A DNA stretch of 64,000 nt from positions 248,001-312,000 of the forward strand of contig NZ_JAGGKD010000002.1 of NCBI RefSeq assembly GCF_017873415.1, given 5' to 3'. The stretch is from Methanolobus bombayensis. GTDB lineage: Archaea; Halobacteriota; Methanosarcinia; Methanosarcinales; Methanosarcinaceae. Positions within the stretch are counted from its first letter, which is position 1, and every line of letters begins with the position of its first letter. The translations under genes were made by a program, and so were the position numbers. The notes under the pieces were generated by a model. It was not told the DNA's origin, did no database searches, and was given only the letters and a program-made list of their open reading frames with translations. This document shows, piece by piece, positions 1 through 64,000 of this stretch.

Positions 1-396
1 CTATTCAGAAGATTCTGAATCTATTGTATAGATACTAAAAGTAGATATAATGGTTTTGGTCTTAAAAAAAAGTTTTGAAACATATTACAACCTAAAAAAT
101 AGATTAGAATGCTTTAATGATTAATAAGACCAGAATAAATCTTTTTTTTACAAAAATAACAACTAATATTCAGTATCTTACGTTCATTAAAACGAAAGAA
201 ATTATCTAAAACTTAAGAAATGCATGTCTATTTTGGGAGCACAGAAATTCTATCATTTAACTTGAAGCAAATTTGTAAATATGGAATTAATCTGTCTTAT
301 TGGATTGCAGCGATAAAGAATACTTCAAGTCAGTTTGAAGTTTAGGAAGTGCCTATATAATATCCTGTTATATTGGAATTCAAGGAGTATGAATAT
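1..396. other. Non-coding left edge with palindrome
   Basis: No credible gene is visible here. Bases 3-20 form a perfect inverted repeat (ATTCAGAA, two-base spacer, TTCTGAAT) that could be the terminator hairpin of a gene lying left of the window. The rest is AT-rich leader of the lipoprotein gene that follows. Confidence 0.5.
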
Positions 397-1188
397 ATGC
401 AAATTATACGAAAAATACTGTCTTTACTTTTCATATGCACCCTGGTCACAGCCATCCTCTTAGTTTCCGGTTGTACTGAAACCTTGGATGATTCAGAAGA
501 TATTAATGGCGAAGCAGTGGAATCTGAAAACATTTCTCTTGATGATATCGCTGACATTGAATGGCAATGGTCGGAACTTGTTGAGGATGAAACTGACAGA
601 CAATCTGCAATCCCAAATCCGGAAAGCTACACTATTTCTTTTGAAAAAGATGGCACCTATTACATTAAGGCTGACTGCAACCAGGGTAGTGGAAGTTACA
701 CACTGAAAGAGAATGCGCTGACATTGGTTCCAGGACCAATAACACTTGCATACTGTGGCCAGGATTCTCTTGATGATCAATATCTGTCTCTCTTAAGTAA
801 TGTTACAACTGTCTCTATTGACAATAAACAGCTTATCCTCGGCATTGGAGATAGTGGTGAAAGCATGTTATTTGTAAAAGAGGAAGGAGCGGCAGACAAC
901 AATGAAGAATCTGAACCACTCAGTATTGTTAATGGAACAATATCTTCTTTTGATGATGGAGAGTCTCATCTAACATTCTTGCTTGAAAGCGAGGAAATAA
1001 GCAGTTCAGGGTACGCAAAAGGAATAAAATTTGTCATATCTGATGAAACCGTAATAGTGAACCCCAATGGAGGTCTTTTTGACGCAGAAAATCTAAAAGA
1101 GGGAATGGAATTAAGAGTGTTTTTTGAACCAACATTAACAAAAAGTATTCCACCTATCGGACAGGCTGAATTAATCAGATTAATCTGA
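397..1188 (+). CDS. META-domain (DUF306-like) lipoprotein
   Basis: The protein has 263 residues, with a signal peptide ending in a lipobox (VSGC at about residues 23-26), so it should be lipid-anchored on the outer face of the membrane. Residues 50-165 resemble a META/HslJ domain: an opening tryptophan-rich strand, a segment of the form ISFEKDGTYYIKADCNQGSG, and paired cysteines in the DCN and AYCGQ segments. The C-terminal 90 residues form a second beta-rich part that I do not recognise. I chose the ATG at 397 because AAGGAG at 382-387 sits nine bases upstream; an in-frame TTG at 373 has no such signal. META proteins are stress-linked envelope proteins in bacteria; the role here is unknown. 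Confidence 0.75.
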   Translation: MQIIRKILSLLFICTLVTAILLVSGCTETLDDSEDINGEAVESENISLDDIADIEWQWSELVEDETDRQSAIPNPESYTISFEKDGTYYIKADCNQGSGSYTLKENALTLVPGPITLAYCGQDSLDDQYLSLLSNVTTVSIDNKQLILGIGDSGESMLFVKEEGAADNNEESEPLSIVNGTISSFDDGESHLTFLLESEEISSSGYAKGIKFVISDETVIVNPNGGLFDAENLKEGMELRVFFEPTLTKSIPPIGQAELIRLI

Positions 1189-1196
1189 TTTTTTAT
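1173..1196 (+). terminator. Palindrome plus T-run terminator
   Basis: An 18-base perfect palindrome (AATCAGATT/AATCTGATT) overlaps the stop codon of the META lipoprotein gene and runs straight into a T-rich tract. This is a plausible intrinsic terminator or 3'-end processing hairpin. Confidence 0.5.
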
Positions 1197-1264
1197 TTCT
1201 TCCTTATTTTATTTTTAATTTTCATTGATATTTTGCATGAAATGAATCCCAGCAAGCATTTATA

Positions 1265-1927
1265 ATGACAAATCTTAAAATAATATGTATGATCTGGGAT
1301 AATTTCCTGTCTATAGTAGGTGAGAATACTGCTACTATTACATCCCTTGTGAGCATTATAACTGTAGGAATATGGGGGTTCTATGCTCATCTTTTATACC
1401 GGGACTATCGAAACCGGAACCATCCGAGGATACTTATTCAACAAGTCCCGGATTCCAGTGGAAATTCGCGTTGCTTGCTTATCAATATGAGTGAGAAAAT
1501 ATTGAATGTTCCATGTATATTTGTACTGGGATATGGAGAAAATGATCATATCTATAAAATGATTGTCAGTGATTACGAACAATTTGCTACTGAGATCCAA
1601 ACAGGTCAGGTGACACCCATAGAGAATATTCAGCAAAGTACTCTATCTCCAGGAGATTTCATTTGCCTTGGCCGGTTCTCTTCTCTTTTACACAAACTGA
1701 AAAAATCGGATGATTATCCAATAAATATTCTGGAAATAAGAGTTGTGGCCTTTTTTGGTGCAATGGATAAACCAATTGGTGCTTACAGGCGTTTTTACAT
1801 TAAATCAAAAAACGAACAATTAATCATTGCACCAAATAGACTAAACACAAAGCAGATGATATCTTTCCTGCAAAAAAGGAAAATCAAAGGCTGGATTGAT
1901 GATTGTTTAAAATCAGAGTCTGAATGA
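1265..1927 (+). CDS. Hypothetical membrane-anchored protein
   Basis: This 220-residue protein has one clear membrane segment near residues 24-46, followed by a basic segment (LLYRDYRNRNHPR) and then a mixed alpha/beta soluble domain of about 170 residues. Under the positive-inside rule the soluble domain should be cytoplasmic. I recognise no catalytic motif. There is no strong Shine-Dalgarno sequence before the ATG, so a start at the second ATG (1289) is possible. It stands alone between the META lipoprotein and a non-coding repeat region. Confidence 0.55.
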   Translation: MTNLKIICMIWDNFLSIVGENTATITSLVSIITVGIWGFYAHLLYRDYRNRNHPRILIQQVPDSSGNSRCLLINMSEKILNVPCIFVLGYGENDHIYKMIVSDYEQFATEIQTGQVTPIENIQQSTLSPGDFICLGRFSSLLHKLKKSDDYPINILEIRVVAFFGAMDKPIGAYRRFYIKSKNEQLIIAPNRLNTKQMISFLQKRKIKGWIDDCLKSESE

Positions 1928-2006
1928 ATATTTACCAAAACAGCATTAATGCGAGATAATAAACTCTGTGATCGATTAAAGAATTAGTAAGGTGGCCACA
2001 AGGCAA

Positions 2007-2190
2007 TGAAGTTTGTTACGGGATCGGGTTTCATTCCGTCCTGAATTTCGCTTCATTTTTCAGCTATGCGTTGATGAAGTTTATTACAGGATCAGGATTT
2101 ATTCTGTCCTGAATGTTGCTTCATTCAAAGTTACGCATAAATGAAGTTTGTTACGGGATAGGGTTTTATTCCATCCAGAACGGTACTTCA
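2007..2190. repeat. Three tandem 49-nt covarying hairpin units
   Basis: Units at 2007-2055, 2075-2123 and 2142-2190 are each exactly 49 nt, with a period of 67-68 nt. Each starts TGAAG and ends CTTCA, so the ends pair. The inner stem keeps pairing while its sequence changes: GGA(T)CGG with CCGTCC in unit 1, GGA(T)CAG with CTGTCC in unit 2, and GGAT(A)GG with CCATCC in unit 3. Spacers of 18-19 nt also resemble each other (AGCTATGCGTT, AGTTACGCATA). The region 1928-2406 holds no gene. Covariation suggests selection on a folded RNA or cruciform; function unknown. Confidence 0.75.
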
Positions 2191-2406
2191 TTTTACAGCT
2201 TACTCCCTTATGACCAATTCTCTATATGTACTCAATGATATAAGCCACTGTCGGTCCTATTACTGTGAATTATTTTATGGACGTATAATAAAACTCACTA
2301 CTGATTCTCCGGATGTCAAAACTTCCGGTTTCTGTTGAGTAATTTAGATAAAGTTCAGGAGTACATTAAAAATCAAAGGCCAGGCAAAAAAATTAAGAAG
2401 GGCAGG

Positions 2407-3663
2407 TTAGCCCTCATAATTCTGTATCAGATTAATGGTTCTCTCAGCTTGATCGATTAAAAAGTCAGCCTGGGCTGTATCTAGTCTGCCTTCCTCTACC
2501 ATTTCATTAACGAACTTAATGAAATCCTTAAGTTTCTTGACGGCCTTGTCATAATCATCTTTATCAAGCTTATTGATTACATTGTTAAGTTTTACATTGA
2601 AGACTTTTTGGGTAGAAGAGTCTACATCGTGCAGATAATTAACATATTCTTTGAGATTGTCAATCGCTTCTGCAGGATCTTTTTCAATACTATCCAATGT
2701 GAACATATATATATCCTTGTTTCCGTTACGTCCATCCGTCCAGACAATCTTGTTTTTATAGATAGAAGGATCTGTTTGGGAATCTTTATTAGTAGTTATC
2801 TGGTGTTCAGTCCCTGAAGTGAGATTATACATGTAAATATCAATGTTACCATTACGGTAATCTTCCCAAACAATGATATCCTCATAAATTGCAGGGTCAA
2901 ACTGAGCGGATTCATTTATGGTTATTTGGGATTCATTGCCTGAAGTGAGATTATACATGTAAATATCAATGTTACCATTACGATAATCTTCCCAAACGAT
3001 GAGATCTTCATAGATTGCCGGGGTTTGTTGAATGGATTCATTTTTAGTTACCTGGTCTTCGACACCTGAAGTGGTATTATACATGTAGATATCAAGAGTA
3101 CGGACGTCTCCCCAAACGATGAAATCTTCATAGATTGCAGGAGACCATTGAGATTGGTCGTATACAGCTACAGAAGATTCACTTTTTGAAGTGATATTGT
3201 ACATGTAGATATCACCTAGATTATCATAACGGTAATCAGTCCATACTATCAAGTCACCATAGATTGAGGGATATAGTTGATTGGATTTGTTTGTTGTTAT
3301 TGGCAACTCCTCACCAGAGGTGATATTGTACATGTAGATATCACGATTTCCAGTACGGTTATCGTGCCAAACAATTCTATCTTCGTATATTGCAGGAGCT
3401 GTCTGGTAGTATATGTCTGCAGTTATCTGGAATTCAGTGTCTGAAGTGATATTGTACATGTAGATATCGCGATTTCCATTTCGCAGGTCTTGCCAGACAA
3501 TTATGTCTTTGTAAATCACGGGATCATATTGACCTGATACGTTCACAGTTATCTGTTCTTCGATACCTTGCGCAAGTATGGGACCATTAGCTTCTACAGT
3601 TTCCATGCTTACTGTGAGTAACATCATAAAAAAACAAATCAAGATTTTGTTTCTGGTTTTCAT
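2407..3663 (-). CDS. Secreted seven-bladed beta-propeller protein, FIMAH-like C terminus
   Basis: The 418-residue protein starts at the ATG at 3663, preceded on its strand by a GGGAGGGG Shine-Dalgarno; longer in-frame versions lack this. After a signal peptide it has seven repeats of about 42 residues, each of the form PAIYEDxIVWxDxRNGNxDIYMYNITS, typical of TolB/PD40-type propellers in archaeal surface proteins. The asparagines in NIT/NLT are potential N-glycosylation sites. Residues from about 333 to the end are a helical domain (AEAIDNLKEYV ... QADFLIDQAERTINLI) matching the pattern of the FIMAH domain. It is probably a cell-surface binding protein; the ligand is unknown. Confidence 0.8.
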   Translation of the reverse strand: MKTRNKILICFFMMLLTVSMETVEANGPILAQGIEEQITVNVSGQYDPVIYKDIIVWQDLRNGNRDIYMYNITSDTEFQITADIYYQTAPAIYEDRIVWHDNRTGNRDIYMYNITSGEELPITTNKSNQLYPSIYGDLIVWTDYRYDNLGDIYMYNITSKSESSVAVYDQSQWSPAIYEDFIVWGDVRTLDIYMYNTTSGVEDQVTKNESIQQTPAIYEDLIVWEDYRNGNIDIYMYNLTSGNESQITINESAQFDPAIYEDIIVWEDYRNGNIDIYMYNLTSGTEHQITTNKDSQTDPSIYKNKIVWTDGRNGNKDIYMFTLDSIEKDPAEAIDNLKEYVNYLHDVDSSTQKVFNVKLNNVINKLDKDDYDKAVKKLKDFIKFVNEMVEEGRLDTAQADFLIDQAERTINLIQNYEG

Positions 3664-4462
3664 AAAACCCCTCCCATTATGCAATTTAAATGCTTGAAAA
3701 AGCACTTATGTAATAGTTATTAGATTGCAAAGGAATATGATTTTTGAAGCTTTTATCCTAAACATTATTACTAATCAAAAATGGAGATGAATTTCACAAA
3801 TTCTGAATACAAAATTTTACTCAGAAATAAATTCAACATAGATTTATATTGAAGTTTAAAATATACACACATGTATTTAATGAGATTTTAAAAACTGTTG
3901 AAAGTTGTGTGTGCACAAAAGCACACCATTTTCTTTTACCATTTTTTGGTATATATTTCAAAACAGTGGTGCAGGATAATAGTAATAATGAAAAAATAAA
4001 CAAACTTGAGCATCATTATAAAAAAATGACACCGATCTTTTATCGGTGTCCTGCAGCATAAGAGTATTCTAAACTAATTAAGATGGTGGTACAATGTTTG
4101 CTTTAGTTCAGAATACAAATAATAGTTTTTTGCTCATGATATATACGATGTGCGAAATAATATTCCTTAGGATTAATCAGAAGTAATGAGATACCGATAC
4201 TGGAATAGTTTTTTTTATTAAAACATCTAAAAACCAAGATGACATCTTCAAAATACATTAGTAGACCTTACTTTTTTACTATTTCTACTAAAAATAATAC
4301 AAATTATTGTTTATTTATCAATTGCTTTCTTAAATTAAATATCCGCCATTTTATCTTAAGTAAGAATTGTTCGAAAAGAATATCTTCATGGAAAAGAAAA
4401 AGTATATTGGGTATATCTGATAGTGGAAATACTCAAAATGTAGCATAGGATAGGGGGTTTAA
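3664..4462. other. Gene-free stretch with two hairpins
   Basis: No convincing gene lies between the propeller protein and the PEF-CTERM protein. Two small perfect hairpins are visible: 3909-3926 (GTGTGC, loop ACAAAA, GCACAC) and 4028-4050 (GACACCGAT, five-base loop, ATCGGTGTC). The second resembles, with a different stem, the GAACACTGA-type hairpins near 33.4 and 47.0 kb. The rest is AT-rich. Confidence 0.5.
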
Positions 4463-4909
4463 ATGAAAAGAATACTAGTATCAATTCTTGTATTAATGTT
4501 GGGCATATCATTGGCTATAGCAGCCTCCGAAGATGATGAATGTACATATGCTGGTTGTGAGGGAGCATCTTACACAAAATTTGATGGATGGTCAGGTGTT
4601 TTGGATGGCAACACACAAAACGGCGTGACTATTCACGATGCAACTATGGTTAGTTTTAACTGGAGCTCAACCAATCCGGTATGTGCAGTTTACGTAAAGG
4701 CAGGAACTAATAACAACACTTATACATATGGTTGTGATAATCCAGCATACAGCGATAACAACCTTGTTTCACCTACGACTCAGGATATTAGTCATGTAAC
4801 ATTTTGCTTCTGCGATGGCGGGGAGGAGATTCCTGAATTCCCAACAATTGCGCTTTCAGTAGCTGCAATAATTGGTCTTGCATTCTTCTTCCGGCGCAGG
4901 AAGGATTAA
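4463..4909 (+). CDS. PEF-CTERM surface protein
   Basis: This 148-residue exported protein has an N-terminal signal peptide (MKRILVSILVLMLGISLAIA), a small middle domain with six cysteines that may form disulfides, and a C-terminal tripartite sorting tail: PEF motif (EIPEFPTIA), a hydrophobic helix and a basic end (FFRRRKD). This is the archaeal PEF-CTERM signal, thought to be processed by an archaeosortase that removes the tail and attaches the protein to lipid. No archaeosortase gene is in the window. The start is supported by GGGGG upstream of ATG 4463. The function of the mature domain is unknown. Confidence 0.85.
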   Translation: MKRILVSILVLMLGISLAIAASEDDECTYAGCEGASYTKFDGWSGVLDGNTQNGVTIHDATMVSFNWSSTNPVCAVYVKAGTNNNTYTYGCDNPAYSDNNLVSPTTQDISHVTFCFCDGGEEIPEFPTIALSVAAIIGLAFFFRRRKD

Positions 4910-4921
4910 TAATTAATTGAT

Positions 4922-4950
4922 TGGAGGTTTTTAGCCTCCATCTGTTTTTA
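4922..4950 (+). terminator. Hairpin terminator after PEF-CTERM gene
   Basis: TGGAGG (4922-4927) and CCTCCA (4935-4940) form a 6-bp stem with a T-rich loop, followed by a T-rich tract, 12 bases after the stop codon. Confidence 0.6.
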
Positions 4951-5113
4951 ATTTTATTCATGACTCAATAAGCTTTGACTGATTTCCCCTCCTTCTGTGT
5001 ATTTAAATTGAATTTCCTTCCACTTAAGATCCTATTCTTCATTCGCTTGAGTGTAATCCTATCCTTAATCTCAAATTACCTTTCTCCTCTGGAGTTGAAA
5101 ATAATAACCACTC

Positions 5114-5185
5114 TTTGAAAACTTCGTAGGAGCTAAGAAGGTTACTGAGAAGTTTAATACCTGGATTAACAAAAAAGTAGCTTAA
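5114..5185 (+). pseudogene. C-terminal remnant of an unidentified gene
   Basis: Read in one frame this segment ends FVGAKKVTEKFNTWINKKVA-stop. A second fragment at 10808-10936 contains PSGAKKIIEEFNYWMNKKVA. DNA similarity continues for some tens of bases upstream, but neither copy has an intact gene in front. Both look like the tail of a once larger gene. I cannot name the parent family. The rest of 4951-5242 holds nothing else that I see. Confidence 0.5.
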
Positions 5186-5242
5186 AGGAAACAGTTTATT
5201 ATGTGAGTTATGTTCTGTCCCTTTCCACCTAAATCCATATTA

Positions 5243-5800
5243 TCAGGCTTTCTCTATTGAGACCATTTCTATTGTGAATGTCAGAGCCTTACCTGCCAGC
5301 CGGGTATTACAGTCAATAGTAACATTTTTGTCGGTGATGTTGACTACAACACCAACCTGATTTTGAGTGGTCACTTTCTGACCAATGACCGGAGTGATAT
5401 TAGCTGCGTGTAATTCTTCCACAGGTACAGATATCAGAAGTGCTGGACAATAGGCACCATATACATTTTCCGGAGGTATAACCACTGTTTTGATATCATC
5501 TACCTCCATACCCATCACCGCATCATCAAAACCCTTCATTGCTTGTCCCTCTCCGACTACAAAAGATAAAGGTTCATAGTTCCTGTTAGAATTGTAAATA
5601 CCTTCTCTTCTTGCAACTTCCTCCATGGAAGTGTCAAATATGGTTCCATCATCCAGAGTTCCCGTATAATTCACAGAAACAAAGTCCCCTTGCTCTACCT
5701 TTGTGGCATTGTCAGACTCGGTGCACCCACTGATCAGCAATGAACAAATCAATATTATGAATAAGATATTCTTCACATGCCCACCCCATTTTAGATCCAT
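5243..5800 (-). CDS. FKBP-type peptidyl-prolyl isomerase lipoprotein
   Basis: The protein has a lipobox (LLISGC) and then an archaeal long-type FKBP domain: VNYTGTLDDGTIFDTS, VVGEGQAMKGFDDAVMGMEVDD and a C-terminal strand FTIEMVSIEKA. The flap/IF insertion (YGAYCPALLISVPVEEL and onward) is the SlyD-like arrangement of archaeal FKBPs. It should act outside the membrane as a prolyl isomerase or chaperone for secreted proteins, fitting the nearby surface-protein genes. The start is uncertain: ATG 5800 follows GGGAGATGAT, close to the ideal anti-16S match, while a GTG at 5776 would give a shorter, typical lipoprotein signal. Confidence 0.87.
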   Translation of the reverse strand: MDLKWGGHVKNILFIILICSLLISGCTESDNATKVEQGDFVSVNYTGTLDDGTIFDTSMEEVARREGIYNSNRNYEPLSFVVGEGQAMKGFDDAVMGMEVDDIKTVVIPPENVYGAYCPALLISVPVEELHAANITPVIGQKVTTQNQVGVVVNITDKNVTIDCNTRLAGKALTFTIEMVSIEKA

Positions 5801-6164
5801 AAACATCATCTCCCTGTCAGAAGACCAATTTACATTAATAATTTTCTAACAATTAAATGTGAAACTTCAAAGTATATAAGAATAGTGAATACTGTCTTTT
5901 TGTCTCATATTGAGGGAAAATAACTTCACATTATTTCAAGCAACTTAAGAGGACAATAACAGAATATAGCGACCATCCTGAACCTGAATTTGAAGGTGAC
6001 ATTGTTCTTTTTCAAAGGAGACACTTGAAATCCAAAGAACGCACGGACAATGGAATTTTTAATAGTCCTTTGTATTAAATTAAGAAAAATGTAATAGCAT
6101 AGAAAACTTTTATTCCAACTGTTCATGGGAGGACAATGCAAAAATAAAAAATAAAAGTGGAGTT

Positions 6165-9020
6165 TTAACTCTGCCTTTTATTATACATAACAAATACAAA
6201 TACAAGCAGTAAGAAAAATCCTCCCAGCATACCTAAAATGGATGCAGAACTATTTGTGAATTCTGTTTCTTCTGCTGTAGTTTCTTCTGCTGTAGTTTCT
6301 TCTGCTGTAGTTTCTTCTGAACGTGCATCATTAACTGACTTCAGAATGTTCTCTTTGACACTATCTAAAACCTCAGCTTTCTCTACTTCTTCTGATCCAA
6401 TTGCGAAAGGAGAGAATCCCGGCGTACTTGCCTCAAAGTAAATGAATTCATCGTCTTCCTCCACAACAGATGTTGGAAGTGGATTCCACGAAACATCCGA
6501 ATATCTGTACAGGTTCACTGTGCTTTCTTCAATGTTGTTCTCTTCAAGCCATGACCTTTCAACCTTGAAAGTAATCAATAGATTCTCAACATTATCCGGA
6601 TTTACGAAGCCGGATTTACCAACCCAGATGTTTACCTTCTGATAGACAATTCCTGGAGCATCAACATCTGCAAATGATGATCTTTCCTTCAGCACTTCAA
6701 CAATTGTTGATATCTTACCGGAGTTCTTCAGAGAATCGAACTGGACAGATGTGATAGCATTACCTTCTTTCGTAAACTTATAATTGATGTGGGAGTTCTT
6801 ATTGATGAATATGCTTAGCACATCCTTTACAAGGATGTTCTCATACTTTTCACCGGTAGTGCCTCCACCGCCGCCACCACCTGATGAAGAGCTAACATCG
6901 ACTTTAGAATTATGATCTACATTGCCTATTTCATCATCTACTGTATCACTCACAGTAAGTCCATAAGTCGAGAAATGAGACACATAGGTTGTCCAGCATT
7001 CTTTGCCGTCAATAATATCTATTGAAGTTGAACAATTATCCCATTTGTATGTAGTTTCATTGTAGTAACGAATGGAAACGTCTTCTTCTGTCATTCCATC
7101 AGGCAAAACCACTGAATCTGTAGGTATTGCAATCAATGCACCTGACATATTCTCTGCAAGAGTCTCATCCAGATCGACATCAAAGAAATAAAGACCTATA
7201 GAACCATCAGTCAAATCTTCTATTGGTTGAGTACTTTCTGTTACGATTATACTACCAGTAGTATCGTTTGTTCCATTAAAAATAATGAACATACCAAATT
7301 TACTACTGTTGAATAGACCAGTTCCATCCTCATAGCTTACAGTGTCGAAGTACATTATGGAAGTGCTTTCACCACTATTACCTGCAAGATCAGTTCCTGT
7401 TACATTCACATAGAACAGATTCTCAGTACCCAGTGGGAAACAGCCTGTCCATTTGTTGCCATCCTGATGGACTATGATCGGTTCAGAGTTCACTTCAACA
7501 AGAGGATTGTCAGTCATGTTTTCGGAAACACTTATAGAGATATTCCTATGTGTATCATTATATTGAGAAGTTACTGAGGAAAATACAGGAGATGTGTGAT
7601 CGACTACCACCAGTATGTCAGATATCGTGGAATTAGTATTCAATGCAGCATCGGATGCAGTTACATTAAGGTTATATATTCCTTCATCAAGTGATGAAAG
7701 GTCGAACACAGCTGTCCATTTATTGTTGATAAACTCTGCATTTATGCAAGTGTTGTAACTTGAAAAAGCAGGATCAAGGATGTATTCCACAAAGTTAGCA
7801 TCCCCGGATACTGATGTGTTCACCATAAGTTCAAAGTTACTATATACATATTTTCCCTGAGTGCCATTACCAAAGATGTCATCAATATCAATAATAGGAG
7901 CGGTGTTATCTACGACAACCCCTATTTCTTCTGACGCTATATGGTCGAATTCGTCAAAACTTGTCAGGATCACGGTGTAAGTCCCGTCAGAAACTGGTTC
8001 ACCAAACTGTTTGCTTGCATTCCATGTCAAGGTCAAGTTATATTCACCGGAAATTATAGATTCTGTCAGGTTCTCAGTGAAAACCGTATATCCTGAACTG
8101 TTAACAATCGAGAACTCACTTCCAAGTGAGAACATATCACTGCTGCTGAGAATTATAGCTACCGGATTTTTCACGCTTATATTGCTATTAAATCCAACAC
8201 TTATATTGACAAAAGGAGCACCATCATCGACTATTATTTTCTCTGTAACCTCGGATGACCAGACATCATCGTTATCCTGAACCTTGAAATAGATCGTATG
8301 TTCTCCTGCAGACAGAGATGATGTGGAGAAGTTATTAGAGATGCTCAATAAGCCATCAATGCTTGAACTCCAGTTATAACCTGTGACCACACCATCTGAA
8401 TCTGTTCCTGAACCAATGAAAATAATATCTGCACCTTTAACTGCAGGATCAGGAGAGATGAACGAAATAGAAGCGGTTGGTGAATTGTTCGATCCTGATG
8501 ATGTTTCCGTGTTTATGATGACAAAACCGTCGTTCATCGTACCAGGTAAATCAACATTATTGCTGTCTTTGAGTACTACATTGTTCAGATCAAGGACATA
8601 GGGGCCATCTGCTGCATCGGCTAATACAGTGAACTCAATGGTTAACATTATACCAGATACAGATTCATATGTCCCGGCGGTAGATGCAATACCATATGTA
8701 ATCGTACCTATACCATCATCACCACTTTCCGGCTCAACAAGTGCTCCGGCTCCAAGCAAGTTTTCATTGGTTATACTTTTCACCATGAGAATAGAAGAAT
8801 TGTAATCCAACTGCAGGCTTACAGCACGCAGGTCAGATGTATTGGAATCGACAAGTACATTGACCTGGAATGTATCATTTGCACCGTACTCACTGGTCTG
8901 CGGATCTACTGACGCCGATGGTGCAGCTGCTGTAAGTCCTATGCCTGCCAAAAAACATACACAAAATATTAAAAAGTAAGCAGTATAATTGGTTATTTTT
9001 TTCCATGTTGTTTTTGTCAT
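6165..9020 (-). CDS. Large surface protein: cohesin, Ig-like, PGF-pre-PGF domains
   Basis: This 951-residue secreted protein starts at ATG 9020 after AGGTGAAATT. After a signal peptide, residues about 35-170 form a cohesin domain (NDTFQVNVLVDSN, VSLQLDYNSSILMV). Several Ig/PKD-like domains follow (PTASISFISPDPAVKG onwards, about 190-560). Then come a glycine linker (SGGGGGGG), a PGF-pre-PGF domain (about 740-895), an EETTA-type repeat and a membrane helix with a basic end. No dockerin protein is in the window, so the cohesin may bind another partner. The terminal PGF motif is not evident, so anchoring is probably by the helix itself. The 363-base gap before it (5801-6164) shows no gene. Confidence 0.85.
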   Translation of the reverse strand: MTKTTWKKITNYTAYFLIFCVCFLAGIGLTAAAPSASVDPQTSEYGANDTFQVNVLVDSNTSDLRAVSLQLDYNSSILMVKSITNENLLGAGALVEPESGDDGIGTITYGIASTAGTYESVSGIMLTIEFTVLADAADGPYVLDLNNVVLKDSNNVDLPGTMNDGFVIINTETSSGSNNSPTASISFISPDPAVKGADIIFIGSGTDSDGVVTGYNWSSSIDGLLSISNNFSTSSLSAGEHTIYFKVQDNDDVWSSEVTEKIIVDDGAPFVNISVGFNSNISVKNPVAIILSSSDMFSLGSEFSIVNSSGYTVFTENLTESIISGEYNLTLTWNASKQFGEPVSDGTYTVILTSFDEFDHIASEEIGVVVDNTAPIIDIDDIFGNGTQGKYVYSNFELMVNTSVSGDANFVEYILDPAFSSYNTCINAEFINNKWTAVFDLSSLDEGIYNLNVTASDAALNTNSTISDILVVVDHTSPVFSSVTSQYNDTHRNISISVSENMTDNPLVEVNSEPIIVHQDGNKWTGCFPLGTENLFYVNVTGTDLAGNSGESTSIMYFDTVSYEDGTGLFNSSKFGMFIIFNGTNDTTGSIIVTESTQPIEDLTDGSIGLYFFDVDLDETLAENMSGALIAIPTDSVVLPDGMTEEDVSIRYYNETTYKWDNCSTSIDIIDGKECWTTYVSHFSTYGLTVSDTVDDEIGNVDHNSKVDVSSSSGGGGGGGTTGEKYENILVKDVLSIFINKNSHINYKFTKEGNAITSVQFDSLKNSGKISTIVEVLKERSSFADVDAPGIVYQKVNIWVGKSGFVNPDNVENLLITFKVERSWLEENNIEESTVNLYRYSDVSWNPLPTSVVEEDDEFIYFEASTPGFSPFAIGSEEVEKAEVLDSVKENILKSVNDARSEETTAEETTAEETTAEETEFTNSSASILGMLGGFFLLLVFVFVMYNKRQS
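6271..6315 (-). repeat. 15-bp tandem repeat in stalk region
   Basis: Three identical 15-bp copies (tctgctgtagtttct on the + strand) encode repeated EETTA units just before the C-terminal membrane helix of the cohesin protein. Because the unit is a multiple of three, copy-number change would lengthen or shorten the stalk without shifting frame. Confidence 0.85.
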
Positions 9021-9375
9021 AATTTCACCTTTACATCAGGCTTAAGACTGATATGCTTCCGCAAATCCAACTTTGTTTGTATCCACCCCTGATGTTCCTG
9101 AAAAAAGAATAGCTAAAGCTAATAAAACAATTAATTATTTCTTGCACACTCCTCCACCTATTTGAAATTCCTGCTAGAAGATTGGGCTGTGATTATAAGT
9201 AGATTCCTATTTTCTACAGACTTTCAATTTCATGCTTGTTGGTAATGGAACAACAATCAATGAAAAGAGTGACAAGGTCAAGCCTGCTGCACTTTAGTAT
9301 ATCGGCAAGGAAGCAAACATAAAAGTACATATATCTTAGAATTGAAATAAGGTCTGGTCGCAGGATGTGAATTGA

Positions 9376-10161
9376 GTGAAAAAACGATTACTTGATGTGA
9401 TATTTGCTTCTGAAAAACGAAAGGATGTGCTATTGTTCTTGCAGGATGGACCAAAAGAAATGGACACTCTACTTGAGTTATTGGACACAACCAGACATTC
9501 ATTGCTTCCCCAAACGAAGATCCTGAAGGAACATCATCTGATTTTTCAACATGATGACACCTATGAACTAACAAAACTTGGGAAACTTATTGTTGAAAAA
9601 ATGGTTCCTTTACTGAATAACACCGAACTTTTTGATGAGGATATTGATTACTGGGGTACTCATGACTTTGGTTTTATTCCTCCTCACCTACTTGAAAGAA
9701 TAAATGAACTCGGAAATTGTCAAATAATAGAACCTTGTCTGAACGAATTGTATGAACTTAACAACAAATTCCAACAGGAAATTATCAGGTCAGATTCCTT
9801 TCATTTAATTACTCAAATAACTCATCATAACTTTCCTGAGCTATTCGCTGAAATGATTGAAAACAATGTAGAGATTTATGATATAATTAGCCAGGATTTA
9901 TTTGATTCGTTATTAGCAAATCGTTATACAGACTTTAAGAAAATAATAGAAAACGAACTGGTTCACATTTATGTTCATCCTATGGATATTGATTTTATGT
10001 ATATTGGATATAATGATCATAACTTAATGCTGAGTCTATTGACAATAAATGGTGAATTCGATAATAAATATCTACTTTGCGAAGGTTCAGGTACCCTCCA
10101 ATGGGGAAAGGAAGTTTTCGACTACTATTTGGAGAACTCTACGCCAATAACAGAGCTTTAA
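9376..10161 (+). CDS. FilR1-like winged-helix transcriptional regulator
   Basis: The first 80 residues form an ArsR-like winged helix (DVIFASEKRKDVLLFLQDGPKEMDTL and onward). The remaining 170 residues match the methanogen FilR1/DUF1724 sensor domain: DYWGTHDFGFIPPHLLERI, VEIYDIISQDLFDSL and the closing GEFDNKYLLCEGSGTLQWGKEVFDYY. FilR1 proteins act with a partner in Methanothrix filament and methanogenesis control; many copies exist in Methanosarcinales. The start is a GTG at 9376 with GGATGTGA five bases upstream. It is monocistronic, with a promoter in the otherwise empty 9021-9375 stretch. Confidence 0.85.
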   Translation: MKKRLLDVIFASEKRKDVLLFLQDGPKEMDTLLELLDTTRHSLLPQTKILKEHHLIFQHDDTYELTKLGKLIVEKMVPLLNNTELFDEDIDYWGTHDFGFIPPHLLERINELGNCQIIEPCLNELYELNNKFQQEIIRSDSFHLITQITHHNFPELFAEMIENNVEIYDIISQDLFDSLLANRYTDFKKIIENELVHIYVHPMDIDFMYIGYNDHNLMLSLLTINGEFDNKYLLCEGSGTLQWGKEVFDYYLENSTPITEL

Positions 10162-10347
10162 ACACAATATATTTTTTTATAAACAACTAAATGATACACA
10201 ACCACCACTTGTGCTTTTAGAACAAATGTGCACAGAGACTTCCCATTATAAGAATTGTAGTAGCTTAGTTAGAGTTAAAGAAAAGGCTTTCTAATAACCA
10301 AATTTTAATAAGTGATTGGAAATTTTCATACAAACGAAGTGATTATT

Positions 10348-10770
10348 TTGAAAAAAATGAATATAGATGAAATTCGGGAATATCTGCTGGAAAGTCCGCG
10401 TACCGGTAAGCTTGCCACTCTGAAAAAAGATGGAAGTCCACATGTGTCTCCTATATGGTTTGATTTGGACGATAATGGAAATATCGTTTTTATAACCAGG
10501 GATGGATATCTGAAAAATGAAAATATTCGACAAGATCCAAGAGTTGCTTTATGTGTTGATGATGAGCAGCCACCATTCTCTTATGTGATTGTTGAAGGCA
10601 GGGTCTCAATTCCTGAGAACCAGAAACCTCTCAAATATTGGTCTGCTCGCATAAGTGGTAGATATATGGATGATGAAAACTATGCTAAACGATATAGTGC
10701 TGAAACTGGATACTCTCTGGTAATATTGAAGCCGACTAAAATTCTTGGATATACTAATATTACTGATTAA
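10348..10770 (+). CDS. PPOX-class F420/flavin-dependent oxidoreductase
   Basis: The 140-residue protein has the split beta-barrel pattern of pyridoxamine-phosphate-oxidase-like enzymes: RTGKLATLKKDGSPHVSPIWF, IVFITRDGYLKNENIRQDPRVALCVDD and YVIVEGRVSI. Many archaeal members of this size use coenzyme F420 rather than FMN; which one is used here cannot be told from sequence alone. A TTG at 10348 follows GAAGTGAT at ideal distance; an ATG at 10357 is the alternative. Confidence 0.78.
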   Translation: MKKMNIDEIREYLLESPRTGKLATLKKDGSPHVSPIWFDLDDNGNIVFITRDGYLKNENIRQDPRVALCVDDEQPPFSYVIVEGRVSIPENQKPLKYWSARISGRYMDDENYAKRYSAETGYSLVILKPTKILGYTNITD

Positions 10771-10807
10771 TCTTCTTCTCTCAGTTATCAGCCTATTGAA
10801 GGATAAA

Positions 10808-10936
10808 ATGGATAATTCACTCAGTTTAAAACCTTCAGGAGCTAAGAAGATTATTGAAGAGTTTAATTACTGGATGAATAAGAAGGTAGCTTGCAAAGAA
10901 GATTTTAAGCCTGTGCTTCATCCCAGTACTGATTAA
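10808..10936 (+). pseudogene. Second C-terminal gene remnant (paralogue of 5114-5185)
   Basis: A 42-residue open frame containing PSGAKKIIEEFNYWMNKKVA, clearly related to the fragment at 5114-5185. Here the stop after KKVA is lost and reading continues into the converging flavodoxin-like gene. It may be a relic rather than a functional small protein. Confidence 0.45.
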
Positions 10937-11600
10937 CACCCTCTATAAATTCATCATCACTTATCAGTTCGGCATGAATACTTTTAATTATGTCTTCTGA
11001 AACCTGACCTTCGTTTACCATTTCTTTGCCGGCTTCTCGCAGCGCATCATAAAATTCGTTTATTCTTTTTTTGACATTTTCATCAGGCCATTCCTCTAAT
11101 ACTCCTCCACTATTTCGGTAGACTTCCAGTACGGGATTCTGAGACGCCATATATGCTTTGAATAGATCAAAATTGTGTTCTCCGGGAAATCCTGCATTTG
11201 CAATCATAAAAAAACGTGGATAGTGCATTCTTTCCTCGTGATAACAGCCTCCATCTTCATTTTTGTGAATGTGTGGAGTTGCAGTAGGTAGCAGCCTTTC
11301 ATTGAATTTTTTTAATATTGAGGTCATGAATAATCCATAGACTGGAGTGGCCATTCCTACATAATCCGATTCATAAAAAATATCTATAAGATCAGACATA
11401 TCGTCATCGATTACACATTTTCCGGGAGTTTTAGTCCAGCAACTAAAACAACCACAACAATGATTGATATTATACTCAGTCAGGAATATTTCTTCTGTCT
11501 GAGCACCTGCTTGTCTGGCCCCCTCCAATAAAGGATCAACAATTCGATGGGAATTGCTTTTCCTTCCTCTGGGACTACCATTAAAAACAGTTATTTTCAT
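10905..11600 (-). CDS. NAD(P)H-dependent FMN reductase / flavodoxin-like protein
   Basis: The 231-residue protein opens with MKITVFNGSPRGRKSNS, the phosphate loop of the flavodoxin fold, followed by a cysteine cluster CCGCFSCW with a later GKCVIDDDM, as in iron-sulfur-flavoprotein-like reductases, and TPVYGLFMTSILKKFNERL for flavin binding. It probably binds FMN and reduces quinone-like or other acceptors in the cytoplasm; an iron-sulfur cluster cannot be confirmed. ATG 11600 is preceded by GGAGAATTAAT. Its 3' end overlaps a gene remnant on the other strand by 32 bases. Confidence 0.82.
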   Translation of the reverse strand: MKITVFNGSPRGRKSNSHRIVDPLLEGARQAGAQTEEIFLTEYNINHCCGCFSCWTKTPGKCVIDDDMSDLIDIFYESDYVGMATPVYGLFMTSILKKFNERLLPTATPHIHKNEDGGCYHEERMHYPRFFMIANAGFPGEHNFDLFKAYMASQNPVLEVYRNSGGVLEEWPDENVKKRINEFYDALREAGKEMVNEGQVSEDIIKSIHAELISDDEFIEGVNQYWDEAQA

Positions 11601-11847
11601 ATTAATTCTCCTATTTTGGGTTTTGTAGAGAAACTCTCCTCTAACTTTAATTGAAATATAATCTTATAAAAAGAAATGTATTTCAGGCATTTGCTCGCAC
11701 TAAAAATGCAATTTCTATCTCAGTGATTATTCAAATGAGGATCTCTACAAAGCCCAGAATTTGATATTTATTAAAATAACTATTGAAAGGCATCTTCAAA
11801 TATCTCTATATACTACAAAAAAATGATATCTACACAGGGGAATTTTT

Positions 11848-14800
11848 ATGTGGGCCTATAAAAGTACTAATAGTTTGGAAATTGAACAATTAAGATATAA
11901 AAACCCAGTCATTTTATTTTTAAAGTTATTTACAATTGCTTTATTGATTTTTCTCTTCCTTCCACCAGCATCAGCATTTTCTGGTGGTGATGGCTCAGAA
12001 ACAAATCCATATCAGATATCTAATGTCTATGAGTTGCAGGACATGAACCAGAATCTGACTGCAAATTATGTACTGATCAATGACATTGATGCAAGCGCTA
12101 CATCTGAATGGAACGATGGCGCTGGGTTTGAACCTGTTGGGAATTACAAAACACATCTTCAATTCACAGGTTCTTTGAAAGGAAACAACCACAGTATTAA
12201 TGATTTATACATCAACAGGTCTTCATCTTTTTATGTAGGATTATTTGGATATACTGGACAGGGTTCTAAAATCAAATACGTTGGCCTTACAGAATTTAAT
12301 GTTACGGGGAATTACTATGTTGGAGGTCTTGCTGGATATAACAATGGTGGCATCATCAGCGATTCACATTCTACTGGAGAAATTACTGGAAGAAATAATG
12401 TAGGTGGATTAATTGGTCACAATGATGGTGGTACGATAACCGATTTGTCTTCTTCCGGAGAAATTACCGGATATTTACATGTTGGTGGAATTGTTGGGTA
12501 TAATGATAATGGAGTAGTAAGTTGTTCCTATTCAGATGTAAATATTACACAAGGTTCTGAGGTAGGAGGCCTTATCGGAGTAAACAATCATGGTAGTAGA
12601 ATTACTTCTTCACATTCTACTGGAAACATTTCTGGATACGATACAGTAGGTGGACTCGTTGGAGGGAATTGTGATAGCGAAGTCATCAATTCCTATTCTA
12701 CTGGAAATGTCACTGGAGATATGCATATTGGTGGACTCGTTGGAACTAATGGATGGTCCGGGCATGATGGATGCATAATAGATTCTTATTCTACAGGAGA
12801 TGTTTCTGGAAATGGTCGTATAGGTGGATTGGTTGGAAGGAATTGGTACGGAGAAATAGAAAATTCCTATTCTACAGGTGAAGTTACGGGGTATTATTTT
12901 GTCGGTGGACTTCTTGGATATAATGAAGGTGGCACACTAAGCAGAACCAATTCCACTGGAATGGTCATTGGCGATAATCATGTGGGAGGGCTTGTTGGAT
13001 GGAACTATAATGATGCCATAATAGCGAACTCATATTCTATGGGAGAAGTAATTGGAAACTACTATATCGGCGGGCTTGTTGGCCAGAACTCAGGATCAAT
13101 TATATCTGATTCTTATTCCAGAGGAAATGTTAGTGCAAATAATAGTGCAGGTGGTCTTGTTGGTTACAATACTGGCAGTGGCACAATAAGCAATTCAGAT
13201 TCTTCTGGTGAAGTTTTAGGAAAGGAACGGGTAGGTGGCTTAGTTGGATCCAGTAGATATGCTACGACAATAGATTCCCATTCTATTGGAAATGTTTTTG
13301 GAGTTGATGAGGTAGGTGGACTTGTAGGACATAGTTATCAATCAATTCTTGAAAATACCTATTCCACTGGTGCAGTTTCGGGAAATAATATGGTGGGAGG
13401 CCTTGTTGGGTATACTCAATCTTTAGGAGGATATAAAACATCGATAATAAGTAGTTCATGTTCCTCCGGACATGTCAGTGGAAATGATCAGGTAGGAGGA
13501 TTTATTGGATCTAATAGCCTGACTGCAATAAACAACACATATTCTATTGGAGACGTTATAGGGAACGATCAGGTAGGGGGATTTATAGGATGTAATATGT
13601 TCGGTCCAATGACCATAGGCAATTCATATTCTATAGGGGAAGTTTCAGGAAATAGCAGAGTAGGTGGTTTTGTCGGAAGGCATTGGTATAATGCAACGAT
13701 AAATGATTCTTACTGGAACACTGAAACATCAGGTCAGTCAACAAGTGCAGGTGGGGAAGCTCGAACCATTATTGAAATGAAATATCCTTACATGTCTAAT
13801 ACTTACGTTAACTGGGATTTTGAGAATATATGGTCTATTCATCCTGATATTAATGATGGATACCCATATTTACGTGTATTCATTGATAGAGATATGCCAT
13901 CAACACCAACAGATCTCTCTTTTGACAAAGGTAATTTCTATGTAAATTGGTCATGGAATTCCGGTGCAAATACGGATTCGTTCAATGTCAGTGTAAATGG
14001 TATCTGGCATAATGGGACAACATATCATTATTTTAATGACACACCGTTAGACTCACATGGAACATCTTCAATAGTCGTCTATGCGTTCAATAAAAGCAAG
14101 AATACCCTATCAAGGCCCGTTTCATCAAGTGTTCAATTGGATAATAATCCTATTACAATCACAGGGCTTTCTGATATTGAAATAAATGAAGGAGAGGCAG
14201 TGTATATCAATGCGGATTTTGAAGACCTGGACGGTGATGTGCCATTCTTCAATTGTTCCAGAAAAGACCTTTTCCAGGGTTTCAATAATAAAACCGGTGT
14301 AGGTTCGTGGGTTACCGGGCAGGATGATGCAGGTGTCTATGATATACTTTTTGAAGTCACTGATGGTTATGGATCAACAGATTCCCAGTGTATTAGTATT
14401 ATTGTAAAAGATTATCCTGAAGAACCGGAGTTTGTTTTTACAATTACAGATGATGTCGATAAAACATCACTTGGTTCAGAGTTAATATATGAGATTAGTT
14501 TGAAGAACACAGGAAGTATTGAACTTACAAATGTTTCAATTCGCAACCCTCTTCCTTCTGAATTGAATTTTATATCGGCACCCAATGCCAAATTCAATTC
14601 GAGCACCAAATGTGTGATTATAGATTTGGGAGCTTTATCTTCAGGTGAGTCTGTAAAGTTCCTTATTACAACAAAAGCAGTAGTATGTGGTACTATAATT
14701 AATTCTGCAATAATGAACTGTGAGCAGCATGAGTCTGCTTCTTGTTCAGATAAAACTGAGGTTGTTGACAATGAAGAAATACCTGAGTTTTCAACAATAG

Positions 14801-14859
14801 TCATACCTATGTTAATTATAGTTGGAATTGCACTGGTATTTACAAGGAAGAAGGAATAA
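11848..14859 (+). CDS. GLUG-repeat surface protein with PEF-CTERM tail
   Basis: This 1003-residue secreted protein has a signal peptide ending near PPASAFSGG, then about 17 GLUG repeats (roughly residues 95-625; core VGGLVGxNxGGxIxxSYSTGxVxG) that should stack as a parallel beta-helix. After a short linker come an Ig/cadherin-like region (about 685-850) and a DUF11-type repeat (about 868-970; YEISLKNTGSIELTNVSIRNPL). It ends EIPEFSTIV, a hydrophobic helix and RKKE, the PEF-CTERM sorting signal, so it should be handled by the same archaeosortase as the protein at 4463. A role in adhesion is inferred from the repeat type only. Confidence 0.88.
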   Translation: MWAYKSTNSLEIEQLRYKNPVILFLKLFTIALLIFLFLPPASAFSGGDGSETNPYQISNVYELQDMNQNLTANYVLINDIDASATSEWNDGAGFEPVGNYKTHLQFTGSLKGNNHSINDLYINRSSSFYVGLFGYTGQGSKIKYVGLTEFNVTGNYYVGGLAGYNNGGIISDSHSTGEITGRNNVGGLIGHNDGGTITDLSSSGEITGYLHVGGIVGYNDNGVVSCSYSDVNITQGSEVGGLIGVNNHGSRITSSHSTGNISGYDTVGGLVGGNCDSEVINSYSTGNVTGDMHIGGLVGTNGWSGHDGCIIDSYSTGDVSGNGRIGGLVGRNWYGEIENSYSTGEVTGYYFVGGLLGYNEGGTLSRTNSTGMVIGDNHVGGLVGWNYNDAIIANSYSMGEVIGNYYIGGLVGQNSGSIISDSYSRGNVSANNSAGGLVGYNTGSGTISNSDSSGEVLGKERVGGLVGSSRYATTIDSHSIGNVFGVDEVGGLVGHSYQSILENTYSTGAVSGNNMVGGLVGYTQSLGGYKTSIISSSCSSGHVSGNDQVGGFIGSNSLTAINNTYSIGDVIGNDQVGGFIGCNMFGPMTIGNSYSIGEVSGNSRVGGFVGRHWYNATINDSYWNTETSGQSTSAGGEARTIIEMKYPYMSNTYVNWDFENIWSIHPDINDGYPYLRVFIDRDMPSTPTDLSFDKGNFYVNWSWNSGANTDSFNVSVNGIWHNGTTYHYFNDTPLDSHGTSSIVVYAFNKSKNTLSRPVSSSVQLDNNPITITGLSDIEINEGEAVYINADFEDLDGDVPFFNCSRKDLFQGFNNKTGVGSWVTGQDDAGVYDILFEVTDGYGSTDSQCISIIVKDYPEEPEFVFTITDDVDKTSLGSELIYEISLKNTGSIELTNVSIRNPLPSELNFISAPNAKFNSSTKCVIIDLGALSSGESVKFLITTKAVVCGTIINSAIMNCEQHESASCSDKTEVVDNEEIPEFSTIVIPMLIIVGIALVFTRKKE

Positions 14860-14967
14860 GCTATCTTTTCCTTTTTCACAGGTTCACCTTTTTATTTTTT
14901 GTACATGTTATTTGCAAAAAACTGTCATTACTTAGTATTATCTTGTGAAGTATGGAGCATGTTCTTA

Positions 14968-17900
14968 TTATGTCGTGATCCTTTTGTACAGAACAGGGAG
15001 TGTTTCAGGTAGTTTCCTGGCATCATCTATTATAGTGTAACCAATGTTGGAAAAAATGTTGTCCAGATATTCTCCGGGATTTGAGTCTACTGTGATGCAG
15101 AACAAATGCATTCCCATGGCATTCACTTCCTGTATTGCTATCTTTGTATCCTCTTCCGCCAGACTTCCCTGATAGGCTCCTTCACCTTTGCATGTGTCGT
15201 AGGGTTCACCATCTGATAGCAGTATTATCATTTTTGTCTTCGCATCGACTTTTTCAAGCTTACGGATGGAATGTCGGATAGCCGGACCAAGCCGCGTATT
15301 TGATACCGGCTCCAGGATACTTATCCTCTTTGCAACAGTATCTGACATCTTTTCATCAAAACTTTTGATAACAAAATATTCAACTCCATTGCGTCTGTGA
15401 CCCGAAAAAGCATTTATAGCGTATTTGTCACCAATACTTTCAAGTGCATGGATCATAATTACAAGCGCATCCTTCTCCACGTCAATTATAGTTCTTTTTC
15501 CTTCATCCAGTCTTTTGCTGGTTGAGGCACTTACATCCACAAGGAAAAGAGTTGCAACGTCCCTCTTTTGTTTATCCCATCTGACATAGGATCTGTCATC
15601 AGGATTGACACCACATTTCTTTTCGATAAGTGAATCTATAACTTTATCTATATCTATCTCTGTGCCGTCAGTTTGCTGTCTCAGTTTCAGGAAATCCACC
15701 GGTTTCATTACACTGAAAATATGCTTTATGAGCGCAATTTCATTGTGGTAACGCCTGATGGCATCCGTATAATAATACGTAGTACCTCCTGCAGGTTCTA
15801 TTTCATTTACGGTACACCATCCGGATTTGTAATCATTGATAACAAAATCCCATTCATCATATCTGTAATTACCAAGTATGTTCCAGTTCTTTTCAATGGC
15901 GTAAGTTGCCTGTACTCTTTCCTCTCTCTCATTTTTATCTTGATTTTTTTCCTTTTCTTCAGAAACTTTAGTCCCGGTTTCCGGAATAAAGTTGCTGATT
16001 ACATTTTCAGAAATCGTTTGATTCTGTATTCTTTTCTTTTCGCAGATATCTATACCAGCACCACGATACTCTATGTTCTTCAGCATTCTGTATTCTTTCT
16101 TTTCCAGAGGACCTGAAATTTCATCCAGTATTCTGTATATTTCAAAAGTCACATCAAGGGAATCAAGAATGGATGAATCAGAACTTAGCAGTCTGGTATT
16201 GAGAAGATGACGTACCTTATTGAGAACAGGTTTATATTTTTCCATCAATTCAAAAGCAGGTTCATTTTCTGTCGAAAGCCATAGCACCGACTCCACGAAA
16301 ATTTCCAGATCTCCTGTAGCTTCAGGTCTTGGTACTAACATTTTATGCCGGATTTTTTCAAGTTCCTGGCGAATACCTCTGTATCGGTCCATTATCATGT
16401 ATTCAATACGCGCATCTTCAAGAATACCAAACATGGTTGCTGCCAGAACAGTATGTGGGAACATTCCTATAATATCTTTAATATCCATATTCCGGTTATT
16501 TGTTTCAATATCTGAACCCGTCTTTTTATTACCTTGCTCCGGATATGTATATAGGTCTGATATTTTCTTTATTATCCCGGATGCTTCTTTCAGAGATATT
16601 TTAGTTGAGCTGAAAAGAACGTGTCCTATTTCATGCATAACACTCAGTTTATAGATATGGAAATTGTCATTGAAATCTCCATAGATGTCCATTTTTGGTG
16701 CCAGGTAGATAGTTCTGCCCGAAACTAAAGGATTTATATCAATACTTTCCTTCCCGATGGATAGCTCTTTGCGGGAACGGATACTAAAGCTCACACCTGC
16801 AAGCCCCAGTCCATAATAGTGAAGGATACCTGACACTTTTCTGAGATCAACCGAACCTGTGAGTTTTTCAATAAAGTCCTTTGAGCCTTTTGATCTGAGT
16901 GAAAAATACGGTCTTCCCAGTAATGTTTTCTCCTCTGAGATTAACAGTCCGTTCAATGCCCATTCTTCCAGTTCACTTATACCCAGATCAGAGAGCAGCA
17001 AAGGAGAATGTGAAAAATAGTCCACTGCAAGTCTTTTATCAAGTTCGTGTATTTTTACTCCTATTCCGGCCCATTTCTTTATCTCCGAAGTTTCCAGTTC
17101 ATCGATGGCCTTTGGGAGATTCCCGATAAAAGCACTGACAAGTATTCTTTCTTTGTTGAGTAAAATTGTTGCCATTTTAAGGATCTCTTCATGTACTGAA
17201 GAAGAGCGATTTCTGAAAACAGCCAACGAGTCCCTGTAATAACCAGAACCATAAACAGAGCTCTCAGCTGAAATTTCTTCACCGATGCTTATCCATTTAT
17301 TGAATCGGGTCTCATTGAGTATTCTCAAAACTTCAGGAGAATATTCAAAAAAGCTTTCAACACATTCAGGATTGATAATTGCAAGATGAATTCCTATGTC
17401 AATTAAATATGCACGTTCACTTTTTCTTGTGCGTTGAACATTCTCTTTTAGTCTTTTACAACTGCCTTGAACGAATTTCTGAAAAGCCATTCCCTTACCT
17501 GAAAGTTTATCCGAACCTTTAGCCATCCATTCCTCTATCTCTTCAATATCGATAACTTTGAGAATCTCCGGACTTTCTTTCAGAAAGGAAACTGCTGCTT
17601 TGGTATCAATTTCAGAAATTTCAAAAGCAAGACCTATCCATCTATCATAACTATTATCATCGAGAAAAGAAACAACACGGTATGCATTATCGAACAATGC
17701 CATTGAAGGAGTTTCTCCATGTTCCAGTAATATATCTATTGAAGTAAGGACTGTCCTGGTTTTAGATTCAGGAACTGATGAGAACATTTTTTTACTATTA
17801 TTAAGCATATCAACGGCAAGTTTCCAGTTTTTCTGAAGCATTTTTTCAATTATCAGGCAGAAGTACCGAAGATCTTCTTGAATAAAAAGTTCTGTCAATA

Positions 17901-18432
17901 TGGAAAGATTCTGAAAGTACGACTCTGCAACGTTTACGTTCATTGTCCCTAGCTTTTCCCCATATGAAACAAGATCTTTAAATTCTGTGTAATCAATTTC
18001 AATTAAGACATTTCCGCTGTTTTTAAAATAAGATATTGGGATTTTTTTGTTTTTCCCTTCAATAGAAAGTCCTATGGTAGTCCATATGTTAAGAAGCTTC
18101 AAGCCACCGGCTTCAATTATCACTGGAGACGAATCAATAAAATCCTCGGCACAGAATATACTAAATCTTGATACTTCAGACAGTGCAGACAACCAGCTTT
18201 CGAATTCATGATTGCTGGTATGTTTGTAGACATAGGGTGCTGATCTCAAATAGGCTAATAGAAGTCTCTTTCCTTTTTTTATAGTCCTGGTTCCCTGTTC
18301 CAGTACAGTTTTTACTTCATCATAAGAAAAGTTTTCAAAATTTGCAACTATTGTTTCTATCCTATCTTTCTGAATTTTCGGATAATAATAACTGATCAAT
18401 TTTGAAATTTCATCTCTGTTTGTATTATTCAT
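14968..18432 (-). CDS. NorD-like VWA-domain protein
   Basis: This 1154-residue protein has about 900 residues of helical repeat sequence followed by a von Willebrand factor A domain at about 945-1150. The MIDAS signature is visible: DVSAST, a later TRLGPAIRHSI and LSDGEPYD. The arrangement (GDKYAINAFSGHRRNGVEYFVIKSFDE) matches NorD/CbbO proteins, which with a MoxR-type AAA ATPase (NorQ/CbbQ) insert metals or remodel target enzymes. No MoxR gene is adjacent. A segment near residue 580 (SVMHEIGHVLFSS) carries an HEIGH zinc-protease-like motif, an unusual addition. It is monocistronic; there is no strong Shine-Dalgarno. Confidence 0.8.
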   Translation of the reverse strand: MNNTNRDEISKLISYYYPKIQKDRIETIVANFENFSYDEVKTVLEQGTRTIKKGKRLLLAYLRSAPYVYKHTSNHEFESWLSALSEVSRFSIFCAEDFIDSSPVIIEAGGLKLLNIWTTIGLSIEGKNKKIPISYFKNSGNVLIEIDYTEFKDLVSYGEKLGTMNVNVAESYFQNLSILTELFIQEDLRYFCLIIEKMLQKNWKLAVDMLNNSKKMFSSVPESKTRTVLTSIDILLEHGETPSMALFDNAYRVVSFLDDNSYDRWIGLAFEISEIDTKAAVSFLKESPEILKVIDIEEIEEWMAKGSDKLSGKGMAFQKFVQGSCKRLKENVQRTRKSERAYLIDIGIHLAIINPECVESFFEYSPEVLRILNETRFNKWISIGEEISAESSVYGSGYYRDSLAVFRNRSSSVHEEILKMATILLNKERILVSAFIGNLPKAIDELETSEIKKWAGIGVKIHELDKRLAVDYFSHSPLLLSDLGISELEEWALNGLLISEEKTLLGRPYFSLRSKGSKDFIEKLTGSVDLRKVSGILHYYGLGLAGVSFSIRSRKELSIGKESIDINPLVSGRTIYLAPKMDIYGDFNDNFHIYKLSVMHEIGHVLFSSTKISLKEASGIIKKISDLYTYPEQGNKKTGSDIETNNRNMDIKDIIGMFPHTVLAATMFGILEDARIEYMIMDRYRGIRQELEKIRHKMLVPRPEATGDLEIFVESVLWLSTENEPAFELMEKYKPVLNKVRHLLNTRLLSSDSSILDSLDVTFEIYRILDEISGPLEKKEYRMLKNIEYRGAGIDICEKKRIQNQTISENVISNFIPETGTKVSEEKEKNQDKNEREERVQATYAIEKNWNILGNYRYDEWDFVINDYKSGWCTVNEIEPAGGTTYYYTDAIRRYHNEIALIKHIFSVMKPVDFLKLRQQTDGTEIDIDKVIDSLIEKKCGVNPDDRSYVRWDKQKRDVATLFLVDVSASTSKRLDEGKRTIIDVEKDALVIMIHALESIGDKYAINAFSGHRRNGVEYFVIKSFDEKMSDTVAKRISILEPVSNTRLGPAIRHSIRKLEKVDAKTKMIILLSDGEPYDTCKGEGAYQGSLAEEDTKIAIQEVNAMGMHLFCITVDSNPGEYLDNIFSNIGYTIIDDARKLPETLPVLYKRITT

Positions 18433-18635
18433 GTATGCGTGTCATCAAAAATCTTTTTCATCATACTAATCTTGGTTTTTTGACCTTATATCTTCTGTGC
18501 ATGCTATTTCATATATGGCATCTCAAAGGTTAGAATCATGACTGAATTCGCCGCACGATCGGAAATTTATACAAAAAGATGCAAATACTAACAGAACATT
18601 TTTATGCAACCAATAATCCAGGTTTGATGCGGTAG

Positions 18636-19073
18636 ATGAAAAATATGAAAAAAACAATAATGATAACAGTGGTACTGGCAGTTCTTCTGACTTGCGGATG
18701 TGCGGGTATCGGAAGCACTCCGACAAAAACAGTGGAAAACTTTGCATCAGAATTCAGCCTGGAAAATTATGATGCCTGTTATGATATGATGTCAGCAGCT
18801 TATAAAGAGGAAACTTCTCTCTCTGATTTCGTAGATATCTGTAAAGATGTAAATCCTGATAAGTATGAGTTCATAGAAGTGACCAACGAATATGTTAATG
18901 AAAATACGGCAGTAGTTGATGTACTTGTTAATGAGTCCTCTGTTAGTATTAAATTCTCACTTGAGAACTTAATTGAGGTAGAACCAGAATACAATGAGGT
19001 AACAAAAGAAATTGATCTTGTAAAACAGGAAGATGAGTGGAAACTCAAAGAATTCCCATACGTACTTACCTGA
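18636..19073 (+). CDS. Small lipoprotein, DUF4878-like
   Basis: The 145-residue protein has a lipobox (LLTCGC) and one compact domain (TPTKTVENFASEFSLENYDACYDMMS ... WKLKEFPY) resembling the NTF2-like fold of DUF4878 lipoproteins. It is probably exposed on the outer membrane face. Function is unknown. It is followed by a small membrane protein and a reductase on the same strand. Confidence 0.7.
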   Translation: MKNMKKTIMITVVLAVLLTCGCAGIGSTPTKTVENFASEFSLENYDACYDMMSAAYKEETSLSDFVDICKDVNPDKYEFIEVTNEYVNENTAVVDVLVNESSVSIKFSLENLIEVEPEYNEVTKEIDLVKQEDEWKLKEFPYVLT

Positions 19074-19197
19074 AACACATAAATTAAGATTCTGTAAAGT
19101 CGGAAGAAGTTAATTGCTATCTTCCTTTCCTGTACAGAGGACTTATTAGTGACTTTTGAATGAAACCTAAATAAAAATTAACGATAAGAAGAAATTC

Positions 19198-19383
19198 ATG
19201 AACTCTAAAAAAGCAGTATTTTTGGATATTGCAATTTCGGTTTTTTTTGCACTTGCAATAATCATCTCAGATTTTTTACTTGAAGGTACACAATACGGTC
19301 AGATAGCAATGTACATACTTATTGCCATGTGGTTTATTCCTTTTGTGTATTTAACAACAGCAGCAGTAAAAGAAGACAAATAA
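19198..19383 (+). CDS. Small two-helix membrane protein
   Basis: This 61-residue protein has two hydrophobic helices (about 8-27 and 35-54) joined by a short polar loop with LLEGTQYGQ. No family recognised. It lies 27 bases before the reductase gene and may share its transcript. Confidence 0.6.
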   Translation: MNSKKAVFLDIAISVFFALAIIISDFLLEGTQYGQIAMYILIAMWFIPFVYLTTAAVKEDK

Positions 19384-19410
19384 TTTTCTTCTTATTAATT
19401 GTAGGTTCAA

Positions 19411-19926
19411 ATGAGAAAAGTTATCTTGCTAATAACATGTAGCTTAGACGGCTTCATAGCATCAGAAGATGGCAACGTTGACTGGCTTGTAGGGGATGAG
19501 GAATATGATTTTGATACATTCCTTGCTGCAATCGATACACTGCTCATGGGGTACAATACTTATCATCAGGTAATTGGTTTTGGAGACTGGCCATATGAAG
19601 ATAAAGAATGTTATGTATTCACAAAACAGCATCTGACTTCTGAAGACAGCAACGTGATATTTTCAGATAGGCCTGTGAAGACTACTGAAAGTCTGATTCA
19701 GGAAGATGGAAAGGCCATATGGGTTGTAGGCGGTGCTTCTATAATCTCTTTACTTCTTAATAGCGGACTTATCAATGAGCTAAGAATAGTAATACAACCT
19801 ATTATTCTTGGAAAAGGAATACCGCTTTTCAAGGACATTAAGGATAACATAAAACTTGATCTAAGCTCTTCACATGAATATGAGTCAGGTATCGTGGAAC
19901 TTGTCTATCAGTTACATAAAGTGTAA
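19411..19926 (+). CDS. Dihydrofolate reductase / RibD C-terminal domain family protein
   Basis: The 171-residue protein follows the RibD C-terminal pattern: ITCSLDGFIASEDGNVDWL, LLMGYNTYHQV, AIWVVGGASIISLLLNSGLINELRI and PIILGKGIPLF. Stand-alone proteins of this type are NADPH-dependent reductases of pterin- or pyrimidine-like substrates; the true substrate is not predictable here. It probably is not the folate enzyme itself, as methanogens use methanopterin. Confidence 0.82.
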   Translation: MRKVILLITCSLDGFIASEDGNVDWLVGDEEYDFDTFLAAIDTLLMGYNTYHQVIGFGDWPYEDKECYVFTKQHLTSEDSNVIFSDRPVKTTESLIQEDGKAIWVVGGASIISLLLNSGLINELRIVIQPIILGKGIPLFKDIKDNIKLDLSSSHEYESGIVELVYQLHKV

Positions 19927-20037
19927 ATCTTTATTACTTGAATTTGTGTAAGAAGATTTGTTCTCAAGCTTAGTTTTAAAAAGTGAAAAAAAATAAACAG
20001 GCACAAGCCCATTTAAATCTGATTGTTCCGACAACTT

Positions 20038-20592
20038 TCACTTACACTCTGAATCTTGTGCCAGCTTGCAATATCCTTCCACAAGTTCAAGATTTGCATC
20101 AATGACAGATGCCTTAAACTTCTCAAGATCATGGCATATATCGTCAAGGTCTTCTACCAGCTTTTGTTCTGTGATGATCTGTCCGTCATTTACAACCTTA
20201 CATGAGGGTATATCAACAGCTCTGACTGTTGAATTATGAAGAATGACCACATCTTCGCCTATATTGCAGTCAAATACGACCGCTCCAAATCCAACAAAAC
20301 ATCTTTCTCCTATCGTACAGGGTCCATGTATGATGCAACCATGTGCAAGTGAAGTGTTATTTTTAACATCGACTTTTGAACCCCCAAGTCCGTGTATAAT
20401 TACAGCATCCTGGACATTACAATTATCTCCGATAACAATGGATGATCCGGGTTCATCAGCCCTGATTATAACATTGTGGGCCACATAAACATTCTCTCCT
20501 ATTGTAACATCACCTACAATGACTGCATTTTCTGATATCCATGCTGTTTCACTTATCTTTGGATGCTGGTTCTTGGGATTTGGATAAAGCAT
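20038..20592 (-). CDS. Gamma-class carbonic anhydrase family protein
   Basis: A left-handed beta-helix of hexapeptide repeats covers residues 15-130. The three zinc ligands expected for gamma carbonic anhydrase are present as H67, H84 and H89, with the matching R44, D46 and Q61 at the spacing seen in Methanosarcina thermophila Cam. It lacks the long signal peptide and acidic loop of Cam, so it is closer to cytoplasmic CamH-like proteins. It may interconvert CO2 and bicarbonate in methanogenesis. The start is ATG 20592, with AGGTGGT upstream; an earlier in-frame ATG at 20619 has none. Confidence 0.85.
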   Translation of the reverse strand: MLYPNPKNQHPKISETAWISENAVIVGDVTIGENVYVAHNVIIRADEPGSSIVIGDNCNVQDAVIIHGLGGSKVDVKNNTSLAHGCIIHGPCTIGERCFVGFGAVVFDCNIGEDVVILHNSTVRAVDIPSCKVVNDGQIITEQKLVEDLDDICHDLEKFKASVIDANLELVEGYCKLAQDSECK

Positions 20593-20758
20593 TATTATTA
20601 CCACCTTTATTTTGTGCATGATTTTTGGTTTTTACAGTTAAATGATATAGTAACTACTAACCAAAACTATATAATGATAAATAGTGATAATTTATTTATA
20701 ACTATTGCCAGAACGAGTTCATTTAAACCAGTATCCGGGATGAAATATATTCCTCATT

Positions 20759-21565
20759 TCAATCTTCAGGTTCCTTTTCTTTCAATTTTCTCAAATAGGT
20801 GTTAGCAGTCGCTTTCTCAGCTTTTCTCTTACTGTTCCCTGAACCGATGGCAAGCAATTTATCATCCAGATAGAGTCCAACTGTGAATTGTTTTTCATGA
20901 TCTGGTCCTTCCTCTTCTATCAGTCTGTAACAAGGATCACCAATTCCTTTCTGGTGGAACAATTCCTGAATCATTCCTTTTGGATTGAAAGCAGATATTC
21001 TTTCAAGGGCAGTTTCAATGTCAAAGAATCGATAAACAAATTCCTTTGCAGCAAAATAGTTTCCCACAGTTTGATCATTATTGCCAGTATTATTGCATCC
21101 GCCGTCAATGTAGATAGCACCAATAAGTGCTTCCATGATGTCGGATAGTTTTCCATCAATATTTACATGTCCTTCCGACAGAACAAAGTTTGAAATTTTG
21201 ATTTTTCTGGCCACAGGCTTAAGGCTTTCATTAGAAGCCAGCACAGTCCTTATTTTAGTGGCAACTCCTTCTATTGTGAGTCCTTTTGATCTGGCATACT
21301 CATTTATGCTATTATCGTGATATGCATATTCTGCGATTATCAGTCCAAGAACAGAATCTCCAAGATATTCCAGCTTCTCGTAGTCCTTATTCTCAAGTCC
21401 GTTAATCTTCCTGAATTCACTCAGTTTTTCTTTGTCCCCACTAAAAAGTGAACCATGCAGAAGTGCCTGAATGAGGTAACTTTTGTCCTTAAATTTGAAA
21501 CCTATGATCTCCTGAAACTCTTCAAGGTCATCTTTATTAACGGTCAGATTAGGATTTACTCTCAC
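20759..21565 (-). CDS. rnc: Ribonuclease III
   Basis: The 268-residue protein has the full bacterial RNase III layout. The catalytic domain carries YEKLEYLGDSVLGL and SDIMEALIGAIYIDGG, giving E63, D70, D142 and E145 with the spacing of the E. coli active site (E38, D45, D114, E117). Residues about 195-262 form a double-stranded RNA-binding domain ending GSGNSKRKAEKATANTYL. It should cleave double-stranded RNA as a dimer. A 25-residue insertion separates the two domains (CNNTGNNDQTVGNYF). Most archaea lack this enzyme, so transfer is likely. The start is GTG 21565 after GGGGTT. Confidence 0.92.
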   Translation of the reverse strand: MRVNPNLTVNKDDLEEFQEIIGFKFKDKSYLIQALLHGSLFSGDKEKLSEFRKINGLENKDYEKLEYLGDSVLGLIIAEYAYHDNSINEYARSKGLTIEGVATKIRTVLASNESLKPVARKIKISNFVLSEGHVNIDGKLSDIMEALIGAIYIDGGCNNTGNNDQTVGNYFAAKEFVYRFFDIETALERISAFNPKGMIQELFHQKGIGDPCYRLIEEEGPDHEKQFTVGLYLDDKLLAIGSGNSKRKAEKATANTYLRKLKEKEPED

Positions 21566-21640
21566 TTTTTAACCCCATTTTTCACTGTTCAAATTAAATT
21601 ATTTCTGGTTCTGATTTCCAAACGTTCTTACTGTTCTTTG

Positions 21641-22177
21641 TTATTCCAGCAGAAGTATTCCAATACATTTAACTCTGTTAAAATTGCAGTATTCAATTTC
21701 AAGTCCTTTCTTTTCCATTAGTATGGATAGATTAATTCCCACTGCTTCAGGTGGAAAACGCCTCATTTCAGGTTTATTACATTGCTCTGCACAAGTATCA
21801 CATTCATTACATGCACCTGGACGAAGCAATTGTGCATAAACAAAACCATGCCTGAAGGCCGTGTGTTCAAGTTCCAGCATTTTGTGGAAAGAACCCTTAC
21901 GCAATCGTGACCATGCTTTTAATATGCCTTTTTCTCCGGAAGTATCATGTTCTTCTATGAGCAGAATAGCAGAGCTGTACTCATTGAGCACTTTCCTGAA
22001 CTCATCAATTGAAATTATATGTGGCGGACAGCTCAGTCTTTTACCATAACCTCTGCATCCGTAAGCACACTTCATTCTGACCCTGTTCTCAACATCAATA
22101 TCGGAGACATCAAGCATGAATGCTGAAAGGTTGAGCTCTTTTGCTTTATCAAATAGTGACTGAATTTCTTTTTTCAT
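21641..22177 (-). CDS. DUF2284 metal-binding protein
   Basis: The protein carries the DUF2284 cysteine pattern: MKCAYGCRGYGKRLSCPPH near the start and PGACNECDTCAEQCNKPEMRRFPPEAVGIN later, which together look like metal or iron-sulfur binding sites. The family is common in methanogens and anaerobes; biochemical role unknown. The ATG at 22177 is preferred to a TTG four codons upstream. Confidence 0.8.
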   Translation of the reverse strand: MKKEIQSLFDKAKELNLSAFMLDVSDIDVENRVRMKCAYGCRGYGKRLSCPPHIISIDEFRKVLNEYSSAILLIEEHDTSGEKGILKAWSRLRKGSFHKMLELEHTAFRHGFVYAQLLRPGACNECDTCAEQCNKPEMRRFPPEAVGINLSILMEKKGLEIEYCNFNRVKCIGILLLE

Positions 22178-22338
22178 TTTATGGTACAAAATTGAACATG
22201 ATTACTTAAAAAATAATCGCAATCCAGTTAGTTAGTAACAACTATGGATTTGTTTGAAAAAAGTTGAATTAAAATTACGTTGATTTTTTATATCTAGATA
22301 TCACAAATTCAATTATCTAAACGGGGTAGTGATGTCAA

Positions 22339-22806
22339 ATGGAAGAAGAATGCTGTCCAAAATTCGATCCCGAACCATGGGATGGAAAAGTAATCGAGTG
22401 GGATAACAAGAAATTCGTAAAAGACAAAGTGTTAACACTTTTCTATATGCCGGTCAACTTTGGCAGAGTAATGAGAAAGCTTGACAGAAAAGTCAGGGAT
22501 GCAGGAGCAGGCATTATTGATAATCTCTGTCTCTCGGATCATACGTCAAAATGGAACATGGATGTATATCTGGCAGTTAACAAACAAATTCCTGACACAA
22601 AGAACGTGAATATAAGTGGTAAGTTCTTAAGCAAGGTCTATGAAGGTCCTTTCAAGGATACTAAAAAATGGTGCGATGACTTTGAAGTATATGCAAAGGA
22701 ACAGGGTTATGAAATAAATAAATGGTTCATGTGGTATACTACCTGTCCGAAGTGCGCTAAAAAATATGGGGCAAATTATGTTGTAATTATAGCTGATGTT
22801 AATTAA
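22339..22806 (+). CDS. Cysteine-containing protein with GyrI-like tail
   Basis: The 155-residue protein begins with a cysteine pair (EECCPKFDPEPWDGK) and ends with a segment (FLSKVYEGPFKDTKKWCDDF ... CPKCAKKYGANYVVIIADV) whose shape resembles GyrI-like small-molecule-binding domains, plus a CPKC motif that might bind metal. The comparison is by eye and moderate. A GGTAGTGA-like sequence lies upstream of ATG 22339. No operon partner. Confidence 0.55.
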   Translation: MEEECCPKFDPEPWDGKVIEWDNKKFVKDKVLTLFYMPVNFGRVMRKLDRKVRDAGAGIIDNLCLSDHTSKWNMDVYLAVNKQIPDTKNVNISGKFLSKVYEGPFKDTKKWCDDFEVYAKEQGYEINKWFMWYTTCPKCAKKYGANYVVIIADVN

Positions 22807-22901
22807 AAAAGAAATAGATGAGCTAATTTGATAATCGTTTATAGGCAAGCTGAATTAAACAATATTTTTATATTTGAAGTACAAATGTTGTTGCGATATA
22901 T

Positions 22902-23093
22902 ATGAATAATCGACAAAGTTCATTACCAATAACAATATCGCTGTTGGGAATTGCTTTCATACTTCATTTCCTGGGAACACAATATTATTTTTTTGGCAGT
23001 CCACCCACGGGATTCAGCACAGGAACATTAGGTCTCATTATTGCATCTTTTGGAATAATAATGAGTTACTATGATATGAAAAACAACAAATAA
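22902..23093 (+). CDS. Small two-helix membrane protein
   Basis: A 63-residue protein with two hydrophobic segments (about 10-28 and 39-55) separated by a glycine/proline-rich loop (GSPPTGFSTG). Unrecognised. It stands alone ahead of the converging nifU gene. Confidence 0.55.
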   Translation: MNNRQSSLPITISLLGIAFILHFLGTQYYFFGSPPTGFSTGTLGLIIASFGIIMSYYDMKNNK

Positions 23094-23197
23094 ATCTATT
23101 TATAGTGGTGATAGGTTCCAAAGATATAATCAATAATATAAAAGTCATGATTGAAATAAAAGAAAATGATGTAGAAAAGACACCATTTTCAAAATCT

Positions 23198-23833
23198 TTA
23201 CTCGGTAAAGACAACATTAACCTCTTTTACGTCCCAGAGGGATTCGAGCTTCTCGGTAACCTCTTCTTTAATGTTTGCTGCAAACTGATGATTGGATGGC
23301 AGGTCTATAAGTATCCTGACAACACCGTCATTGATCTCCATTTTAGTGACCAGTTCAGTTCTTACAATATCAAGTCCGGCCATGGGATTCATTACATGCT
23401 TCAACCTGCTTCTGATAACATCGGGGGTGGTTGGTTCCTGCTCGCTGACAAGGCCGTGCTTTTCTTCATAATCTCTTATAGAAGCACGAAGTCCTTCGAC
23501 AGCAAGAACAGAACAATGGGCTTTTACTGGTGGAAGTCCGCCAAGTTCTTCTGTAGCTTCCTGCCATGTGATTTTCTTAGCTTCTTCAATTGTCTTGCCC
23601 TTTGCAAGCTCAGTAATAATAGAAGCGGTAGCAATGTTTGAAGCACATCCATATGACTCGAATTTTATATCCTCGATCACCTGTGTATCAGGATTCACCT
23701 GCAGGTAAACAGCAACCATGTCGCCACATGCAGGACTTCCTTCCAGTCCTTTCCCATCAGGATTCTCCAGTTTTCCGACATTGCGTGGATTCTTAAAATG
23801 CTCAAGCACTTTTTCTGTATACGGGAATTTCAT
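23198..23833 (-). CDS. IscU/NifU-type Fe-S scaffold with C-terminal DUF59-like domain
   Basis: Residues 1-125 are an IscU scaffold with the three cluster cysteines and the aspartate: PACGD (C37, D39), YGCAS (C62) and KAHCS (C106). A second domain (about 140-211; NPMAGLDIVRTELV ... DVKEVNVVF) resembles the DUF59/MIP18 fold rather than the CGxC NifU domain. Together they should assemble and hand on Fe-S clusters. It is the last gene of tusA-dsrE-nifS-nifU, 16 bases after nifS, with GAGGTAA before the ATG. Confidence 0.88.
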   Translation of the reverse strand: MKFPYTEKVLEHFKNPRNVGKLENPDGKGLEGSPACGDMVAVYLQVNPDTQVIEDIKFESYGCASNIATASIITELAKGKTIEEAKKITWQEATEELGGLPPVKAHCSVLAVEGLRASIRDYEEKHGLVSEQEPTTPDVIRSRLKHVMNPMAGLDIVRTELVTKMEINDGVVRILIDLPSNHQFAANIKEEVTEKLESLWDVKEVNVVFTE

Positions 23834-23849
23834 AATCTTACCTCACTCC

Positions 23850-25016
23850 TCATTTATTGTAAAGGGGACTTATTGCCCTTAACTGGCTTACTATTTCTTT
23901 AATTGCATCTACCACAGCATCCACATCATTCATGCTGTTATACCGTCCGAATGTGAATCTAATGGAACCGTGTGCTCTTTCATGGTCACCGCCAATACCA
24001 AGGATCACATGGCTGGCTTCAAGCGAACGACTGAAACATGCAGAACCGGTACTCACTGCAAATCCTCTCATATCAAGGTGCAGGGTCATGGATTCACCTT
24101 CTACATAATGGAAAGTTATGTTTGCATTCTGTGGTGTTCTCTGTTTTTTGCTTCCGTTCAGTGTTACGTGTGGAATCTCTTCGAACACTCTTTTAATAGT
24201 ATAATCCCGTAGTGTTGTCAGGAACTCAGTTTCCTTATCAGTTACAAGTTCCACAGCTTTGGCAAAACCCACGGCTCCGGGAATGTTTTCCAGACCTGCA
24301 CGGCGGTTTGACTCCTGGAAACCTCCGTCCATCCATTTCTCAAGTGGAGTATCTTTTCGTACATATAATGCACCAACTCCCCTTGGTCCGTGAATTGTAT
24401 GAGCTGACATGGTGACCAAATCAACTGGTATTTTTGTCACGTCTATTGGAACTCTCATGTAGCTGTGTGTGGCATCAGTATGGAACAGAACGTCCTTTTC
24501 CTTGCATATCTTTGCAATTGATGCAATATCCTGAAGTGTACCTATTTCCTGGTTTCCATGTTGAATTGAAACAAGTATCGTATCATCCCGGAGTTTACTT
24601 TTGAGCTCATCAAGGTCAAGTATTCCTTCTGCATCAACACTTATGAAATCTACATCCCAGCCCTGTTTTTCAAGGTTCTTTGCTGTATTGAGTACCGGGA
24701 AATCCTCAATTTTTGAGACAATAATATGCTGACCTTTCTTTTTCTTCAGGGCTGCACATACTCCTTTTATTGCCATATTGCTTGATTCGGTATCACCTGA
24801 TGTGAAAACAATTTCTTCTGAGGTGGCGCCAAGTGATTTTGCTATTATTCCCCTGGCCTCTTCCAGACCTTCTTTTGCATCAATTCCCATGGAATATCCG
24901 AATTCGGATGTTGCCACTGCATAGGTATCAAAGAAATATGGTTTCATTGCATCCAGAACTCTTTCGTCCAGACGTGTACTTGCTGAATTATCCAGATATG
25001 TCATTTCGTCTAACAT
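23850..25016 (-). CDS. NifS/IscS family protein lacking the PLP lysine
   Basis: The 388-residue protein is a class V aminotransferase of the cysteine desulfurase family, with STGSACFSRSLEASHVILGIG holding the sulfur-accepting cysteine loop. However, the PLP lysine motif, normally SAHKxxGPKG, reads SAHTIHGPRG: the codon is ACA (Thr), read directly from the sequence. The helper glutamine of DAAQS is also changed (DATHS), and TSGATES reads TSGDTES. A missing PLP lysine is known from Archaeoglobus fulgidus IscS, which is not a normal desulfurase and helps hold the scaffold cluster. It probably acts as a partner of the following scaffold gene rather than as sulfur source. GGGAGTGA precedes ATG 25016. 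Confidence 0.87.
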   Translation of the reverse strand: MLDEMTYLDNSASTRLDERVLDAMKPYFFDTYAVATSEFGYSMGIDAKEGLEEARGIIAKSLGATSEEIVFTSGDTESSNMAIKGVCAALKKKKGQHIIVSKIEDFPVLNTAKNLEKQGWDVDFISVDAEGILDLDELKSKLRDDTILVSIQHGNQEIGTLQDIASIAKICKEKDVLFHTDATHSYMRVPIDVTKIPVDLVTMSAHTIHGPRGVGALYVRKDTPLEKWMDGGFQESNRRAGLENIPGAVGFAKAVELVTDKETEFLTTLRDYTIKRVFEEIPHVTLNGSKKQRTPQNANITFHYVEGESMTLHLDMRGFAVSTGSACFSRSLEASHVILGIGGDHERAHGSIRFTFGRYNSMNDVDAVVDAIKEIVSQLRAISPLYNK

Positions 25017-25055
25017 GCGTCACTCCCTGGTTGTTTCTTAAAATTGCTCAGATAC

Positions 25056-25475
25056 TTAGATAAAAAGAGTTATCTTTGCATCTTTTGCTTCCATAATATA
25101 GGTGCCAACTGCACCGTATTCGTCAATCCATTCGCTGTTCAGTTCTTCTTCTTTTATTCCCATTATCTCCATTGTCATTTCGCAGGCAATAACTTTTCCG
25201 CCAAGCTCCTTGTAATCATTCATCAGTTTTTCGAGTGAAGCAACATTGGCTTTTTTCATTCTGCTTTTGACCATCCATTTTCCAAGTCCCAGCAAATTCA
25301 TCCTTGAAAGAGGGCCTTTACCAAGTCCCCCTTTTTTAAGACATTGCAGACCCCAGAATGTGAAAAAAATAGATGCTTCCATTCCCATGGAAAGTGCACC
25401 GTTTCCAAGTATCAATGCACTATAAATCTTGTCAAGGTCGCCACTATGTGCAACAATTACTGCCTTTTCCGTCAT
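25056..25475 (-). CDS. DsrE/DsrF-like sulfur-carrier family protein
   Basis: The 139-residue protein follows the DsrE2-like pattern: KAVIVAHSGDLDKIYSALILGNGALSMG, then FFTFWGLQCLKKGG and VIACEMTMEIMGIKEEEL. Cysteines in LQCL and ACEM could carry persulfide. Such proteins work with TusA in sulfur relay. It lies between tusA and nifS, with GGGGGTT before the ATG. Confidence 0.85.
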   Translation of the reverse strand: MTEKAVIVAHSGDLDKIYSALILGNGALSMGMEASIFFTFWGLQCLKKGGLGKGPLSRMNLLGLGKWMVKSRMKKANVASLEKLMNDYKELGGKVIACEMTMEIMGIKEEELNSEWIDEYGAVGTYIMEAKDAKITLFI

Positions 25476-25505
25476 GCGTTTAACCCCCTTTATCCTGAAA
25501 TAAAC

Positions 25506-25730
25506 TTATCTTTTAATGCGAATCTTCCACTCTTTGTCATCAGTCTCATCTACTTCCACTACTTCGATCCCCATTGCTTCGCAGGCCATAGGTATCTCTT
25601 TTTTGGATGCAGGATGAGTTCCCTGTATGATTATCTCATCACCAGGGGAAGCTTTTCGGATAGCTTTGCGACATTCTACTAGAGGGACAGGACAGGTTTG
25701 TCCTCTTACGTCAATGTTTGTTTCTGTCAT
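25506..25730 (-). CDS. tusA: TusA-family sulfurtransferase
   Basis: This 74-residue protein has the TusA fold and its CPxP signature (GQTCPVPLVECRKAI), with C13 the persulfide-carrying residue. It probably accepts sulfur and passes it to the DsrE partner. It is the first gene of the sulfur operon; a GGGGAGATCAG sequence precedes the ATG. The upstream 80 bases are AT-rich with likely promoter (ATATAATATATATTC on the complementary reading). Confidence 0.9.
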   Translation of the reverse strand: MTETNIDVRGQTCPVPLVECRKAIRKASPGDEIIIQGTHPASKKEIPMACEAMGIEVVEVDETDDKEWKIRIKR

Positions 25731-25810
25731 CTGATCTCCCCATATTCAGAATTTCAGAATATGTTCGTTTATATAATATATATTCACTAAGCATATTTAA
25801 CAATTGTGAA

Positions 25811-26608
25811 TCAAAAATAATTTCTAAGCAATGAATAACAATTACCCGTCCTCCCAAAGACAAATATTGACAATTCATTATCATTTAGCAGGGCAAAAGA
25901 AGCATTGTTAGATTTTCCAATATATTCAGGACAGGAAAAAATTGAAAGCAGTTTTCTGTCAAAGCACCAGGCATAACCCGTAAAGAGTGCAGTATGCCCG
26001 CGTATCATCAGAGATAGCTCGTTTTTATCCATAAACTCACTAAAAATATCTGCTCCGAAACATTGGGGCCTTGAACCACGGATCGATGCGCTCATACCAT
26101 CACAACCGCAAGGGTCGTTCCACAAAAAAGGGAATGCTTCCTCTTTATTTATGCTTTTCAGATCAACAGGTCCGGGGATACCACCATGTACACAAAAAAT
26201 AGAATCGTTGAGGACTGCAGAAATTGGCATTTCTTCAAATGTCCGGTTTGCATTCTGAAATAGTTCTTCGTCCAGTATTTCATCATAAAAACCATGAATT
26301 CTGTTCATTTCTCTGGTTTCATGATTTCCACGTAACATAATGAAAGTGTCCGGCTCTCTTAATTTCATTGTCAGAATTCGTTCAAGCACCTGAGATGAAT
26401 GAGGTCCTTTGTCAACGTAATCTCCAAGAAAAATAATATGGTCACATTTCAGTGCCTTTCGGATATACAGGATGAATTCCAGTGCTTCCAGGTTTCCATG
26501 TATGTCTCCGACTATCAGTGCTTTAGATGAGCTTACACGTAATAATGCATCCTCTGAATTAAAAACATCAAAACTTTCTTCAAGGAGTCTGCATAATTCT
26601 TGTTTCAT
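25811..26608 (-). CDS. PPP-family serine/threonine protein phosphatase
   Basis: The 265-residue protein shows all PPP metal-binding motifs in order: GDIHGN, GDYVDKG, RGNHE, a later CVHGG and IRGHT. This is the archaeal PP1-like group. It should remove phosphate from serine or threonine residues using two metal ions in the cytoplasm. AGGTTGAT precedes the ATG. It lies 54 bases upstream, in reading direction, of neither a kinase nor an obvious target. Confidence 0.88.
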   Translation of the reverse strand: MKQELCRLLEESFDVFNSEDALLRVSSSKALIVGDIHGNLEALEFILYIRKALKCDHIIFLGDYVDKGPHSSQVLERILTMKLREPDTFIMLRGNHETREMNRIHGFYDEILDEELFQNANRTFEEMPISAVLNDSIFCVHGGIPGPVDLKSINKEEAFPFLWNDPCGCDGMSASIRGSRPQCFGADIFSEFMDKNELSLMIRGHTALFTGYAWCFDRKLLSIFSCPEYIGKSNNASFALLNDNELSIFVFGRTGNCYSLLRNYF

Positions 26609-26662
26609 GCTATCAACCTTGTAACAGCCAGTAACAAATCTATGATCCCAGGTGCCTGAATA

Positions 26663-28141
26663 TTACTCTTCCTTCAGAACCCTTCTTATCAATAATAATC
26701 CTGTAAGATTCACCGTTCCGATGAGAACTCCTCCTACTATATAACGAGAGTTCTGATAGGATTTATCACTTTTGGAACCCTGTTCTGATGTTGGGATATC
26801 AAGTATATAATCGGAGTTCATGATAAATGAATTTTCATAGGTAATGCTATTATCTGATGTCAGGACAAATTCCAAATCATATTCAACATCAGGTTCTAAT
26901 CCCAAAAAAGCTGTGTTTTCTGTAATTTTTCCCCTGAATAATATGCTATTATTTCTGGAAAGTGTTATTTCTCCTTCATTTTGAACGTTTACTTCCAGAT
27001 TGACATAATCTTTCAGTGAGATTGCTCTCCCATCTGCAAGTCTCAGTTTTCCCGGAATATTTAGCAATTCAAGAATTGTAGGGGCAATATCTTCCTGGCC
27101 AATTTTTTCATCTATTATTCCGTTATCAACATCATTTGCAGCTATTATCAGCGGGACTTTTTGTGATTCTGTCATTTTTGAATATTTATCTGATTGGTGT
27201 CCACCTTTAGAATCATTTTCAGGAAATGCCATCCCATGGTCACCGGTAAATATGAAAGCAAGATTATGCTCCTGACAGGTTTCATACAATGTATAACTGG
27301 CATTATCTATACCTTCTATACACTCGATATACCCGCTGTTCTTCTTATAGTGACCTGCACAATCAACAGCGCCGACGTTTATTGTAAGAATGTAGTTTTG
27401 TTCAGGATGCTCCATTTTCATATATTCAATGATATCTATACCGGTTTTTATTGCCCAGATATTATATTCATTGTAGCGTTCAATTGATCCTTCTGGATAT
27501 TGATCTAGTTGTTCCTGTAAACCACCAGATTGAGACTGCATGACATCTACAATGTCAAAGGAAATCTTTTTGGTAGTTTCTGAAAGGAAATTCGTTTCGA
27601 TTACCATTTCGGGTTCATTAATGGAATTATCGACATCATGGATGACTACATTCTGTTTGCTGCAAAAACCATAAGAATCTCCTTTTTCCATTATTGCAAA
27701 GGTCATATAGTCATAGTTATGCGCAACATCATAAAATGTCGTTCCTGAAGATCCGGTGAGTGCTGCGTCTGATTTTGAATACCCTGTGGCAAGTACTGAA
27801 TGACCCCCTTCTGTGAAAGTCTGAGGTACTTTTACATCAAGTATTCTGCAATTGTTATTTGATATTTCAAGTATTCCGGGTACATCTGCTTTTTCCAGTA
27901 TTGTCCCGTCTATTGCATAGGGGGTATATTCCGGGTAAATATAACATGAGCTCAGTCCATCAGCAATAAGAATCACGGCACCATGTGGAGTGTTTACCTC
28001 ACCTATTTCTACAACATCGTTTGCATTTGCCTGAATTGTGAATATACACAATATTAACAAAAGTATGCAAAAAACAGATGGGAAGTAAATATTTTTGTTT
28101 ATTTCAGGAATAATTCTTTTTACGTTTTTAGCATGTGCCAT
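26663..28141 (-). CDS. Alkaline-phosphatase-superfamily membrane protein
   Basis: The 492-residue protein has an N-terminal signal or anchor helix (about 22-40), a catalytic domain and a C-terminal helix (about 465-486). Metal-site motifs of the alkaline phosphatase/sulfatase superfamily are visible: VILIADGLSS, NVGAVDCAGHYKK, FTGDHGMAFPE and KGGHQSDK. The nucleophile is probably in the TGSSGTT segment. It should hydrolyse a phosphate or sulfate ester, or transfer a head group, outside the membrane; the substrate is unknown. Confidence 0.8.
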   Translation of the reverse strand: MAHAKNVKRIIPEINKNIYFPSVFCILLLILCIFTIQANANDVVEIGEVNTPHGAVILIADGLSSCYIYPEYTPYAIDGTILEKADVPGILEISNNNCRILDVKVPQTFTEGGHSVLATGYSKSDAALTGSSGTTFYDVAHNYDYMTFAIMEKGDSYGFCSKQNVVIHDVDNSINEPEMVIETNFLSETTKKISFDIVDVMQSQSGGLQEQLDQYPEGSIERYNEYNIWAIKTGIDIIEYMKMEHPEQNYILTINVGAVDCAGHYKKNSGYIECIEGIDNASYTLYETCQEHNLAFIFTGDHGMAFPENDSKGGHQSDKYSKMTESQKVPLIIAANDVDNGIIDEKIGQEDIAPTILELLNIPGKLRLADGRAISLKDYVNLEVNVQNEGEITLSRNNSILFRGKITENTAFLGLEPDVEYDLEFVLTSDNSITYENSFIMNSDYILDIPTSEQGSKSDKSYQNSRYIVGGVLIGTVNLTGLLLIRRVLKEE

Positions 28142-28201
28142 ATGTCCTGAAAATATTGTTTCTCCATAATAAAGTTTCTATTTAGTTCTATTTTATTTTT
28201 A

Positions 28202-29383
28202 TTATCGAACATTCTTTTGGACATTACCTCTTAATAAAAGAGTAAGGATCATAAAAATCGAGGTTACTATAAACATTGTCTGGTACCCATAATTTATTAG
28301 GTATCCTGCGATCATAGGAAGGAATGCAAGTCCCATATAAGTATAAGTAGTAAATATTCCCATTCTTAAGCCTTTATCAGTGTTCATGAAAGAAACTGCA
28401 ACTGGCAAACCTATCATTCCCATGCCTGAACCAATGCCAAGAAGTGTAAAACCTGTAAAAGGGAACCAGATAGATGTGAGTATTCCCAAAGAAGCCAGAA
28501 TAATTCCTGAGCTTATCATTTTTCCGTAACCAACCTTAGATCTTCCTGCAATGAGGTTGGTTGCCATGGAACTTATATAAACTATGGCTATTACAATGCC
28601 CAATTCCGGTTTACTAAGCATGTTACTGCTGTATTGTGGATAGTAGACCAGCATAACACCAGTTATTCCAAAAATGAAGAAAGTTATGAACCATGTTTTG
28701 AAGTAATCAGGGTCTAATGCGATTTTGAGTACTTTTTTTGCTTCGTTTTTAATGGATAATGTGGACTTTGTTCTACCTGTTTTTGAAAAATTATTTTTCA
28801 TGATCTTATTTTCATCTTTATCAATATTACTGTATAAATTAGTTCTATGAATCCAATTCATTATAATTGCGGTGCTGAATATCAATACTGCTAATGCCGT
28901 AAAAAGTACAATTGCTCCTTTAAGTAGTCCACCTGCCAGAAAGCCCGCAGTTATTGTACCTGTTGCCAATCCTGCATTCAGGAGAAAATTGAATTCACCC
29001 AGATATTGTTTTCTTTTATTAAATTCAGCAAGTATTGCATAAGCAGGTGGGAAAAAAGCTCCGCAAGCTGCGCCTTCCAGTAGTCTTGCAAGTATCATGA
29101 TGAATGTATTTTCAGTCAGGATAAGCATAATCCCAGAGAGTGTTGTGAGTGCAACAGCAAAAACGATAAGTTTCATATGATCAAAACGATCAGCAAGCAA
29201 CCCAAAAGGAATCAAGGTGAGTAAAGCTCCAATGAAATAACCGGAAAAAAGCAAAGTATATGCTATGGTTCCGGATTCTACTAAAGAAGCAGATGCAATT
29301 TCCGGTAATACTGGAATTATTGAATTTGATAATCCCATAATGAGAAATACAGTGGAATAAATTAAGAAGCGCTCTTTTTTCAT
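28202..29383 (-). CDS. MFS transporter
   Basis: The 393-residue protein has 12 predicted membrane helices and the MFS loop 2-3 motif (PFGLLADRFDHMKLI), with ARLLEGAACGAFFPPAYAI in helix 4. It is a major facilitator of the drug-efflux-like type; the substrate is unknown. AAGGAATT precedes ATG 29383. Confidence 0.88.
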   Translation of the reverse strand: MKKERFLIYSTVFLIMGLSNSIIPVLPEIASASLVESGTIAYTLLFSGYFIGALLTLIPFGLLADRFDHMKLIVFAVALTTLSGIMLILTENTFIMILARLLEGAACGAFFPPAYAILAEFNKRKQYLGEFNFLLNAGLATGTITAGFLAGGLLKGAIVLFTALAVLIFSTAIIMNWIHRTNLYSNIDKDENKIMKNNFSKTGRTKSTLSIKNEAKKVLKIALDPDYFKTWFITFFIFGITGVMLVYYPQYSSNMLSKPELGIVIAIVYISSMATNLIAGRSKVGYGKMISSGIILASLGILTSIWFPFTGFTLLGIGSGMGMIGLPVAVSFMNTDKGLRMGIFTTYTYMGLAFLPMIAGYLINYGYQTMFIVTSIFMILTLLLRGNVQKNVR

Positions 29384-29408
29384 ATAATTCCTTCAAGGAT
29401 GACTATCT

Positions 29409-29426
29409 TCAGTACATCCGAAAGTA
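29409..29426. repeat. 18-bp sequence shared with 45056-45073 (inverted)
   Basis: The 18 bases TCAGTACATCCGAAAGTA lie just upstream of the MFS gene and occur, reverse-complemented and identical, at 45056-45073 in the gene-poor zone. An 18-base match is far beyond chance in a 64-kb window. It could be a regulator site or a fragment of a dispersed element. Confidence 0.6.
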
Positions 29427-29648
29427 CCTATCATTATAACTAATTTCAACTAGTTTCAAGATATAATCCCGTGAATTGCAACTTTACATATAACAGTATT
29501 TCTAAAAGCTAATTAGACTTGTTGTAATAATTGTAAAAAGATTATTGAATAAAATGTAGACTAATCTACAAAAAATCAATCCATGATTTGCCTTTGAAAT
29601 ACCAAATCAAGAAAAATTGATAAAAATGAATCAAGAATAGATGTATAA

Positions 29649-29969
29649 TTAATGATAATCATGGAGGGTTTGTTGAACAATTTTTGTTTCTGGAATGAAT
29701 GGAGTTGGTCTATAAAGAATCCATTTTTCTTTTTCCTTGTCAGAAAGTGCTTTAAAATGAGAAGCATACATCCAATATACTCTATTTCCTACTTCTTTTT
29801 TGTAAACATAACCTTCTTCCTCTAAAATATCCAAGTATTTCTTAACAGTTGCCCATGCAATGTCCGCTTTAGAAGATACCTGAGAAGTCGTTAATTCTCT
29901 TCCAGCCTTAAACAAAACGAACATAACTGCTATTTCATATTTGTTAAAAGACTCTTCAAGTATTGACAT
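29649..29969 (-). CDS. Winged-helix DNA-binding protein
   Basis: The 106-residue protein is a single winged helix (YEIAVMFVLFKAGRELTTSQVSSKADIAWATVKKYLDILEEEGYVYKKE). Its start overlaps the end of the AbrB-like gene by 14 bases, so the two are translationally coupled, with GGTAG just upstream. The pair could be a toxin-antitoxin-like or autoregulated switch, but no toxin motif is visible. Confidence 0.7.
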   Translation of the reverse strand: MSILEESFNKYEIAVMFVLFKAGRELTTSQVSSKADIAWATVKKYLDILEEEGYVYKKEVGNRVYWMYASHFKALSDKEKEKWILYRPTPFIPETKIVQQTLHDYH

Positions 29970-30285
29970 CTTCGACTACCTTTAATGTGATGGGAACTTC
30001 TCTGATAGTTTCAGTCGTAGTTTTTGTTTCTTCAATTATTATCTCTACTTCATCGCCTTTTCTTAAACTATAGTATTTACTGATTTCATTTGGTATGCGA
30101 ATTAAAAACTGCTTCCCATCATAACTAATTTTAACTTTCTTTTTGATCTCGTTATTATTTTGCAGAATATCTGTTTCTTCGATGTGTGATTTTCTTTTTT
30201 TAAGAAATTCTGCGTTTAATTCATTGATTGGTATTCTATGGCTAGGACGCTGCGTATTTTTTAATGATCTTTTTTGATTTTCCAT
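29956..30285 (-). CDS. AbrB/SpoVT-type DNA-binding protein
   Basis: About 109 residues. The N-terminal 50 residues are basic and disordered-looking; residues 50-90 form the swapped-hairpin AbrB fold (KKVKISYDGKQFLIRIPNEISKYYSLRKGDEVEIIIEE). AbrB-like proteins often are antitoxins or autoregulators. The start is ATG 30285 or GTG 30294. Upstream lies a pair of TCGTACGA palindromes that may be its operator. Confidence 0.75.
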   Translation of the reverse strand: MENQKRSLKNTQRPSHRIPINELNAEFLKKRKSHIEETDILQNNNEIKKKVKISYDGKQFLIRIPNEISKYYSLRKGDEVEIIIEETKTTTETIREVPITLKVVEDVNT

Positions 30286-30343
30286 AGTCTCCACTCAAGC
30301 ATTTTTTGCTCATAATTAAATGGCCGAAATCTTATTAATAGTT

Positions 30344-30380
30344 TCGTACGATACTTGATATTATATCACAAATCGTACGA
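30344..30380. promoter_or_regulatory. Twin TCGTACGA palindromes around a TATA-like element
   Basis: TCGTACGA occurs at 30344-30351 and 30373-30380. Between them is the near-palindrome TGATATTATATCA, which reads as a TATA box for the leftward AbrB operon. Two identical palindromes flanking a TATA box 60-90 bases before the gene suggest an autoregulatory operator. Confidence 0.6.
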
Positions 30381-30470
30381 TTAGATTGGAGTAAGTATAA
30401 ATAGCAATAAAACATTGCTAAGTTCGGTGATTCAAATGAAACTTGATAAAAAATAAGATGACATTTGAAA

Positions 30471-31655
30471 ATGACTGAAAAAACAAAACAAAAAAAGCTA
30501 GATGATTTCTGTTTTAGCAATCATGAAAATAAAAATGTTATAGGATCAAAAATAGGACATGCTTTTAAAAGCATTATAAATCCTTCTATTTTATTTACCA
30601 TGAAGCATAATTGTCTCTATTCAGATAGAGACATATTACATGTAGTAATGAGAGGAGCATTGACTAATAATTTTATAGAAAATGCTTCTGAATCATTAAT
30701 ATTTGATGGATATTCAAATGTTCCAAATGGAGATACTGTTCGTTATCACATCAAAAAAAATGATATAGACGAAATACTAAAAAGATTCACATTTGTTTTT
30801 GATTCTATTTTTAGGGAAGCAAAAAAACAAGGGTTACTTAATAGTAAAGTTGATCTTGCAATTGATTGGACAAGTATAAAATTTTATGGCAAACGCGATA
30901 CTAAGATGGTTGTTGGAACAAAAGCTGAGAGAGGGACAACAAAAGCTTATCAATTTGCAACCGTAACTATAGTCGAAAAAAACAAAAGGTTTGTTCTAAG
31001 GGCATTACCACTTGAATCACGTGATAGTGAACATTTAAAAGCTATAGTCGAAAATCTTTTGTATTATGCTAAATCAAAAGTTCAAATTAACAGAGTTTTT
31101 TTTGATAGAGGCTTTTATTCGGTTGCTATAATCTCAACATTAAAAAAAATGGATATTCATTTTTTGATGCCTGCAAAAAAATCCAAAAATATAAAAAAAT
31201 TAGCAGAAAAAGTTAAACTACCAGCAACCCGGTTATATAGGTTGAAATCGAAAAATAAAGGTACTTTAGTTAAATTGATTTTTGTAGAATCAGATAAAAG
31301 GTCAAAAAATAATAACCAAGCAAATGACGAAAAAGAAATAGGTGTATTTGCTACAAATATGTCTCTTTCATCTGATGAAATTAAAGAGTTGTACTTATTA
31401 TATTCTAAAAGATGGGGTATTGAAACTAGCTATAGAATGTGCAATATATTTAGAACAAAAACAGCTGCAACAGACTATAGAATTCGTCTATTTCTTTTCC
31501 TATTTTCAATTATATTATACAATTTATGGGTTTTAATTAACGCTTGCATATTTTCAGATCCTTTCAAGCGACAAGGGAAACGTCAAATAGCAGCCATTAG
31601 TTTTCTATCTTCATTGTTAATTACAGTTGCATGCTCGCCCGCAGCAAACTTCTAG
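30471..31655 (+). CDS. DDE transposase (IS4/ISH3-like)
   Basis: The 394-residue protein matches IS4-superfamily transposases: a first aspartate in VDLAIDWTSIKFYG, a second in INRVFFDRGFYS and the glutamate in KRWGIETSYRM (a YREK-type motif). The C terminus is hydrophobic. It appears intact. I could not identify the terminal inverted repeats or target duplication, so the element's edges are undefined; it lies between the AbrB palindromes and a zinc-ribbon gene. Confidence 0.82.
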   Translation: MTEKTKQKKLDDFCFSNHENKNVIGSKIGHAFKSIINPSILFTMKHNCLYSDRDILHVVMRGALTNNFIENASESLIFDGYSNVPNGDTVRYHIKKNDIDEILKRFTFVFDSIFREAKKQGLLNSKVDLAIDWTSIKFYGKRDTKMVVGTKAERGTTKAYQFATVTIVEKNKRFVLRALPLESRDSEHLKAIVENLLYYAKSKVQINRVFFDRGFYSVAIISTLKKMDIHFLMPAKKSKNIKKLAEKVKLPATRLYRLKSKNKGTLVKLIFVESDKRSKNNNQANDEKEIGVFATNMSLSSDEIKELYLLYSKRWGIETSYRMCNIFRTKTAATDYRIRLFLFLFSIILYNLWVLINACIFSDPFKRQGKRQIAAISFLSSLLITVACSPAANF

Positions 31656-31737
31656 TTTATTCTATATAATTTATAAGTATAGTTTATTAAAACTCTGTTT
31701 AGTAATATCTAAATATCATAGATGTTATTTTTATTAC

Positions 31738-31911
31738 ATGGCAACTGTAAAAATACAAAAAGATGGACATAAATGTGGAAGATGTGGACATGAATGGGTA
31801 CCACGTACTAAAATAAATGAAGACCCTGTGATATGTCCAAAATGTAAATCCCCTTACTGGAACAAGCCTAGAAAAAATAAGACTAAATTATCAAAAAATA
31901 AAGCTATCTAA
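31738..31911 (+). CDS. Small zinc-ribbon protein
   Basis: The 57-residue protein has two CxxC knuckles (HKCGRCGHEW and VICPKCKSPYW) and a lysine-rich tail. Such proteins are frequent in Methanosarcinaceae, often next to regulators or toxins. It probably binds nucleic acid. The ATG 31738 starts at the end of an AT-rich promoter region. Confidence 0.75.
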   Translation: MATVKIQKDGHKCGRCGHEWVPRTKINEDPVICPKCKSPYWNKPRKNKTKLSKNKAI

Positions 31912-31924
31912 AGAGTGAAAAAGC

Positions 31925-32483
31925 ATGTGGGAGTACAAACAAGTTATAGTGATACCTGAAGATGTGGAATTGTCTCCCGGGAAACTTGGAGTTCAGGTTG
32001 CTCATGCATCGATAACTCCAATCCTCAAAAATCTGGACCATCTTGGTGATATTAAAGAATGGTTCGACAAGGGAACTCAGTATTTCTGTACCAGTTGCTG
32101 CAAAACACGCAAACATACTGGAAGATGCAGAACTTATACAGCGCAAGATTTATGGAAAGACCCATGTTCTGCAGCTTAACAATAAGAATATTTTCAATGC
32201 GCTTAACATATTCGCACCTATTAGAACAGTTGAAGTTGAAAAAGGTGCTACATTGCTGGAAGCACTCAAAAAAGCAGCAATTGTTGAAGTGAAAGACGTT
32301 CACGGTCAGGACAATATTGTTTCAACCAATGGTGAGGAAGGTTTCTTTGTCTATGACGTGGACGGTGTTTTCTCAGATAAGAACGTTAATGATTACGTTT
32401 TTGACAAGAGTTGCACAGTTGAGTGGAAAAAACTTGAACCTATCAGCATCTTGAAAGTTAAAGTAAATATTGCAGAAGAATAA
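31925..32483 (+). pseudogene. Pth2-like gene with a frameshift
   Basis: The first frame (MWEYKQVIVIPEDVELSPGK and LGVQVAHASI) begins like archaeal peptidyl-tRNA hydrolase 2, but after KEWFDKG near 32068 reading must move to the neighbouring frame (phase change of one base, around the GGG run of AAGGGAACTC) to continue as LSISVPVAAKHANILEDAEL to the stop at 32483. The downstream part does not resemble the usual Pth2 C terminus. It may be a decayed gene, a sequencing error or two overlapping genes. If Pth2 is essential here, another copy must exist. Confidence 0.55.
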
Positions 32484-32634
32484 TTGTTTTGAAGAACGTT
32501 AACCCGTTCTTCCAGTATCATTTCTTGTTTTCAATCCTTGTTTTAGTGGATATTGCTTTTGAATTGCGATCACATCGAAGATTTCACACAAATAAATTAA
32601 GTGTTACGATACCGAAAACATAACATATCTATTA

Positions 32635-33153
32635 TTATAATTCAATTTTGGCATCAAGTAAAGGGATTAGCAAAGGCTCATCTCTTGTCACGGCTTTCTT
32701 TACCTTGTCGAGTGACAAACGTTCAGTGAACCGATATCCTCTTGATTTGTCTTTTTTAGACATGTATCGGGCTTCCACAAAATGAGGTAAATAGGTCGAT
32801 GCCATTCCCTCTAAACAGTTCCGAACAGTACCCACAGGGAACGGAAGAGTGGTATAGGTATCATTCGGAAGATTAATCTTTTCAAGTTCAGTATCTCTCG
32901 TCCACTCTATGCAAACATGGAGTATCTCAGAGTGGTACACATATTTAGGGATAGGATATACCTGTTCATGTATTTTGGCGAGTGCCAATAATACTATTTT
33001 TTGATTTAATGGTAGGCGTTCCATAAACCTATATCCCATATAATGTTCGCTACCATAGTCTGCAATTTCTCGGCTATACATTTCTTCATTAGACATCGGT
33101 TTGAAATCGCTATCCCTTGCCAACTTGAATCTTGATATTTTCGACACATCCAT
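32635..33153 (-). CDS. Hypothetical protein, winged-helix-like (Orc1/Cdc6-type C terminus?)
   Basis: About 172 residues. The middle and end (MERLPLNQKIVLLALAKIHE ... RFTERLSLDKVKKAV) look like the C-terminal winged-helix domain of Orc1/Cdc6 replication proteins, but the AAA+ ATPase part is absent. An internal echo, GYRFMERLPL and GYRFTERLSL, is visible. It may be a truncated Orc1/Cdc6 paralogue or an unrelated DNA-binding protein. ATG 33153 follows GGATGTGGTAAT. Confidence 0.45.
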   Translation of the reverse strand: MDVSKISRFKLARDSDFKPMSNEEMYSREIADYGSEHYMGYRFMERLPLNQKIVLLALAKIHEQVYPIPKYVYHSEILHVCIEWTRDTELEKINLPNDTYTTLPFPVGTVRNCLEGMASTYLPHFVEARYMSKKDKSRGYRFTERLSLDKVKKAVTRDEPLLIPLLDAKIEL

Positions 33154-33390
33154 ATTACCACATCCGGACATTGAGTTTCAATTTTTTATTGGCTATTGCT
33201 TTCGAATTGATCTTTTGTGTACTGTCATAAGTATCATTATGATTCAATGTTTGAGCAAGTTGTAAGTAAGATATTAGGGCAAGATGGATCAAAATCAATG
33301 TCTTTTTAGAACAATTACCTTTTTTTGATGTTCAATGTATTGAAACACACCTGTAGAGCTTTCAACATTATAATTGAATTTATTAACTGT

Positions 33391-33581
33391 ATGAACACTG
33401 AAAAAATCAGTATTCAAGGGGATAACATACTATTGTTGGCCACAACAAAAGTCTCTTTTTCAGTAGTTGTAAAGGGAGCAAAGCATGAAGAGTGGCCAAC
33501 AATAACGTGAGCGGGATAATATTTTGTTTTCGGGGTGGTTCTTAGTTGGTACCTGTATGTTATAGCAGGTTATCATCCCGC
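33391..33581. other. Triple hairpin element, related to the 47-kb cluster
   Basis: In order: a hairpin GAACACTGA/TCAGTATTC (33393-33415), a conserved tail GGGGATAACATAC, a perfect 13-bp inverted repeat TATTGTTGGCCAC/GTGGCCAACAATA (33431-33443 and 33492-33504) and a 7-bp stem GCGGGAT/ATCCCGC (33511-33517 and 33575-33581) whose loop carries G-tracts (GGGG, GG, GG). The first hairpin and tail recur at 46980-47022. No gene is present in 33154-33907. Confidence 0.65.
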
Positions 33582-33907
33582 GCTACATTTCTATACGGTA
33601 ACATTCGTATTTAAAAACATTCGACTTAAAACAACTAAAAAAGGGTTTTATTCAAAAAGAAACTAAAAAGTCTATAGGATACTTAAAAGAGAAAAGGTGA
33701 AATAACACCTTAATCCACATCACCATCAATCATAAAATTAACAAAACAGGATATAATGATCAGACATATTAACGGTCATATCTTCATCAAGACCGTACAC
33801 CTGACTTTTTTAATCACAACACTCAAAGTTAGCGTCCTTGAATGTTTTTCCTACACATATGGAACTATGTGCAGTATGAGGGGCTTAAAAGAAATATCAT
33901 CAAGATT

Positions 33908-34234
33908 TCAATTTGATTTTAACAACTTTTTATTCGCCGTAAGAATATCGATGTCATTACAATGAAAATCGCAATCATTTGTGACGAGGATATAGTTGTT
34001 TGTTTTACAAACATCTTGTAAAATAAGATCATTGAAATCATTATTTCCAGATTTATATTCTTGTATTAATTCTGATAAATCGATATTTGCTAATTGAGAA
34101 TCTGATGATACTGTTTTCGCAAGTATTTTTTCAACATTCAGAGATATTTCTTCAGAGATGGGATCAAATACAGCACTACTGTTTCTAAATGCTTTAAATT
34201 GGTTTTGTTTAAAAGGCTTTGTAGAAATCCTCAA
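33908..34234 (-). pseudogene. Truncated PIN-domain (VapC-like) toxin
   Basis: The C-terminal half reads like a PIN nuclease: NNDFNDLILQDVCKTNNYIL and VTNDCDFHCNDIDILTANKK, with the later acidic residues of the active site. The expected N-terminal strand with the first aspartate is missing, the only start is a weak TTG, and no VapB antitoxin adjoins it. It is probably a broken gene. The following 34235-34662 holds no gene I can support. Confidence 0.5.
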
Positions 34235-34662
34235 AATTCAAGCTATTATCCAAGTCAATAGAAATTCGATATGTAACCCTTAATAATGATTGCTATCGCA
34301 GAATTTTAGCTATAGGTGCTGATTTCGATAGGTTTTCTACAGAGTCAAATTTTGAATAAATCATTATATGGTGATAAACATTAATAATATATGATATATA
34401 ATGTGATATTGGCAATTAAAAGTAAAATAAATAAAGTGATGTATGTCAAACATAGCAATATCAATTTTATTGTTATTTTATTATTGTTAAAGACTTTAGG
34501 ATTCATGTGTAATCTCATGAAATAATTGCTAAATATTCATGTTATACTGAACGAGATCTTCAATCATTCTTGAACCAAATAAAGAACATTGAGATAAAAT
34601 CATTGACCTGCCTCCGTTAAATCATTCGAACCTTGCTTTTTTGCCTTTATATTGCAAACCAG

Positions 34663-35457
34663 TCATCCAATTTCAAATGGAGTGGAAGATTCCCACTCGG
34701 TATCTACGAAATGCTTGAAGATCTGAACATGCTCTTTTCCGTTGTACCATGTGGCATTGAGGCTTATTGGAACCACATCATCATTAATAGTAATAACAAG
34801 TATCCCTTTGTTGTCAATGACCAGTATTCCACCTTTAAGAGGTTGGGTTCTTTTTCCATTGCTGTACGTACGGACCTGTACTCCAGGAAACTCCTTTACA
34901 AGATCTCCCACGTGGCTCTTTTCACGTCCTGTAAGCTTCAGTTTTACACCCATAGCAATTTTCTTATGGATAGTATCCTTGATGGCATCCATTATAGGGT
35001 AAACTTCTATCACACGAGTTAGTGAAGGATAGAAGGATGCAAAAATAATCTCCTCGGTAGCAGATTCCATCATTTGCAGTATCTTATCATTGACATTCTT
35101 CACACCGTTGATATTCCATGCAGAGTTTTCTTCTGTGTGTTCCGCATTTTCACTATAGATGTTCTCAAGCTGTTCCCTGCAAAACTTGATAGCATCTTCA
35201 TAGTTAGCCTTGAGTCTGTCAATAACGATATCTGGGGATAGAGCCCTATAACGCATCGGTTTTGTATTCTGGACCTCGATTATACCTCTGTCATTTAAGC
35301 GGTCTATCACACCATAAACTGCAGAACGTGGGACACCCGAAAGAGCATGGATGTCCGCTGCATTCCTGCTTCCGTACTGCGTCAGTGCAACAAGGATCTT
35401 TGCTTCATAGGACGTGAGGCCAAACAATTGAAGAGAATCTATTAATGAATTCATCAT
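34663..35457 (-). CDS. TrmB-family transcriptional regulator
   Basis: The 264-residue protein has an N-terminal TrmB winged helix (LQLFGLTSYEAKILVALTQYGSRNAADIH and SGVPRSAVYGVIDRLNDRGI), a coiled linker and a C-terminal sensor domain. It is a paralogue of the protein at 38987-39772 (about 60 per cent identical over the helix by eye). It lies 42 bases after the COG1361 gene, so may be co-transcribed with the transporter. TrmB proteins sense small molecules, often sugars; in methanogens the ligands are mostly unknown. Confidence 0.88.
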   Translation of the reverse strand: MMNSLIDSLQLFGLTSYEAKILVALTQYGSRNAADIHALSGVPRSAVYGVIDRLNDRGIIEVQNTKPMRYRALSPDIVIDRLKANYEDAIKFCREQLENIYSENAEHTEENSAWNINGVKNVNDKILQMMESATEEIIFASFYPSLTRVIEVYPIMDAIKDTIHKKIAMGVKLKLTGREKSHVGDLVKEFPGVQVRTYSNGKRTQPLKGGILVIDNKGILVITINDDVVPISLNATWYNGKEHVQIFKHFVDTEWESSTPFEIG

Positions 35458-35499
35458 AGTACTTACGTTATTACATCCTATTTGTTATTTTCTTCATCT

Positions 35500-36564
35500 C
35501 TACTCCTTTTTTCTGGACCTTAAATACAGTGGTATACTGACAATACCCACCAGGACTACAGCACCTAACATAGTAGTTCCATTCAGGCTGGATTCGGACT
35601 CACCAACATTCACCGAAGCCTTGAGATCATCGGAATACTGACTTTCATCGTGTTTGTCAGTATACTTCACTTCAGTGCTGATCGCATAGGGTTTCACTGT
35701 AGCATCATCTGCCACATTAACCTCGAAAGTTGCAGTCTTTGAATCTCCGGGGTACATGTCACCAAGATATGCTTCGTCATCGCTGGTTGTGAATGGATCC
35801 ACAACACTTATCCTTGCAATACAGTCGTATGCAACATCATCTCCAATGTTCGCATAGGTTATGTTGATGGTTTCCTTATCACCCTTCTGAAGACCAGATT
35901 CTGTCTTTATCACCTTGAAATATGGTTCCTCCTCTACAAAAATATCAAGGTACATTGTCTGGTTCATTTCTTCATGCCAGTAGTATGTGTCACCGTAGGG
36001 AGGAGTTACAGCAGAATCTTTTTGGTACCTGTATTTCACATTGAGTTTCAATCTGTAAGTACCAGCTTCTGCATTGTCATATACCTCTATAGGGAATTCG
36101 GCAGGTGATTCTAAGGATTTACCTGAACTAATTGAACCCAGAAGCAGGGTATCAAGTTTTATGTCTATGGGAGTATCCGGGTCTACAAGTGAAAGTGTTG
36201 CTGTTATATCCTCAGCTTTTGTAATGGCTCTGTCAGAAGCGAGTTCACTTGCCATGTAAGTCCTGGTAAGTGTCTCACCAATCTGTCCATCTCTGAAATC
36301 ATCCTCAATCTCATCCTCATCGGCTTCAAGTCCTGTGATCTGACCATCGTTCATGATGTTCACGTACAGGACAGCATCTTCACCTCTCTCAAATACATCA
36401 TCGCAGGCGAGGTTTGCTACTAGATGAGGGGAACCGTAAAGATCGTAGTAATCACTTGCTATTTCTGAAATAACGTCTTCATCTATGCTTGCAGACGCAC
36501 TATGCATACAACTTAGCACCAAGAGTGCTATCGTGAGCATCTTTACATTTTTAAGGGATATCAT
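35500..36564 (-). CDS. COG1361-type exported protein, RND partner
   Basis: The 354-residue protein has a signal peptide, two or three Ig-like/CARDB-type domains (VANLACDDVFERGEDAVLYV; IKTESGLQKGDKETINITYA) and a C-terminal membrane helix with a basic end (RSRKKE). Its start overlaps the end of the RND transporter gene by four bases (ATGA-type), so the two are translationally coupled. COG1361 proteins next to archaeal RND transporters probably form the external part of an export system. Confidence 0.85.
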   Translation of the reverse strand: MISLKNVKMLTIALLVLSCMHSASASIDEDVISEIASDYYDLYGSPHLVANLACDDVFERGEDAVLYVNIMNDGQITGLEADEDEIEDDFRDGQIGETLTRTYMASELASDRAITKAEDITATLSLVDPDTPIDIKLDTLLLGSISSGKSLESPAEFPIEVYDNAEAGTYRLKLNVKYRYQKDSAVTPPYGDTYYWHEEMNQTMYLDIFVEEEPYFKVIKTESGLQKGDKETINITYANIGDDVAYDCIARISVVDPFTTSDDEAYLGDMYPGDSKTATFEVNVADDATVKPYAISTEVKYTDKHDESQYSDDLKASVNVGESESSLNGTTMLGAVVLVGIVSIPLYLRSRKKE

Positions 36565-38882
36565 ACATTCACCTTGCTATATTTTGTATTTTTGTTCTCT
36601 AATTTATCTGAAGATTGGTGTTTTATTCTCCACCTATCAAGGTTTACCATGATGGGTGGCAGCACAATAACTGTGCTCAACAAGGAAAATGCAACAGCTA
36701 TCACTGTAACTTTTCCAAAATCACTTATCATTGGGAACGAGGATACAATAAGGGCTGAGAAGCCAAATATGACAGTAGAACCTGATGCAATGATAGCCGG
36801 ACCAACTGAAGATGCAGCCTTTTCCATTGCATCATATGGTTCCATGCCTTTTTCACGTTCCTCAAAGTAACGTTCAAGCATCAATATTGTGAATTCTGCT
36901 CCAATGCCTATTGCAAGAGCACCAAGAGTGGCAGTCAGCGGATTGTATGGCATGTCAAGGAGATACATCACTCCCCCTATCCAGCCTGTTACCATTACAA
37001 TTGGTAATATTGTGGATACAGCCTTCAGCCAGTCCCTGTAGATCACAAGCATTCCCAAGAAGATAATTACCATCCCAAGATAACCCATAGTTGTCCTGCC
37101 GGATGTCAGGGCATCTATAATGGAATTTGTCATTACCTTTGAACCTGTGACAGTTACCGTAGTACCTGCTGGAGGATCATACCATTCCATGTCACTTTTG
37201 ACAAGGTCAATGGCTGTTGTGATTTGCTCAGAAGGAAGGTCACTCTCAAGTTTCAGGTTTATTACAGCAAGATTGCTTCCTTCGATGTACTGATCCGTTA
37301 CAACCGAGGACATGCTATCAGTGACAGAAGTAATGGTATCCTTATCTGAGGGAATCGAACCATGACTTGATTCGATCAGGGAGGCAATGCTGCTTGAACC
37401 TGTTATATAGCTATTGCTTTCTTCTTCTCTTTCAGAAAAATCTAACATCCATTGCAGCAGGTCTGGATCAAGGACATCATCTGTTCTGACAATAATGTTT
37501 ATCTGATCAATTCCACCCACCACTGTTGTTAGTTTATTCAGATTCTGCAAAGCCCGCATGTCCTGTGGTACAAAATCCTTTGTCTCGGTCTGAACACCTA
37601 CATGTTCATCAGCATACAATCCTCCCGCTGCAAGAACAGATGCCAGCACAATGATGATCAAAGGTCTTTTTGCAGAGAACATGGCAACATGGGAAAGTAC
37701 TTTCCCAATAGCTGTTTCCTTTTGTTCTGCTTTTTTTACAGAAGCCTGTCTTGCAGGATACCTGCGTTTCTTTTTCTCTTCTCGTCTGTCAAGTAGGTAT
37801 AAGATGGATACAAGAACAAACATTGAAGCAATGTAACAGAGTAGCACACCCACAAGACTCATTTTGCCGAAATCCTGTATCATAGGAACCGGGGATATTA
37901 AAAGAGCGATAAAACCCAGACATGTGGCTACAACAGCACTCCCAACAGCAGGACCAGTATGTGTGATTGTATCAATAATGGCTTCTTCGACACTCTCACC
38001 TTTTGCAAGTTCTTCTTCCACACGGTTATGGAACTGAATTGCATAGTCGGCACCAAGTCCGATAAGAATTGGGAATACTGCCATGGATGCCATCGTCATG
38101 GGTATGTTCAGATAACCCATTGCACCAAAAGTCCATATCAAACCTATAAGAACTACAGGCAATGGCATCAGACACCACCTGACATGTCTGAATACCATAA
38201 GCAATGCAAAGATCATCAGGACAAATGCAAGGATAAGCATTGTTTGGAGACTTGAGCTCATCTCTTCGGACATCGCAATCATAAAAGCAGGTTCACCTGT
38301 TGCAACAGCATTTGTGCCTGTGGGAAAATCAACCACTTCAATTGTTCTCTCTACCCGCGTAAGCACTCTTTCCTTGTTGTCTTCATCTATGTTTCCCGGC
38401 AACTGCACCATAATAATAGTATGCGTGTTGTCAGGCATCAACTGGTCAACATAAGCAGAAGGCAGTAAATCAATTATTGACAGAATGGAATCGTAATTAT
38501 TGGGTATTTCAGAATGGCCGGTGACGGAATATGCAGTATTCTTAATCAGTGATGCCATACTGATAACATTCTCTACATCCTTATCTCGGGCTATCAGCGT
38601 ATCAAAATCATCAATTGCTTCGATGACTTCAGATTCCCTTACATCATCAGAATCGATGAGCACCATTATAACTTCGTTTCCAAAATTCTGCTTGTAGATA
38701 TGATCATAGTTCTGATAGAGGTCAGAGTCTTTTTCTACAAAAGTGTCTGTTCCACTTTTATGTTCTATCAAGCCTGCTCCTTGAAATGCAATCAGCATCA
38801 TGAGAATCGCAACGATAATTATTCCCAGAGGCCATTTCTCAATCACAGCTCCAATTTGTTCAAATATTTTTTTTGCAGACAT
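36561..38882 (-). CDS. RND/MMPL-superfamily exporter (HAE3-like)
   Basis: The 773-residue protein has two homologous halves, each with a long extracellular loop and five to six helices. The mid-helix acidic signature is present in both (GLGADYAIQFHNRV and GIGAEFTILMLERY). The family exports lipids or hydrophobic compounds using ion gradients. It is transcribed with the COG1361 gene and sits next to the Tes-type radical SAM gene, so export of a membrane lipid or envelope component is a fair guess. An 8-bp inverted repeat sits just upstream of the start. Confidence 0.88.
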   Translation of the reverse strand: MSAKKIFEQIGAVIEKWPLGIIIVAILMMLIAFQGAGLIEHKSGTDTFVEKDSDLYQNYDHIYKQNFGNEVIMVLIDSDDVRESEVIEAIDDFDTLIARDKDVENVISMASLIKNTAYSVTGHSEIPNNYDSILSIIDLLPSAYVDQLMPDNTHTIIMVQLPGNIDEDNKERVLTRVERTIEVVDFPTGTNAVATGEPAFMIAMSEEMSSSLQTMLILAFVLMIFALLMVFRHVRWCLMPLPVVLIGLIWTFGAMGYLNIPMTMASMAVFPILIGLGADYAIQFHNRVEEELAKGESVEEAIIDTITHTGPAVGSAVVATCLGFIALLISPVPMIQDFGKMSLVGVLLCYIASMFVLVSILYLLDRREEKKKRRYPARQASVKKAEQKETAIGKVLSHVAMFSAKRPLIIIVLASVLAAGGLYADEHVGVQTETKDFVPQDMRALQNLNKLTTVVGGIDQINIIVRTDDVLDPDLLQWMLDFSEREEESNSYITGSSSIASLIESSHGSIPSDKDTITSVTDSMSSVVTDQYIEGSNLAVINLKLESDLPSEQITTAIDLVKSDMEWYDPPAGTTVTVTGSKVMTNSIIDALTSGRTTMGYLGMVIIFLGMLVIYRDWLKAVSTILPIVMVTGWIGGVMYLLDMPYNPLTATLGALAIGIGAEFTILMLERYFEEREKGMEPYDAMEKAASSVGPAIIASGSTVIFGFSALIVSSFPMISDFGKVTVIAVAFSLLSTVIVLPPIMVNLDRWRIKHQSSDKLENKNTKYSKVNV

Positions 38883-38888
38883 GATATC

Positions 38889-38910
38889 TGTTAGTAATAG
38901 AATACTAACA
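38889..38910. promoter_or_regulatory. Putative TrmB operator between RND and trmB genes
   Basis: TGTTAGTA and TACTAACA form a perfect 8-bp inverted repeat with a six-base spacer, seven bases before the RND start and about 80 before the divergent TrmB gene. Its place between divergent genes fits a regulator site for one of the TrmB paralogues. Confidence 0.55.
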
Positions 38911-38986
38911 ATATGAATAGTTATTTAATACTAGTTTATTGTTGTACCGAAGATAGTAAATAGAAGATACTTATATCAATGTTATT

Positions 38987-39772
38987 ATGCAATTGTTAAT
39001 AGAATCTCTGCAACAATTAGGTTTGACAGCCTATGAAGCCAAAATTCTGGCAGCACTAACGCAGTACGGAAGCAGGAATGCAGCTGACCTCCATACTCTT
39101 TCGGGTGTCCCACGTTCTGCTGTGTATGGTGTAATAGACAAACTTAAAAACAGAGGGTTAATCGAGATTCAGAACTCCAAACCAATGAGATATAAAGCAC
39201 AGGAACCCGAAAGAATAATCACTCTGTTGACAAAAGATTACGCGGTTGCTGTGGATTTTTCCCTGGAACAACTTGAAAATATCTATCAAAAACAGGAAGG
39301 GACTTTAGAAGATAACTCGGCATGGAATATTAATGGTGTGAAGAATGTCACTGACAAGATACTTCAAATGCTTGAATCATCCAATAAAGAGATTCTTTTT
39401 TCTTCGTCATACGTTCCATTGAACCAAATTGTTGCTGTTTATCCTATTATGGGCAGTATTTGGAAAGAGATTCGTGAAAAAATCAGTGAGGGCGTGAAGG
39501 TTAAAATAACTGTCAATGATAAAATTTATGCAGATGAAATTGCCACAGAGTTGCCCGGTGCTGAAGTCAAAGTGTATAATAAAAAGAACAATTCTAGTCC
39601 TCTAATGGGTGGTATCCTTTCTGTTGATGAGAAAGAACTTCTTGTAGTCACTGTCAATGATGAAATATTTCCTCCTAACCTCAATGCTACATGGTACTGT
39701 GGGAAAGAGCATGTTCGTGTTTTCAGGCATTTCATTGATGCAGAGTGGAATCAATCTGCATCAATAGAATAG
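38987..39772 (+). CDS. TrmB-family transcriptional regulator (paralogue)
   Basis: The 261-residue protein has the same architecture as the protein at 34663-35457: winged helix (LQQLGLTAYEAKILAALTQ) plus sensor domain (NSAWNINGVKNVTDKIL). It is divergent from the RND operon and 43 bases before the Tes-type gene, so it may control both. Having one paralogue on each side of the operon suggests duplication with split control. Confidence 0.88.
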   Translation: MQLLIESLQQLGLTAYEAKILAALTQYGSRNAADLHTLSGVPRSAVYGVIDKLKNRGLIEIQNSKPMRYKAQEPERIITLLTKDYAVAVDFSLEQLENIYQKQEGTLEDNSAWNINGVKNVTDKILQMLESSNKEILFSSSYVPLNQIVAVYPIMGSIWKEIREKISEGVKVKITVNDKIYADEIATELPGAEVKVYNKKNNSSPLMGGILSVDEKELLVVTVNDEIFPPNLNATWYCGKEHVRVFRHFIDAEWNQSASIE

Positions 39773-39815
39773 TCTCGTATCCATAGCAGATAAAAGTAAT
39801 AAAAATGGTGAGCAA

Positions 39816-41384
39816 ATGACTAGCAAATGCACAACAGACTGCAATTTGAGTATAAATGTAGTTTCAAAAAATAGCGAAACGGATGAGCTAAATAAAAAAC
39901 AAAGGTTGCACATAAAAAATACAATCTCACTTTGTCCGGAATGCTTGGACAAAATTCCTGCTGAAATTTTCACAGAAGATGGCAGCGTTTACCTTTCCAA
40001 GTATTGTTCTAATCATGGTACTTTCCAAGATATCTATTGGTCTGATTTTGAACTTTATAATAAGTTCTGTCAATCTCATGTAGTAGGCACAGGTGTTTTA
40101 AATCCTGCAATAAAGAGCGAGAATCATCTTCTTGATTGTGGATTATGTGAAAAACATACAACCAGCACTATTCTGGCAAACATTGATGTAACAAATAGAT
40201 GTAATCTTAACTGTCCTGTATGTTTTGCGAATGCAAAAAGAAGTGGATTCATTTATGAGCCAAATGAAGAACAGATTCAGAATATGCTACTTATGCTTAG
40301 GAATCAGAAACCTGTTCCATGCTGTGCGGTCCAATTTTCTGGTGGTGAACCAACTGTACGTGATGATTTGCCAGAGCTAATATCAATGGCAAAAGACCTT
40401 GATTTTTTACATATTCAAATTGCCACTAATGGAGTAAGAATTGCAAAGGATGTAGAATTTGCACATAAATTAAGGACAGCTGGTCTTCAGACTGTCTATT
40501 TGTCATTTGATGGTATAGGAGAAGAACCCTATCACATTACACGTGGTTTTAATGCCTTTCCATTGAAAAATGCTGCAATAAACAACTGTCGTACTGCAGG
40601 AATTGCGAGCATTGTGTTGGTACCAACTCTTATAAAAGAAGTAAATGATCATCAAGTTGGAAATATAATCAATTTTGCTTCAGAAAGGCTTGATGTTATC
40701 AAAGGCGTCAATTTCCAACCAGTTGCTTTCACAGGTCGCATTGATCAGACAGAAAGAGAGAAAAAAAGAATTACAATTCCAGATTTTTTATTAATGACTG
40801 AAGAACAAACAAATGGGACTATCTGCAGGGATGATTGGTTCTCTGTACCACAATCAACGTCAATATCCAGATTCATAGCAGCCATGTTGAACAAACAAGT
40901 TCTACAATTCACAATACATCCTCACTGTGGAACTGTTACATATATTTTCAAAGATGGAGATAAGCTAATTCCTATTACTCGTTTTGTGGATGTAGACGGT
41001 TTGTTTGAATATCTAGATGAGATATCCCCTCAGATAAGTAATACGAATTTTCAGATAAAAAAAGCAGGTCTTACTAGTAAAGCCCTTCACAAAATATCCA
41101 GTTTCATCGATCAGAAAACTGCTCCACAGTCTATCAATGTCACGAAAATGATAATGGATTTTTTCAATAAAGGTACAGGAGAAGCTTTAAAGCCCTTCCA
41201 CAGGAATAGTTTGTTCCTTGGATCAATGCATTTTCAAGATCCCTATAATTTTGATATCGAGAGGGTGCAGAGGTGTGGAATACACTACGCTACACCAGAT
41301 GGACGTGTGATTCCATTCTGTGCATATAATACAATCCATCGACAGGAAGTAGAGGCAAAATTCTCAAAACCGTTTTACTCATAG
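39816..41384 (+). CDS. tes: Tes-family radical SAM protein (tetraether synthase-like)
   Basis: The 522-residue protein has the MJ0619/Tes layout: an N-terminal cysteine-rich module (LCPECLDKIPAEIF), the radical SAM cluster motif (TNRCNLNCPVCF), SGGEPTVRDDLPELI and further cysteines toward the end (RCGIHYATPDGRVIPFCAYN). Characterised Tes (MJ0619, MA_1486) joins archaeol chains into tetraether lipids by forming carbon-carbon bonds. Here the partner RND exporter and two regulators suggest regulated lipid remodelling. Tes-like paralogues with other roles exist, so the exact substrate is not certain. Confidence 0.83.
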   Translation: MTSKCTTDCNLSINVVSKNSETDELNKKQRLHIKNTISLCPECLDKIPAEIFTEDGSVYLSKYCSNHGTFQDIYWSDFELYNKFCQSHVVGTGVLNPAIKSENHLLDCGLCEKHTTSTILANIDVTNRCNLNCPVCFANAKRSGFIYEPNEEQIQNMLLMLRNQKPVPCCAVQFSGGEPTVRDDLPELISMAKDLDFLHIQIATNGVRIAKDVEFAHKLRTAGLQTVYLSFDGIGEEPYHITRGFNAFPLKNAAINNCRTAGIASIVLVPTLIKEVNDHQVGNIINFASERLDVIKGVNFQPVAFTGRIDQTEREKKRITIPDFLLMTEEQTNGTICRDDWFSVPQSTSISRFIAAMLNKQVLQFTIHPHCGTVTYIFKDGDKLIPITRFVDVDGLFEYLDEISPQISNTNFQIKKAGLTSKALHKISSFIDQKTAPQSINVTKMIMDFFNKGTGEALKPFHRNSLFLGSMHFQDPYNFDIERVQRCGIHYATPDGRVIPFCAYNTIHRQEVEAKFSKPFYS

Positions 41385-41462
41385 ACATTTACTGTCCCCA
41401 GTTGTAATATACTGACCGGAGAATGTGGAATATTTTAGAAATGGAAAAAATGGGTGTTAAAT

Positions 41463-42650
41463 ATGATTGAAGAAGCTGTAAGCCCGACATTAACAGAGAA
41501 CGATTCTAGAAATAGCGATGTTGGAAATCAGGTTGGTATGGATAAGAATAGGTTGCTGAATTTCATAAAAAAAAGAAACAATTACATCAAAACGCTGCCT
41601 AAAAAGGAAAAACAAGCATTTATTGCTTCAATAAATGAACTGAAAGAAAGTAAGAATAGTATTGAAAGACTTTTTTTGAAGAAGAAATCAGGAAAGAATA
41701 TCGATGACCTTCTTTTTTCATTTGATGATCTTCCTCTTTTTGGAAAAGAATATTGGTTCATGAAATTTACTGCTAATGATGGCTCAAAACGTCAATTTTT
41801 TTTGATGTTTGGTAGAACAGACGGTGACATCGAGGTTAATGGTCGCTACATAAAAGATAGCAAAGTGTCTGATAACCGAACAGAGGGTTATTGTGTTTCA
41901 TGGGAATATGATGAAAAACAGAGAACGATTACAGATGACCTCTGCACCATTGAAATTAAGGATGATATTATAGCTTGTTTTAATGATAATATCAGTGCTG
42001 AATTTTGTGGTTCATTTCCTGAATATTCTCTGAATATTATGGAAGCTGGTAAAAAGTTTTGTTCTCTGACGATAAAGAAACCTGAAAATACTGAATTCAT
42101 TTCCGAGTTGTCAGAGCAATTCAAAGGTTTGTTTGGTTTTCGCCTAGCTAACCTTTATTTTGATTTCGAAGGTCAGCTTTCTTGTAACGATTTCTCAGGT
42201 AAATGTTATGCTCAAAAGGTCATAGTAGTTGGTCCGTTCATTCCATGGAAATGGTCAAGGATAGTTTTCAGGAATGGTTCTATATTGACTTATTTTGTAC
42301 CCTCGATTGAGGTAATGGGGGTGGAATATGATATTTACAATTCTATGAGTTTTTACGATTCCATGACTCAGAAAATGCACTATTTCGAAAAGGTTAGTGT
42401 TCATGAATATCCTTCAGAGAAAGAAGATAAAAGGTGGATTGTTACTGCTGAAGGAAATAAGGTATTTGTAGTCATGAAAAGCTACTGTAAAAAGTCATTC
42501 AGCTTCAGGAAAGATTTTGATTTTAAATACATTGAAAATCTTGTAGAAGTCATTGATCTTAAAATCGAAACTAATTATGATGTAATTACACTGGATACTA
42601 CTGGAAGTGGCCAGGGAATGGTGGAAGACACATCGGGATTTGTGATCTAA
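41463..42650 (+). CDS. Hypothetical protein downstream of tes
   Basis: About 395 residues with no signal peptide or membrane helix. The N-terminal 75 residues are charged helices (NNYIKTLPKKEKQAFIASIN). The remainder is rich in aromatic and beta-forming residues (GPFIPWKWSRIVFRNG), suggesting a lipocalin-like barrel of the CrtC/AttH type, but I cannot confirm a family. It lies 78 bases after tes and may act in the same process. The ATG at 41463 with GGGTGTT upstream is preferred over GTG 41454. Confidence 0.6.
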   Translation: MIEEAVSPTLTENDSRNSDVGNQVGMDKNRLLNFIKKRNNYIKTLPKKEKQAFIASINELKESKNSIERLFLKKKSGKNIDDLLFSFDDLPLFGKEYWFMKFTANDGSKRQFFLMFGRTDGDIEVNGRYIKDSKVSDNRTEGYCVSWEYDEKQRTITDDLCTIEIKDDIIACFNDNISAEFCGSFPEYSLNIMEAGKKFCSLTIKKPENTEFISELSEQFKGLFGFRLANLYFDFEGQLSCNDFSGKCYAQKVIVVGPFIPWKWSRIVFRNGSILTYFVPSIEVMGVEYDIYNSMSFYDSMTQKMHYFEKVSVHEYPSEKEDKRWIVTAEGNKVFVVMKSYCKKSFSFRKDFDFKYIENLVEVIDLKIETNYDVITLDTTGSGQGMVEDTSGFVI

Positions 42651-42777
42651 TACGGAATTGGTAAAGGAGCGCAGATCTATGGATTGTAGCAAACTATACT
42701 TGGTGATTTTATTTGCGCCTTCTTTGATGTACTTTACAGTAATGCTGCACAATATATTGTGAAATCGGTGACCTTGT

Positions 42778-42909
42778 ATGTATTTTAGTATACTACAGAG
42801 ATACTTGATAGTAAAACGATACAAGAAAATAATAGAGATTTTGCTAAAGATCGCAATAATCAATACATCTATTATATATTTTATTGTATCGTATTATAAT
42901 CTTATATAA
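42778..42909 (+). pseudogene. 43-residue duplicate of the UbiB N terminus
   Basis: A small frame with a good GGTGA signal starts ATG at 42778. Its first 24 residues (MYFSILQRYLIVKRYKKIIE) resemble the start of the adjacent UbiB-like kinase (MNLSILRKYSMIKRYKKIID), then it diverges into a hydrophobic tail and stops. The DNA is also similar over about 65 bases. It is probably a partial 5' duplication; a translated leader peptide is possible. Confidence 0.5.
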
Positions 42910-42925
42910 AAATAGGAGAATCGGT

Positions 42926-44611
42926 ATGAACCTTAGTATACTACGCAAATACTCAATGATAAAAAGGTACAAAAAAATAATAGATATTTTGATAAAATAT
43001 GAATTTGACTATCTTGTTGATCAGTTGAAACTTCGTCCGTTTCACATTCACATCTTAGATTCAAATAAACTCTATACATCAAAAGAAGAAGCAGTATCAC
43101 GTCCTGAAAGATTACGGGAAGTACTTGAAGAACTTGGTCCTACCTATGTGAAATTAGGACAAATACTCAGTGTTCGTAAGGATTTGATACCGCTTGAATA
43201 TGCAGATGAATTTGCAAAACTTCAGGACAATGTCCCTTCATTTGCATTGGAAGATGTTGAATATGTAATTCAAGATGAGTTGGGAGCCACTCTTGATGAT
43301 TTATTTGAAACTTTTGAACGTAAACCAATGGCAGCTGCATCTATAGGTCAGGTACATAGAGCTAAGTTGAAAGATGGTATGAATGTGGTTGTTAAAATCC
43401 AACGTCCACATGTCAATAAAATTATTGAAACAGATCTGGATATTATGAATAGTCTTGCCAGACTTGCTGAAGAACGTGTTCAGGCTGCCAAGCAATATGG
43501 ATTGGTCAAAATTGTAGATGAGTTTTCAAGATCAATTCGTACTGAACTCGACTACACACAAGAAGCTCAATATATTGAACGTTTCTCTTATAATTTCAAA
43601 GATGAAAAGTCAGTCTACATTCCAAAAGTATACTGGAACTATAGTAGTCAAAAGATTTTGACGCTTGAATATATCGATGGCATTAAAGCAAATGATTTTC
43701 AATCACTTGACAAATTAGGATATGATCGAGAAAAAATAGCAATGATTGGTTCCAACGCCTTTATGAAACAGATATTTGAAGATGGTTTATTTCATGCAGA
43801 TATTCATCCTGGTAATGTTTTTATATTGGACAATGAAACTATTGCACTGATTGATTTTGGCATGGTTGGTCGGTTGTCGAATGACCTTCAAAATGGATTT
43901 ATTGATGCACTCTTCGCAATGAAAAAGGGTGATGTTGAGCAGTTTGTAGAAATTATGTATGAGTATGATGTTATTGGAAGTGATGCAGATACTCAGAGAT
44001 TAAAAAATGATATTGAAACATTCTTAGATAAATACTACGGCAGATCTTTAAAGCAAATGGATGCAGCATCAATGATTAGTGATATATTCGTTATATTGCA
44101 AGAACATCATGCAAAACTTCCACCAAATGTTGCTTTACTTTTAAGGGGAACAATTATGATTACAGGATTTGGTTCTCAGCTGATGCCCGATTTTAATCTG
44201 GCACTTGTTTTTGAACCACATGCAAAAAAATATATGAAAAAACGTTTGAGTCCTAAGAATATTACAAATTCAGCATTAAAGAATGTACCGAAATATTCTC
44301 GTGTACTGCACAAAATGCCGATGCAGATATCACAAATTCTGTCTTTAATAGAAAAAGGTGAACTAAATATCAAATTCAGGCATAATGAACTTGAAACATT
44401 ACCTCAAGAAATTAATGATGCAAGTAATCGTATTGCATTTAGTTTTATTGTGTCAGCCATAATAATAGGTTCATCATTGATTTTGCAAACTGATATGGAA
44501 CCACTCGTCTGGGGCGTTCCATTTCTTGGAGTCTTTGGATTTATCATAGCTTTCCTTTTAGGAATGGGGTTTGTTATCTCTATTCTCAAAACGGAACGTA
44601 TTTACAATTAG
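42926..44611 (+). CDS. ABC1/UbiB-family atypical kinase
   Basis: The 561-residue protein has the UbiB/COQ8 pattern: LGPTYVKLGQILSVRKDLIP, PMAAASIGQVHRAKL (the alanine-rich A-loop and KxGQ motif), HADIHPGNVF and LIDFGMVGRL, with two helices at the C terminus. UbiB-type proteins are ATPases that support isoprenoid quinone or other lipid biology; in methanogens methanophenazine is a possible link. ATG 42926 follows GGAG at 42915-42918. It is not obviously co-transcribed with tes. Confidence 0.88.
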   Translation: MNLSILRKYSMIKRYKKIIDILIKYEFDYLVDQLKLRPFHIHILDSNKLYTSKEEAVSRPERLREVLEELGPTYVKLGQILSVRKDLIPLEYADEFAKLQDNVPSFALEDVEYVIQDELGATLDDLFETFERKPMAAASIGQVHRAKLKDGMNVVVKIQRPHVNKIIETDLDIMNSLARLAEERVQAAKQYGLVKIVDEFSRSIRTELDYTQEAQYIERFSYNFKDEKSVYIPKVYWNYSSQKILTLEYIDGIKANDFQSLDKLGYDREKIAMIGSNAFMKQIFEDGLFHADIHPGNVFILDNETIALIDFGMVGRLSNDLQNGFIDALFAMKKGDVEQFVEIMYEYDVIGSDADTQRLKNDIETFLDKYYGRSLKQMDAASMISDIFVILQEHHAKLPPNVALLLRGTIMITGFGSQLMPDFNLALVFEPHAKKYMKKRLSPKNITNSALKNVPKYSRVLHKMPMQISQILSLIEKGELNIKFRHNELETLPQEINDASNRIAFSFIVSAIIIGSSLILQTDMEPLVWGVPFLGVFGFIIAFLLGMGFVISILKTERIYN

Positions 44612-46621
44612 ATTCATTCATCTAAGCTTAAAAGCGATAAACAGTAATCTTCCAACGACATCAGAAATGAAAAACATAGAAAAAAAATAAATCATTTAAA
44701 TGCATTGTATAACAACCAGGCAGAATTATTAGTGCATATATGTCAATGGTATATCGTTAAAAATAACGCTATTTATTTTTGAATACTAAATAAGTAGTTA
44801 AAGTTGATGATTTATTAATTTCCACATATGCTTGTAAATCTTTTAGAGTATGTAAGGTAACGACATTAATGACAAGGTAAAGTAAACTTTATTTATACAA
44901 TTAGAAGATGTGATGTACAAGTACAACTAGATGTTTAATTATAAATATTATTTATTGATGACTGCAAATAATGGTAATAGGTTACATGTTGATATGATGT
45001 TGTCCTCTTCAATTTTATTAAATATAGTGCATAATATCGAAGAGGAAGTTTCATCTACTTTCGGATGTACTGATCTTTGACATATTATTTAGTATTAAGT
45101 TTGAGACCGTGGTTTTTAACTTTATGTCGTATTTAATGTCAAAACATATACTATAGTATATGCTTTATTTTCATAGATTTGGCAACTGAAAATATCTATT
45201 TTTTTAATAAACGAGCATTATAATGTATACTATAAACTATACATTTAAATTTTCAGATACAATTTTTTATTTATTAAGTATGAATTATTAATATGTTTTA
45301 ATTTTATGCGGCTATTATTATATATTATAATATAAGATGAATAGTATAGACAAAACACTTAATAATCTATAATATAATATTAGTTTTATTTTATTATCAC
45401 TTATCAATTAATTTTTACTATAATCTAATAATAATGTCTCAGTTCATACCAACATATAAATTTTCATGTCATTGTAAATTTTTATTATCTAATTAAAATA
45501 TGAAGCTTTGAAGTTAATCTGCATTTGTTTATTAAACTCCTAAAAAATAAAGGTAATTTTGCTGTTTTATTTCAATCAGCTTGTTTACAACATGTGATGT
45601 ATAGTTTTCAGTTAAAAGTCCACTTCTTGGTAGTGTTTTTATGCGTATTAGTCAGTTTATTGAGCATAATATGAAATTTCAAAGTCTATATGAATAGAAT
45701 ATGTACTATAATTGCTCTAATTTTTCCTGATACTTTTGTATAAATCATATTGGGGTTGCAAGTCAAAGTAGGTCTATTCATATATACTATGGAACAATCG
45801 ATTTTAGAAAAATATACCCTTTTTTGCAAAATCTCGAAAATAGCAAAACCAATACTACATACTATATGAATATGGATTTTCATAAAAACCACAAAAATCA
45901 ATCCATTGCACAGTTTAAAAATTATTTAAGTCAACACTCATTTTTCACTTGTTGTTCAGAAAATCCGCGCCGATTTTAGATTGGTCTTTTCAATGCTGTG
46001 ACTCTATACTAAAAGCTTTGAAAAATATTATATAAAAATAGCATAATAAATTCGGTTTGGTGGCGTTCATACATAGCAAATAATAATTGACTGTGAACTA
46101 ACTTTAGTAAAAATATATAAAATACTATCTTGCATTTTTAATTTTAATATAAAGTATACACTAGTTACCAAATACTTCTTATATTTTATTAGTAACTTCC
46201 CTGTAGTATAACTGATAGTAATATTAATCTACTCAAATAATTATCATTCTGGGATCTTGTTCACTAAATCTCCAAAATAGGCCAAAAAGTGCTATTTTGT
46301 TCGTATTTTTACGAAATCAATAATTAATTAAGCATGATTTTATAAATTTATGTTAATGTATTAATTTTTTTATTAGAATTGTAAATCATATGCGTAACCA
46401 AATATTATTACATCATAATATACACAAAAGAATAGAATAAACGTAACTAAAAATAATTACATATTGCTTTTTTGGTGAAACTTTGAAGTATCGAATGATT
46501 CACTCCGGAAAATTTCCCAGGACACAATTACCAGGTCTTTGATCTTAACATGTTTCAGGTCGTATTTCATGGACTAATTCATGCAATAATCTGAGTTTCC
46601 AGTTAAGAGCCTTACAGATCA
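44612..46621. other. Two-kb AT-rich gene desert
   Basis: No gene is supported in this stretch; short open frames have poor composition. It contains an 8-bp inverted repeat TCCTCTTC/GAAGAGGA (45003-45010 and 45039-45046) and, right after it, the 18-bp sequence at 45056-45073 shared with the MFS upstream region. Otherwise I see only AT-rich sequence. Confidence 0.5.
45056..45073. repeat. 18-bp sequence shared with 29409-29426 (inverted)
   Basis: TACTTTCGGATGTACTGA, the exact reverse complement of the sequence upstream of the MFS gene. It follows a hairpin (45003-45046) inside the gene-poor zone. Confidence 0.6.
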
Positions 46622-46858
46622 CTATTTATTTAAATGGTAGTATATTGCAGATATATTATCATTATTTACTGGAACCATTACCACATTTCCAGCTATCCTG
46701 GTATTACTAATTGCAATGTAACGGGATTCAGCAGATGAAGTATACTTCACTTGAAGGGTTACGGTATCCTCATTTTCTACGGTAATTTCTGTTTCATTTA
46801 CATGTGCAAATGCATTTCCTGATGCTGCATCATTTGAAACTTCCGTATCATTTAGCAA
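46622..46858 (-). pseudogene. Fragment of an exported/surface protein
   Basis: The open frame continues upstream to about 46894 without a start, and contains LLNDTEVSNDAASGNAFAHV and VTLQVKYTSSAESRYIAISN. Composition (Thr, Val, Asn-rich, potential glycosylation sites) is that of an archaeal extracellular domain. With no signal peptide or good start it is probably the 3' remnant of a larger gene. Confidence 0.4.
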
Positions 46859-46979
46859 CCAATGAGGACCACAAATGAAATCGCCCTCATTCTACCTATT
46901 ATATAATATAACAAAAAAGCCTGCGAAGGTAAAATATCCATCGAGAAATTAAAAAAGTTGCATTTAAAGGCTAATATGA

Positions 46980-47022
46980 ATGAACACTGATAAAAATCAG
47001 TGTTCTGGGGATAACATACCAA
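46980..47022. repeat. Leader hairpin shared with 33391-33430
   Basis: GAACACTGA-TAAAAA-TCAGTGTTC forms a hairpin followed by GGGGATAACATAC, nearly identical to 33393-33428. In both places hairpins with G-rich loops follow, suggesting a common dispersed element with a conserved leader. Confidence 0.6.
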
Positions 47023-47206
47023 CAAAAAAAAATCAATAAAAAAAGAGATATATTGCCATCATGTAGCATATCCCTATTACTTCTTTTTTATGTATTTTTG
47101 GTATATACGAATACAAATACTGATGTTTTAATATTTAAACTTTATTAAATAAATTATCACTGTTAACCTATCTATATAAAAAAATCCTTTGGGAGAATAA
47201 AATAGA

Positions 47207-47267
47207 TTGCCTGATATGGTTGGGGTGGGGTTGGGGGTGGTACGTGGTCAAAAATCATATCAGGCGA
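47207..47267. repeat. Hairpin element A with G-tract loop
   Basis: GCCTGATATG (47209-47218) pairs with CATATCAGGC (47256-47265), extended by two weaker pairs. The 37-base loop holds GGGG, GGGG, GGGGG and GG tracts in succession (47222-47240), a strong candidate G-quadruplex, and ends CAAAAATCA as in element B. A further perfect 8-bp stem, TTGCACAG/CTGTGCAA, follows at 47277-47317. Confidence 0.7.
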
Positions 47268-47493
47268 AGTAAAGTATTGCACAGTAGGATTATATTGTTT
47301 ATAATTATTCTGTGCAACATCTACCTTATTACTAATCCTATTTATACGTTATTATACTAGTAGTATCTTATTATGCTATTGCTATAATCTCACATCAAAG
47401 ATGTGGAACCAATATCCTTAACAGGCGGATAGTTTTGAATAAATATAGAAATATACTTACAAGGGTTAAATCTCTGTAAAGAGAATAGGGAAT

Positions 47494-47564
47494 GTTGTCT
47501 TACAGGAAAAAGTAGTCGTTTACATCTATCGGAGGACAATAGCTTTTCTTCCATATAAGACAAC
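47494..47564. repeat. Hairpin element with 53-base loop
   Basis: GTTGTCTTA (47494-47502) and TAAGACAAC (47556-47564) form a perfect 9-bp stem around a 53-base loop. It directly precedes another stem-loop at 47578, as in the pair at 33.4-33.6 kb. Confidence 0.6.
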
Positions 47565-47577
47565 TATTATTTTTCAG

Positions 47578-47644
47578 GTCTGATAGAGGTTGATGTAGAC
47601 CGATGGTTGGTTGGTATGATCTATTTATAGTCCCTCTATCAGAC
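47578..47644. repeat. Hairpin element E, 12-bp stem
   Basis: GTCTGATAGAGG (47578-47589) pairs perfectly with CCTCTATCAGAC (47633-47644). The loop contains GGTTGGTTGG. The CTGATA core is shared with elements A and C while the rest of the stem differs but stays paired. A 7-bp stem CTATCAT/ATGATAG lies further on at 47912-47938. Confidence 0.65.
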
Positions 47645-48113
47645 TAAATTGAAGCATATTAACCATATAACCTGGATCAGCAAATATTTTGTTATATGAT
47701 TAATATCTCCCAAAACTCACTCCCCAGTGTGCTTAGTCCCATTCTCCAATTCATTTATTTGTTTAATCAGTTATATAAACAAATTGCATTTTTATTTACG
47801 ATGCTCTTTGAAATAATAAAGTCGTTATAATTTTGAACGCCATTAACAGTATCACACAATAAGAGTAGAAATCATATCCTTGAAAGGTGAACATGTTAAT
47901 AGGCCGTGTTTCTATCATCTACAGGTGCATAATGATAGTTCTCTAATACTCTTACTTCATCTCCTAAGCATCGCTGATTGATTCTATATCTTGATAGTCA
48001 TTTCATCTGTTAGTCTAAAGAAAATCAGGTAATAAATAAGCTCTACAAGTATTCCAATAAAAAAAATTAAAAATAGGTTCACATGATTTGAACTGTTTTA
48101 GAGATTAAGGAAG

Positions 48114-48170
48114 TTGCCTGATGTGAAACATGTTAGGCTTGGTTAGGTGGCAAAAAATCACATCAGGCAA
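48114..48170. repeat. Hairpin element B, 13-bp stem
   Basis: TTGCCTGATGTGA (48114-48126) pairs perfectly with TCACATCAGGCAA (48158-48170). The loop contains GTTAGGCTTGGTTAGGTGG with four GG pairs and ends CAAAAAATCA. Compared with element A the stem has changed from ATATG/CATAT to GTGA/TCAC, keeping pairing. Confidence 0.7.
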
Positions 48171-48400
48171 AAAAAGGAGGGTAATCTTAATTATTTACTC
48201 CAACCTTCATAGATATTTTATTTTAAATTTATATATAAGTTTATACAAATAATATAAATGATTAGTATAATTGAGTAATTTATTTAGTATGTGATGTAAA
48301 GAAAATTTTAATCTAAATTCTTAGAAACATTGCGAAAAAGATGGTTTTTTAGCAATAGTGCTGCTAATTTTATGAAAAATTGAAGCACAAAAAACGAAGA

Positions 48401-48453
48401 TTGCCTGATAAGGTTTGTCAGGGTTATTATTATACTTGATGCTTATCAGACAG
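48401..48453. repeat. Hairpin element C
   Basis: CTGATAAG (48405-48412) pairs with CTTATCAG (48442-48449), with an outer mismatch and two to three more pairs. It shares the TTGCCTGAT start of elements A and B; its loop has one GGG tract only. Confidence 0.6.
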
Positions 48454-48590
48454 CAGATGACACAAACTTACGAGCATGTCCAAATTAGAAATTCACTTGC
48501 TTTTGTGTAATTGTTACTCTTTGTTTATGGTTCAAATCGCATTTTCAAATTTTATGTTTTAAGCCCAACAAAAAATAATTAATAAATAAA

Positions 48591-48647
48591 TGCCTGATGG
48601 GATTATGTTAGGATTAGGCTAGGCATTTAGTGGTTATCCTTACAGGC
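48591..48647. repeat. Hairpin element D
   Basis: GCCTG (48592-48596) pairs with CAGGC (48643-48647), then after a 2x2 internal loop GGGA-type pairs continue. The loop carries GTTAGGATTAGGCTAGG and a later TGG, four GG tracts closely matching element B. Confidence 0.6.
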
Positions 48648-48853
48648 CTTGAGAGGATGTATGATATACACTCCTGCACTATGCAACAGTTAATTTTTAT
48701 ATAACACTACATATAGTTATTGTAAACTAAATTATTTTAGTGATATAAGGTTAAAATTTATTATTAGTGTATATATATGCTTATCAATTTGGAGATAAAA
48801 GCTGGAGTAAAATATTAAAATAAATTACATTTATCACCGTTGGAGTAAGAAGA

Positions 48854-48873
48854 CCACCGGATTCATCCGGTGG
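48854..48873. repeat. Left-end hairpin of the IS200/IS605 element
   Basis: A perfect 9-bp stem with a two-base loop (CCACCGGAT-TC-ATCCGGTGG) overlapping the 3' end of tnpA, in the place expected for the TnpA-binding hairpin. Confidence 0.8.
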
Positions 48874-49279
48874 ATGAATTACGTCTCCTATTGGAACTAC
48901 CGTCAATGTATCTCTTAATCGTTTCAGCTGATACCTGACCATGAGTACCAAAATAATAGCTTGGCGACCAAAGATGATTTCCCAGAAATTCCTTTTTTCG
49001 TAATTCGGGAAACTTCTGGAAAACCCTCTTAGCAGTAACACCTTTCATAATTTTAACAATATCAGTAGGTGCTATGAATGGTGGTGCTGATATGAAAAGA
49101 TGGATATGTTCAGGCATGACCTCAAGTTCAAGTATTTCCCATTCCTTAGAATCTGCTATTGTTCTTATCTGATCATCAAGAAACTCCTTTAACTCATCAT
49201 TCATAACCTGTTTCCGGTATTTAGTGCACCATACAATATGATAATTAATTTCATATACAGCAGAACTCGAATATGACAT
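48863..49279 (-). CDS. tnpA: IS200/IS605 transposase TnpA (Y1 HUH)
   Basis: The 138-residue Y1 transposase has the HUH motif at residues 58-60 (PEHIHLF) and the catalytic tyrosine Y124 in ETIKRYIDG. It cuts and rejoins single-stranded DNA at hairpin ends using a phosphotyrosine intermediate. It is complete. Its start is divergent from tnpB, 53 bases away. Confidence 0.92.
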   Translation of the reverse strand: MSYSSSAVYEINYHIVWCTKYRKQVMNDELKEFLDDQIRTIADSKEWEILELEVMPEHIHLFISAPPFIAPTDIVKIMKGVTAKRVFQKFPELRKKEFLGNHLWSPSYYFGTHGQVSAETIKRYIDGSSNRRRNSSTG

Positions 49280-49332
49280 ATATTCATATAGTTACAAAAG
49301 CTATTTAAACATTGTTGACCTATAGGTTTTCA

Positions 49333-50481
49333 ATGCAGAAATCATATAAGTTTAGGTTATATCCTACAAAACAACAGGAAATGAATTTGAACAGAACACT
49401 TGATGTTTGTAGACATATCTATAACGAATTTCTTGCAGATCGTAGAAATGCATACGAAAGATGCAATCAAGGATTATCCACTATAGAACAACTGTATCAG
49501 GTTCAGTACCTTGAATTTGATACTGAAGTGCATTCTCAGGTAAAACAGGATGTAATCAGAAGATTAGGTAAATCATTTGATGCTTTTTTCAGACGATGTA
49601 AGAACGGAGAAGCAAAAGTAGGTTATCCTCGGTTCAAAGGCAAGAGACGATATAACAGTTTTACCTATCCCCAATCTGGTTTTAGTATCTCTGGAAAGAA
49701 GTTGAAGCTATCGAAGATTGGAGAGATCAAGATAGTTCAGCACCGAGAGATTGAAGGCAAGATCAAGACCTGTACTATTCGCAAAGATGGGAAACAATGG
49801 TATGTTACATTCTCTGTAATCATTGAGAACAATGTTACACCTGTTGAACCTGTTACCTTTGTAGGTATTGACGTAGGACTCAATTCTCTGGTAACTTTGA
49901 GTGATGGTACTCAGATAGATCCTCCGAAATATTATCGCAATACGGAAGGCGAATTAAAAAGACAACAACGTAACCTTAGTCGTAAAAAGAAATTCTCTAA
50001 CAATTGGAAGAAACAATGTGATAAGGTAAACACCTTGCATCGTAAAATTCGCAATCAGAGGAACTATTTTAACCATAAACTAAGCAGGGAACTCATTAAT
50101 GCTTACGATTACATAGCTTTTGAAGACCTGAATGTAAAGAACATGGTTAAAAATTCAAGACTATCAAAGTCAATACATGATGCATCATGGAGTAACTTGA
50201 TTCAAATCACAAAATACAAAGCGGAAGAAGCTGGTAAGTTTGTAGAATTAGTAAATCCATATAACACATCTCAACTATGTAGCAACTGTGGTCAAAAGGT
50301 AGAAAAATCATTAGCGGTAAGGACACACAACTGTCCTCACTGTGGATTAGTTCTTGACCGTGACCATAATGCCGCTATTAATATTCTCAATCGTGCTGTA
50401 GGAACTACAGTTCAAGCCTGTGGAATTGAGTCGTTGGACTCGATAATGAAGCAGGAAGCCACTGGTTTTAACCAGTGGTAG
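49333..50481 (+). CDS. tnpB: TnpB RNA-guided nuclease
   Basis: The 382-residue protein has all RuvC catalytic residues: D180 (FVGIDVGLNS), E264 (AFEDLNV) and D344 (LDRDHNAA), plus a zinc ribbon with C316, C319, C334 and C337 (CSNCGQ and CPHCG). TnpB proteins cut DNA guided by omega RNA made from the element's right end and are the ancestors of Cas12. ATG 49333 is preferred to a TTG seven codons upstream, because it starts the conserved YKFRLYPTKQQ segment. Confidence 0.92.
   Translation: MQKSYKFRLYPTKQQEMNLNRTLDVCRHIYNEFLADRRNAYERCNQGLSTIEQLYQVQYLEFDTEVHSQVKQDVIRRLGKSFDAFFRRCKNGEAKVGYPRFKGKRRYNSFTYPQSGFSISGKKLKLSKIGEIKIVQHREIEGKIKTCTIRKDGKQWYVTFSVIIENNVTPVEPVTFVGIDVGLNSLVTLSDGTQIDPPKYYRNTEGELKRQQRNLSRKKKFSNNWKKQCDKVNTLHRKIRNQRNYFNHKLSRELINAYDYIAFEDLNVKNMVKNSRLSKSIHDASWSNLIQITKYKAEEAGKFVELVNPYNTSQLCSNCGQKVEKSLAVRTHNCPHCGLVLDRDHNAAINILNRAVGTTVQACGIESLDSIMKQEATGFNQW
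50459..50478. repeat. Right-end hairpin, probable omega-RNA 3' part
   Basis: A perfect 9-bp stem with a TT loop (CCACTGGTT-TT-AACCAGTGG) overlapping the last codons of tnpB. In related elements the right-end hairpin is also part of the omega RNA that guides TnpB; the guide would then come from sequence immediately to the right of the element. Confidence 0.75.
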
Positions 50482-50789
50482 TTCACTCCCTCGGTATTCT
50501 TTTAATATGCAAATGTTGCTATTTATATTTTATTGTTTTCATTCTGCACAAAAATATATTTAATGGCACATTACATTAGTCAAAAAACGACTTTTATTAT
50601 CAATTATATTTATAATTATCAGTATGCTTTTTAGGTACTTTTGGTTTTACAACTGCTATCAAATACAGGCATAGATTTAATATATAATTATATTCTTATA
50701 TATTTTTAACTATGTGAATTATTTTACTGTAATATACGCACCTAAAATTAATTATATATGTAATTGGTTAAATCTCGGATTTAGAATTT

Positions 50790-51239
50790 TTATATATTTA
50801 TCCTAATACCAAATAAATCATAAAAGTCATTATATTTTTTTCTGGCACGGTATAAATATTGCCGAACACACTTTTCACCACGTGCCTTTGCATACAATGC
50901 ATTTGTTTCAGCCGGAGTAAAAACAGTTTCGAGTTTTTTTCGGTCAATATTATTTAGAAGTCTTATATTGTTGCTGTTATTTAGGTCGAAAAAATCACAG
51001 ATTGACTCTTCACCCTGCCAGTTCCATTCTTCATCATAAAATATTGCATATAGGGATTCACATGAATTACATTGTCCCACAACAACCATCCCACCATCAT
51101 AAGAATGATAACTGAGGCTTATAACATCTGAATCGCAGGAATTGCACAGTCCTATAAAATTACGGTCAAGATTTTCAGGATATAGGTCAACATCATCGAT
51201 CTGAATTACATTTTTTTCAATATCGTACTTAATATCCAT
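50790..51239 (-). CDS. Putative zinc-binding protein
   Basis: The 149-residue protein has two CxxC pairs (LCNSCDSD and QCNSCESL) that should bind one zinc ion, flanked by an acidic N terminus and a basic helical C terminus (ARGEKCVRQYLYRARKKYNDFYDLF). No family recognised. The stretch before it (50482-50789) shows no gene. Confidence 0.6.
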   Translation of the reverse strand: MDIKYDIEKNVIQIDDVDLYPENLDRNFIGLCNSCDSDVISLSYHSYDGGMVVVGQCNSCESLYAIFYDEEWNWQGEESICDFFDLNNSNNIRLLNNIDRKKLETVFTPAETNALYAKARGEKCVRQYLYRARKKYNDFYDLFGIRINI

Positions 51240-51402
51240 ATCGTCACCAAAAATTGAGGATGGAAATAATGCATTAATGCATTTATCATATTAGTGTTTT
51301 TACTTCTAAATACTTATTATTGACTTCATACTATAAAATTTTAAAAACATATATATACATTGAAGCACATATAAAAATTTGTGCTATATCTGAGGTGAAG
51401 TT

Positions 51403-51726
51403 ATGGACTCAATTCGCGCAAAAATAAAACGAAGATTGCAAAAGTTCATTGAATTGGACGTAAATGGACTGCGCAGTCATATCTTATCACTTTTCCTAAA
51501 AGTAAAAGAGACAACAGTAGATGAATTGCATGCAAATATCACTGAGAAATATGATATTTCACGCAGTGCTGTAGCGTCTATGGTAGGTTACATCTACTCT
51601 AAGCTGGGTGTGCTCAGATCTCATAAAGAGTCTTATAAGACTCCAATAGTCTATTCTTTAAAAGAAGAATATGAGGATCTTATTAGATCCACTCTGGAAT
51701 CAAAGACATCGACATCCGGATGTTAG
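51403..51726 (+). CDS. DUF2551 winged-helix protein
   Basis: The 107-residue protein has the DUF2551 pattern of methanogens: DVNGLRSHILSLFLKVKETT and an HTH segment ISRSAVASMVGYIYSKLGVL. It is probably a small DNA-binding regulator. A strong GAGGTGA precedes the ATG and a TATA box (CATATAAAAAT) lies about 50 bases upstream. Confidence 0.8.
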   Translation: MDSIRAKIKRRLQKFIELDVNGLRSHILSLFLKVKETTVDELHANITEKYDISRSAVASMVGYIYSKLGVLRSHKESYKTPIVYSLKEEYEDLIRSTLESKTSTSGC

Positions 51727-51766
51727 GCTGCTAGATCTTGAATAAAAATTAGTAATATTGATTCAA

Positions 51767-52171
51767 ATGTCCATAGTAAAAAAAGCGCCACGTACATCCA
51801 CCACAATTGTCATACGCTCTGATTCCAATTCACGTATAACTCATTCCAGGGACCCTTACTACAATCTTATGAGACGTCTTTTCCAGGAAGAAGCAACTGC
51901 CATTCGTGGCCAAAAGTTTCTTATGATGGTCGAAGATCGTCAAAAAACAGGTAATCCTATCAAGACTAGTGAGTGGGAAGCTCTTCTTCAGGAACTCGAT
52001 ATTGGGCGTGCTTCATTTTATGCTATGCGCAATAAACTGCTAGGCGCTGGTCTAATTACTCATAAAAATAAAGAATACCGTCTATCTGGTCAGTTCAGCA
52101 AAGATCTTATTGATATGGCCAGATGGTGGTGGACTGCTGTTCTTAATGAGCACCCGGAAGGTCTGGATTAA
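51767..52171 (+). CDS. Putative HTH regulator
   Basis: About 134 residues. A central segment (TSEWEALLQELDIGRASFYA and onward) looks like a winged helix; the N terminus is basic and the C terminus tryptophan-rich (MARWWWTAVLNEHPEG). It follows the DUF2551 gene by 40 bases, and the two may form an operon of regulators. The ATG at 51767 is preferred to a TTG three codons upstream. Confidence 0.6.
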   Translation: MSIVKKAPRTSTTIVIRSDSNSRITHSRDPYYNLMRRLFQEEATAIRGQKFLMMVEDRQKTGNPIKTSEWEALLQELDIGRASFYAMRNKLLGAGLITHKNKEYRLSGQFSKDLIDMARWWWTAVLNEHPEGLD

Positions 52172-52227
52172 CAATTCTCCGATACCTTAATATACAACCT
52201 TTACAATTAAGGAGATGCATTCACCGT

Positions 52228-52300
52228 AGCCCGGTAGTGTAGTGGTCAATCATGCAGGACTCTGGATCCCGCAACTTCGGTTCGAATCCGTGCCGGGCTA
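52228..52300 (+). tRNA. tRNA-Gln (CUG) with mispaired stems
   Basis: The 73-nt sequence has a perfect 7-bp acceptor stem (AGCCCGG/CCGGGCT), a TTCGAAT T-loop and the anticodon loop CTCTGGA with anticodon CTG, so it reads CAG. However, the anticodon stem CAGGA/TCCCG has an A-C mismatch and the T-stem TTCGG/CCGTG has a T-T mismatch. It may be a working tRNA or a decaying extra copy. A TATA-like TTAATATAC lies about 35 bases upstream. No CCA is encoded. Confidence 0.82.
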
Positions 52301-52498
52301 TAAAAATTATTTAGATAGTCCTCTTCTAAATGCGATTTTTCAGCTTTACATTCACAAAAAAGTCATATACGTTTCGGCTATTTCATGCGCAACTCAAAGG
52401 ATGAACTTTGAGATAAGTTTTCGTTGATTTATATTATATCAACAGTTCATATTAGTTTTTTTGGTATCATTTACTCATGAATAAATCTACTCCTATAT

Positions 52499-52597
52499 GT
52501 ACAGTGAGAACGTAAGCGTTCAATCTGTGATTGTACGCTGGAGTTGGAACGGTGAGCACCTCACGGGTGTGCAGGACGAAGATAGCATCCCCTTCAG
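52499..52597 (+). ncRNA. Candidate structured RNA (GC-rich island)
   Basis: In an AT-rich gap, this stretch is clearly richer in G and C and folds neatly: GTACA/TGTAC (52499-52503 and 52532-52536) encloses GAACG/CGTTC with a TAAG tetraloop, and CTGGAG/CTTCAG (52538-52543 and 52592-52597, one G-T pair) encloses the small stem GTGAG/CTCAC. Two consecutive domains of this kind are typical of stable small RNAs. I do not recognise a family, and the strand is not certain. Confidence 0.5.
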
Positions 52598-52600
52598 TTA

Positions 52601-53665
52601 TCTCTATCAAGTGATTTGATGTACGCACTTTTCATATTTGTCCTCAGACAGAACAGCATCTTCACGCATATTCTATCTACTGAATACTAGGATTGCCATA
52701 TAGAGCTTGGAACAACTTCCTAACGTATGCCACTTTCTTATTGACTAATCCTACTGCTATTCATTATTGAATCTACTCATCGCCCCTCGATTTTACTAGT
52801 TAATTTTGATATATCCCCTCATGCTCACGGTTTACAGAAGAGAATTATAGATAATATATATACGTTGAAGAGACTTCAAGAGTGATTCTTTACTTTAATT
52901 GATAATTTCTTGTATAAACTATGATTTCAGCACATTCAATTTTAGTTTGTTTTCGTTTTGGACTACAAGATGGCTTGATTAAATTTAGCCTTGAGGATTG
53001 ATGTAGAGGCTCATAGAGAGTAGATATCAAGGTATAGATACTCTCCATTCAGATTGATTCTATTAAAATAGCCTCATTATTGGACGTTTTTTGTAATCTC
53101 CATGATCTAAGATAATTACTAGCGTATTTACAGCAATACACGTTTATGTCTTATTTTTAAGAATTACCAATTGTAATGGTAAATACATGTGTTCTCTAGG
53201 ATTGCAAGACATATTGCAACTACACTCACATGTTTTTAACGTATGGAGGTTTTGAATTAATACCTTTGAGCTATTTGATTTTAAAAACAAATAGACGATA
53301 AGGCTATAAATTATCTATCCATCAAAAACATGTATACCTTGAGTTCATAAGAATACTGAAATATCCATCCTTGACGTACAGTACTTTTTTCTAACATTTA
53401 TTTTCGGTATGCATCAAAAGCTCTATTTTAATGAAATAGAACTTTGATACGTCACAGGGATAGCATGGTCTTAGCTTCAAGCACATTTAGGTGCTACTAT
53501 GTTCTCCAAAAACACATCGTATAAGGACTGAACTTGAAGTTTCTATAGATTTTTACTGAATGATTTTTTGTAGATTAATTGCCAGTTATTTTTCAAATCT
53601 CTTGTTCTCTGTAGGGGATATCTACCTGCTCATTCATTTTAAGGCAACTATATCTTTTTATATTA
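52601..53665. other. Gene-free stretch with hairpins
   Basis: No gene is supported. Visible structures are GAGAGTA/TACTCTC (53016-53022 and 53039-53045) and a longer imperfect hairpin at 53413-53448 (ATCAAA/TTTGAT outside TCTATTT/AAATAGA). The stretch is AT-rich and precedes the HEPN gene. Confidence 0.5.
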
Positions 53666-54499
53666 ATGTTACAAATAAATCAGTGGATGTCTTCTGGTAA
53701 AGAGAGTAGATCTAATCTTAAAAAACCAAACGAAGTTTCAGAGAAATTTGGTGCCCTTAATTGTACTTTAGGCCTAAAGTACCCTGAAAGATTTCCAAAA
53801 ACGTGTGCTTCGATGTCTTCAGTAGCACAAGCTGTAGTGAGGGCCGACAAGGCAAGAGTAGAAGGAACAGATGATTATAATAATCCATTACAACTGTTGA
53901 TGAATGCCTTCGATGTTTTTTTTAAAGAACATCATGGGAAAAGATCATCTACAGGCAATTATAAAAAATATAACCTGTCTGATTCTTATGAATTAACAAT
54001 TCTATTAATTTGGAATATCAGGCATGTTTGGACTCACAACGGCGGTTTTATCGATAAAAAATGCAAAAGAAAGTACGATAAAATAATGTTTCAAGCTAAT
54101 GGTGTGAGACCTATAGATGCTTTGCCTAACAGTTTAATGATAGATTATGAATTTTCTGTAAACCACGATGATTATCGTTCAATCTATGAATGTGTTTTTA
54201 AATACATACAATCACGAACTTCAAAGGAAGATTACAGTACTATCAGAACTCGCTCTTCTGTCACTGATATAAAGCTAAGGAAATGTGAGGTCAGCATGCC
54301 TCTGGGAAATGGTCATATTATTTTTGATTTAGAGGAAGCATATCAGCATGGAGTATATATTTCCAAGGACGGTATTGTTGAATCACCGGCAGGAACTACG
54401 TATTGTTTTGATTCGGAAAGTATAGTGCTTCCAAATGGACAATCTTTCCCTGCAGCATTTAAGGTTGATTCTAAAATGGTGAACAGTAGGAATGTGTAA
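53666..54499 (+). CDS. HEPN-motif protein
   Basis: The 277-residue protein has a helical core at about 60-140 with the sequence LLIWNIRHVWTHNGGF, giving R119 and H124, the R-x4-H motif of HEPN ribonucleases. The C-terminal part is beta-rich and unknown. HEPN proteins often are RNases in defence and toxin systems. It lies convergent with the CARF gene, 49 bases away. No Shine-Dalgarno is visible, so leaderless translation is likely. Confidence 0.6.
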   Translation: MLQINQWMSSGKESRSNLKKPNEVSEKFGALNCTLGLKYPERFPKTCASMSSVAQAVVRADKARVEGTDDYNNPLQLLMNAFDVFFKEHHGKRSSTGNYKKYNLSDSYELTILLIWNIRHVWTHNGGFIDKKCKRKYDKIMFQANGVRPIDALPNSLMIDYEFSVNHDDYRSIYECVFKYIQSRTSKEDYSTIRTRSSVTDIKLRKCEVSMPLGNGHIIFDLEEAYQHGVYISKDGIVESPAGTTYCFDSESIVLPNGQSFPAAFKVDSKMVNSRNV

Positions 54500-54548
54500 A
54501 GTAGATATCAACCTTCTAAAATTACATGATGATTAGTGTTAATGATCA

Positions 54549-55331
54549 TTATTTTCCTTTAAGGCTCACAAACTTTAAAGTAAATTCCCCATCAGGTGTC
54601 AAAATATATTCTTTCTCTTTTTTGCTGCCTTCAACATATCTTTCATCAATTAAATTCCATTTGAGAAGATCACGTGTCAAGGAATTGAATACACCATCTT
54701 TTAGAGTTCTGTCTGCTCTTTTCGTATCTCTTACAGGAATGTATTTCTTCGACAACTTTTCACGTAACTTTATTCTTGATAACGTTTTTAAATTATCATC
54801 ACCTGATGGTTTTTGTGCATCCAGGATTCTCAGTATTGTTTCTCTATTTTGATTTGATTGGAAATCTTCGATATGAACTTTGGGAATAGTAATAATTTTA
54901 GCCACTTTGTCCATATCTACATGATATGGAGTTTCTTCAAGCCATAGTGCCATCATAAATAAACCAATAGATAATGCTTTTGTACCTCCAGATACGTTGA
55001 AGTAGTACTGTGCATCGGAATTTTTTTTGTATATTTCAAAGACTTTTTTCCTGATGCAATCAAGAGTGTCATTTTTTATAATTTCCTCATGCACTCCATT
55101 TTTTGTGATTGGACTGGCTTGCTCTTTTAAAATCTCTATAGACTTTCTTATTGCTTCTCTTGAGTCCTGTATTTCTGGATCGTCTGAATTCTCATAGATT
55201 CGCTTTTCAGCAATAACATAAACCTCGGATGCAGGTGCAATATTGTAAATTGCTACTGGGAATGTGTTGTGTACATTCGCTCCAGCACTCATTATGTGAA
55301 TCTTTTCTTTTTTTGTCATTCTATATTCCAT
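54549..55331 (-). CDS. CARF-domain winged-helix regulator
   Basis: The 260-residue protein has an N-terminal Rossmann-like CARF domain (HIMSAGANVHNTFPVAIYNI; YYFNVSGGTKALSIGLFMMA, SGGTK at 114-118) and a C-terminal winged helix (about 180-260). This is the layout of Csa3/DUF6293-type regulators, which bind cyclic oligoadenylate or related nucleotides. No CRISPR array or cas gene is in the window. It is divergent from the viperin gene, with a perfect 13-bp inverted repeat between. The start may be the ATG at 55319 as a leaderless message. Confidence 0.78.
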   Translation of the reverse strand: MEYRMTKKEKIHIMSAGANVHNTFPVAIYNIAPASEVYVIAEKRIYENSDDPEIQDSREAIRKSIEILKEQASPITKNGVHEEIIKNDTLDCIRKKVFEIYKKNSDAQYYFNVSGGTKALSIGLFMMALWLEETPYHVDMDKVAKIITIPKVHIEDFQSNQNRETILRILDAQKPSGDDNLKTLSRIKLREKLSKKYIPVRDTKRADRTLKDGVFNSLTRDLLKWNLIDERYVEGSKKEKEYILTPDGEFTLKFVSLKGK

Positions 55332-55339
55332 TTAAGTTT

Positions 55340-55369
55340 ATTATTTAATAAATCTATTTATTAAATAAT
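55340..55369. promoter_or_regulatory. 13-bp inverted repeat in CARF-viperin promoter
   Basis: ATTATTTAATAAA (55340-55352) and TTTATTAAATAAT (55357-55369) are perfect inverted copies separated by TCTA. Each arm also reads as a TATA box for one of the two divergent genes. A regulator binding here would block both promoters, which fits the CARF-winged-helix protein. Confidence 0.65.
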
Positions 55370-55417
55370 TAGTAAATCTAAAGAATTATTAAGTACTTTT
55401 GAACGAATTTCCAGTTG

Positions 55418-56248
55418 ATGACGAATACAACAATAAAATCTGTAAACTGGCACGTGACCATGAATTGCAACTACAAATGCAGGTTTTGTTTTTACAAAAA
55501 CATGAGTGGGGAATTTAAAGATATTGAAAAAGCCAGACAAAAACTTGAAACCTTAAAGGCAAAAGGAATTGAGAAGATCAATTTTGCTGGCGGAGAGCCT
55601 TTGTTATACAAAAATCTGGACTACCTTCTAAAGATGGCAAAGGATATGGGGTTCACAGTTAGCATTGTCACAAATGCAGCTCTACTCAATGAGAACAATC
55701 TCAGGGAAATGAGTGAGTATGTGGACTGGGTAGGTATATCAGTAGATTCTGCAGATGAATTGATCGAAAAAGAACTGGGGAGGGGAAACGGGAATCATGT
55801 GGAACATGTCCGTAAGGTTTGCGAACTTGTCCACGGGTATGGCATGAAGTTAAAGATCAACACTACAGTCACCAAGATGAACTACTCTGAAGATATGAAG
55901 CCGTTCATATCATCCGTGTGTCCGGAAAGGTGGAAGGTCTTCCAGATGCTTCATATGAAAGGCCAGAATGATGATGCATTGGATCTTCTTCTTAACCAGG
56001 AAGAATTTGATATCTTCAGGAATATAAACGATAGAATTGTATTCAAAAATGGTACCTCACCTGTCTTTGAATCTGTTGAAGATATGCTGGAATCATATTT
56101 CATCATAGGTCCGGATGGTGATATTCTTCTAAGTAAAGGCAATCAGCGCTCAACAATTCCTTTTGAATCACTTCATTATATGCAGTTTACAGATCTGGTT
56201 GATGCAGACAAGTACAATGGAAGGAGAGCTGTCTATGACTGGAACTAA
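55418..56248 (+). CDS. Prokaryotic viperin (radical SAM, ddhNTP synthase)
   Basis: The 276-residue protein matches viperins along its length: the N-terminal signature SVNWHVTMNCNYKCRFCF with cluster cysteines C17, C21 and C24, FAGGEP at 56-61, VSIVTNAALL, the ELGRGNGNHVEHV segment, KINTTVTKMNYSEDM, ERWKVFQMLHMKGQN and a C-terminal ending in YDWN. Viperins remove water from nucleotide triphosphates to make chain-terminating ddh-nucleotides that stop viral polymerases. Bacterial and archaeal viperins are antiviral. The following kinase gene overlaps it by 14 bases. Confidence 0.88.
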   Translation: MTNTTIKSVNWHVTMNCNYKCRFCFYKNMSGEFKDIEKARQKLETLKAKGIEKINFAGGEPLLYKNLDYLLKMAKDMGFTVSIVTNAALLNENNLREMSEYVDWVGISVDSADELIEKELGRGNGNHVEHVRKVCELVHGYGMKLKINTTVTKMNYSEDMKPFISSVCPERWKVFQMLHMKGQNDDALDLLLNQEEFDIFRNINDRIVFKNGTSPVFESVEDMLESYFIIGPDGDILLSKGNQRSTIPFESLHYMQFTDLVDADKYNGRRAVYDWN

Positions 56249-56843
56249 ACCAATTTTTTCTTTTTCAGATTCTTCTCAGGATAATCTGAATTCATTGAGA
56301 AGGATCTGTTTTACAGGTGTAAGGGGAGTTGGAAAGTCAAGCGTGCTTAAAGAGATTAACAAAGAAAAGCTGAATTTTAGTTTTACTTCAGGCTCTGACA
56401 TACTGCAGGATATGATGGGAGAAGCTTACTCCCAATTTGAATTCTTACCGGAATACAATAAATATGCTTACAGGTTGAAGATAAGAGATACACTTCACAA
56501 GATGCAGGAGGAAAATAGCAAGGACCTGCTGGTTGATTCCCACCTGACGGTCTACAACCTGAAGACAGAAGAAATTGATGTAATCTTTACCCACATGGAT
56601 TATGGGTTTTATACGGACATTATCCTGCTTGATTCATATCCTGAACGTATTCTTGACCATCGGCAAAGGGATTCCAAAAAGAAAAGAATCACTGATCTGG
56701 ATGTTATCAGAAAAGAGCTTGATTTTGAAAGGAAGGTAGCTTCTGAGATATCAGAGAAGCATGGGATACGACTTCATGTGATTCAGATGGGTGAGGATGC
56801 TGCTGAAAAAATGCTCGATATTTTACACAGGTGCGAAGTATGA
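56235..56843 (+). CDS. P-loop nucleotide-kinase-like protein
   Basis: The 202-residue protein has a Walker A motif GVRGVGKS (28-35), and later segments (IRDTLHKMQEENSKDLLVDS; SYPERILDHRQRDS; EKHGIRLHVIQ) like adenylate or nucleotide kinases of archaea, with LVDS as a probable Walker B and DHRQRD as lid. It overlaps the viperin gene by 14 bases and has AAGGAG at 56221-56226, so the two are coupled. Vertebrate viperin is also linked to a nucleotide kinase, CMPK2. It probably supplies or processes nucleotides for viperin; the substrate is unknown. Confidence 0.75.
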   Translation: MTGTKPIFSFSDSSQDNLNSLRRICFTGVRGVGKSSVLKEINKEKLNFSFTSGSDILQDMMGEAYSQFEFLPEYNKYAYRLKIRDTLHKMQEENSKDLLVDSHLTVYNLKTEEIDVIFTHMDYGFYTDIILLDSYPERILDHRQRDSKKKRITDLDVIRKELDFERKVASEISEKHGIRLHVIQMGEDAAEKMLDILHRCEV

Positions 56844-57589
56844 AGGATCTGACAAAAGGTTTTCAACCAGGTACTTTCCTCGATTCAATCAATTGGCATA
56901 TTACTCCCAGATGTGGATATAATTGTAAATTCTGCAATGTTCACAATCACCAATATGAAGTCAAAAGTCTTGAATGTGCAAAAGAGGAAATACAGAAACT
57001 AAAAGATTTGGAAAATGTTACTGTTAAATGTCTTAATATTAAAGGAGGCGATCCTCTTCTTCATCCTGATTTATTGGATATCTTGCGTATTGTAAAACAT
57101 GAAGGATTTGATATATGGCTTACAACGAATGGCTCTCTTCTTAATGAAACAAATATCAAACATTTTTCTGAATATATTGATGGTATCACAATCCCAGTGG
57201 ATTGTATCTGCAATCTTAAACAAAAAAAGATGGGAAGAGGATATGGGTTCCATGTAAGCGATATGCTAACCACTTCTGACATGATTCATAAAGAAGGAAT
57301 AAAACTAGGAATCGACACCCTTGTTACAAAACTAAATAGCAAAGATGATCTGCATCCTCTTCTTCAGAGAATGAAACCCTATTACTGGAATGTGTATCAA
57401 ACTCTTCCAGGGCTGTATCAGAATAGTTATCTTGAAAATATATCGGTCAGCGAAGCAGAATTCAAAGAATTCACTAGAAGGCATAGTCATCTGAGGCTTG
57501 ATCACTGCAATAAACCGGTTTTTTTATCAAAAAAAGATGTGGCAATCCGGTACTATTTTTTGGTAACTGGATCAATTCGAATTTATTGA
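56840..57589 (+). CDS. Second viperin-like radical SAM protein
   Basis: The 249-residue protein repeats the viperin layout: SINWHITPRCGYNCKFC (C25, C29, C32), a GGDP in place of GGEP, KMGRGYGFHV and KPYYWNVYQTLPG. It is clearly a diverged paralogue of the first viperin. It ends abruptly (YYFLVTGSIRIY), about 35 residues short of the normal C terminus that closes the active site, and reading does not continue in another frame. It overlaps the kinase gene by four bases (ATGA). It may have another substrate or need the first viperin as partner. Confidence 0.78.
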   Translation: MKDLTKGFQPGTFLDSINWHITPRCGYNCKFCNVHNHQYEVKSLECAKEEIQKLKDLENVTVKCLNIKGGDPLLHPDLLDILRIVKHEGFDIWLTTNGSLLNETNIKHFSEYIDGITIPVDCICNLKQKKMGRGYGFHVSDMLTTSDMIHKEGIKLGIDTLVTKLNSKDDLHPLLQRMKPYYWNVYQTLPGLYQNSYLENISVSEAEFKEFTRRHSHLRLDHCNKPVFLSKKDVAIRYYFLVTGSIRIY

Positions 57590-57660
57590 CTTTATTATGT
57601 CGTATATTAAATATAGTTATAATGTGTGTTAAAAGATGAAATGGTGGATTGGTGAATATT

Positions 57661-60600
57661 ATGTTAAATTATACTTTCAAAACTGATAATTTCGAACAGA
57701 CCTTGAGGGAAAGATTCTTCCTGGAAAGGGAATTAAATGTAGAACCTTTTTTCAGGGCTCATTGTAAGCCTAACGATAAAAATAGAAAGATACTGGAAGA
57801 CCTCTTTATTAAAAGAGTCCTTACTGATCCATATTTTAGTATTTATGTATCAAAAGAGATTAAAGATAGTGGTTTTGATCAAAGAGACGTTCTTGCCTAC
57901 GTAAATTATGTGCTTATGGAGAAATATCTTGCTGGCAGTCTTTTACTGAACAACAGACCGTCTAAAGATGAAAATATTAGAATGGAAGACCTCCTGAAAG
58001 AAAAACATGAATATCAGGCTCTCAAACACAGTCCCTTTTACTACAATCTGCAGAATGAGTTCCAAGAAGCAATTAAATCATTGCCTTTTAAGGGTGAAGA
58101 TATAGATAGTCGATGGCAAGAAATGTCACTTGATAACTGGGACGGAGTGACCATAATTCCAGACCCCTTTATAGGTGTCAAATCCAGGGACAATTTGTTT
58201 ATGAACAGATTGCGACTCCTTCAAGTAAACAGTGCACTCAAAAATCTAAAAGACATCACAGATTTTCGTAATGAAAGCCGTTTCATGTTTGAAAACTTAG
58301 AGTCAACTTTCAGAACTTATCATGAAGAAGAGTTCCATTTTTTCAATGCACCATTATTTGCTTTTCTCAATTTCAACACAGAATTTATTGCTAGAATTAA
58401 AAGCATGCTAAGGGAATATGGTTATCATAATAACCTGAACAACTATGAAGTTGCAAAATATCTGAAAATCTATACGGATGCTATTTTGATTTCTCAGTTC
58501 CACTGGTTTATCTGTCAGAAGTGGGATTCACAGCTCTCTTTATTGAACGGATACTATGATGACCAGGAAATTACGATTCTGTCTGATAATATCAACATGT
58601 TTTCAGGTACCACAGTATTGCACTATTTTGTCTATCAGAGTGCTCAATGTCTGTATAATCATTATGGGCAAAAGGACTATGACGAAGCAATTAAAATTCT
58701 GAGTTCTCTGAGTGAGGTTACAGATGACGTTTATCTGAAGTACCTGTGTGTTTCTCAAATAGGAGATATCCATCAGGTAAGAAATGAATATCTTGCCGCT
58801 GCAAACTGCTTTACAACAGCATATGATCTCTCCAGACTGCCAGACATGGTAAATGATAATGAGTTAAAGTTCTTAGAGGGTGTAAAACGTTCAGATAGGC
58901 TTTATCGGAGATTGAATTTTAATAATTTTATCCCGTATGTTGAGCTTTTTAATATAGCTGAAATGCACTTTAGTTCCGGTAACAAGACAAGAACCGATGA
59001 GTTACTTACACAGCTGAAGGAAGAAGTGGGACAGTTTTCAGTTCCAAAACAGATACTCATATGGCGCGAGATTTTTGTATCATGTTATCACCGACAGGAG
59101 AAAGCAGCTTCTGCTATTCAAAAGAAAATAATAACACTAAGTGATTTTTACACTAACAACAAATCAAGCTACCTTGAAGGAGATATTGAAGAACATATAG
59201 ATTATTCAAAGCATGCCACAGATGTTACGCGCCAGGACTGTATTGATAAATTCATTGACAACTTAAGAGACAGTGCTGAAAAGCATCTAAGAGATTCCGC
59301 ATGCTATGACAGCAAACTGGATTCTGATTCGTTTGAAGTTAACACCTATTTAGATCCGGAGTTCATATCCCGAAAAGATCAGGTAAATGTCATTGAATCT
59401 ATATTAAGGGTAAATGGACTGACAAACATATTACGTGACAACGAGTCAATAGTGCCTCTCACTTCAAAACCAGGCAAGCTTCTTTGTAAGGTAGAATCAG
59501 CTATCAAGCAAATGGAAAAGTTAAGTCCAGACGCAACCCTCGGTGAAATATCTATTTTCGACGTGATAAAAAGGTTAAAGCTGGAACAGGCCCGTTGCCA
59601 TTATTTACTAAGACAATATCATACAGCCCAGGATATATTGAATAAAATCCTGGAATCTGCTACTGATGACTATGTACTATTTACGTCACATTGCCTGCTG
59701 GGCATTGTCCTCGCGAGAAAGAGAAGAACGGAAGAAAGCATACGTCATTTTGAAAAGGCTATTGATACTGGATTCCCACACAAAAAGTACATTGTCGAAC
59801 ATTGTAGGGATGAATTATTATCCTCGTTAGATAAGACATCATTTTTCAGGATTGTAGATCAGATCATCAACAAAGTGGACTCTGCTCAGAAAGACTCATT
59901 GTACAAGGATAATGCATTCTTAGAAGCGGTCAGTACATTCAATCAGATAGGACTTACAGATGAAGCACTTCACTTTATAGAAAGTGGTCTACATGAAGAC
60001 GAACTAACAAGATTAAAGCTTCTTGAAGAAAAGGCCTATATCTATTATCTGGATCGTGACCTTGTTTCAACTAAGAAACTGTTGGATAATATAGTTGATG
60101 AAGCATTCAGGTCTGAAAATAGATCTGACAATGAGTCAGAGTATTACGGGATAATGGCTTCAGTATTTCATAAAGCAGCTATATTGTCTGCAAAAACCTT
60201 TGATTTTGTTAAGGCTGAAAAGTACATTGATCAGGCAATTTATAACATGGAAAAATGCAATGATTCTACGGAGAACTTCAAAATAAAAACATACATGGAA
60301 TTAAAGGAAGTTTACCACAATCTTGCAGGAAACACCATCAACTATGATAAGATTGATGATCCTGACGTGCGAGCTATTTTAGAGACAGCTGAAATGATAT
60401 TATCATACCTGTTCGAACAAAATGGCAAAAAAATTGATTACTCCCTTGCTTTTGTAGAATATGGAAAGGCTATTGAAACTGCTCTGTACAATAAATTTAT
60501 CAAACCACTTAGAAGCTACATTTTTTCAAAACATGAGCAGCCTATCAACGATGTCTTTTTTGTTGGGGAAAAAGACTACGAAGGAGAAGGTATTCTTGAC

Positions 60601-60939
60601 ATTTCACCCAAAGGACTTGCAAAAGCATTAAGCATTAGGGATGAACAAACCATATCACTAGGCAGTTGGAAAAAATTCATATCTGACGAAGTTTTTTGGC
60701 CTGATTCAGGCTTGATTAAAAACCTATACATCATAGACTCGTACGGTTTTTTAAAAGGATGCATGTCAGAATCTAAATGGTATGCTCTCGTCGAAAGATG
60801 TGCAGTTATTGCAAAATACCGTAATGGATCAGCACATTATGGTTGTAAGGGGATAGACTTTGTATCTAAGAAAAGGTTTGATACCGTTGAAAAGATAAAT
60901 GAGATTATTGAAATAATCTATGGAGGAGGTAGTGTATAG
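57661..60939 (+). CDS. TPR-repeat protein with C-terminal HEPN motif
   Basis: This 1092-residue protein is almost all helical. TPR-like repeats are clearest at about 335-440 and 620-880 (YDEAIKILSSLSEVTDDVYL; LARKRRTEESIRHFEKAIDT). The last 130 residues end in a HEPN-like domain with KYRNGSAHYG: R1054 to H1059, the R-x4-H motif. Large TPR/HEPN proteins are found in defence loci as RNA-cutting effectors. It is 71 bases downstream of the second viperin and has its own TATA-like element (TATATTAAATATAG). ATG 57661 follows GGTGA. Confidence 0.68.
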   Translation: MLNYTFKTDNFEQTLRERFFLERELNVEPFFRAHCKPNDKNRKILEDLFIKRVLTDPYFSIYVSKEIKDSGFDQRDVLAYVNYVLMEKYLAGSLLLNNRPSKDENIRMEDLLKEKHEYQALKHSPFYYNLQNEFQEAIKSLPFKGEDIDSRWQEMSLDNWDGVTIIPDPFIGVKSRDNLFMNRLRLLQVNSALKNLKDITDFRNESRFMFENLESTFRTYHEEEFHFFNAPLFAFLNFNTEFIARIKSMLREYGYHNNLNNYEVAKYLKIYTDAILISQFHWFICQKWDSQLSLLNGYYDDQEITILSDNINMFSGTTVLHYFVYQSAQCLYNHYGQKDYDEAIKILSSLSEVTDDVYLKYLCVSQIGDIHQVRNEYLAAANCFTTAYDLSRLPDMVNDNELKFLEGVKRSDRLYRRLNFNNFIPYVELFNIAEMHFSSGNKTRTDELLTQLKEEVGQFSVPKQILIWREIFVSCYHRQEKAASAIQKKIITLSDFYTNNKSSYLEGDIEEHIDYSKHATDVTRQDCIDKFIDNLRDSAEKHLRDSACYDSKLDSDSFEVNTYLDPEFISRKDQVNVIESILRVNGLTNILRDNESIVPLTSKPGKLLCKVESAIKQMEKLSPDATLGEISIFDVIKRLKLEQARCHYLLRQYHTAQDILNKILESATDDYVLFTSHCLLGIVLARKRRTEESIRHFEKAIDTGFPHKKYIVEHCRDELLSSLDKTSFFRIVDQIINKVDSAQKDSLYKDNAFLEAVSTFNQIGLTDEALHFIESGLHEDELTRLKLLEEKAYIYYLDRDLVSTKKLLDNIVDEAFRSENRSDNESEYYGIMASVFHKAAILSAKTFDFVKAEKYIDQAIYNMEKCNDSTENFKIKTYMELKEVYHNLAGNTINYDKIDDPDVRAILETAEMILSYLFEQNGKKIDYSLAFVEYGKAIETALYNKFIKPLRSYIFSKHEQPINDVFFVGEKDYEGEGILDISPKGLAKALSIRDEQTISLGSWKKFISDEVFWPDSGLIKNLYIIDSYGFLKGCMSESKWYALVERCAVIAKYRNGSAHYGCKGIDFVSKKRFDTVEKINEIIEIIYGGGSV

Positions 60940-60959
60940 TGTTCCTCTACTTTTTTTGG

Positions 60960-60989
60960 AATGAGTTTTCCACGTGTGGGGAGCTCATT
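60960..60989 (+). promoter_or_regulatory. Strong 14-bp leader hairpin
   Basis: AATGAGTTTTCCAC and GTGGGGAGCTCATT pair over 14 bases with a two-base loop, allowing three G-U pairs. It follows the TPR-HEPN stop and a T-run (60949-60957), and precedes the next gene by about 110 bases. It may be a processing or regulatory site in the leader. Confidence 0.5.
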
Positions 60990-61097
60990 AGTGGACTATC
61001 CATAAATCCCAAAAACGAATTAAGTCAAAAATTTGGCAAACAGTTATATCAATAAGAAATGTTTTAATGCTACATGATTTATATTTATGGAGTTTTC

Positions 61098-63065
61098 ATG
61101 TTATCATCAAAAGAACCAATACTTTTATCTGGTGGGGACGGTTTCATCGGAAAGAATATTGTAAAAAGATTGTTGAATCTGGATATTCCAGTGATAGTTA
61201 TTGACAATCATGTCACTAGTTATCCAAACATACAAAGTGAACACGTTAAAAGGTTCGAAGAAGATGTCTCTACAATAAATATTTCTGATGTACCCACAGT
61301 ATCGGGTGTAATACACCTGGCTTCAGTAGCTTCACCATTGGTCTACCTGAAAAACCCTTCTTCGGTGCTTGACCCAAACACCATAGGCACAAGAAAGATG
61401 ATCGAGATTGCAAAAAGGGACAACGTCAGAATTTTGTTTGCCTCTACAAGTGAAGTATATGGCAATCTCAACGAGGAGATATTAGGAAACAGAGGGATCA
61501 AGGAAAGCGACAATGCTTTAGTTTCTTTATTATCAAATAGAAGCTGCTATGCTGCTGCAAAAAGATTAGGTGAGGAGCTTATCTGGAATTTTAAAAAAGA
61601 AGGAGGAGATGCTTCTATCTTCCGTTTATTTAATGTGTATGGTCCTGGCATGGATCTAAAAAATACGGGATACGGGAGAGTAATACCTAACTTTATACAT
61701 AACATGCTTCAGGGAATACCAATACAGATATTTGGAGATGGAACTCAAATCCGATCATTCTTATGGATTGATGATGCTGTTGATGCAATTCTATCCTTGT
61801 TTTTCTTTGAAAAGGAATTGCCAGATGTACTCAACATCGGCAACGATGAACCCATAACCATACTTAATCTGGCAGCCAAAATCTCTAACATACTGGAAGT
61901 AACCTACAAAACAGAATATTGTGACCGCGAGGATGACGATCCCTTATGGAGAAGACCCTGTATAGAAAAGATTAATAAGTTGACAGGCTGGGAACCTGAG
62001 ATCAATCTTGATGAAGGATTAAGAAGAACAGTACTTGCCGAAAAAACTGATTTTGCCACGACAATGTCATCAAATAACGCTCATCTAATTGACACACAAT
62101 TCTCCCTAGTAATTGATGTTACATACCGCTGTAATGGTAATTGTTCATACTGTCAGTGGTCAACTAACCAAGAAGCCAGACTCGATGATGAAACCAATTC
62201 CAATATTTTAATTCCAAAAAAGACCATAGAGTCTCTTGATGTTGAAAGGGTTGTACTTTCAGGAGGAGAGCCCCTTATACGCAACGATCTTGAGAAGATA
62301 ATTTCATATTATGCACAAACTAATGTCAGATCCATCATCCTCATAACCAACGGACTCATCCTTACAGAAGAAAGACTTGATAGTCTGTTAAGTGCAGGTC
62401 TTACAGGAATTACATTTTCACTCGATGGTATTTCAGATAGAGTTGCCTTTGAAGCACGAGGGCTTAGCAAAGAGCAACATGATCTCGTATTAAATAATAT
62501 CTCTAAGGTCCTGCAAAGAAGGAAATTGGACGATAATATTGAGATCGGCATTAATGCCGTTATATCAAAAGCGAATCTCGATTCTGAAATAATGAGCAAA
62601 CTGGTTGATTTCTGCAATTCTCATTCAGTTGATTGTCTGAAGTTTAATTCTCTTTTTGATGACGGTTTTGTTTCTAAAAATGCACCATGGTTGTTATTGG
62701 ACAAAGCAGATGCATCAGAAGTGATCCATATAGGTGAAATGGTTGTTAGAAACTGTCATGTCAAAACCAATCATATAAATTTCTGGACTGCGCTAGCATC
62801 TGTTCTTGAAGGAGGAGAGCTGGATGCAACTTCCTGTGGACTGAAGGATCGCCAGGCAATTGCTATAAGAGGAGATCTCAAGTTTTGTTTCTGGAACAAC
62901 AATGCAACATACGGCCAAACCTATGATCAGCTGAACATAGAAAATGTGATGCAGGCCAGAAAACGGTTTGCTGAAACAATTCACCTATGCCAAACCGGAG
63001 CTTACTGTTTCTGTCTGCAAAATTTTAATCATCAATGGAGAATGTCAAATGGTAATCACAATTGA
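61098..63065 (+). CDS. Sugar-nucleotide epimerase fused to radical SAM domain
   Basis: The 655-residue protein has two enzymes in one chain. Residues 1-315 are an extended SDR epimerase/dehydratase: GGDGFIGKN for NAD, VIHLASVAS, STSEVYG and the catalytic YAAAK, ending in GWEPEINLDEGLR. Residues 335-650 are a radical SAM enzyme with TYRCNGNCSYC and SGGEP, and a cysteine-rich C terminus (SCGLKDRQ; CQTGAYCFC) that may bind a second cluster. The fusion suggests the epimerase product or a linked sugar nucleotide is the radical substrate. ATG 61098 follows GGAG. Confidence 0.8.
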   Translation: MLSSKEPILLSGGDGFIGKNIVKRLLNLDIPVIVIDNHVTSYPNIQSEHVKRFEEDVSTINISDVPTVSGVIHLASVASPLVYLKNPSSVLDPNTIGTRKMIEIAKRDNVRILFASTSEVYGNLNEEILGNRGIKESDNALVSLLSNRSCYAAAKRLGEELIWNFKKEGGDASIFRLFNVYGPGMDLKNTGYGRVIPNFIHNMLQGIPIQIFGDGTQIRSFLWIDDAVDAILSLFFFEKELPDVLNIGNDEPITILNLAAKISNILEVTYKTEYCDREDDDPLWRRPCIEKINKLTGWEPEINLDEGLRRTVLAEKTDFATTMSSNNAHLIDTQFSLVIDVTYRCNGNCSYCQWSTNQEARLDDETNSNILIPKKTIESLDVERVVLSGGEPLIRNDLEKIISYYAQTNVRSIILITNGLILTEERLDSLLSAGLTGITFSLDGISDRVAFEARGLSKEQHDLVLNNISKVLQRRKLDDNIEIGINAVISKANLDSEIMSKLVDFCNSHSVDCLKFNSLFDDGFVSKNAPWLLLDKADASEVIHIGEMVVRNCHVKTNHINFWTALASVLEGGELDATSCGLKDRQAIAIRGDLKFCFWNNNATYGQTYDQLNIENVMQARKRFAETIHLCQTGAYCFCLQNFNHQWRMSNGNHN

Positions 63066-64000
63066 TGTAGTGATCCCTTCGTATCGTTTAAATGAGAAAT
63101 TCCTGTTACCAATCCTGGAACTTGATAAACCAGATGATTGTAATTTAAATTTCATCCTGATCGCTGACAATCCAGGTATCAAAATACCGGAATCTTTAAA
63201 CCCGTATATCGATCGTGGTGTTCTGTCAATATTCATCAATGAAACAAATTTAGGTGCTCATACCAGCAGGAATGTAGGGATAGACAAGAGTAAAAGTGAA
63301 TGGGTACTGTTCCTTGATGACGATATCGTACCTGATGACAATATTCTATTTGCCTATGTTGAAGCAATACAAAAAGAGGGAGAAGATGTTCCAGGATTTG
63401 TAGGCTTAACAGAATATCCTGCTGCACAGACTATTTTCACAAAAGGTGTTCTTTCAAGTGATATTTTAACATTTTTCATCCTTCCCCGATATTACACTGA
63501 AATGGCATGGGGAGTTACAGCAAACATTCTGATAAAAAGAGATGCAATAAAAGACATCCGTTTTTCAGCATCCTTCCCAAAAAAAGGAGGGGGAGAAGAT
63601 ATCGACTTTTGTCTCAACATAATTTCGGGGTGCAGCAGACGTTTTGTTTGTTTACCATCTGCAAAGGTCACTCATCCCTGGTGGGAAAGTAAAGAAAGTG
63701 CATACAAACGTTTCTTCAGATGGGCTTACGGTGACAGCTTACTGCCTAACAAGCACCCGGAACATAGATACTATAATTTGCCAAATGTCATAGAGTTTAC
63801 TTTTATTGCACTGATGTTTGGAATTGCAGGTTATGCACTGAATATTCACATACCATTGTTACCAGTTGTCTGCGGCATATTTGTTGGTGAGTTTTTTGGA
63901 GAATGGTTGAAACTGGGAATATTGAAGAAAGAATATTCATTATCAAGAGCATTCATCTCTATGACTATCAGAGCTTCTAACGACATGGGCAGATTGATAG
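63049..64000 (+). CDS. Family 2 glycosyltransferase (partial)
   Basis: This gene overlaps the end of the previous one by 17 bases and runs off the window. It begins IDVVIPSYRLNEKFLLPILE, has the donor-binding LDDDIVPDD, GGGEDIDFCLN as a later acidic motif, and two hydrophobic helices toward the C terminus (about residues 255-300), as in membrane-bound GT2 enzymes. It should transfer a sugar from a nucleotide donor to a lipid or polymer. With the epimerase fusion it suggests a glycan or glycolipid branch of the locus. Confidence 0.82.
   Translation, partial: MVITIDVVIPSYRLNEKFLLPILELDKPDDCNLNFILIADNPGIKIPESLNPYIDRGVLSIFINETNLGAHTSRNVGIDKSKSEWVLFLDDDIVPDDNILFAYVEAIQKEGEDVPGFVGLTEYPAAQTIFTKGVLSSDILTFFILPRYYTEMAWGVTANILIKRDAIKDIRFSASFPKKGGGEDIDFCLNIISGCSRRFVCLPSAKVTHPWWESKESAYKRFFRWAYGDSLLPNKHPEHRYYNLPNVIEFTFIALMFGIAGYALNIHIPLLPVVCGIFVGEFFGEWLKLGILKKEYSLSRAFISMTIRASNDMGRLI

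Follow-up and report, generated by a model that had tools for sequence, protein, structure and literature searches.

Putative tandem small RNA genes in a long intergenic region of Methanolobus bombayensis

Small RNAs (sRNAs) that occur as tandem siblings are known in bacteria. A well-described example is LhrC of Listeria, which consists of two stem-loops and a linker and carries C-rich motifs in the loop, the linker, and the terminator loop (PMC4132741). Each of these motifs can help to bind a G-rich region upstream of the lapB mRNA start codon (PMC4132741). Among methanogenic Archaea, nine conserved, cold-induced sRNAs with a “cold box” have been reported in M. psychrophilus R15 (PMC5378194), and the intergenic regulatory sRNAs sRNA162 and sRNA154 in Methanosarcina mazei (PMC5867862). 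We found no description of a tandem sRNA array of the sort presented here in the archaeal literature, although this search covered open-licence papers and is weak evidence.

Here, we analyze a cluster of hairpins in a window of 64,000 nucleotides (the whole stretch of M. bombayensis DNA under study). Judged by their sequence features, the hairpins are best explained as the 3′ ends of four or five related sRNA genes, lying in tandem in a long intergenic region and apparently having their own promoters. We consider it very probable that they belong to non-coding RNA genes encoded on the minus strand.

Hairpins and candidate minus-strand units

All five hairpins originally predicted at 47207-48647 were found (window coordinates throughout):

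47207-47266: hairpin A, minus-strand terminal hairpin of candidate unit A
47576-47645: hairpin B, terminal hairpin of the candidate B-type RNA
48114-48169: hairpin C, terminal hairpin of candidate unit C, with a 13-bp stem
48401-48452: hairpin D, terminal hairpin of candidate unit D
48591-48647: hairpin E, terminal hairpin of candidate unit E, with a weak stem here

A, C, D, and E carry the proposed common start, TGCCTGAT, without mismatch, whereas B starts with GTCTGAT. The predicted stems are present in A (ATATG/CATAT), B (AGAGG/CCTCT), C (GTGA/TCAC), and D (ATAAG/CTTAT). They are 10-13 bp long in these four hairpins, and the perfect arms of C (13 bp) and B (12 bp) are among the longest close inverted repeats of the whole window. 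Pairing is better than in shuffled sequence for A to D (folding z-scores against dinucleotide shuffles of -4.2, -3.9, -5.1, and -3.2, respectively), but not for E, which in its own genome is no better than shuffled (z 0.03). The stem of E is weak here, yet E has conserved orthologues in five further Methanolobus genomes. No convincing gene was found at 44.6-48.8 kb of the window.

The original view that the stems covary, and that the structure is therefore selected, holds up. Over 15 hairpins from several species, both sides are changed in 6 of 12 pairs and 95.9% of cells are paired; none of 500 shuffles was equally good, and sliding the partner columns lowered pairing from 96% to 25-47%. Several members of this set were chosen because they pair, which overstates the case. 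The orthologues collected for units D and E, which mostly came from DNA similarity, provide cleaner evidence.

Read on the minus strand, a unit comprises, in order, an A-rich BRE-like sequence, a TATA box, about 12 nt, the motif AGTAACtGTTGCA, a 5′ part with a short stem, often CCTCCT, a hairpin with the C-rich loop CCAACCAACCCTAACATG, and a T-rich tail. The predicted features are as follows:

48575..48716, minus strand: sRNA unit E; TATA box 48716-48707 (CTATATGTAG), start motif 48694-48682 (ATTAACTGTTGCA), predicted start ~48686, terminal hairpin 48647-48591, then a T-rich tail below 48591; based on orthologues in five other genomes, with identical promoter spacing
48385..48540, minus strand: sRNA unit D; degenerate TATA box 48540-48531, start motif 48518-48506 (AGTAACAATTACA), terminal hairpin, T-rich tail; based on alignment with orthologues from four genomes
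48092..48238, minus strand: sRNA unit C; TATA box 48238-48229 (TTATATATAA), CCTCCT 48180-48175, terminal hairpin 48170-48114 with 13-bp stem
47770..47779, minus strand: predicted TATA box of the B-type RNA (TTTATATAAC), 18 nt upstream of the modelled 5′ end
47577..47751, minus strand: B-type RNA, ~175 nt; 41-pair consensus of three helices plus the terminal hairpin 47645-47577, loop AUACCAACCAACC
47185..47347, minus strand: sRNA unit A; TATA box 47347-47338 (GTATAAATAG), start motif 47325-47313 (GGTAGATGTTGCA), 5′ hairpin 47319-47275, terminal hairpin 47266-47207, T-rich tail

In all 11 cases, drawn from six genomes, the start motif begins precisely 23 nt from the beginning of a TATA box, and TATA-like sites number only 22 in 16.6 kb of the same genomes. 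In M. psychrophilus, BRE/TATA elements lie ~19-22 nt from mapped transcription starts (PMC5378194), a distance that places the predicted start inside the motif. Tails contain 10.2 T per 20 nt against a background of 6.7. CCTCCT is absent from about half of the units. As in multicopy sibling sRNAs, the units are paralogous and have their own predicted promoters. They combine conserved secondary structure with a terminal stem-loop and a T-rich tail, the exception being B, which has no obvious T-rich tail. In the proposed scheme, each unit would be transcribed from its own archaeal promoter (BRE plus TATA). Transcription would begin ~20-22 nt beyond the TATA box, end in the T-rich stretch, and yield an RNA of ~100-175 nt that forms one stem-loop in its 5′ part and another at its 3′ terminus.

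Both strands fold almost equally well, so folding alone cannot decide between them; the minus strand was chosen because of the predicted promoters and T-rich tails. We also considered plus-strand transcription, with AGGAGG as a Shine-Dalgarno sequence before an open reading frame (ORF). No conserved frame of this kind was seen, and both the T-tails and the side on which the BRE lies favor the minus strand.

The minus-strand fold of unit A (118 nt) consists of two clean hairpins (z -7.9), and unit C (102 nt) alone has a z of -4.1. Folded alone, units D and E give weaker values (-1.2 and -0.9), while the consensus folds of their orthologues reach -6.6 and -2.9, respectively. The loop sequence is strongly conserved among unit E orthologues. 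In the 5′ stem of unit D (GCACA/TGTGC), one G-C pair is replaced by A-U in this genome, where the TATA box is also degenerate or lost and CCTCCT is lost. The local copy of unit D is thus probably decaying.

Distribution and chromosomal setting

The M. bombayensis genome measures 3.1 Mb, and relatives from the same genus have parts of the same intergenic region. In 12 relative genomes, the region adjoins a conserved gene trio, whose products are a DUF2551 protein and two others, one of 137 aa and one of 149 aa that has no Pfam match. A hairpin search of the syntenic loci recovered the same stem (TGCCTGATAAG/CTTATCAGGCA) and variants of it, repeated in one orientation. The array occupies the same place, in the same orientation, in Methanolobus relatives.

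We built covariance models of the terminal hairpin (R1) and of the B-type RNA (R2), whose E-values are rough. Early MAFFT alignments misplaced B or E, and the models were built on better-aligned sets; a joint alignment of every unit type proved too uneven to be modelled. The search of Methanosarcinaceae genomes that had been suggested as a check produced further copies: R1 had matches in 12 of the 27 Methanolobus genomes, and the 85 genomes from other Methanosarcinaceae gave none. At E ≤ 0.001, every R1 match falls within the array locus in M. bombayensis (3/3), G001 (5/5), G019 (5/5), and G007 (4/4), while matches lie partly elsewhere in G004, G005, G022, G024, and others. In genome G026, which we take to be that of M. 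psychrophilus R15, probably correctly, there was no significant R1 match and no R2 match, and the weak R1 matches that we inspected look like coding sequence. No Rfam family matched at the gathering or a loose threshold, in agreement with the earlier suggestion of a novel RNA family.

The setting of the locus bears on a DNA-level reading, under which the hairpins would be cruciforms, protein-binding sites, or markers of chromosome position, for example near the replication terminus. In complete or near-complete genomes, the locus lies at 0.43-0.50 of the chromosome from cdc6-1, and a 1.4-kb conserved non-coding block adjoins it. However, the distance from cdc6-1 may only mirror conserved gene order, recognizable hairpins are missing in 15 of the 27 Methanolobus genomes, and fixed promoter spacing and T-tails would be unexpected for such an element. 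We therefore regard this reading as improbable. As for a role at the replication terminus in particular, the location is suggestive, but across 400 kb of G001 the GC skew has no extremum at the locus. The cdc6-1 distances refer to the array locus or the flanking DUF2551 gene in G001, G002, G004, G005, G007, G008, G019, G024, and G026.

Several further observations concern the surrounding DNA. The conserved block, ~1.4 kb of non-coding DNA at 45124-46500, is conserved with ~66% identity at the corresponding position of six further Methanolobus genomes. It was considered as a structured RNA in its own right, but showed little structure signal except near one end. About 330 bp at 44752-45087 have two further, diverged copies (74-77%) on another contig of the same genome, near 279 and 295 kb of G000:C4. 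In relatives (loci L033 and L035), an MFS transporter gene homologous to window positions 28202-29383 directly adjoins the conserved non-coding region; in M. bombayensis, ~15 kb (29400-44611), including a transposase-like gene at 30465, separates the two. A single CRISPR direct-repeat match (RF01320) lies at 32528-32564, and no second repeat was reported in the window.

Hairpin B appears to be the last hairpin of a larger RNA of ~175 nt, with a closing helix, a GGGG-loop hairpin, and a long hairpin. Its consensus, from eight homologues, comprises 41 pairs (z -9.0), four of which are changed on both sides. We rejected a small ORF as an explanation, since by eye neither start codon nor frame is kept between homologues. 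R2 matches include copies at several loci of G025 and G019, as well as more distant copies near R1 matches in G004 and G024 that were not used in building the model. Together with the common terminal hairpin, these copies indicate at least two RNA architectures that share one terminal hairpin.

Off-array relatives of the terminal hairpin occur in G004, G024, and G005 (loci L096, L104, L085, and L084, with hairpins near position 1501). Some of them have a common body, GTGGAACCTTATAAA..GCCTGATAAG, and lie near matches to the B-type model. These relatives suggest a second array.

The adjacent insertion sequence and G-rich loops

The array ends beside an insertion sequence, which lies outside the proposed system:

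48829..50498, no strand assigned: IS200/IS605 element, boundaries approximate
48863-49279, minus strand: TnpA of the element
49312-50481, plus strand: TnpB of the element
48854-48873 and 50459-50478: end hairpins of the element, CCACCGGAT..ATCCGGTGG and CCACTGG..CCAGTGG

The original prediction recognized this neighbor correctly, TnpA being adjacent to the array, and offered as one option that the hairpins are REP-like elements mobilized by it. REP/RAYT palindromes and IS200/IS605 ends do resemble A-E in being imperfect palindromes near a Y1 transposase. However, A-E are clustered, are syntenic in genomes that lack the element, and differ in sequence from its end hairpins. An exact-pattern search of the M. 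bombayensis genome returned the array and chance matches, with no dispersed copies above chance. TnpA scored 34 bits against the REP-associated transposase model (cut-off 80) and is an ordinary IS200/IS605 enzyme rather than a cognate REP transposase. TnpA and TnpB were not found in the syntenic array regions of relatives, so the simplest explanation is that the element entered this genome later. The mobilization option is contradicted by these results.

The second structural proposal, that four G-tracts in the loops form a stem-closed G-quadruplex, is not supported. The plus-strand loops are G-rich, but several runs of at least three Gs occur only in A, namely three. The other hairpins show three GG runs in B and four in C, a GG and a GGG in D, and one GGG with several GG in E. 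Four long G-runs are not kept in relatives. Moreover, the minus-strand loops are C-rich, leaving the G-tracts on the predicted non-transcribed strand, which argues against an RNA G-quadruplex. Mobilized palindromes or quadruplexes are, taken together, a highly improbable account of the hairpins.

Possible mode of action and comparison with known sRNAs

The tandem sRNA reading is well supported by sequence in its unit anatomy, promoter spacing, conserved structure, and synteny; from these we infer transcription, termination at the tail, and action on mRNA translation. Most likely, the C-rich parts that stay unpaired would base-pair with target mRNAs at G-rich Shine-Dalgarno regions; these parts are the apical loop (CCAACC / CCCUAACAUG) and a CCUCCU linker that several units possess. 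This mechanism is suggested by the LhrC-like anatomy of the units; no homology is claimed, and we put pairing with mRNA forward tentatively, as somewhat short of an even chance. In a simple search with one loop, the complement of the common loop 10-mer showed no enrichment in the genome over a reversed control.

The RNAs might instead act by binding a protein, as a sponge or scaffold comparable to CsrB for CsrA, or by pairing of a G-rich 5′ loop with a C-rich 3′ loop within or between copies. The multiple copies with one common C-rich terminal loop fit such behavior, as do the GGGG or GGGAG 5′ loops of B and several off-array members and the failure of the simple search to return targets. On the other hand, no candidate protein is linked to the array, and the CCUCCU linkers resemble anti-Shine-Dalgarno sequences. 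We consider action of this kind rather unlikely.

Taken as a whole, the proposal of tandem paralogous regulatory sRNA genes, each with its own promoter and with C-rich loops that pair with mRNA, stands at about an even chance. A broader and more speculative idea, which we think less likely to be right, is an archaeal sRNA superfamily in which a short two-hairpin type and the multi-helix B type have one C-rich terminal hairpin module in common; kept as a tandem array, they would jointly control translation initiation in methylotrophic methanogens in a dosage-tunable way. If expressed, the array would add an RNA family missing from Rfam and offer a compact comparative system, with several species, several paralogues, conserved loops, and one decaying copy. 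It would also test how archaeal sRNAs choose their targets and whether C-rich loops of the bacterial type act on archaeal ribosome-binding sites.

As a published phenomenon, the R15 cold-box sRNAs come nearest to the array. Compared through genome G026, the predicted array sRNAs and the R15 cold-box sRNAs are probably different RNAs. They are alike in coming from the same genus, in forming sets of several mutually conserved intergenic sRNAs, and in having BRE/TATA elements 19-22 nt from the start (PMC5378194). sRNA162 and sRNA154 resemble the candidate array members as intergenic regulatory sRNAs of a related methanogen; however, the review mentions no tandem or multicopy arrangement (PMC5867862), and R1 has no match in other Methanosarcinaceae. 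In anatomy, the units are like LhrC1-5 of Listeria monocytogenes, which also occur in several similar copies, each with a stem-loop, a single-stranded linker, and a terminator stem-loop; the linker and the terminator loop contain C-rich motifs able to block a G-rich ribosome-binding region (PMC4132741). Unlike LhrC1-5, the Methanolobus array has archaeal promoters, other terminal stem and loop sequences, and one B-type member with a different body. Multicopy sRNAs are a known kind, and the Methanolobus family is new to Rfam.
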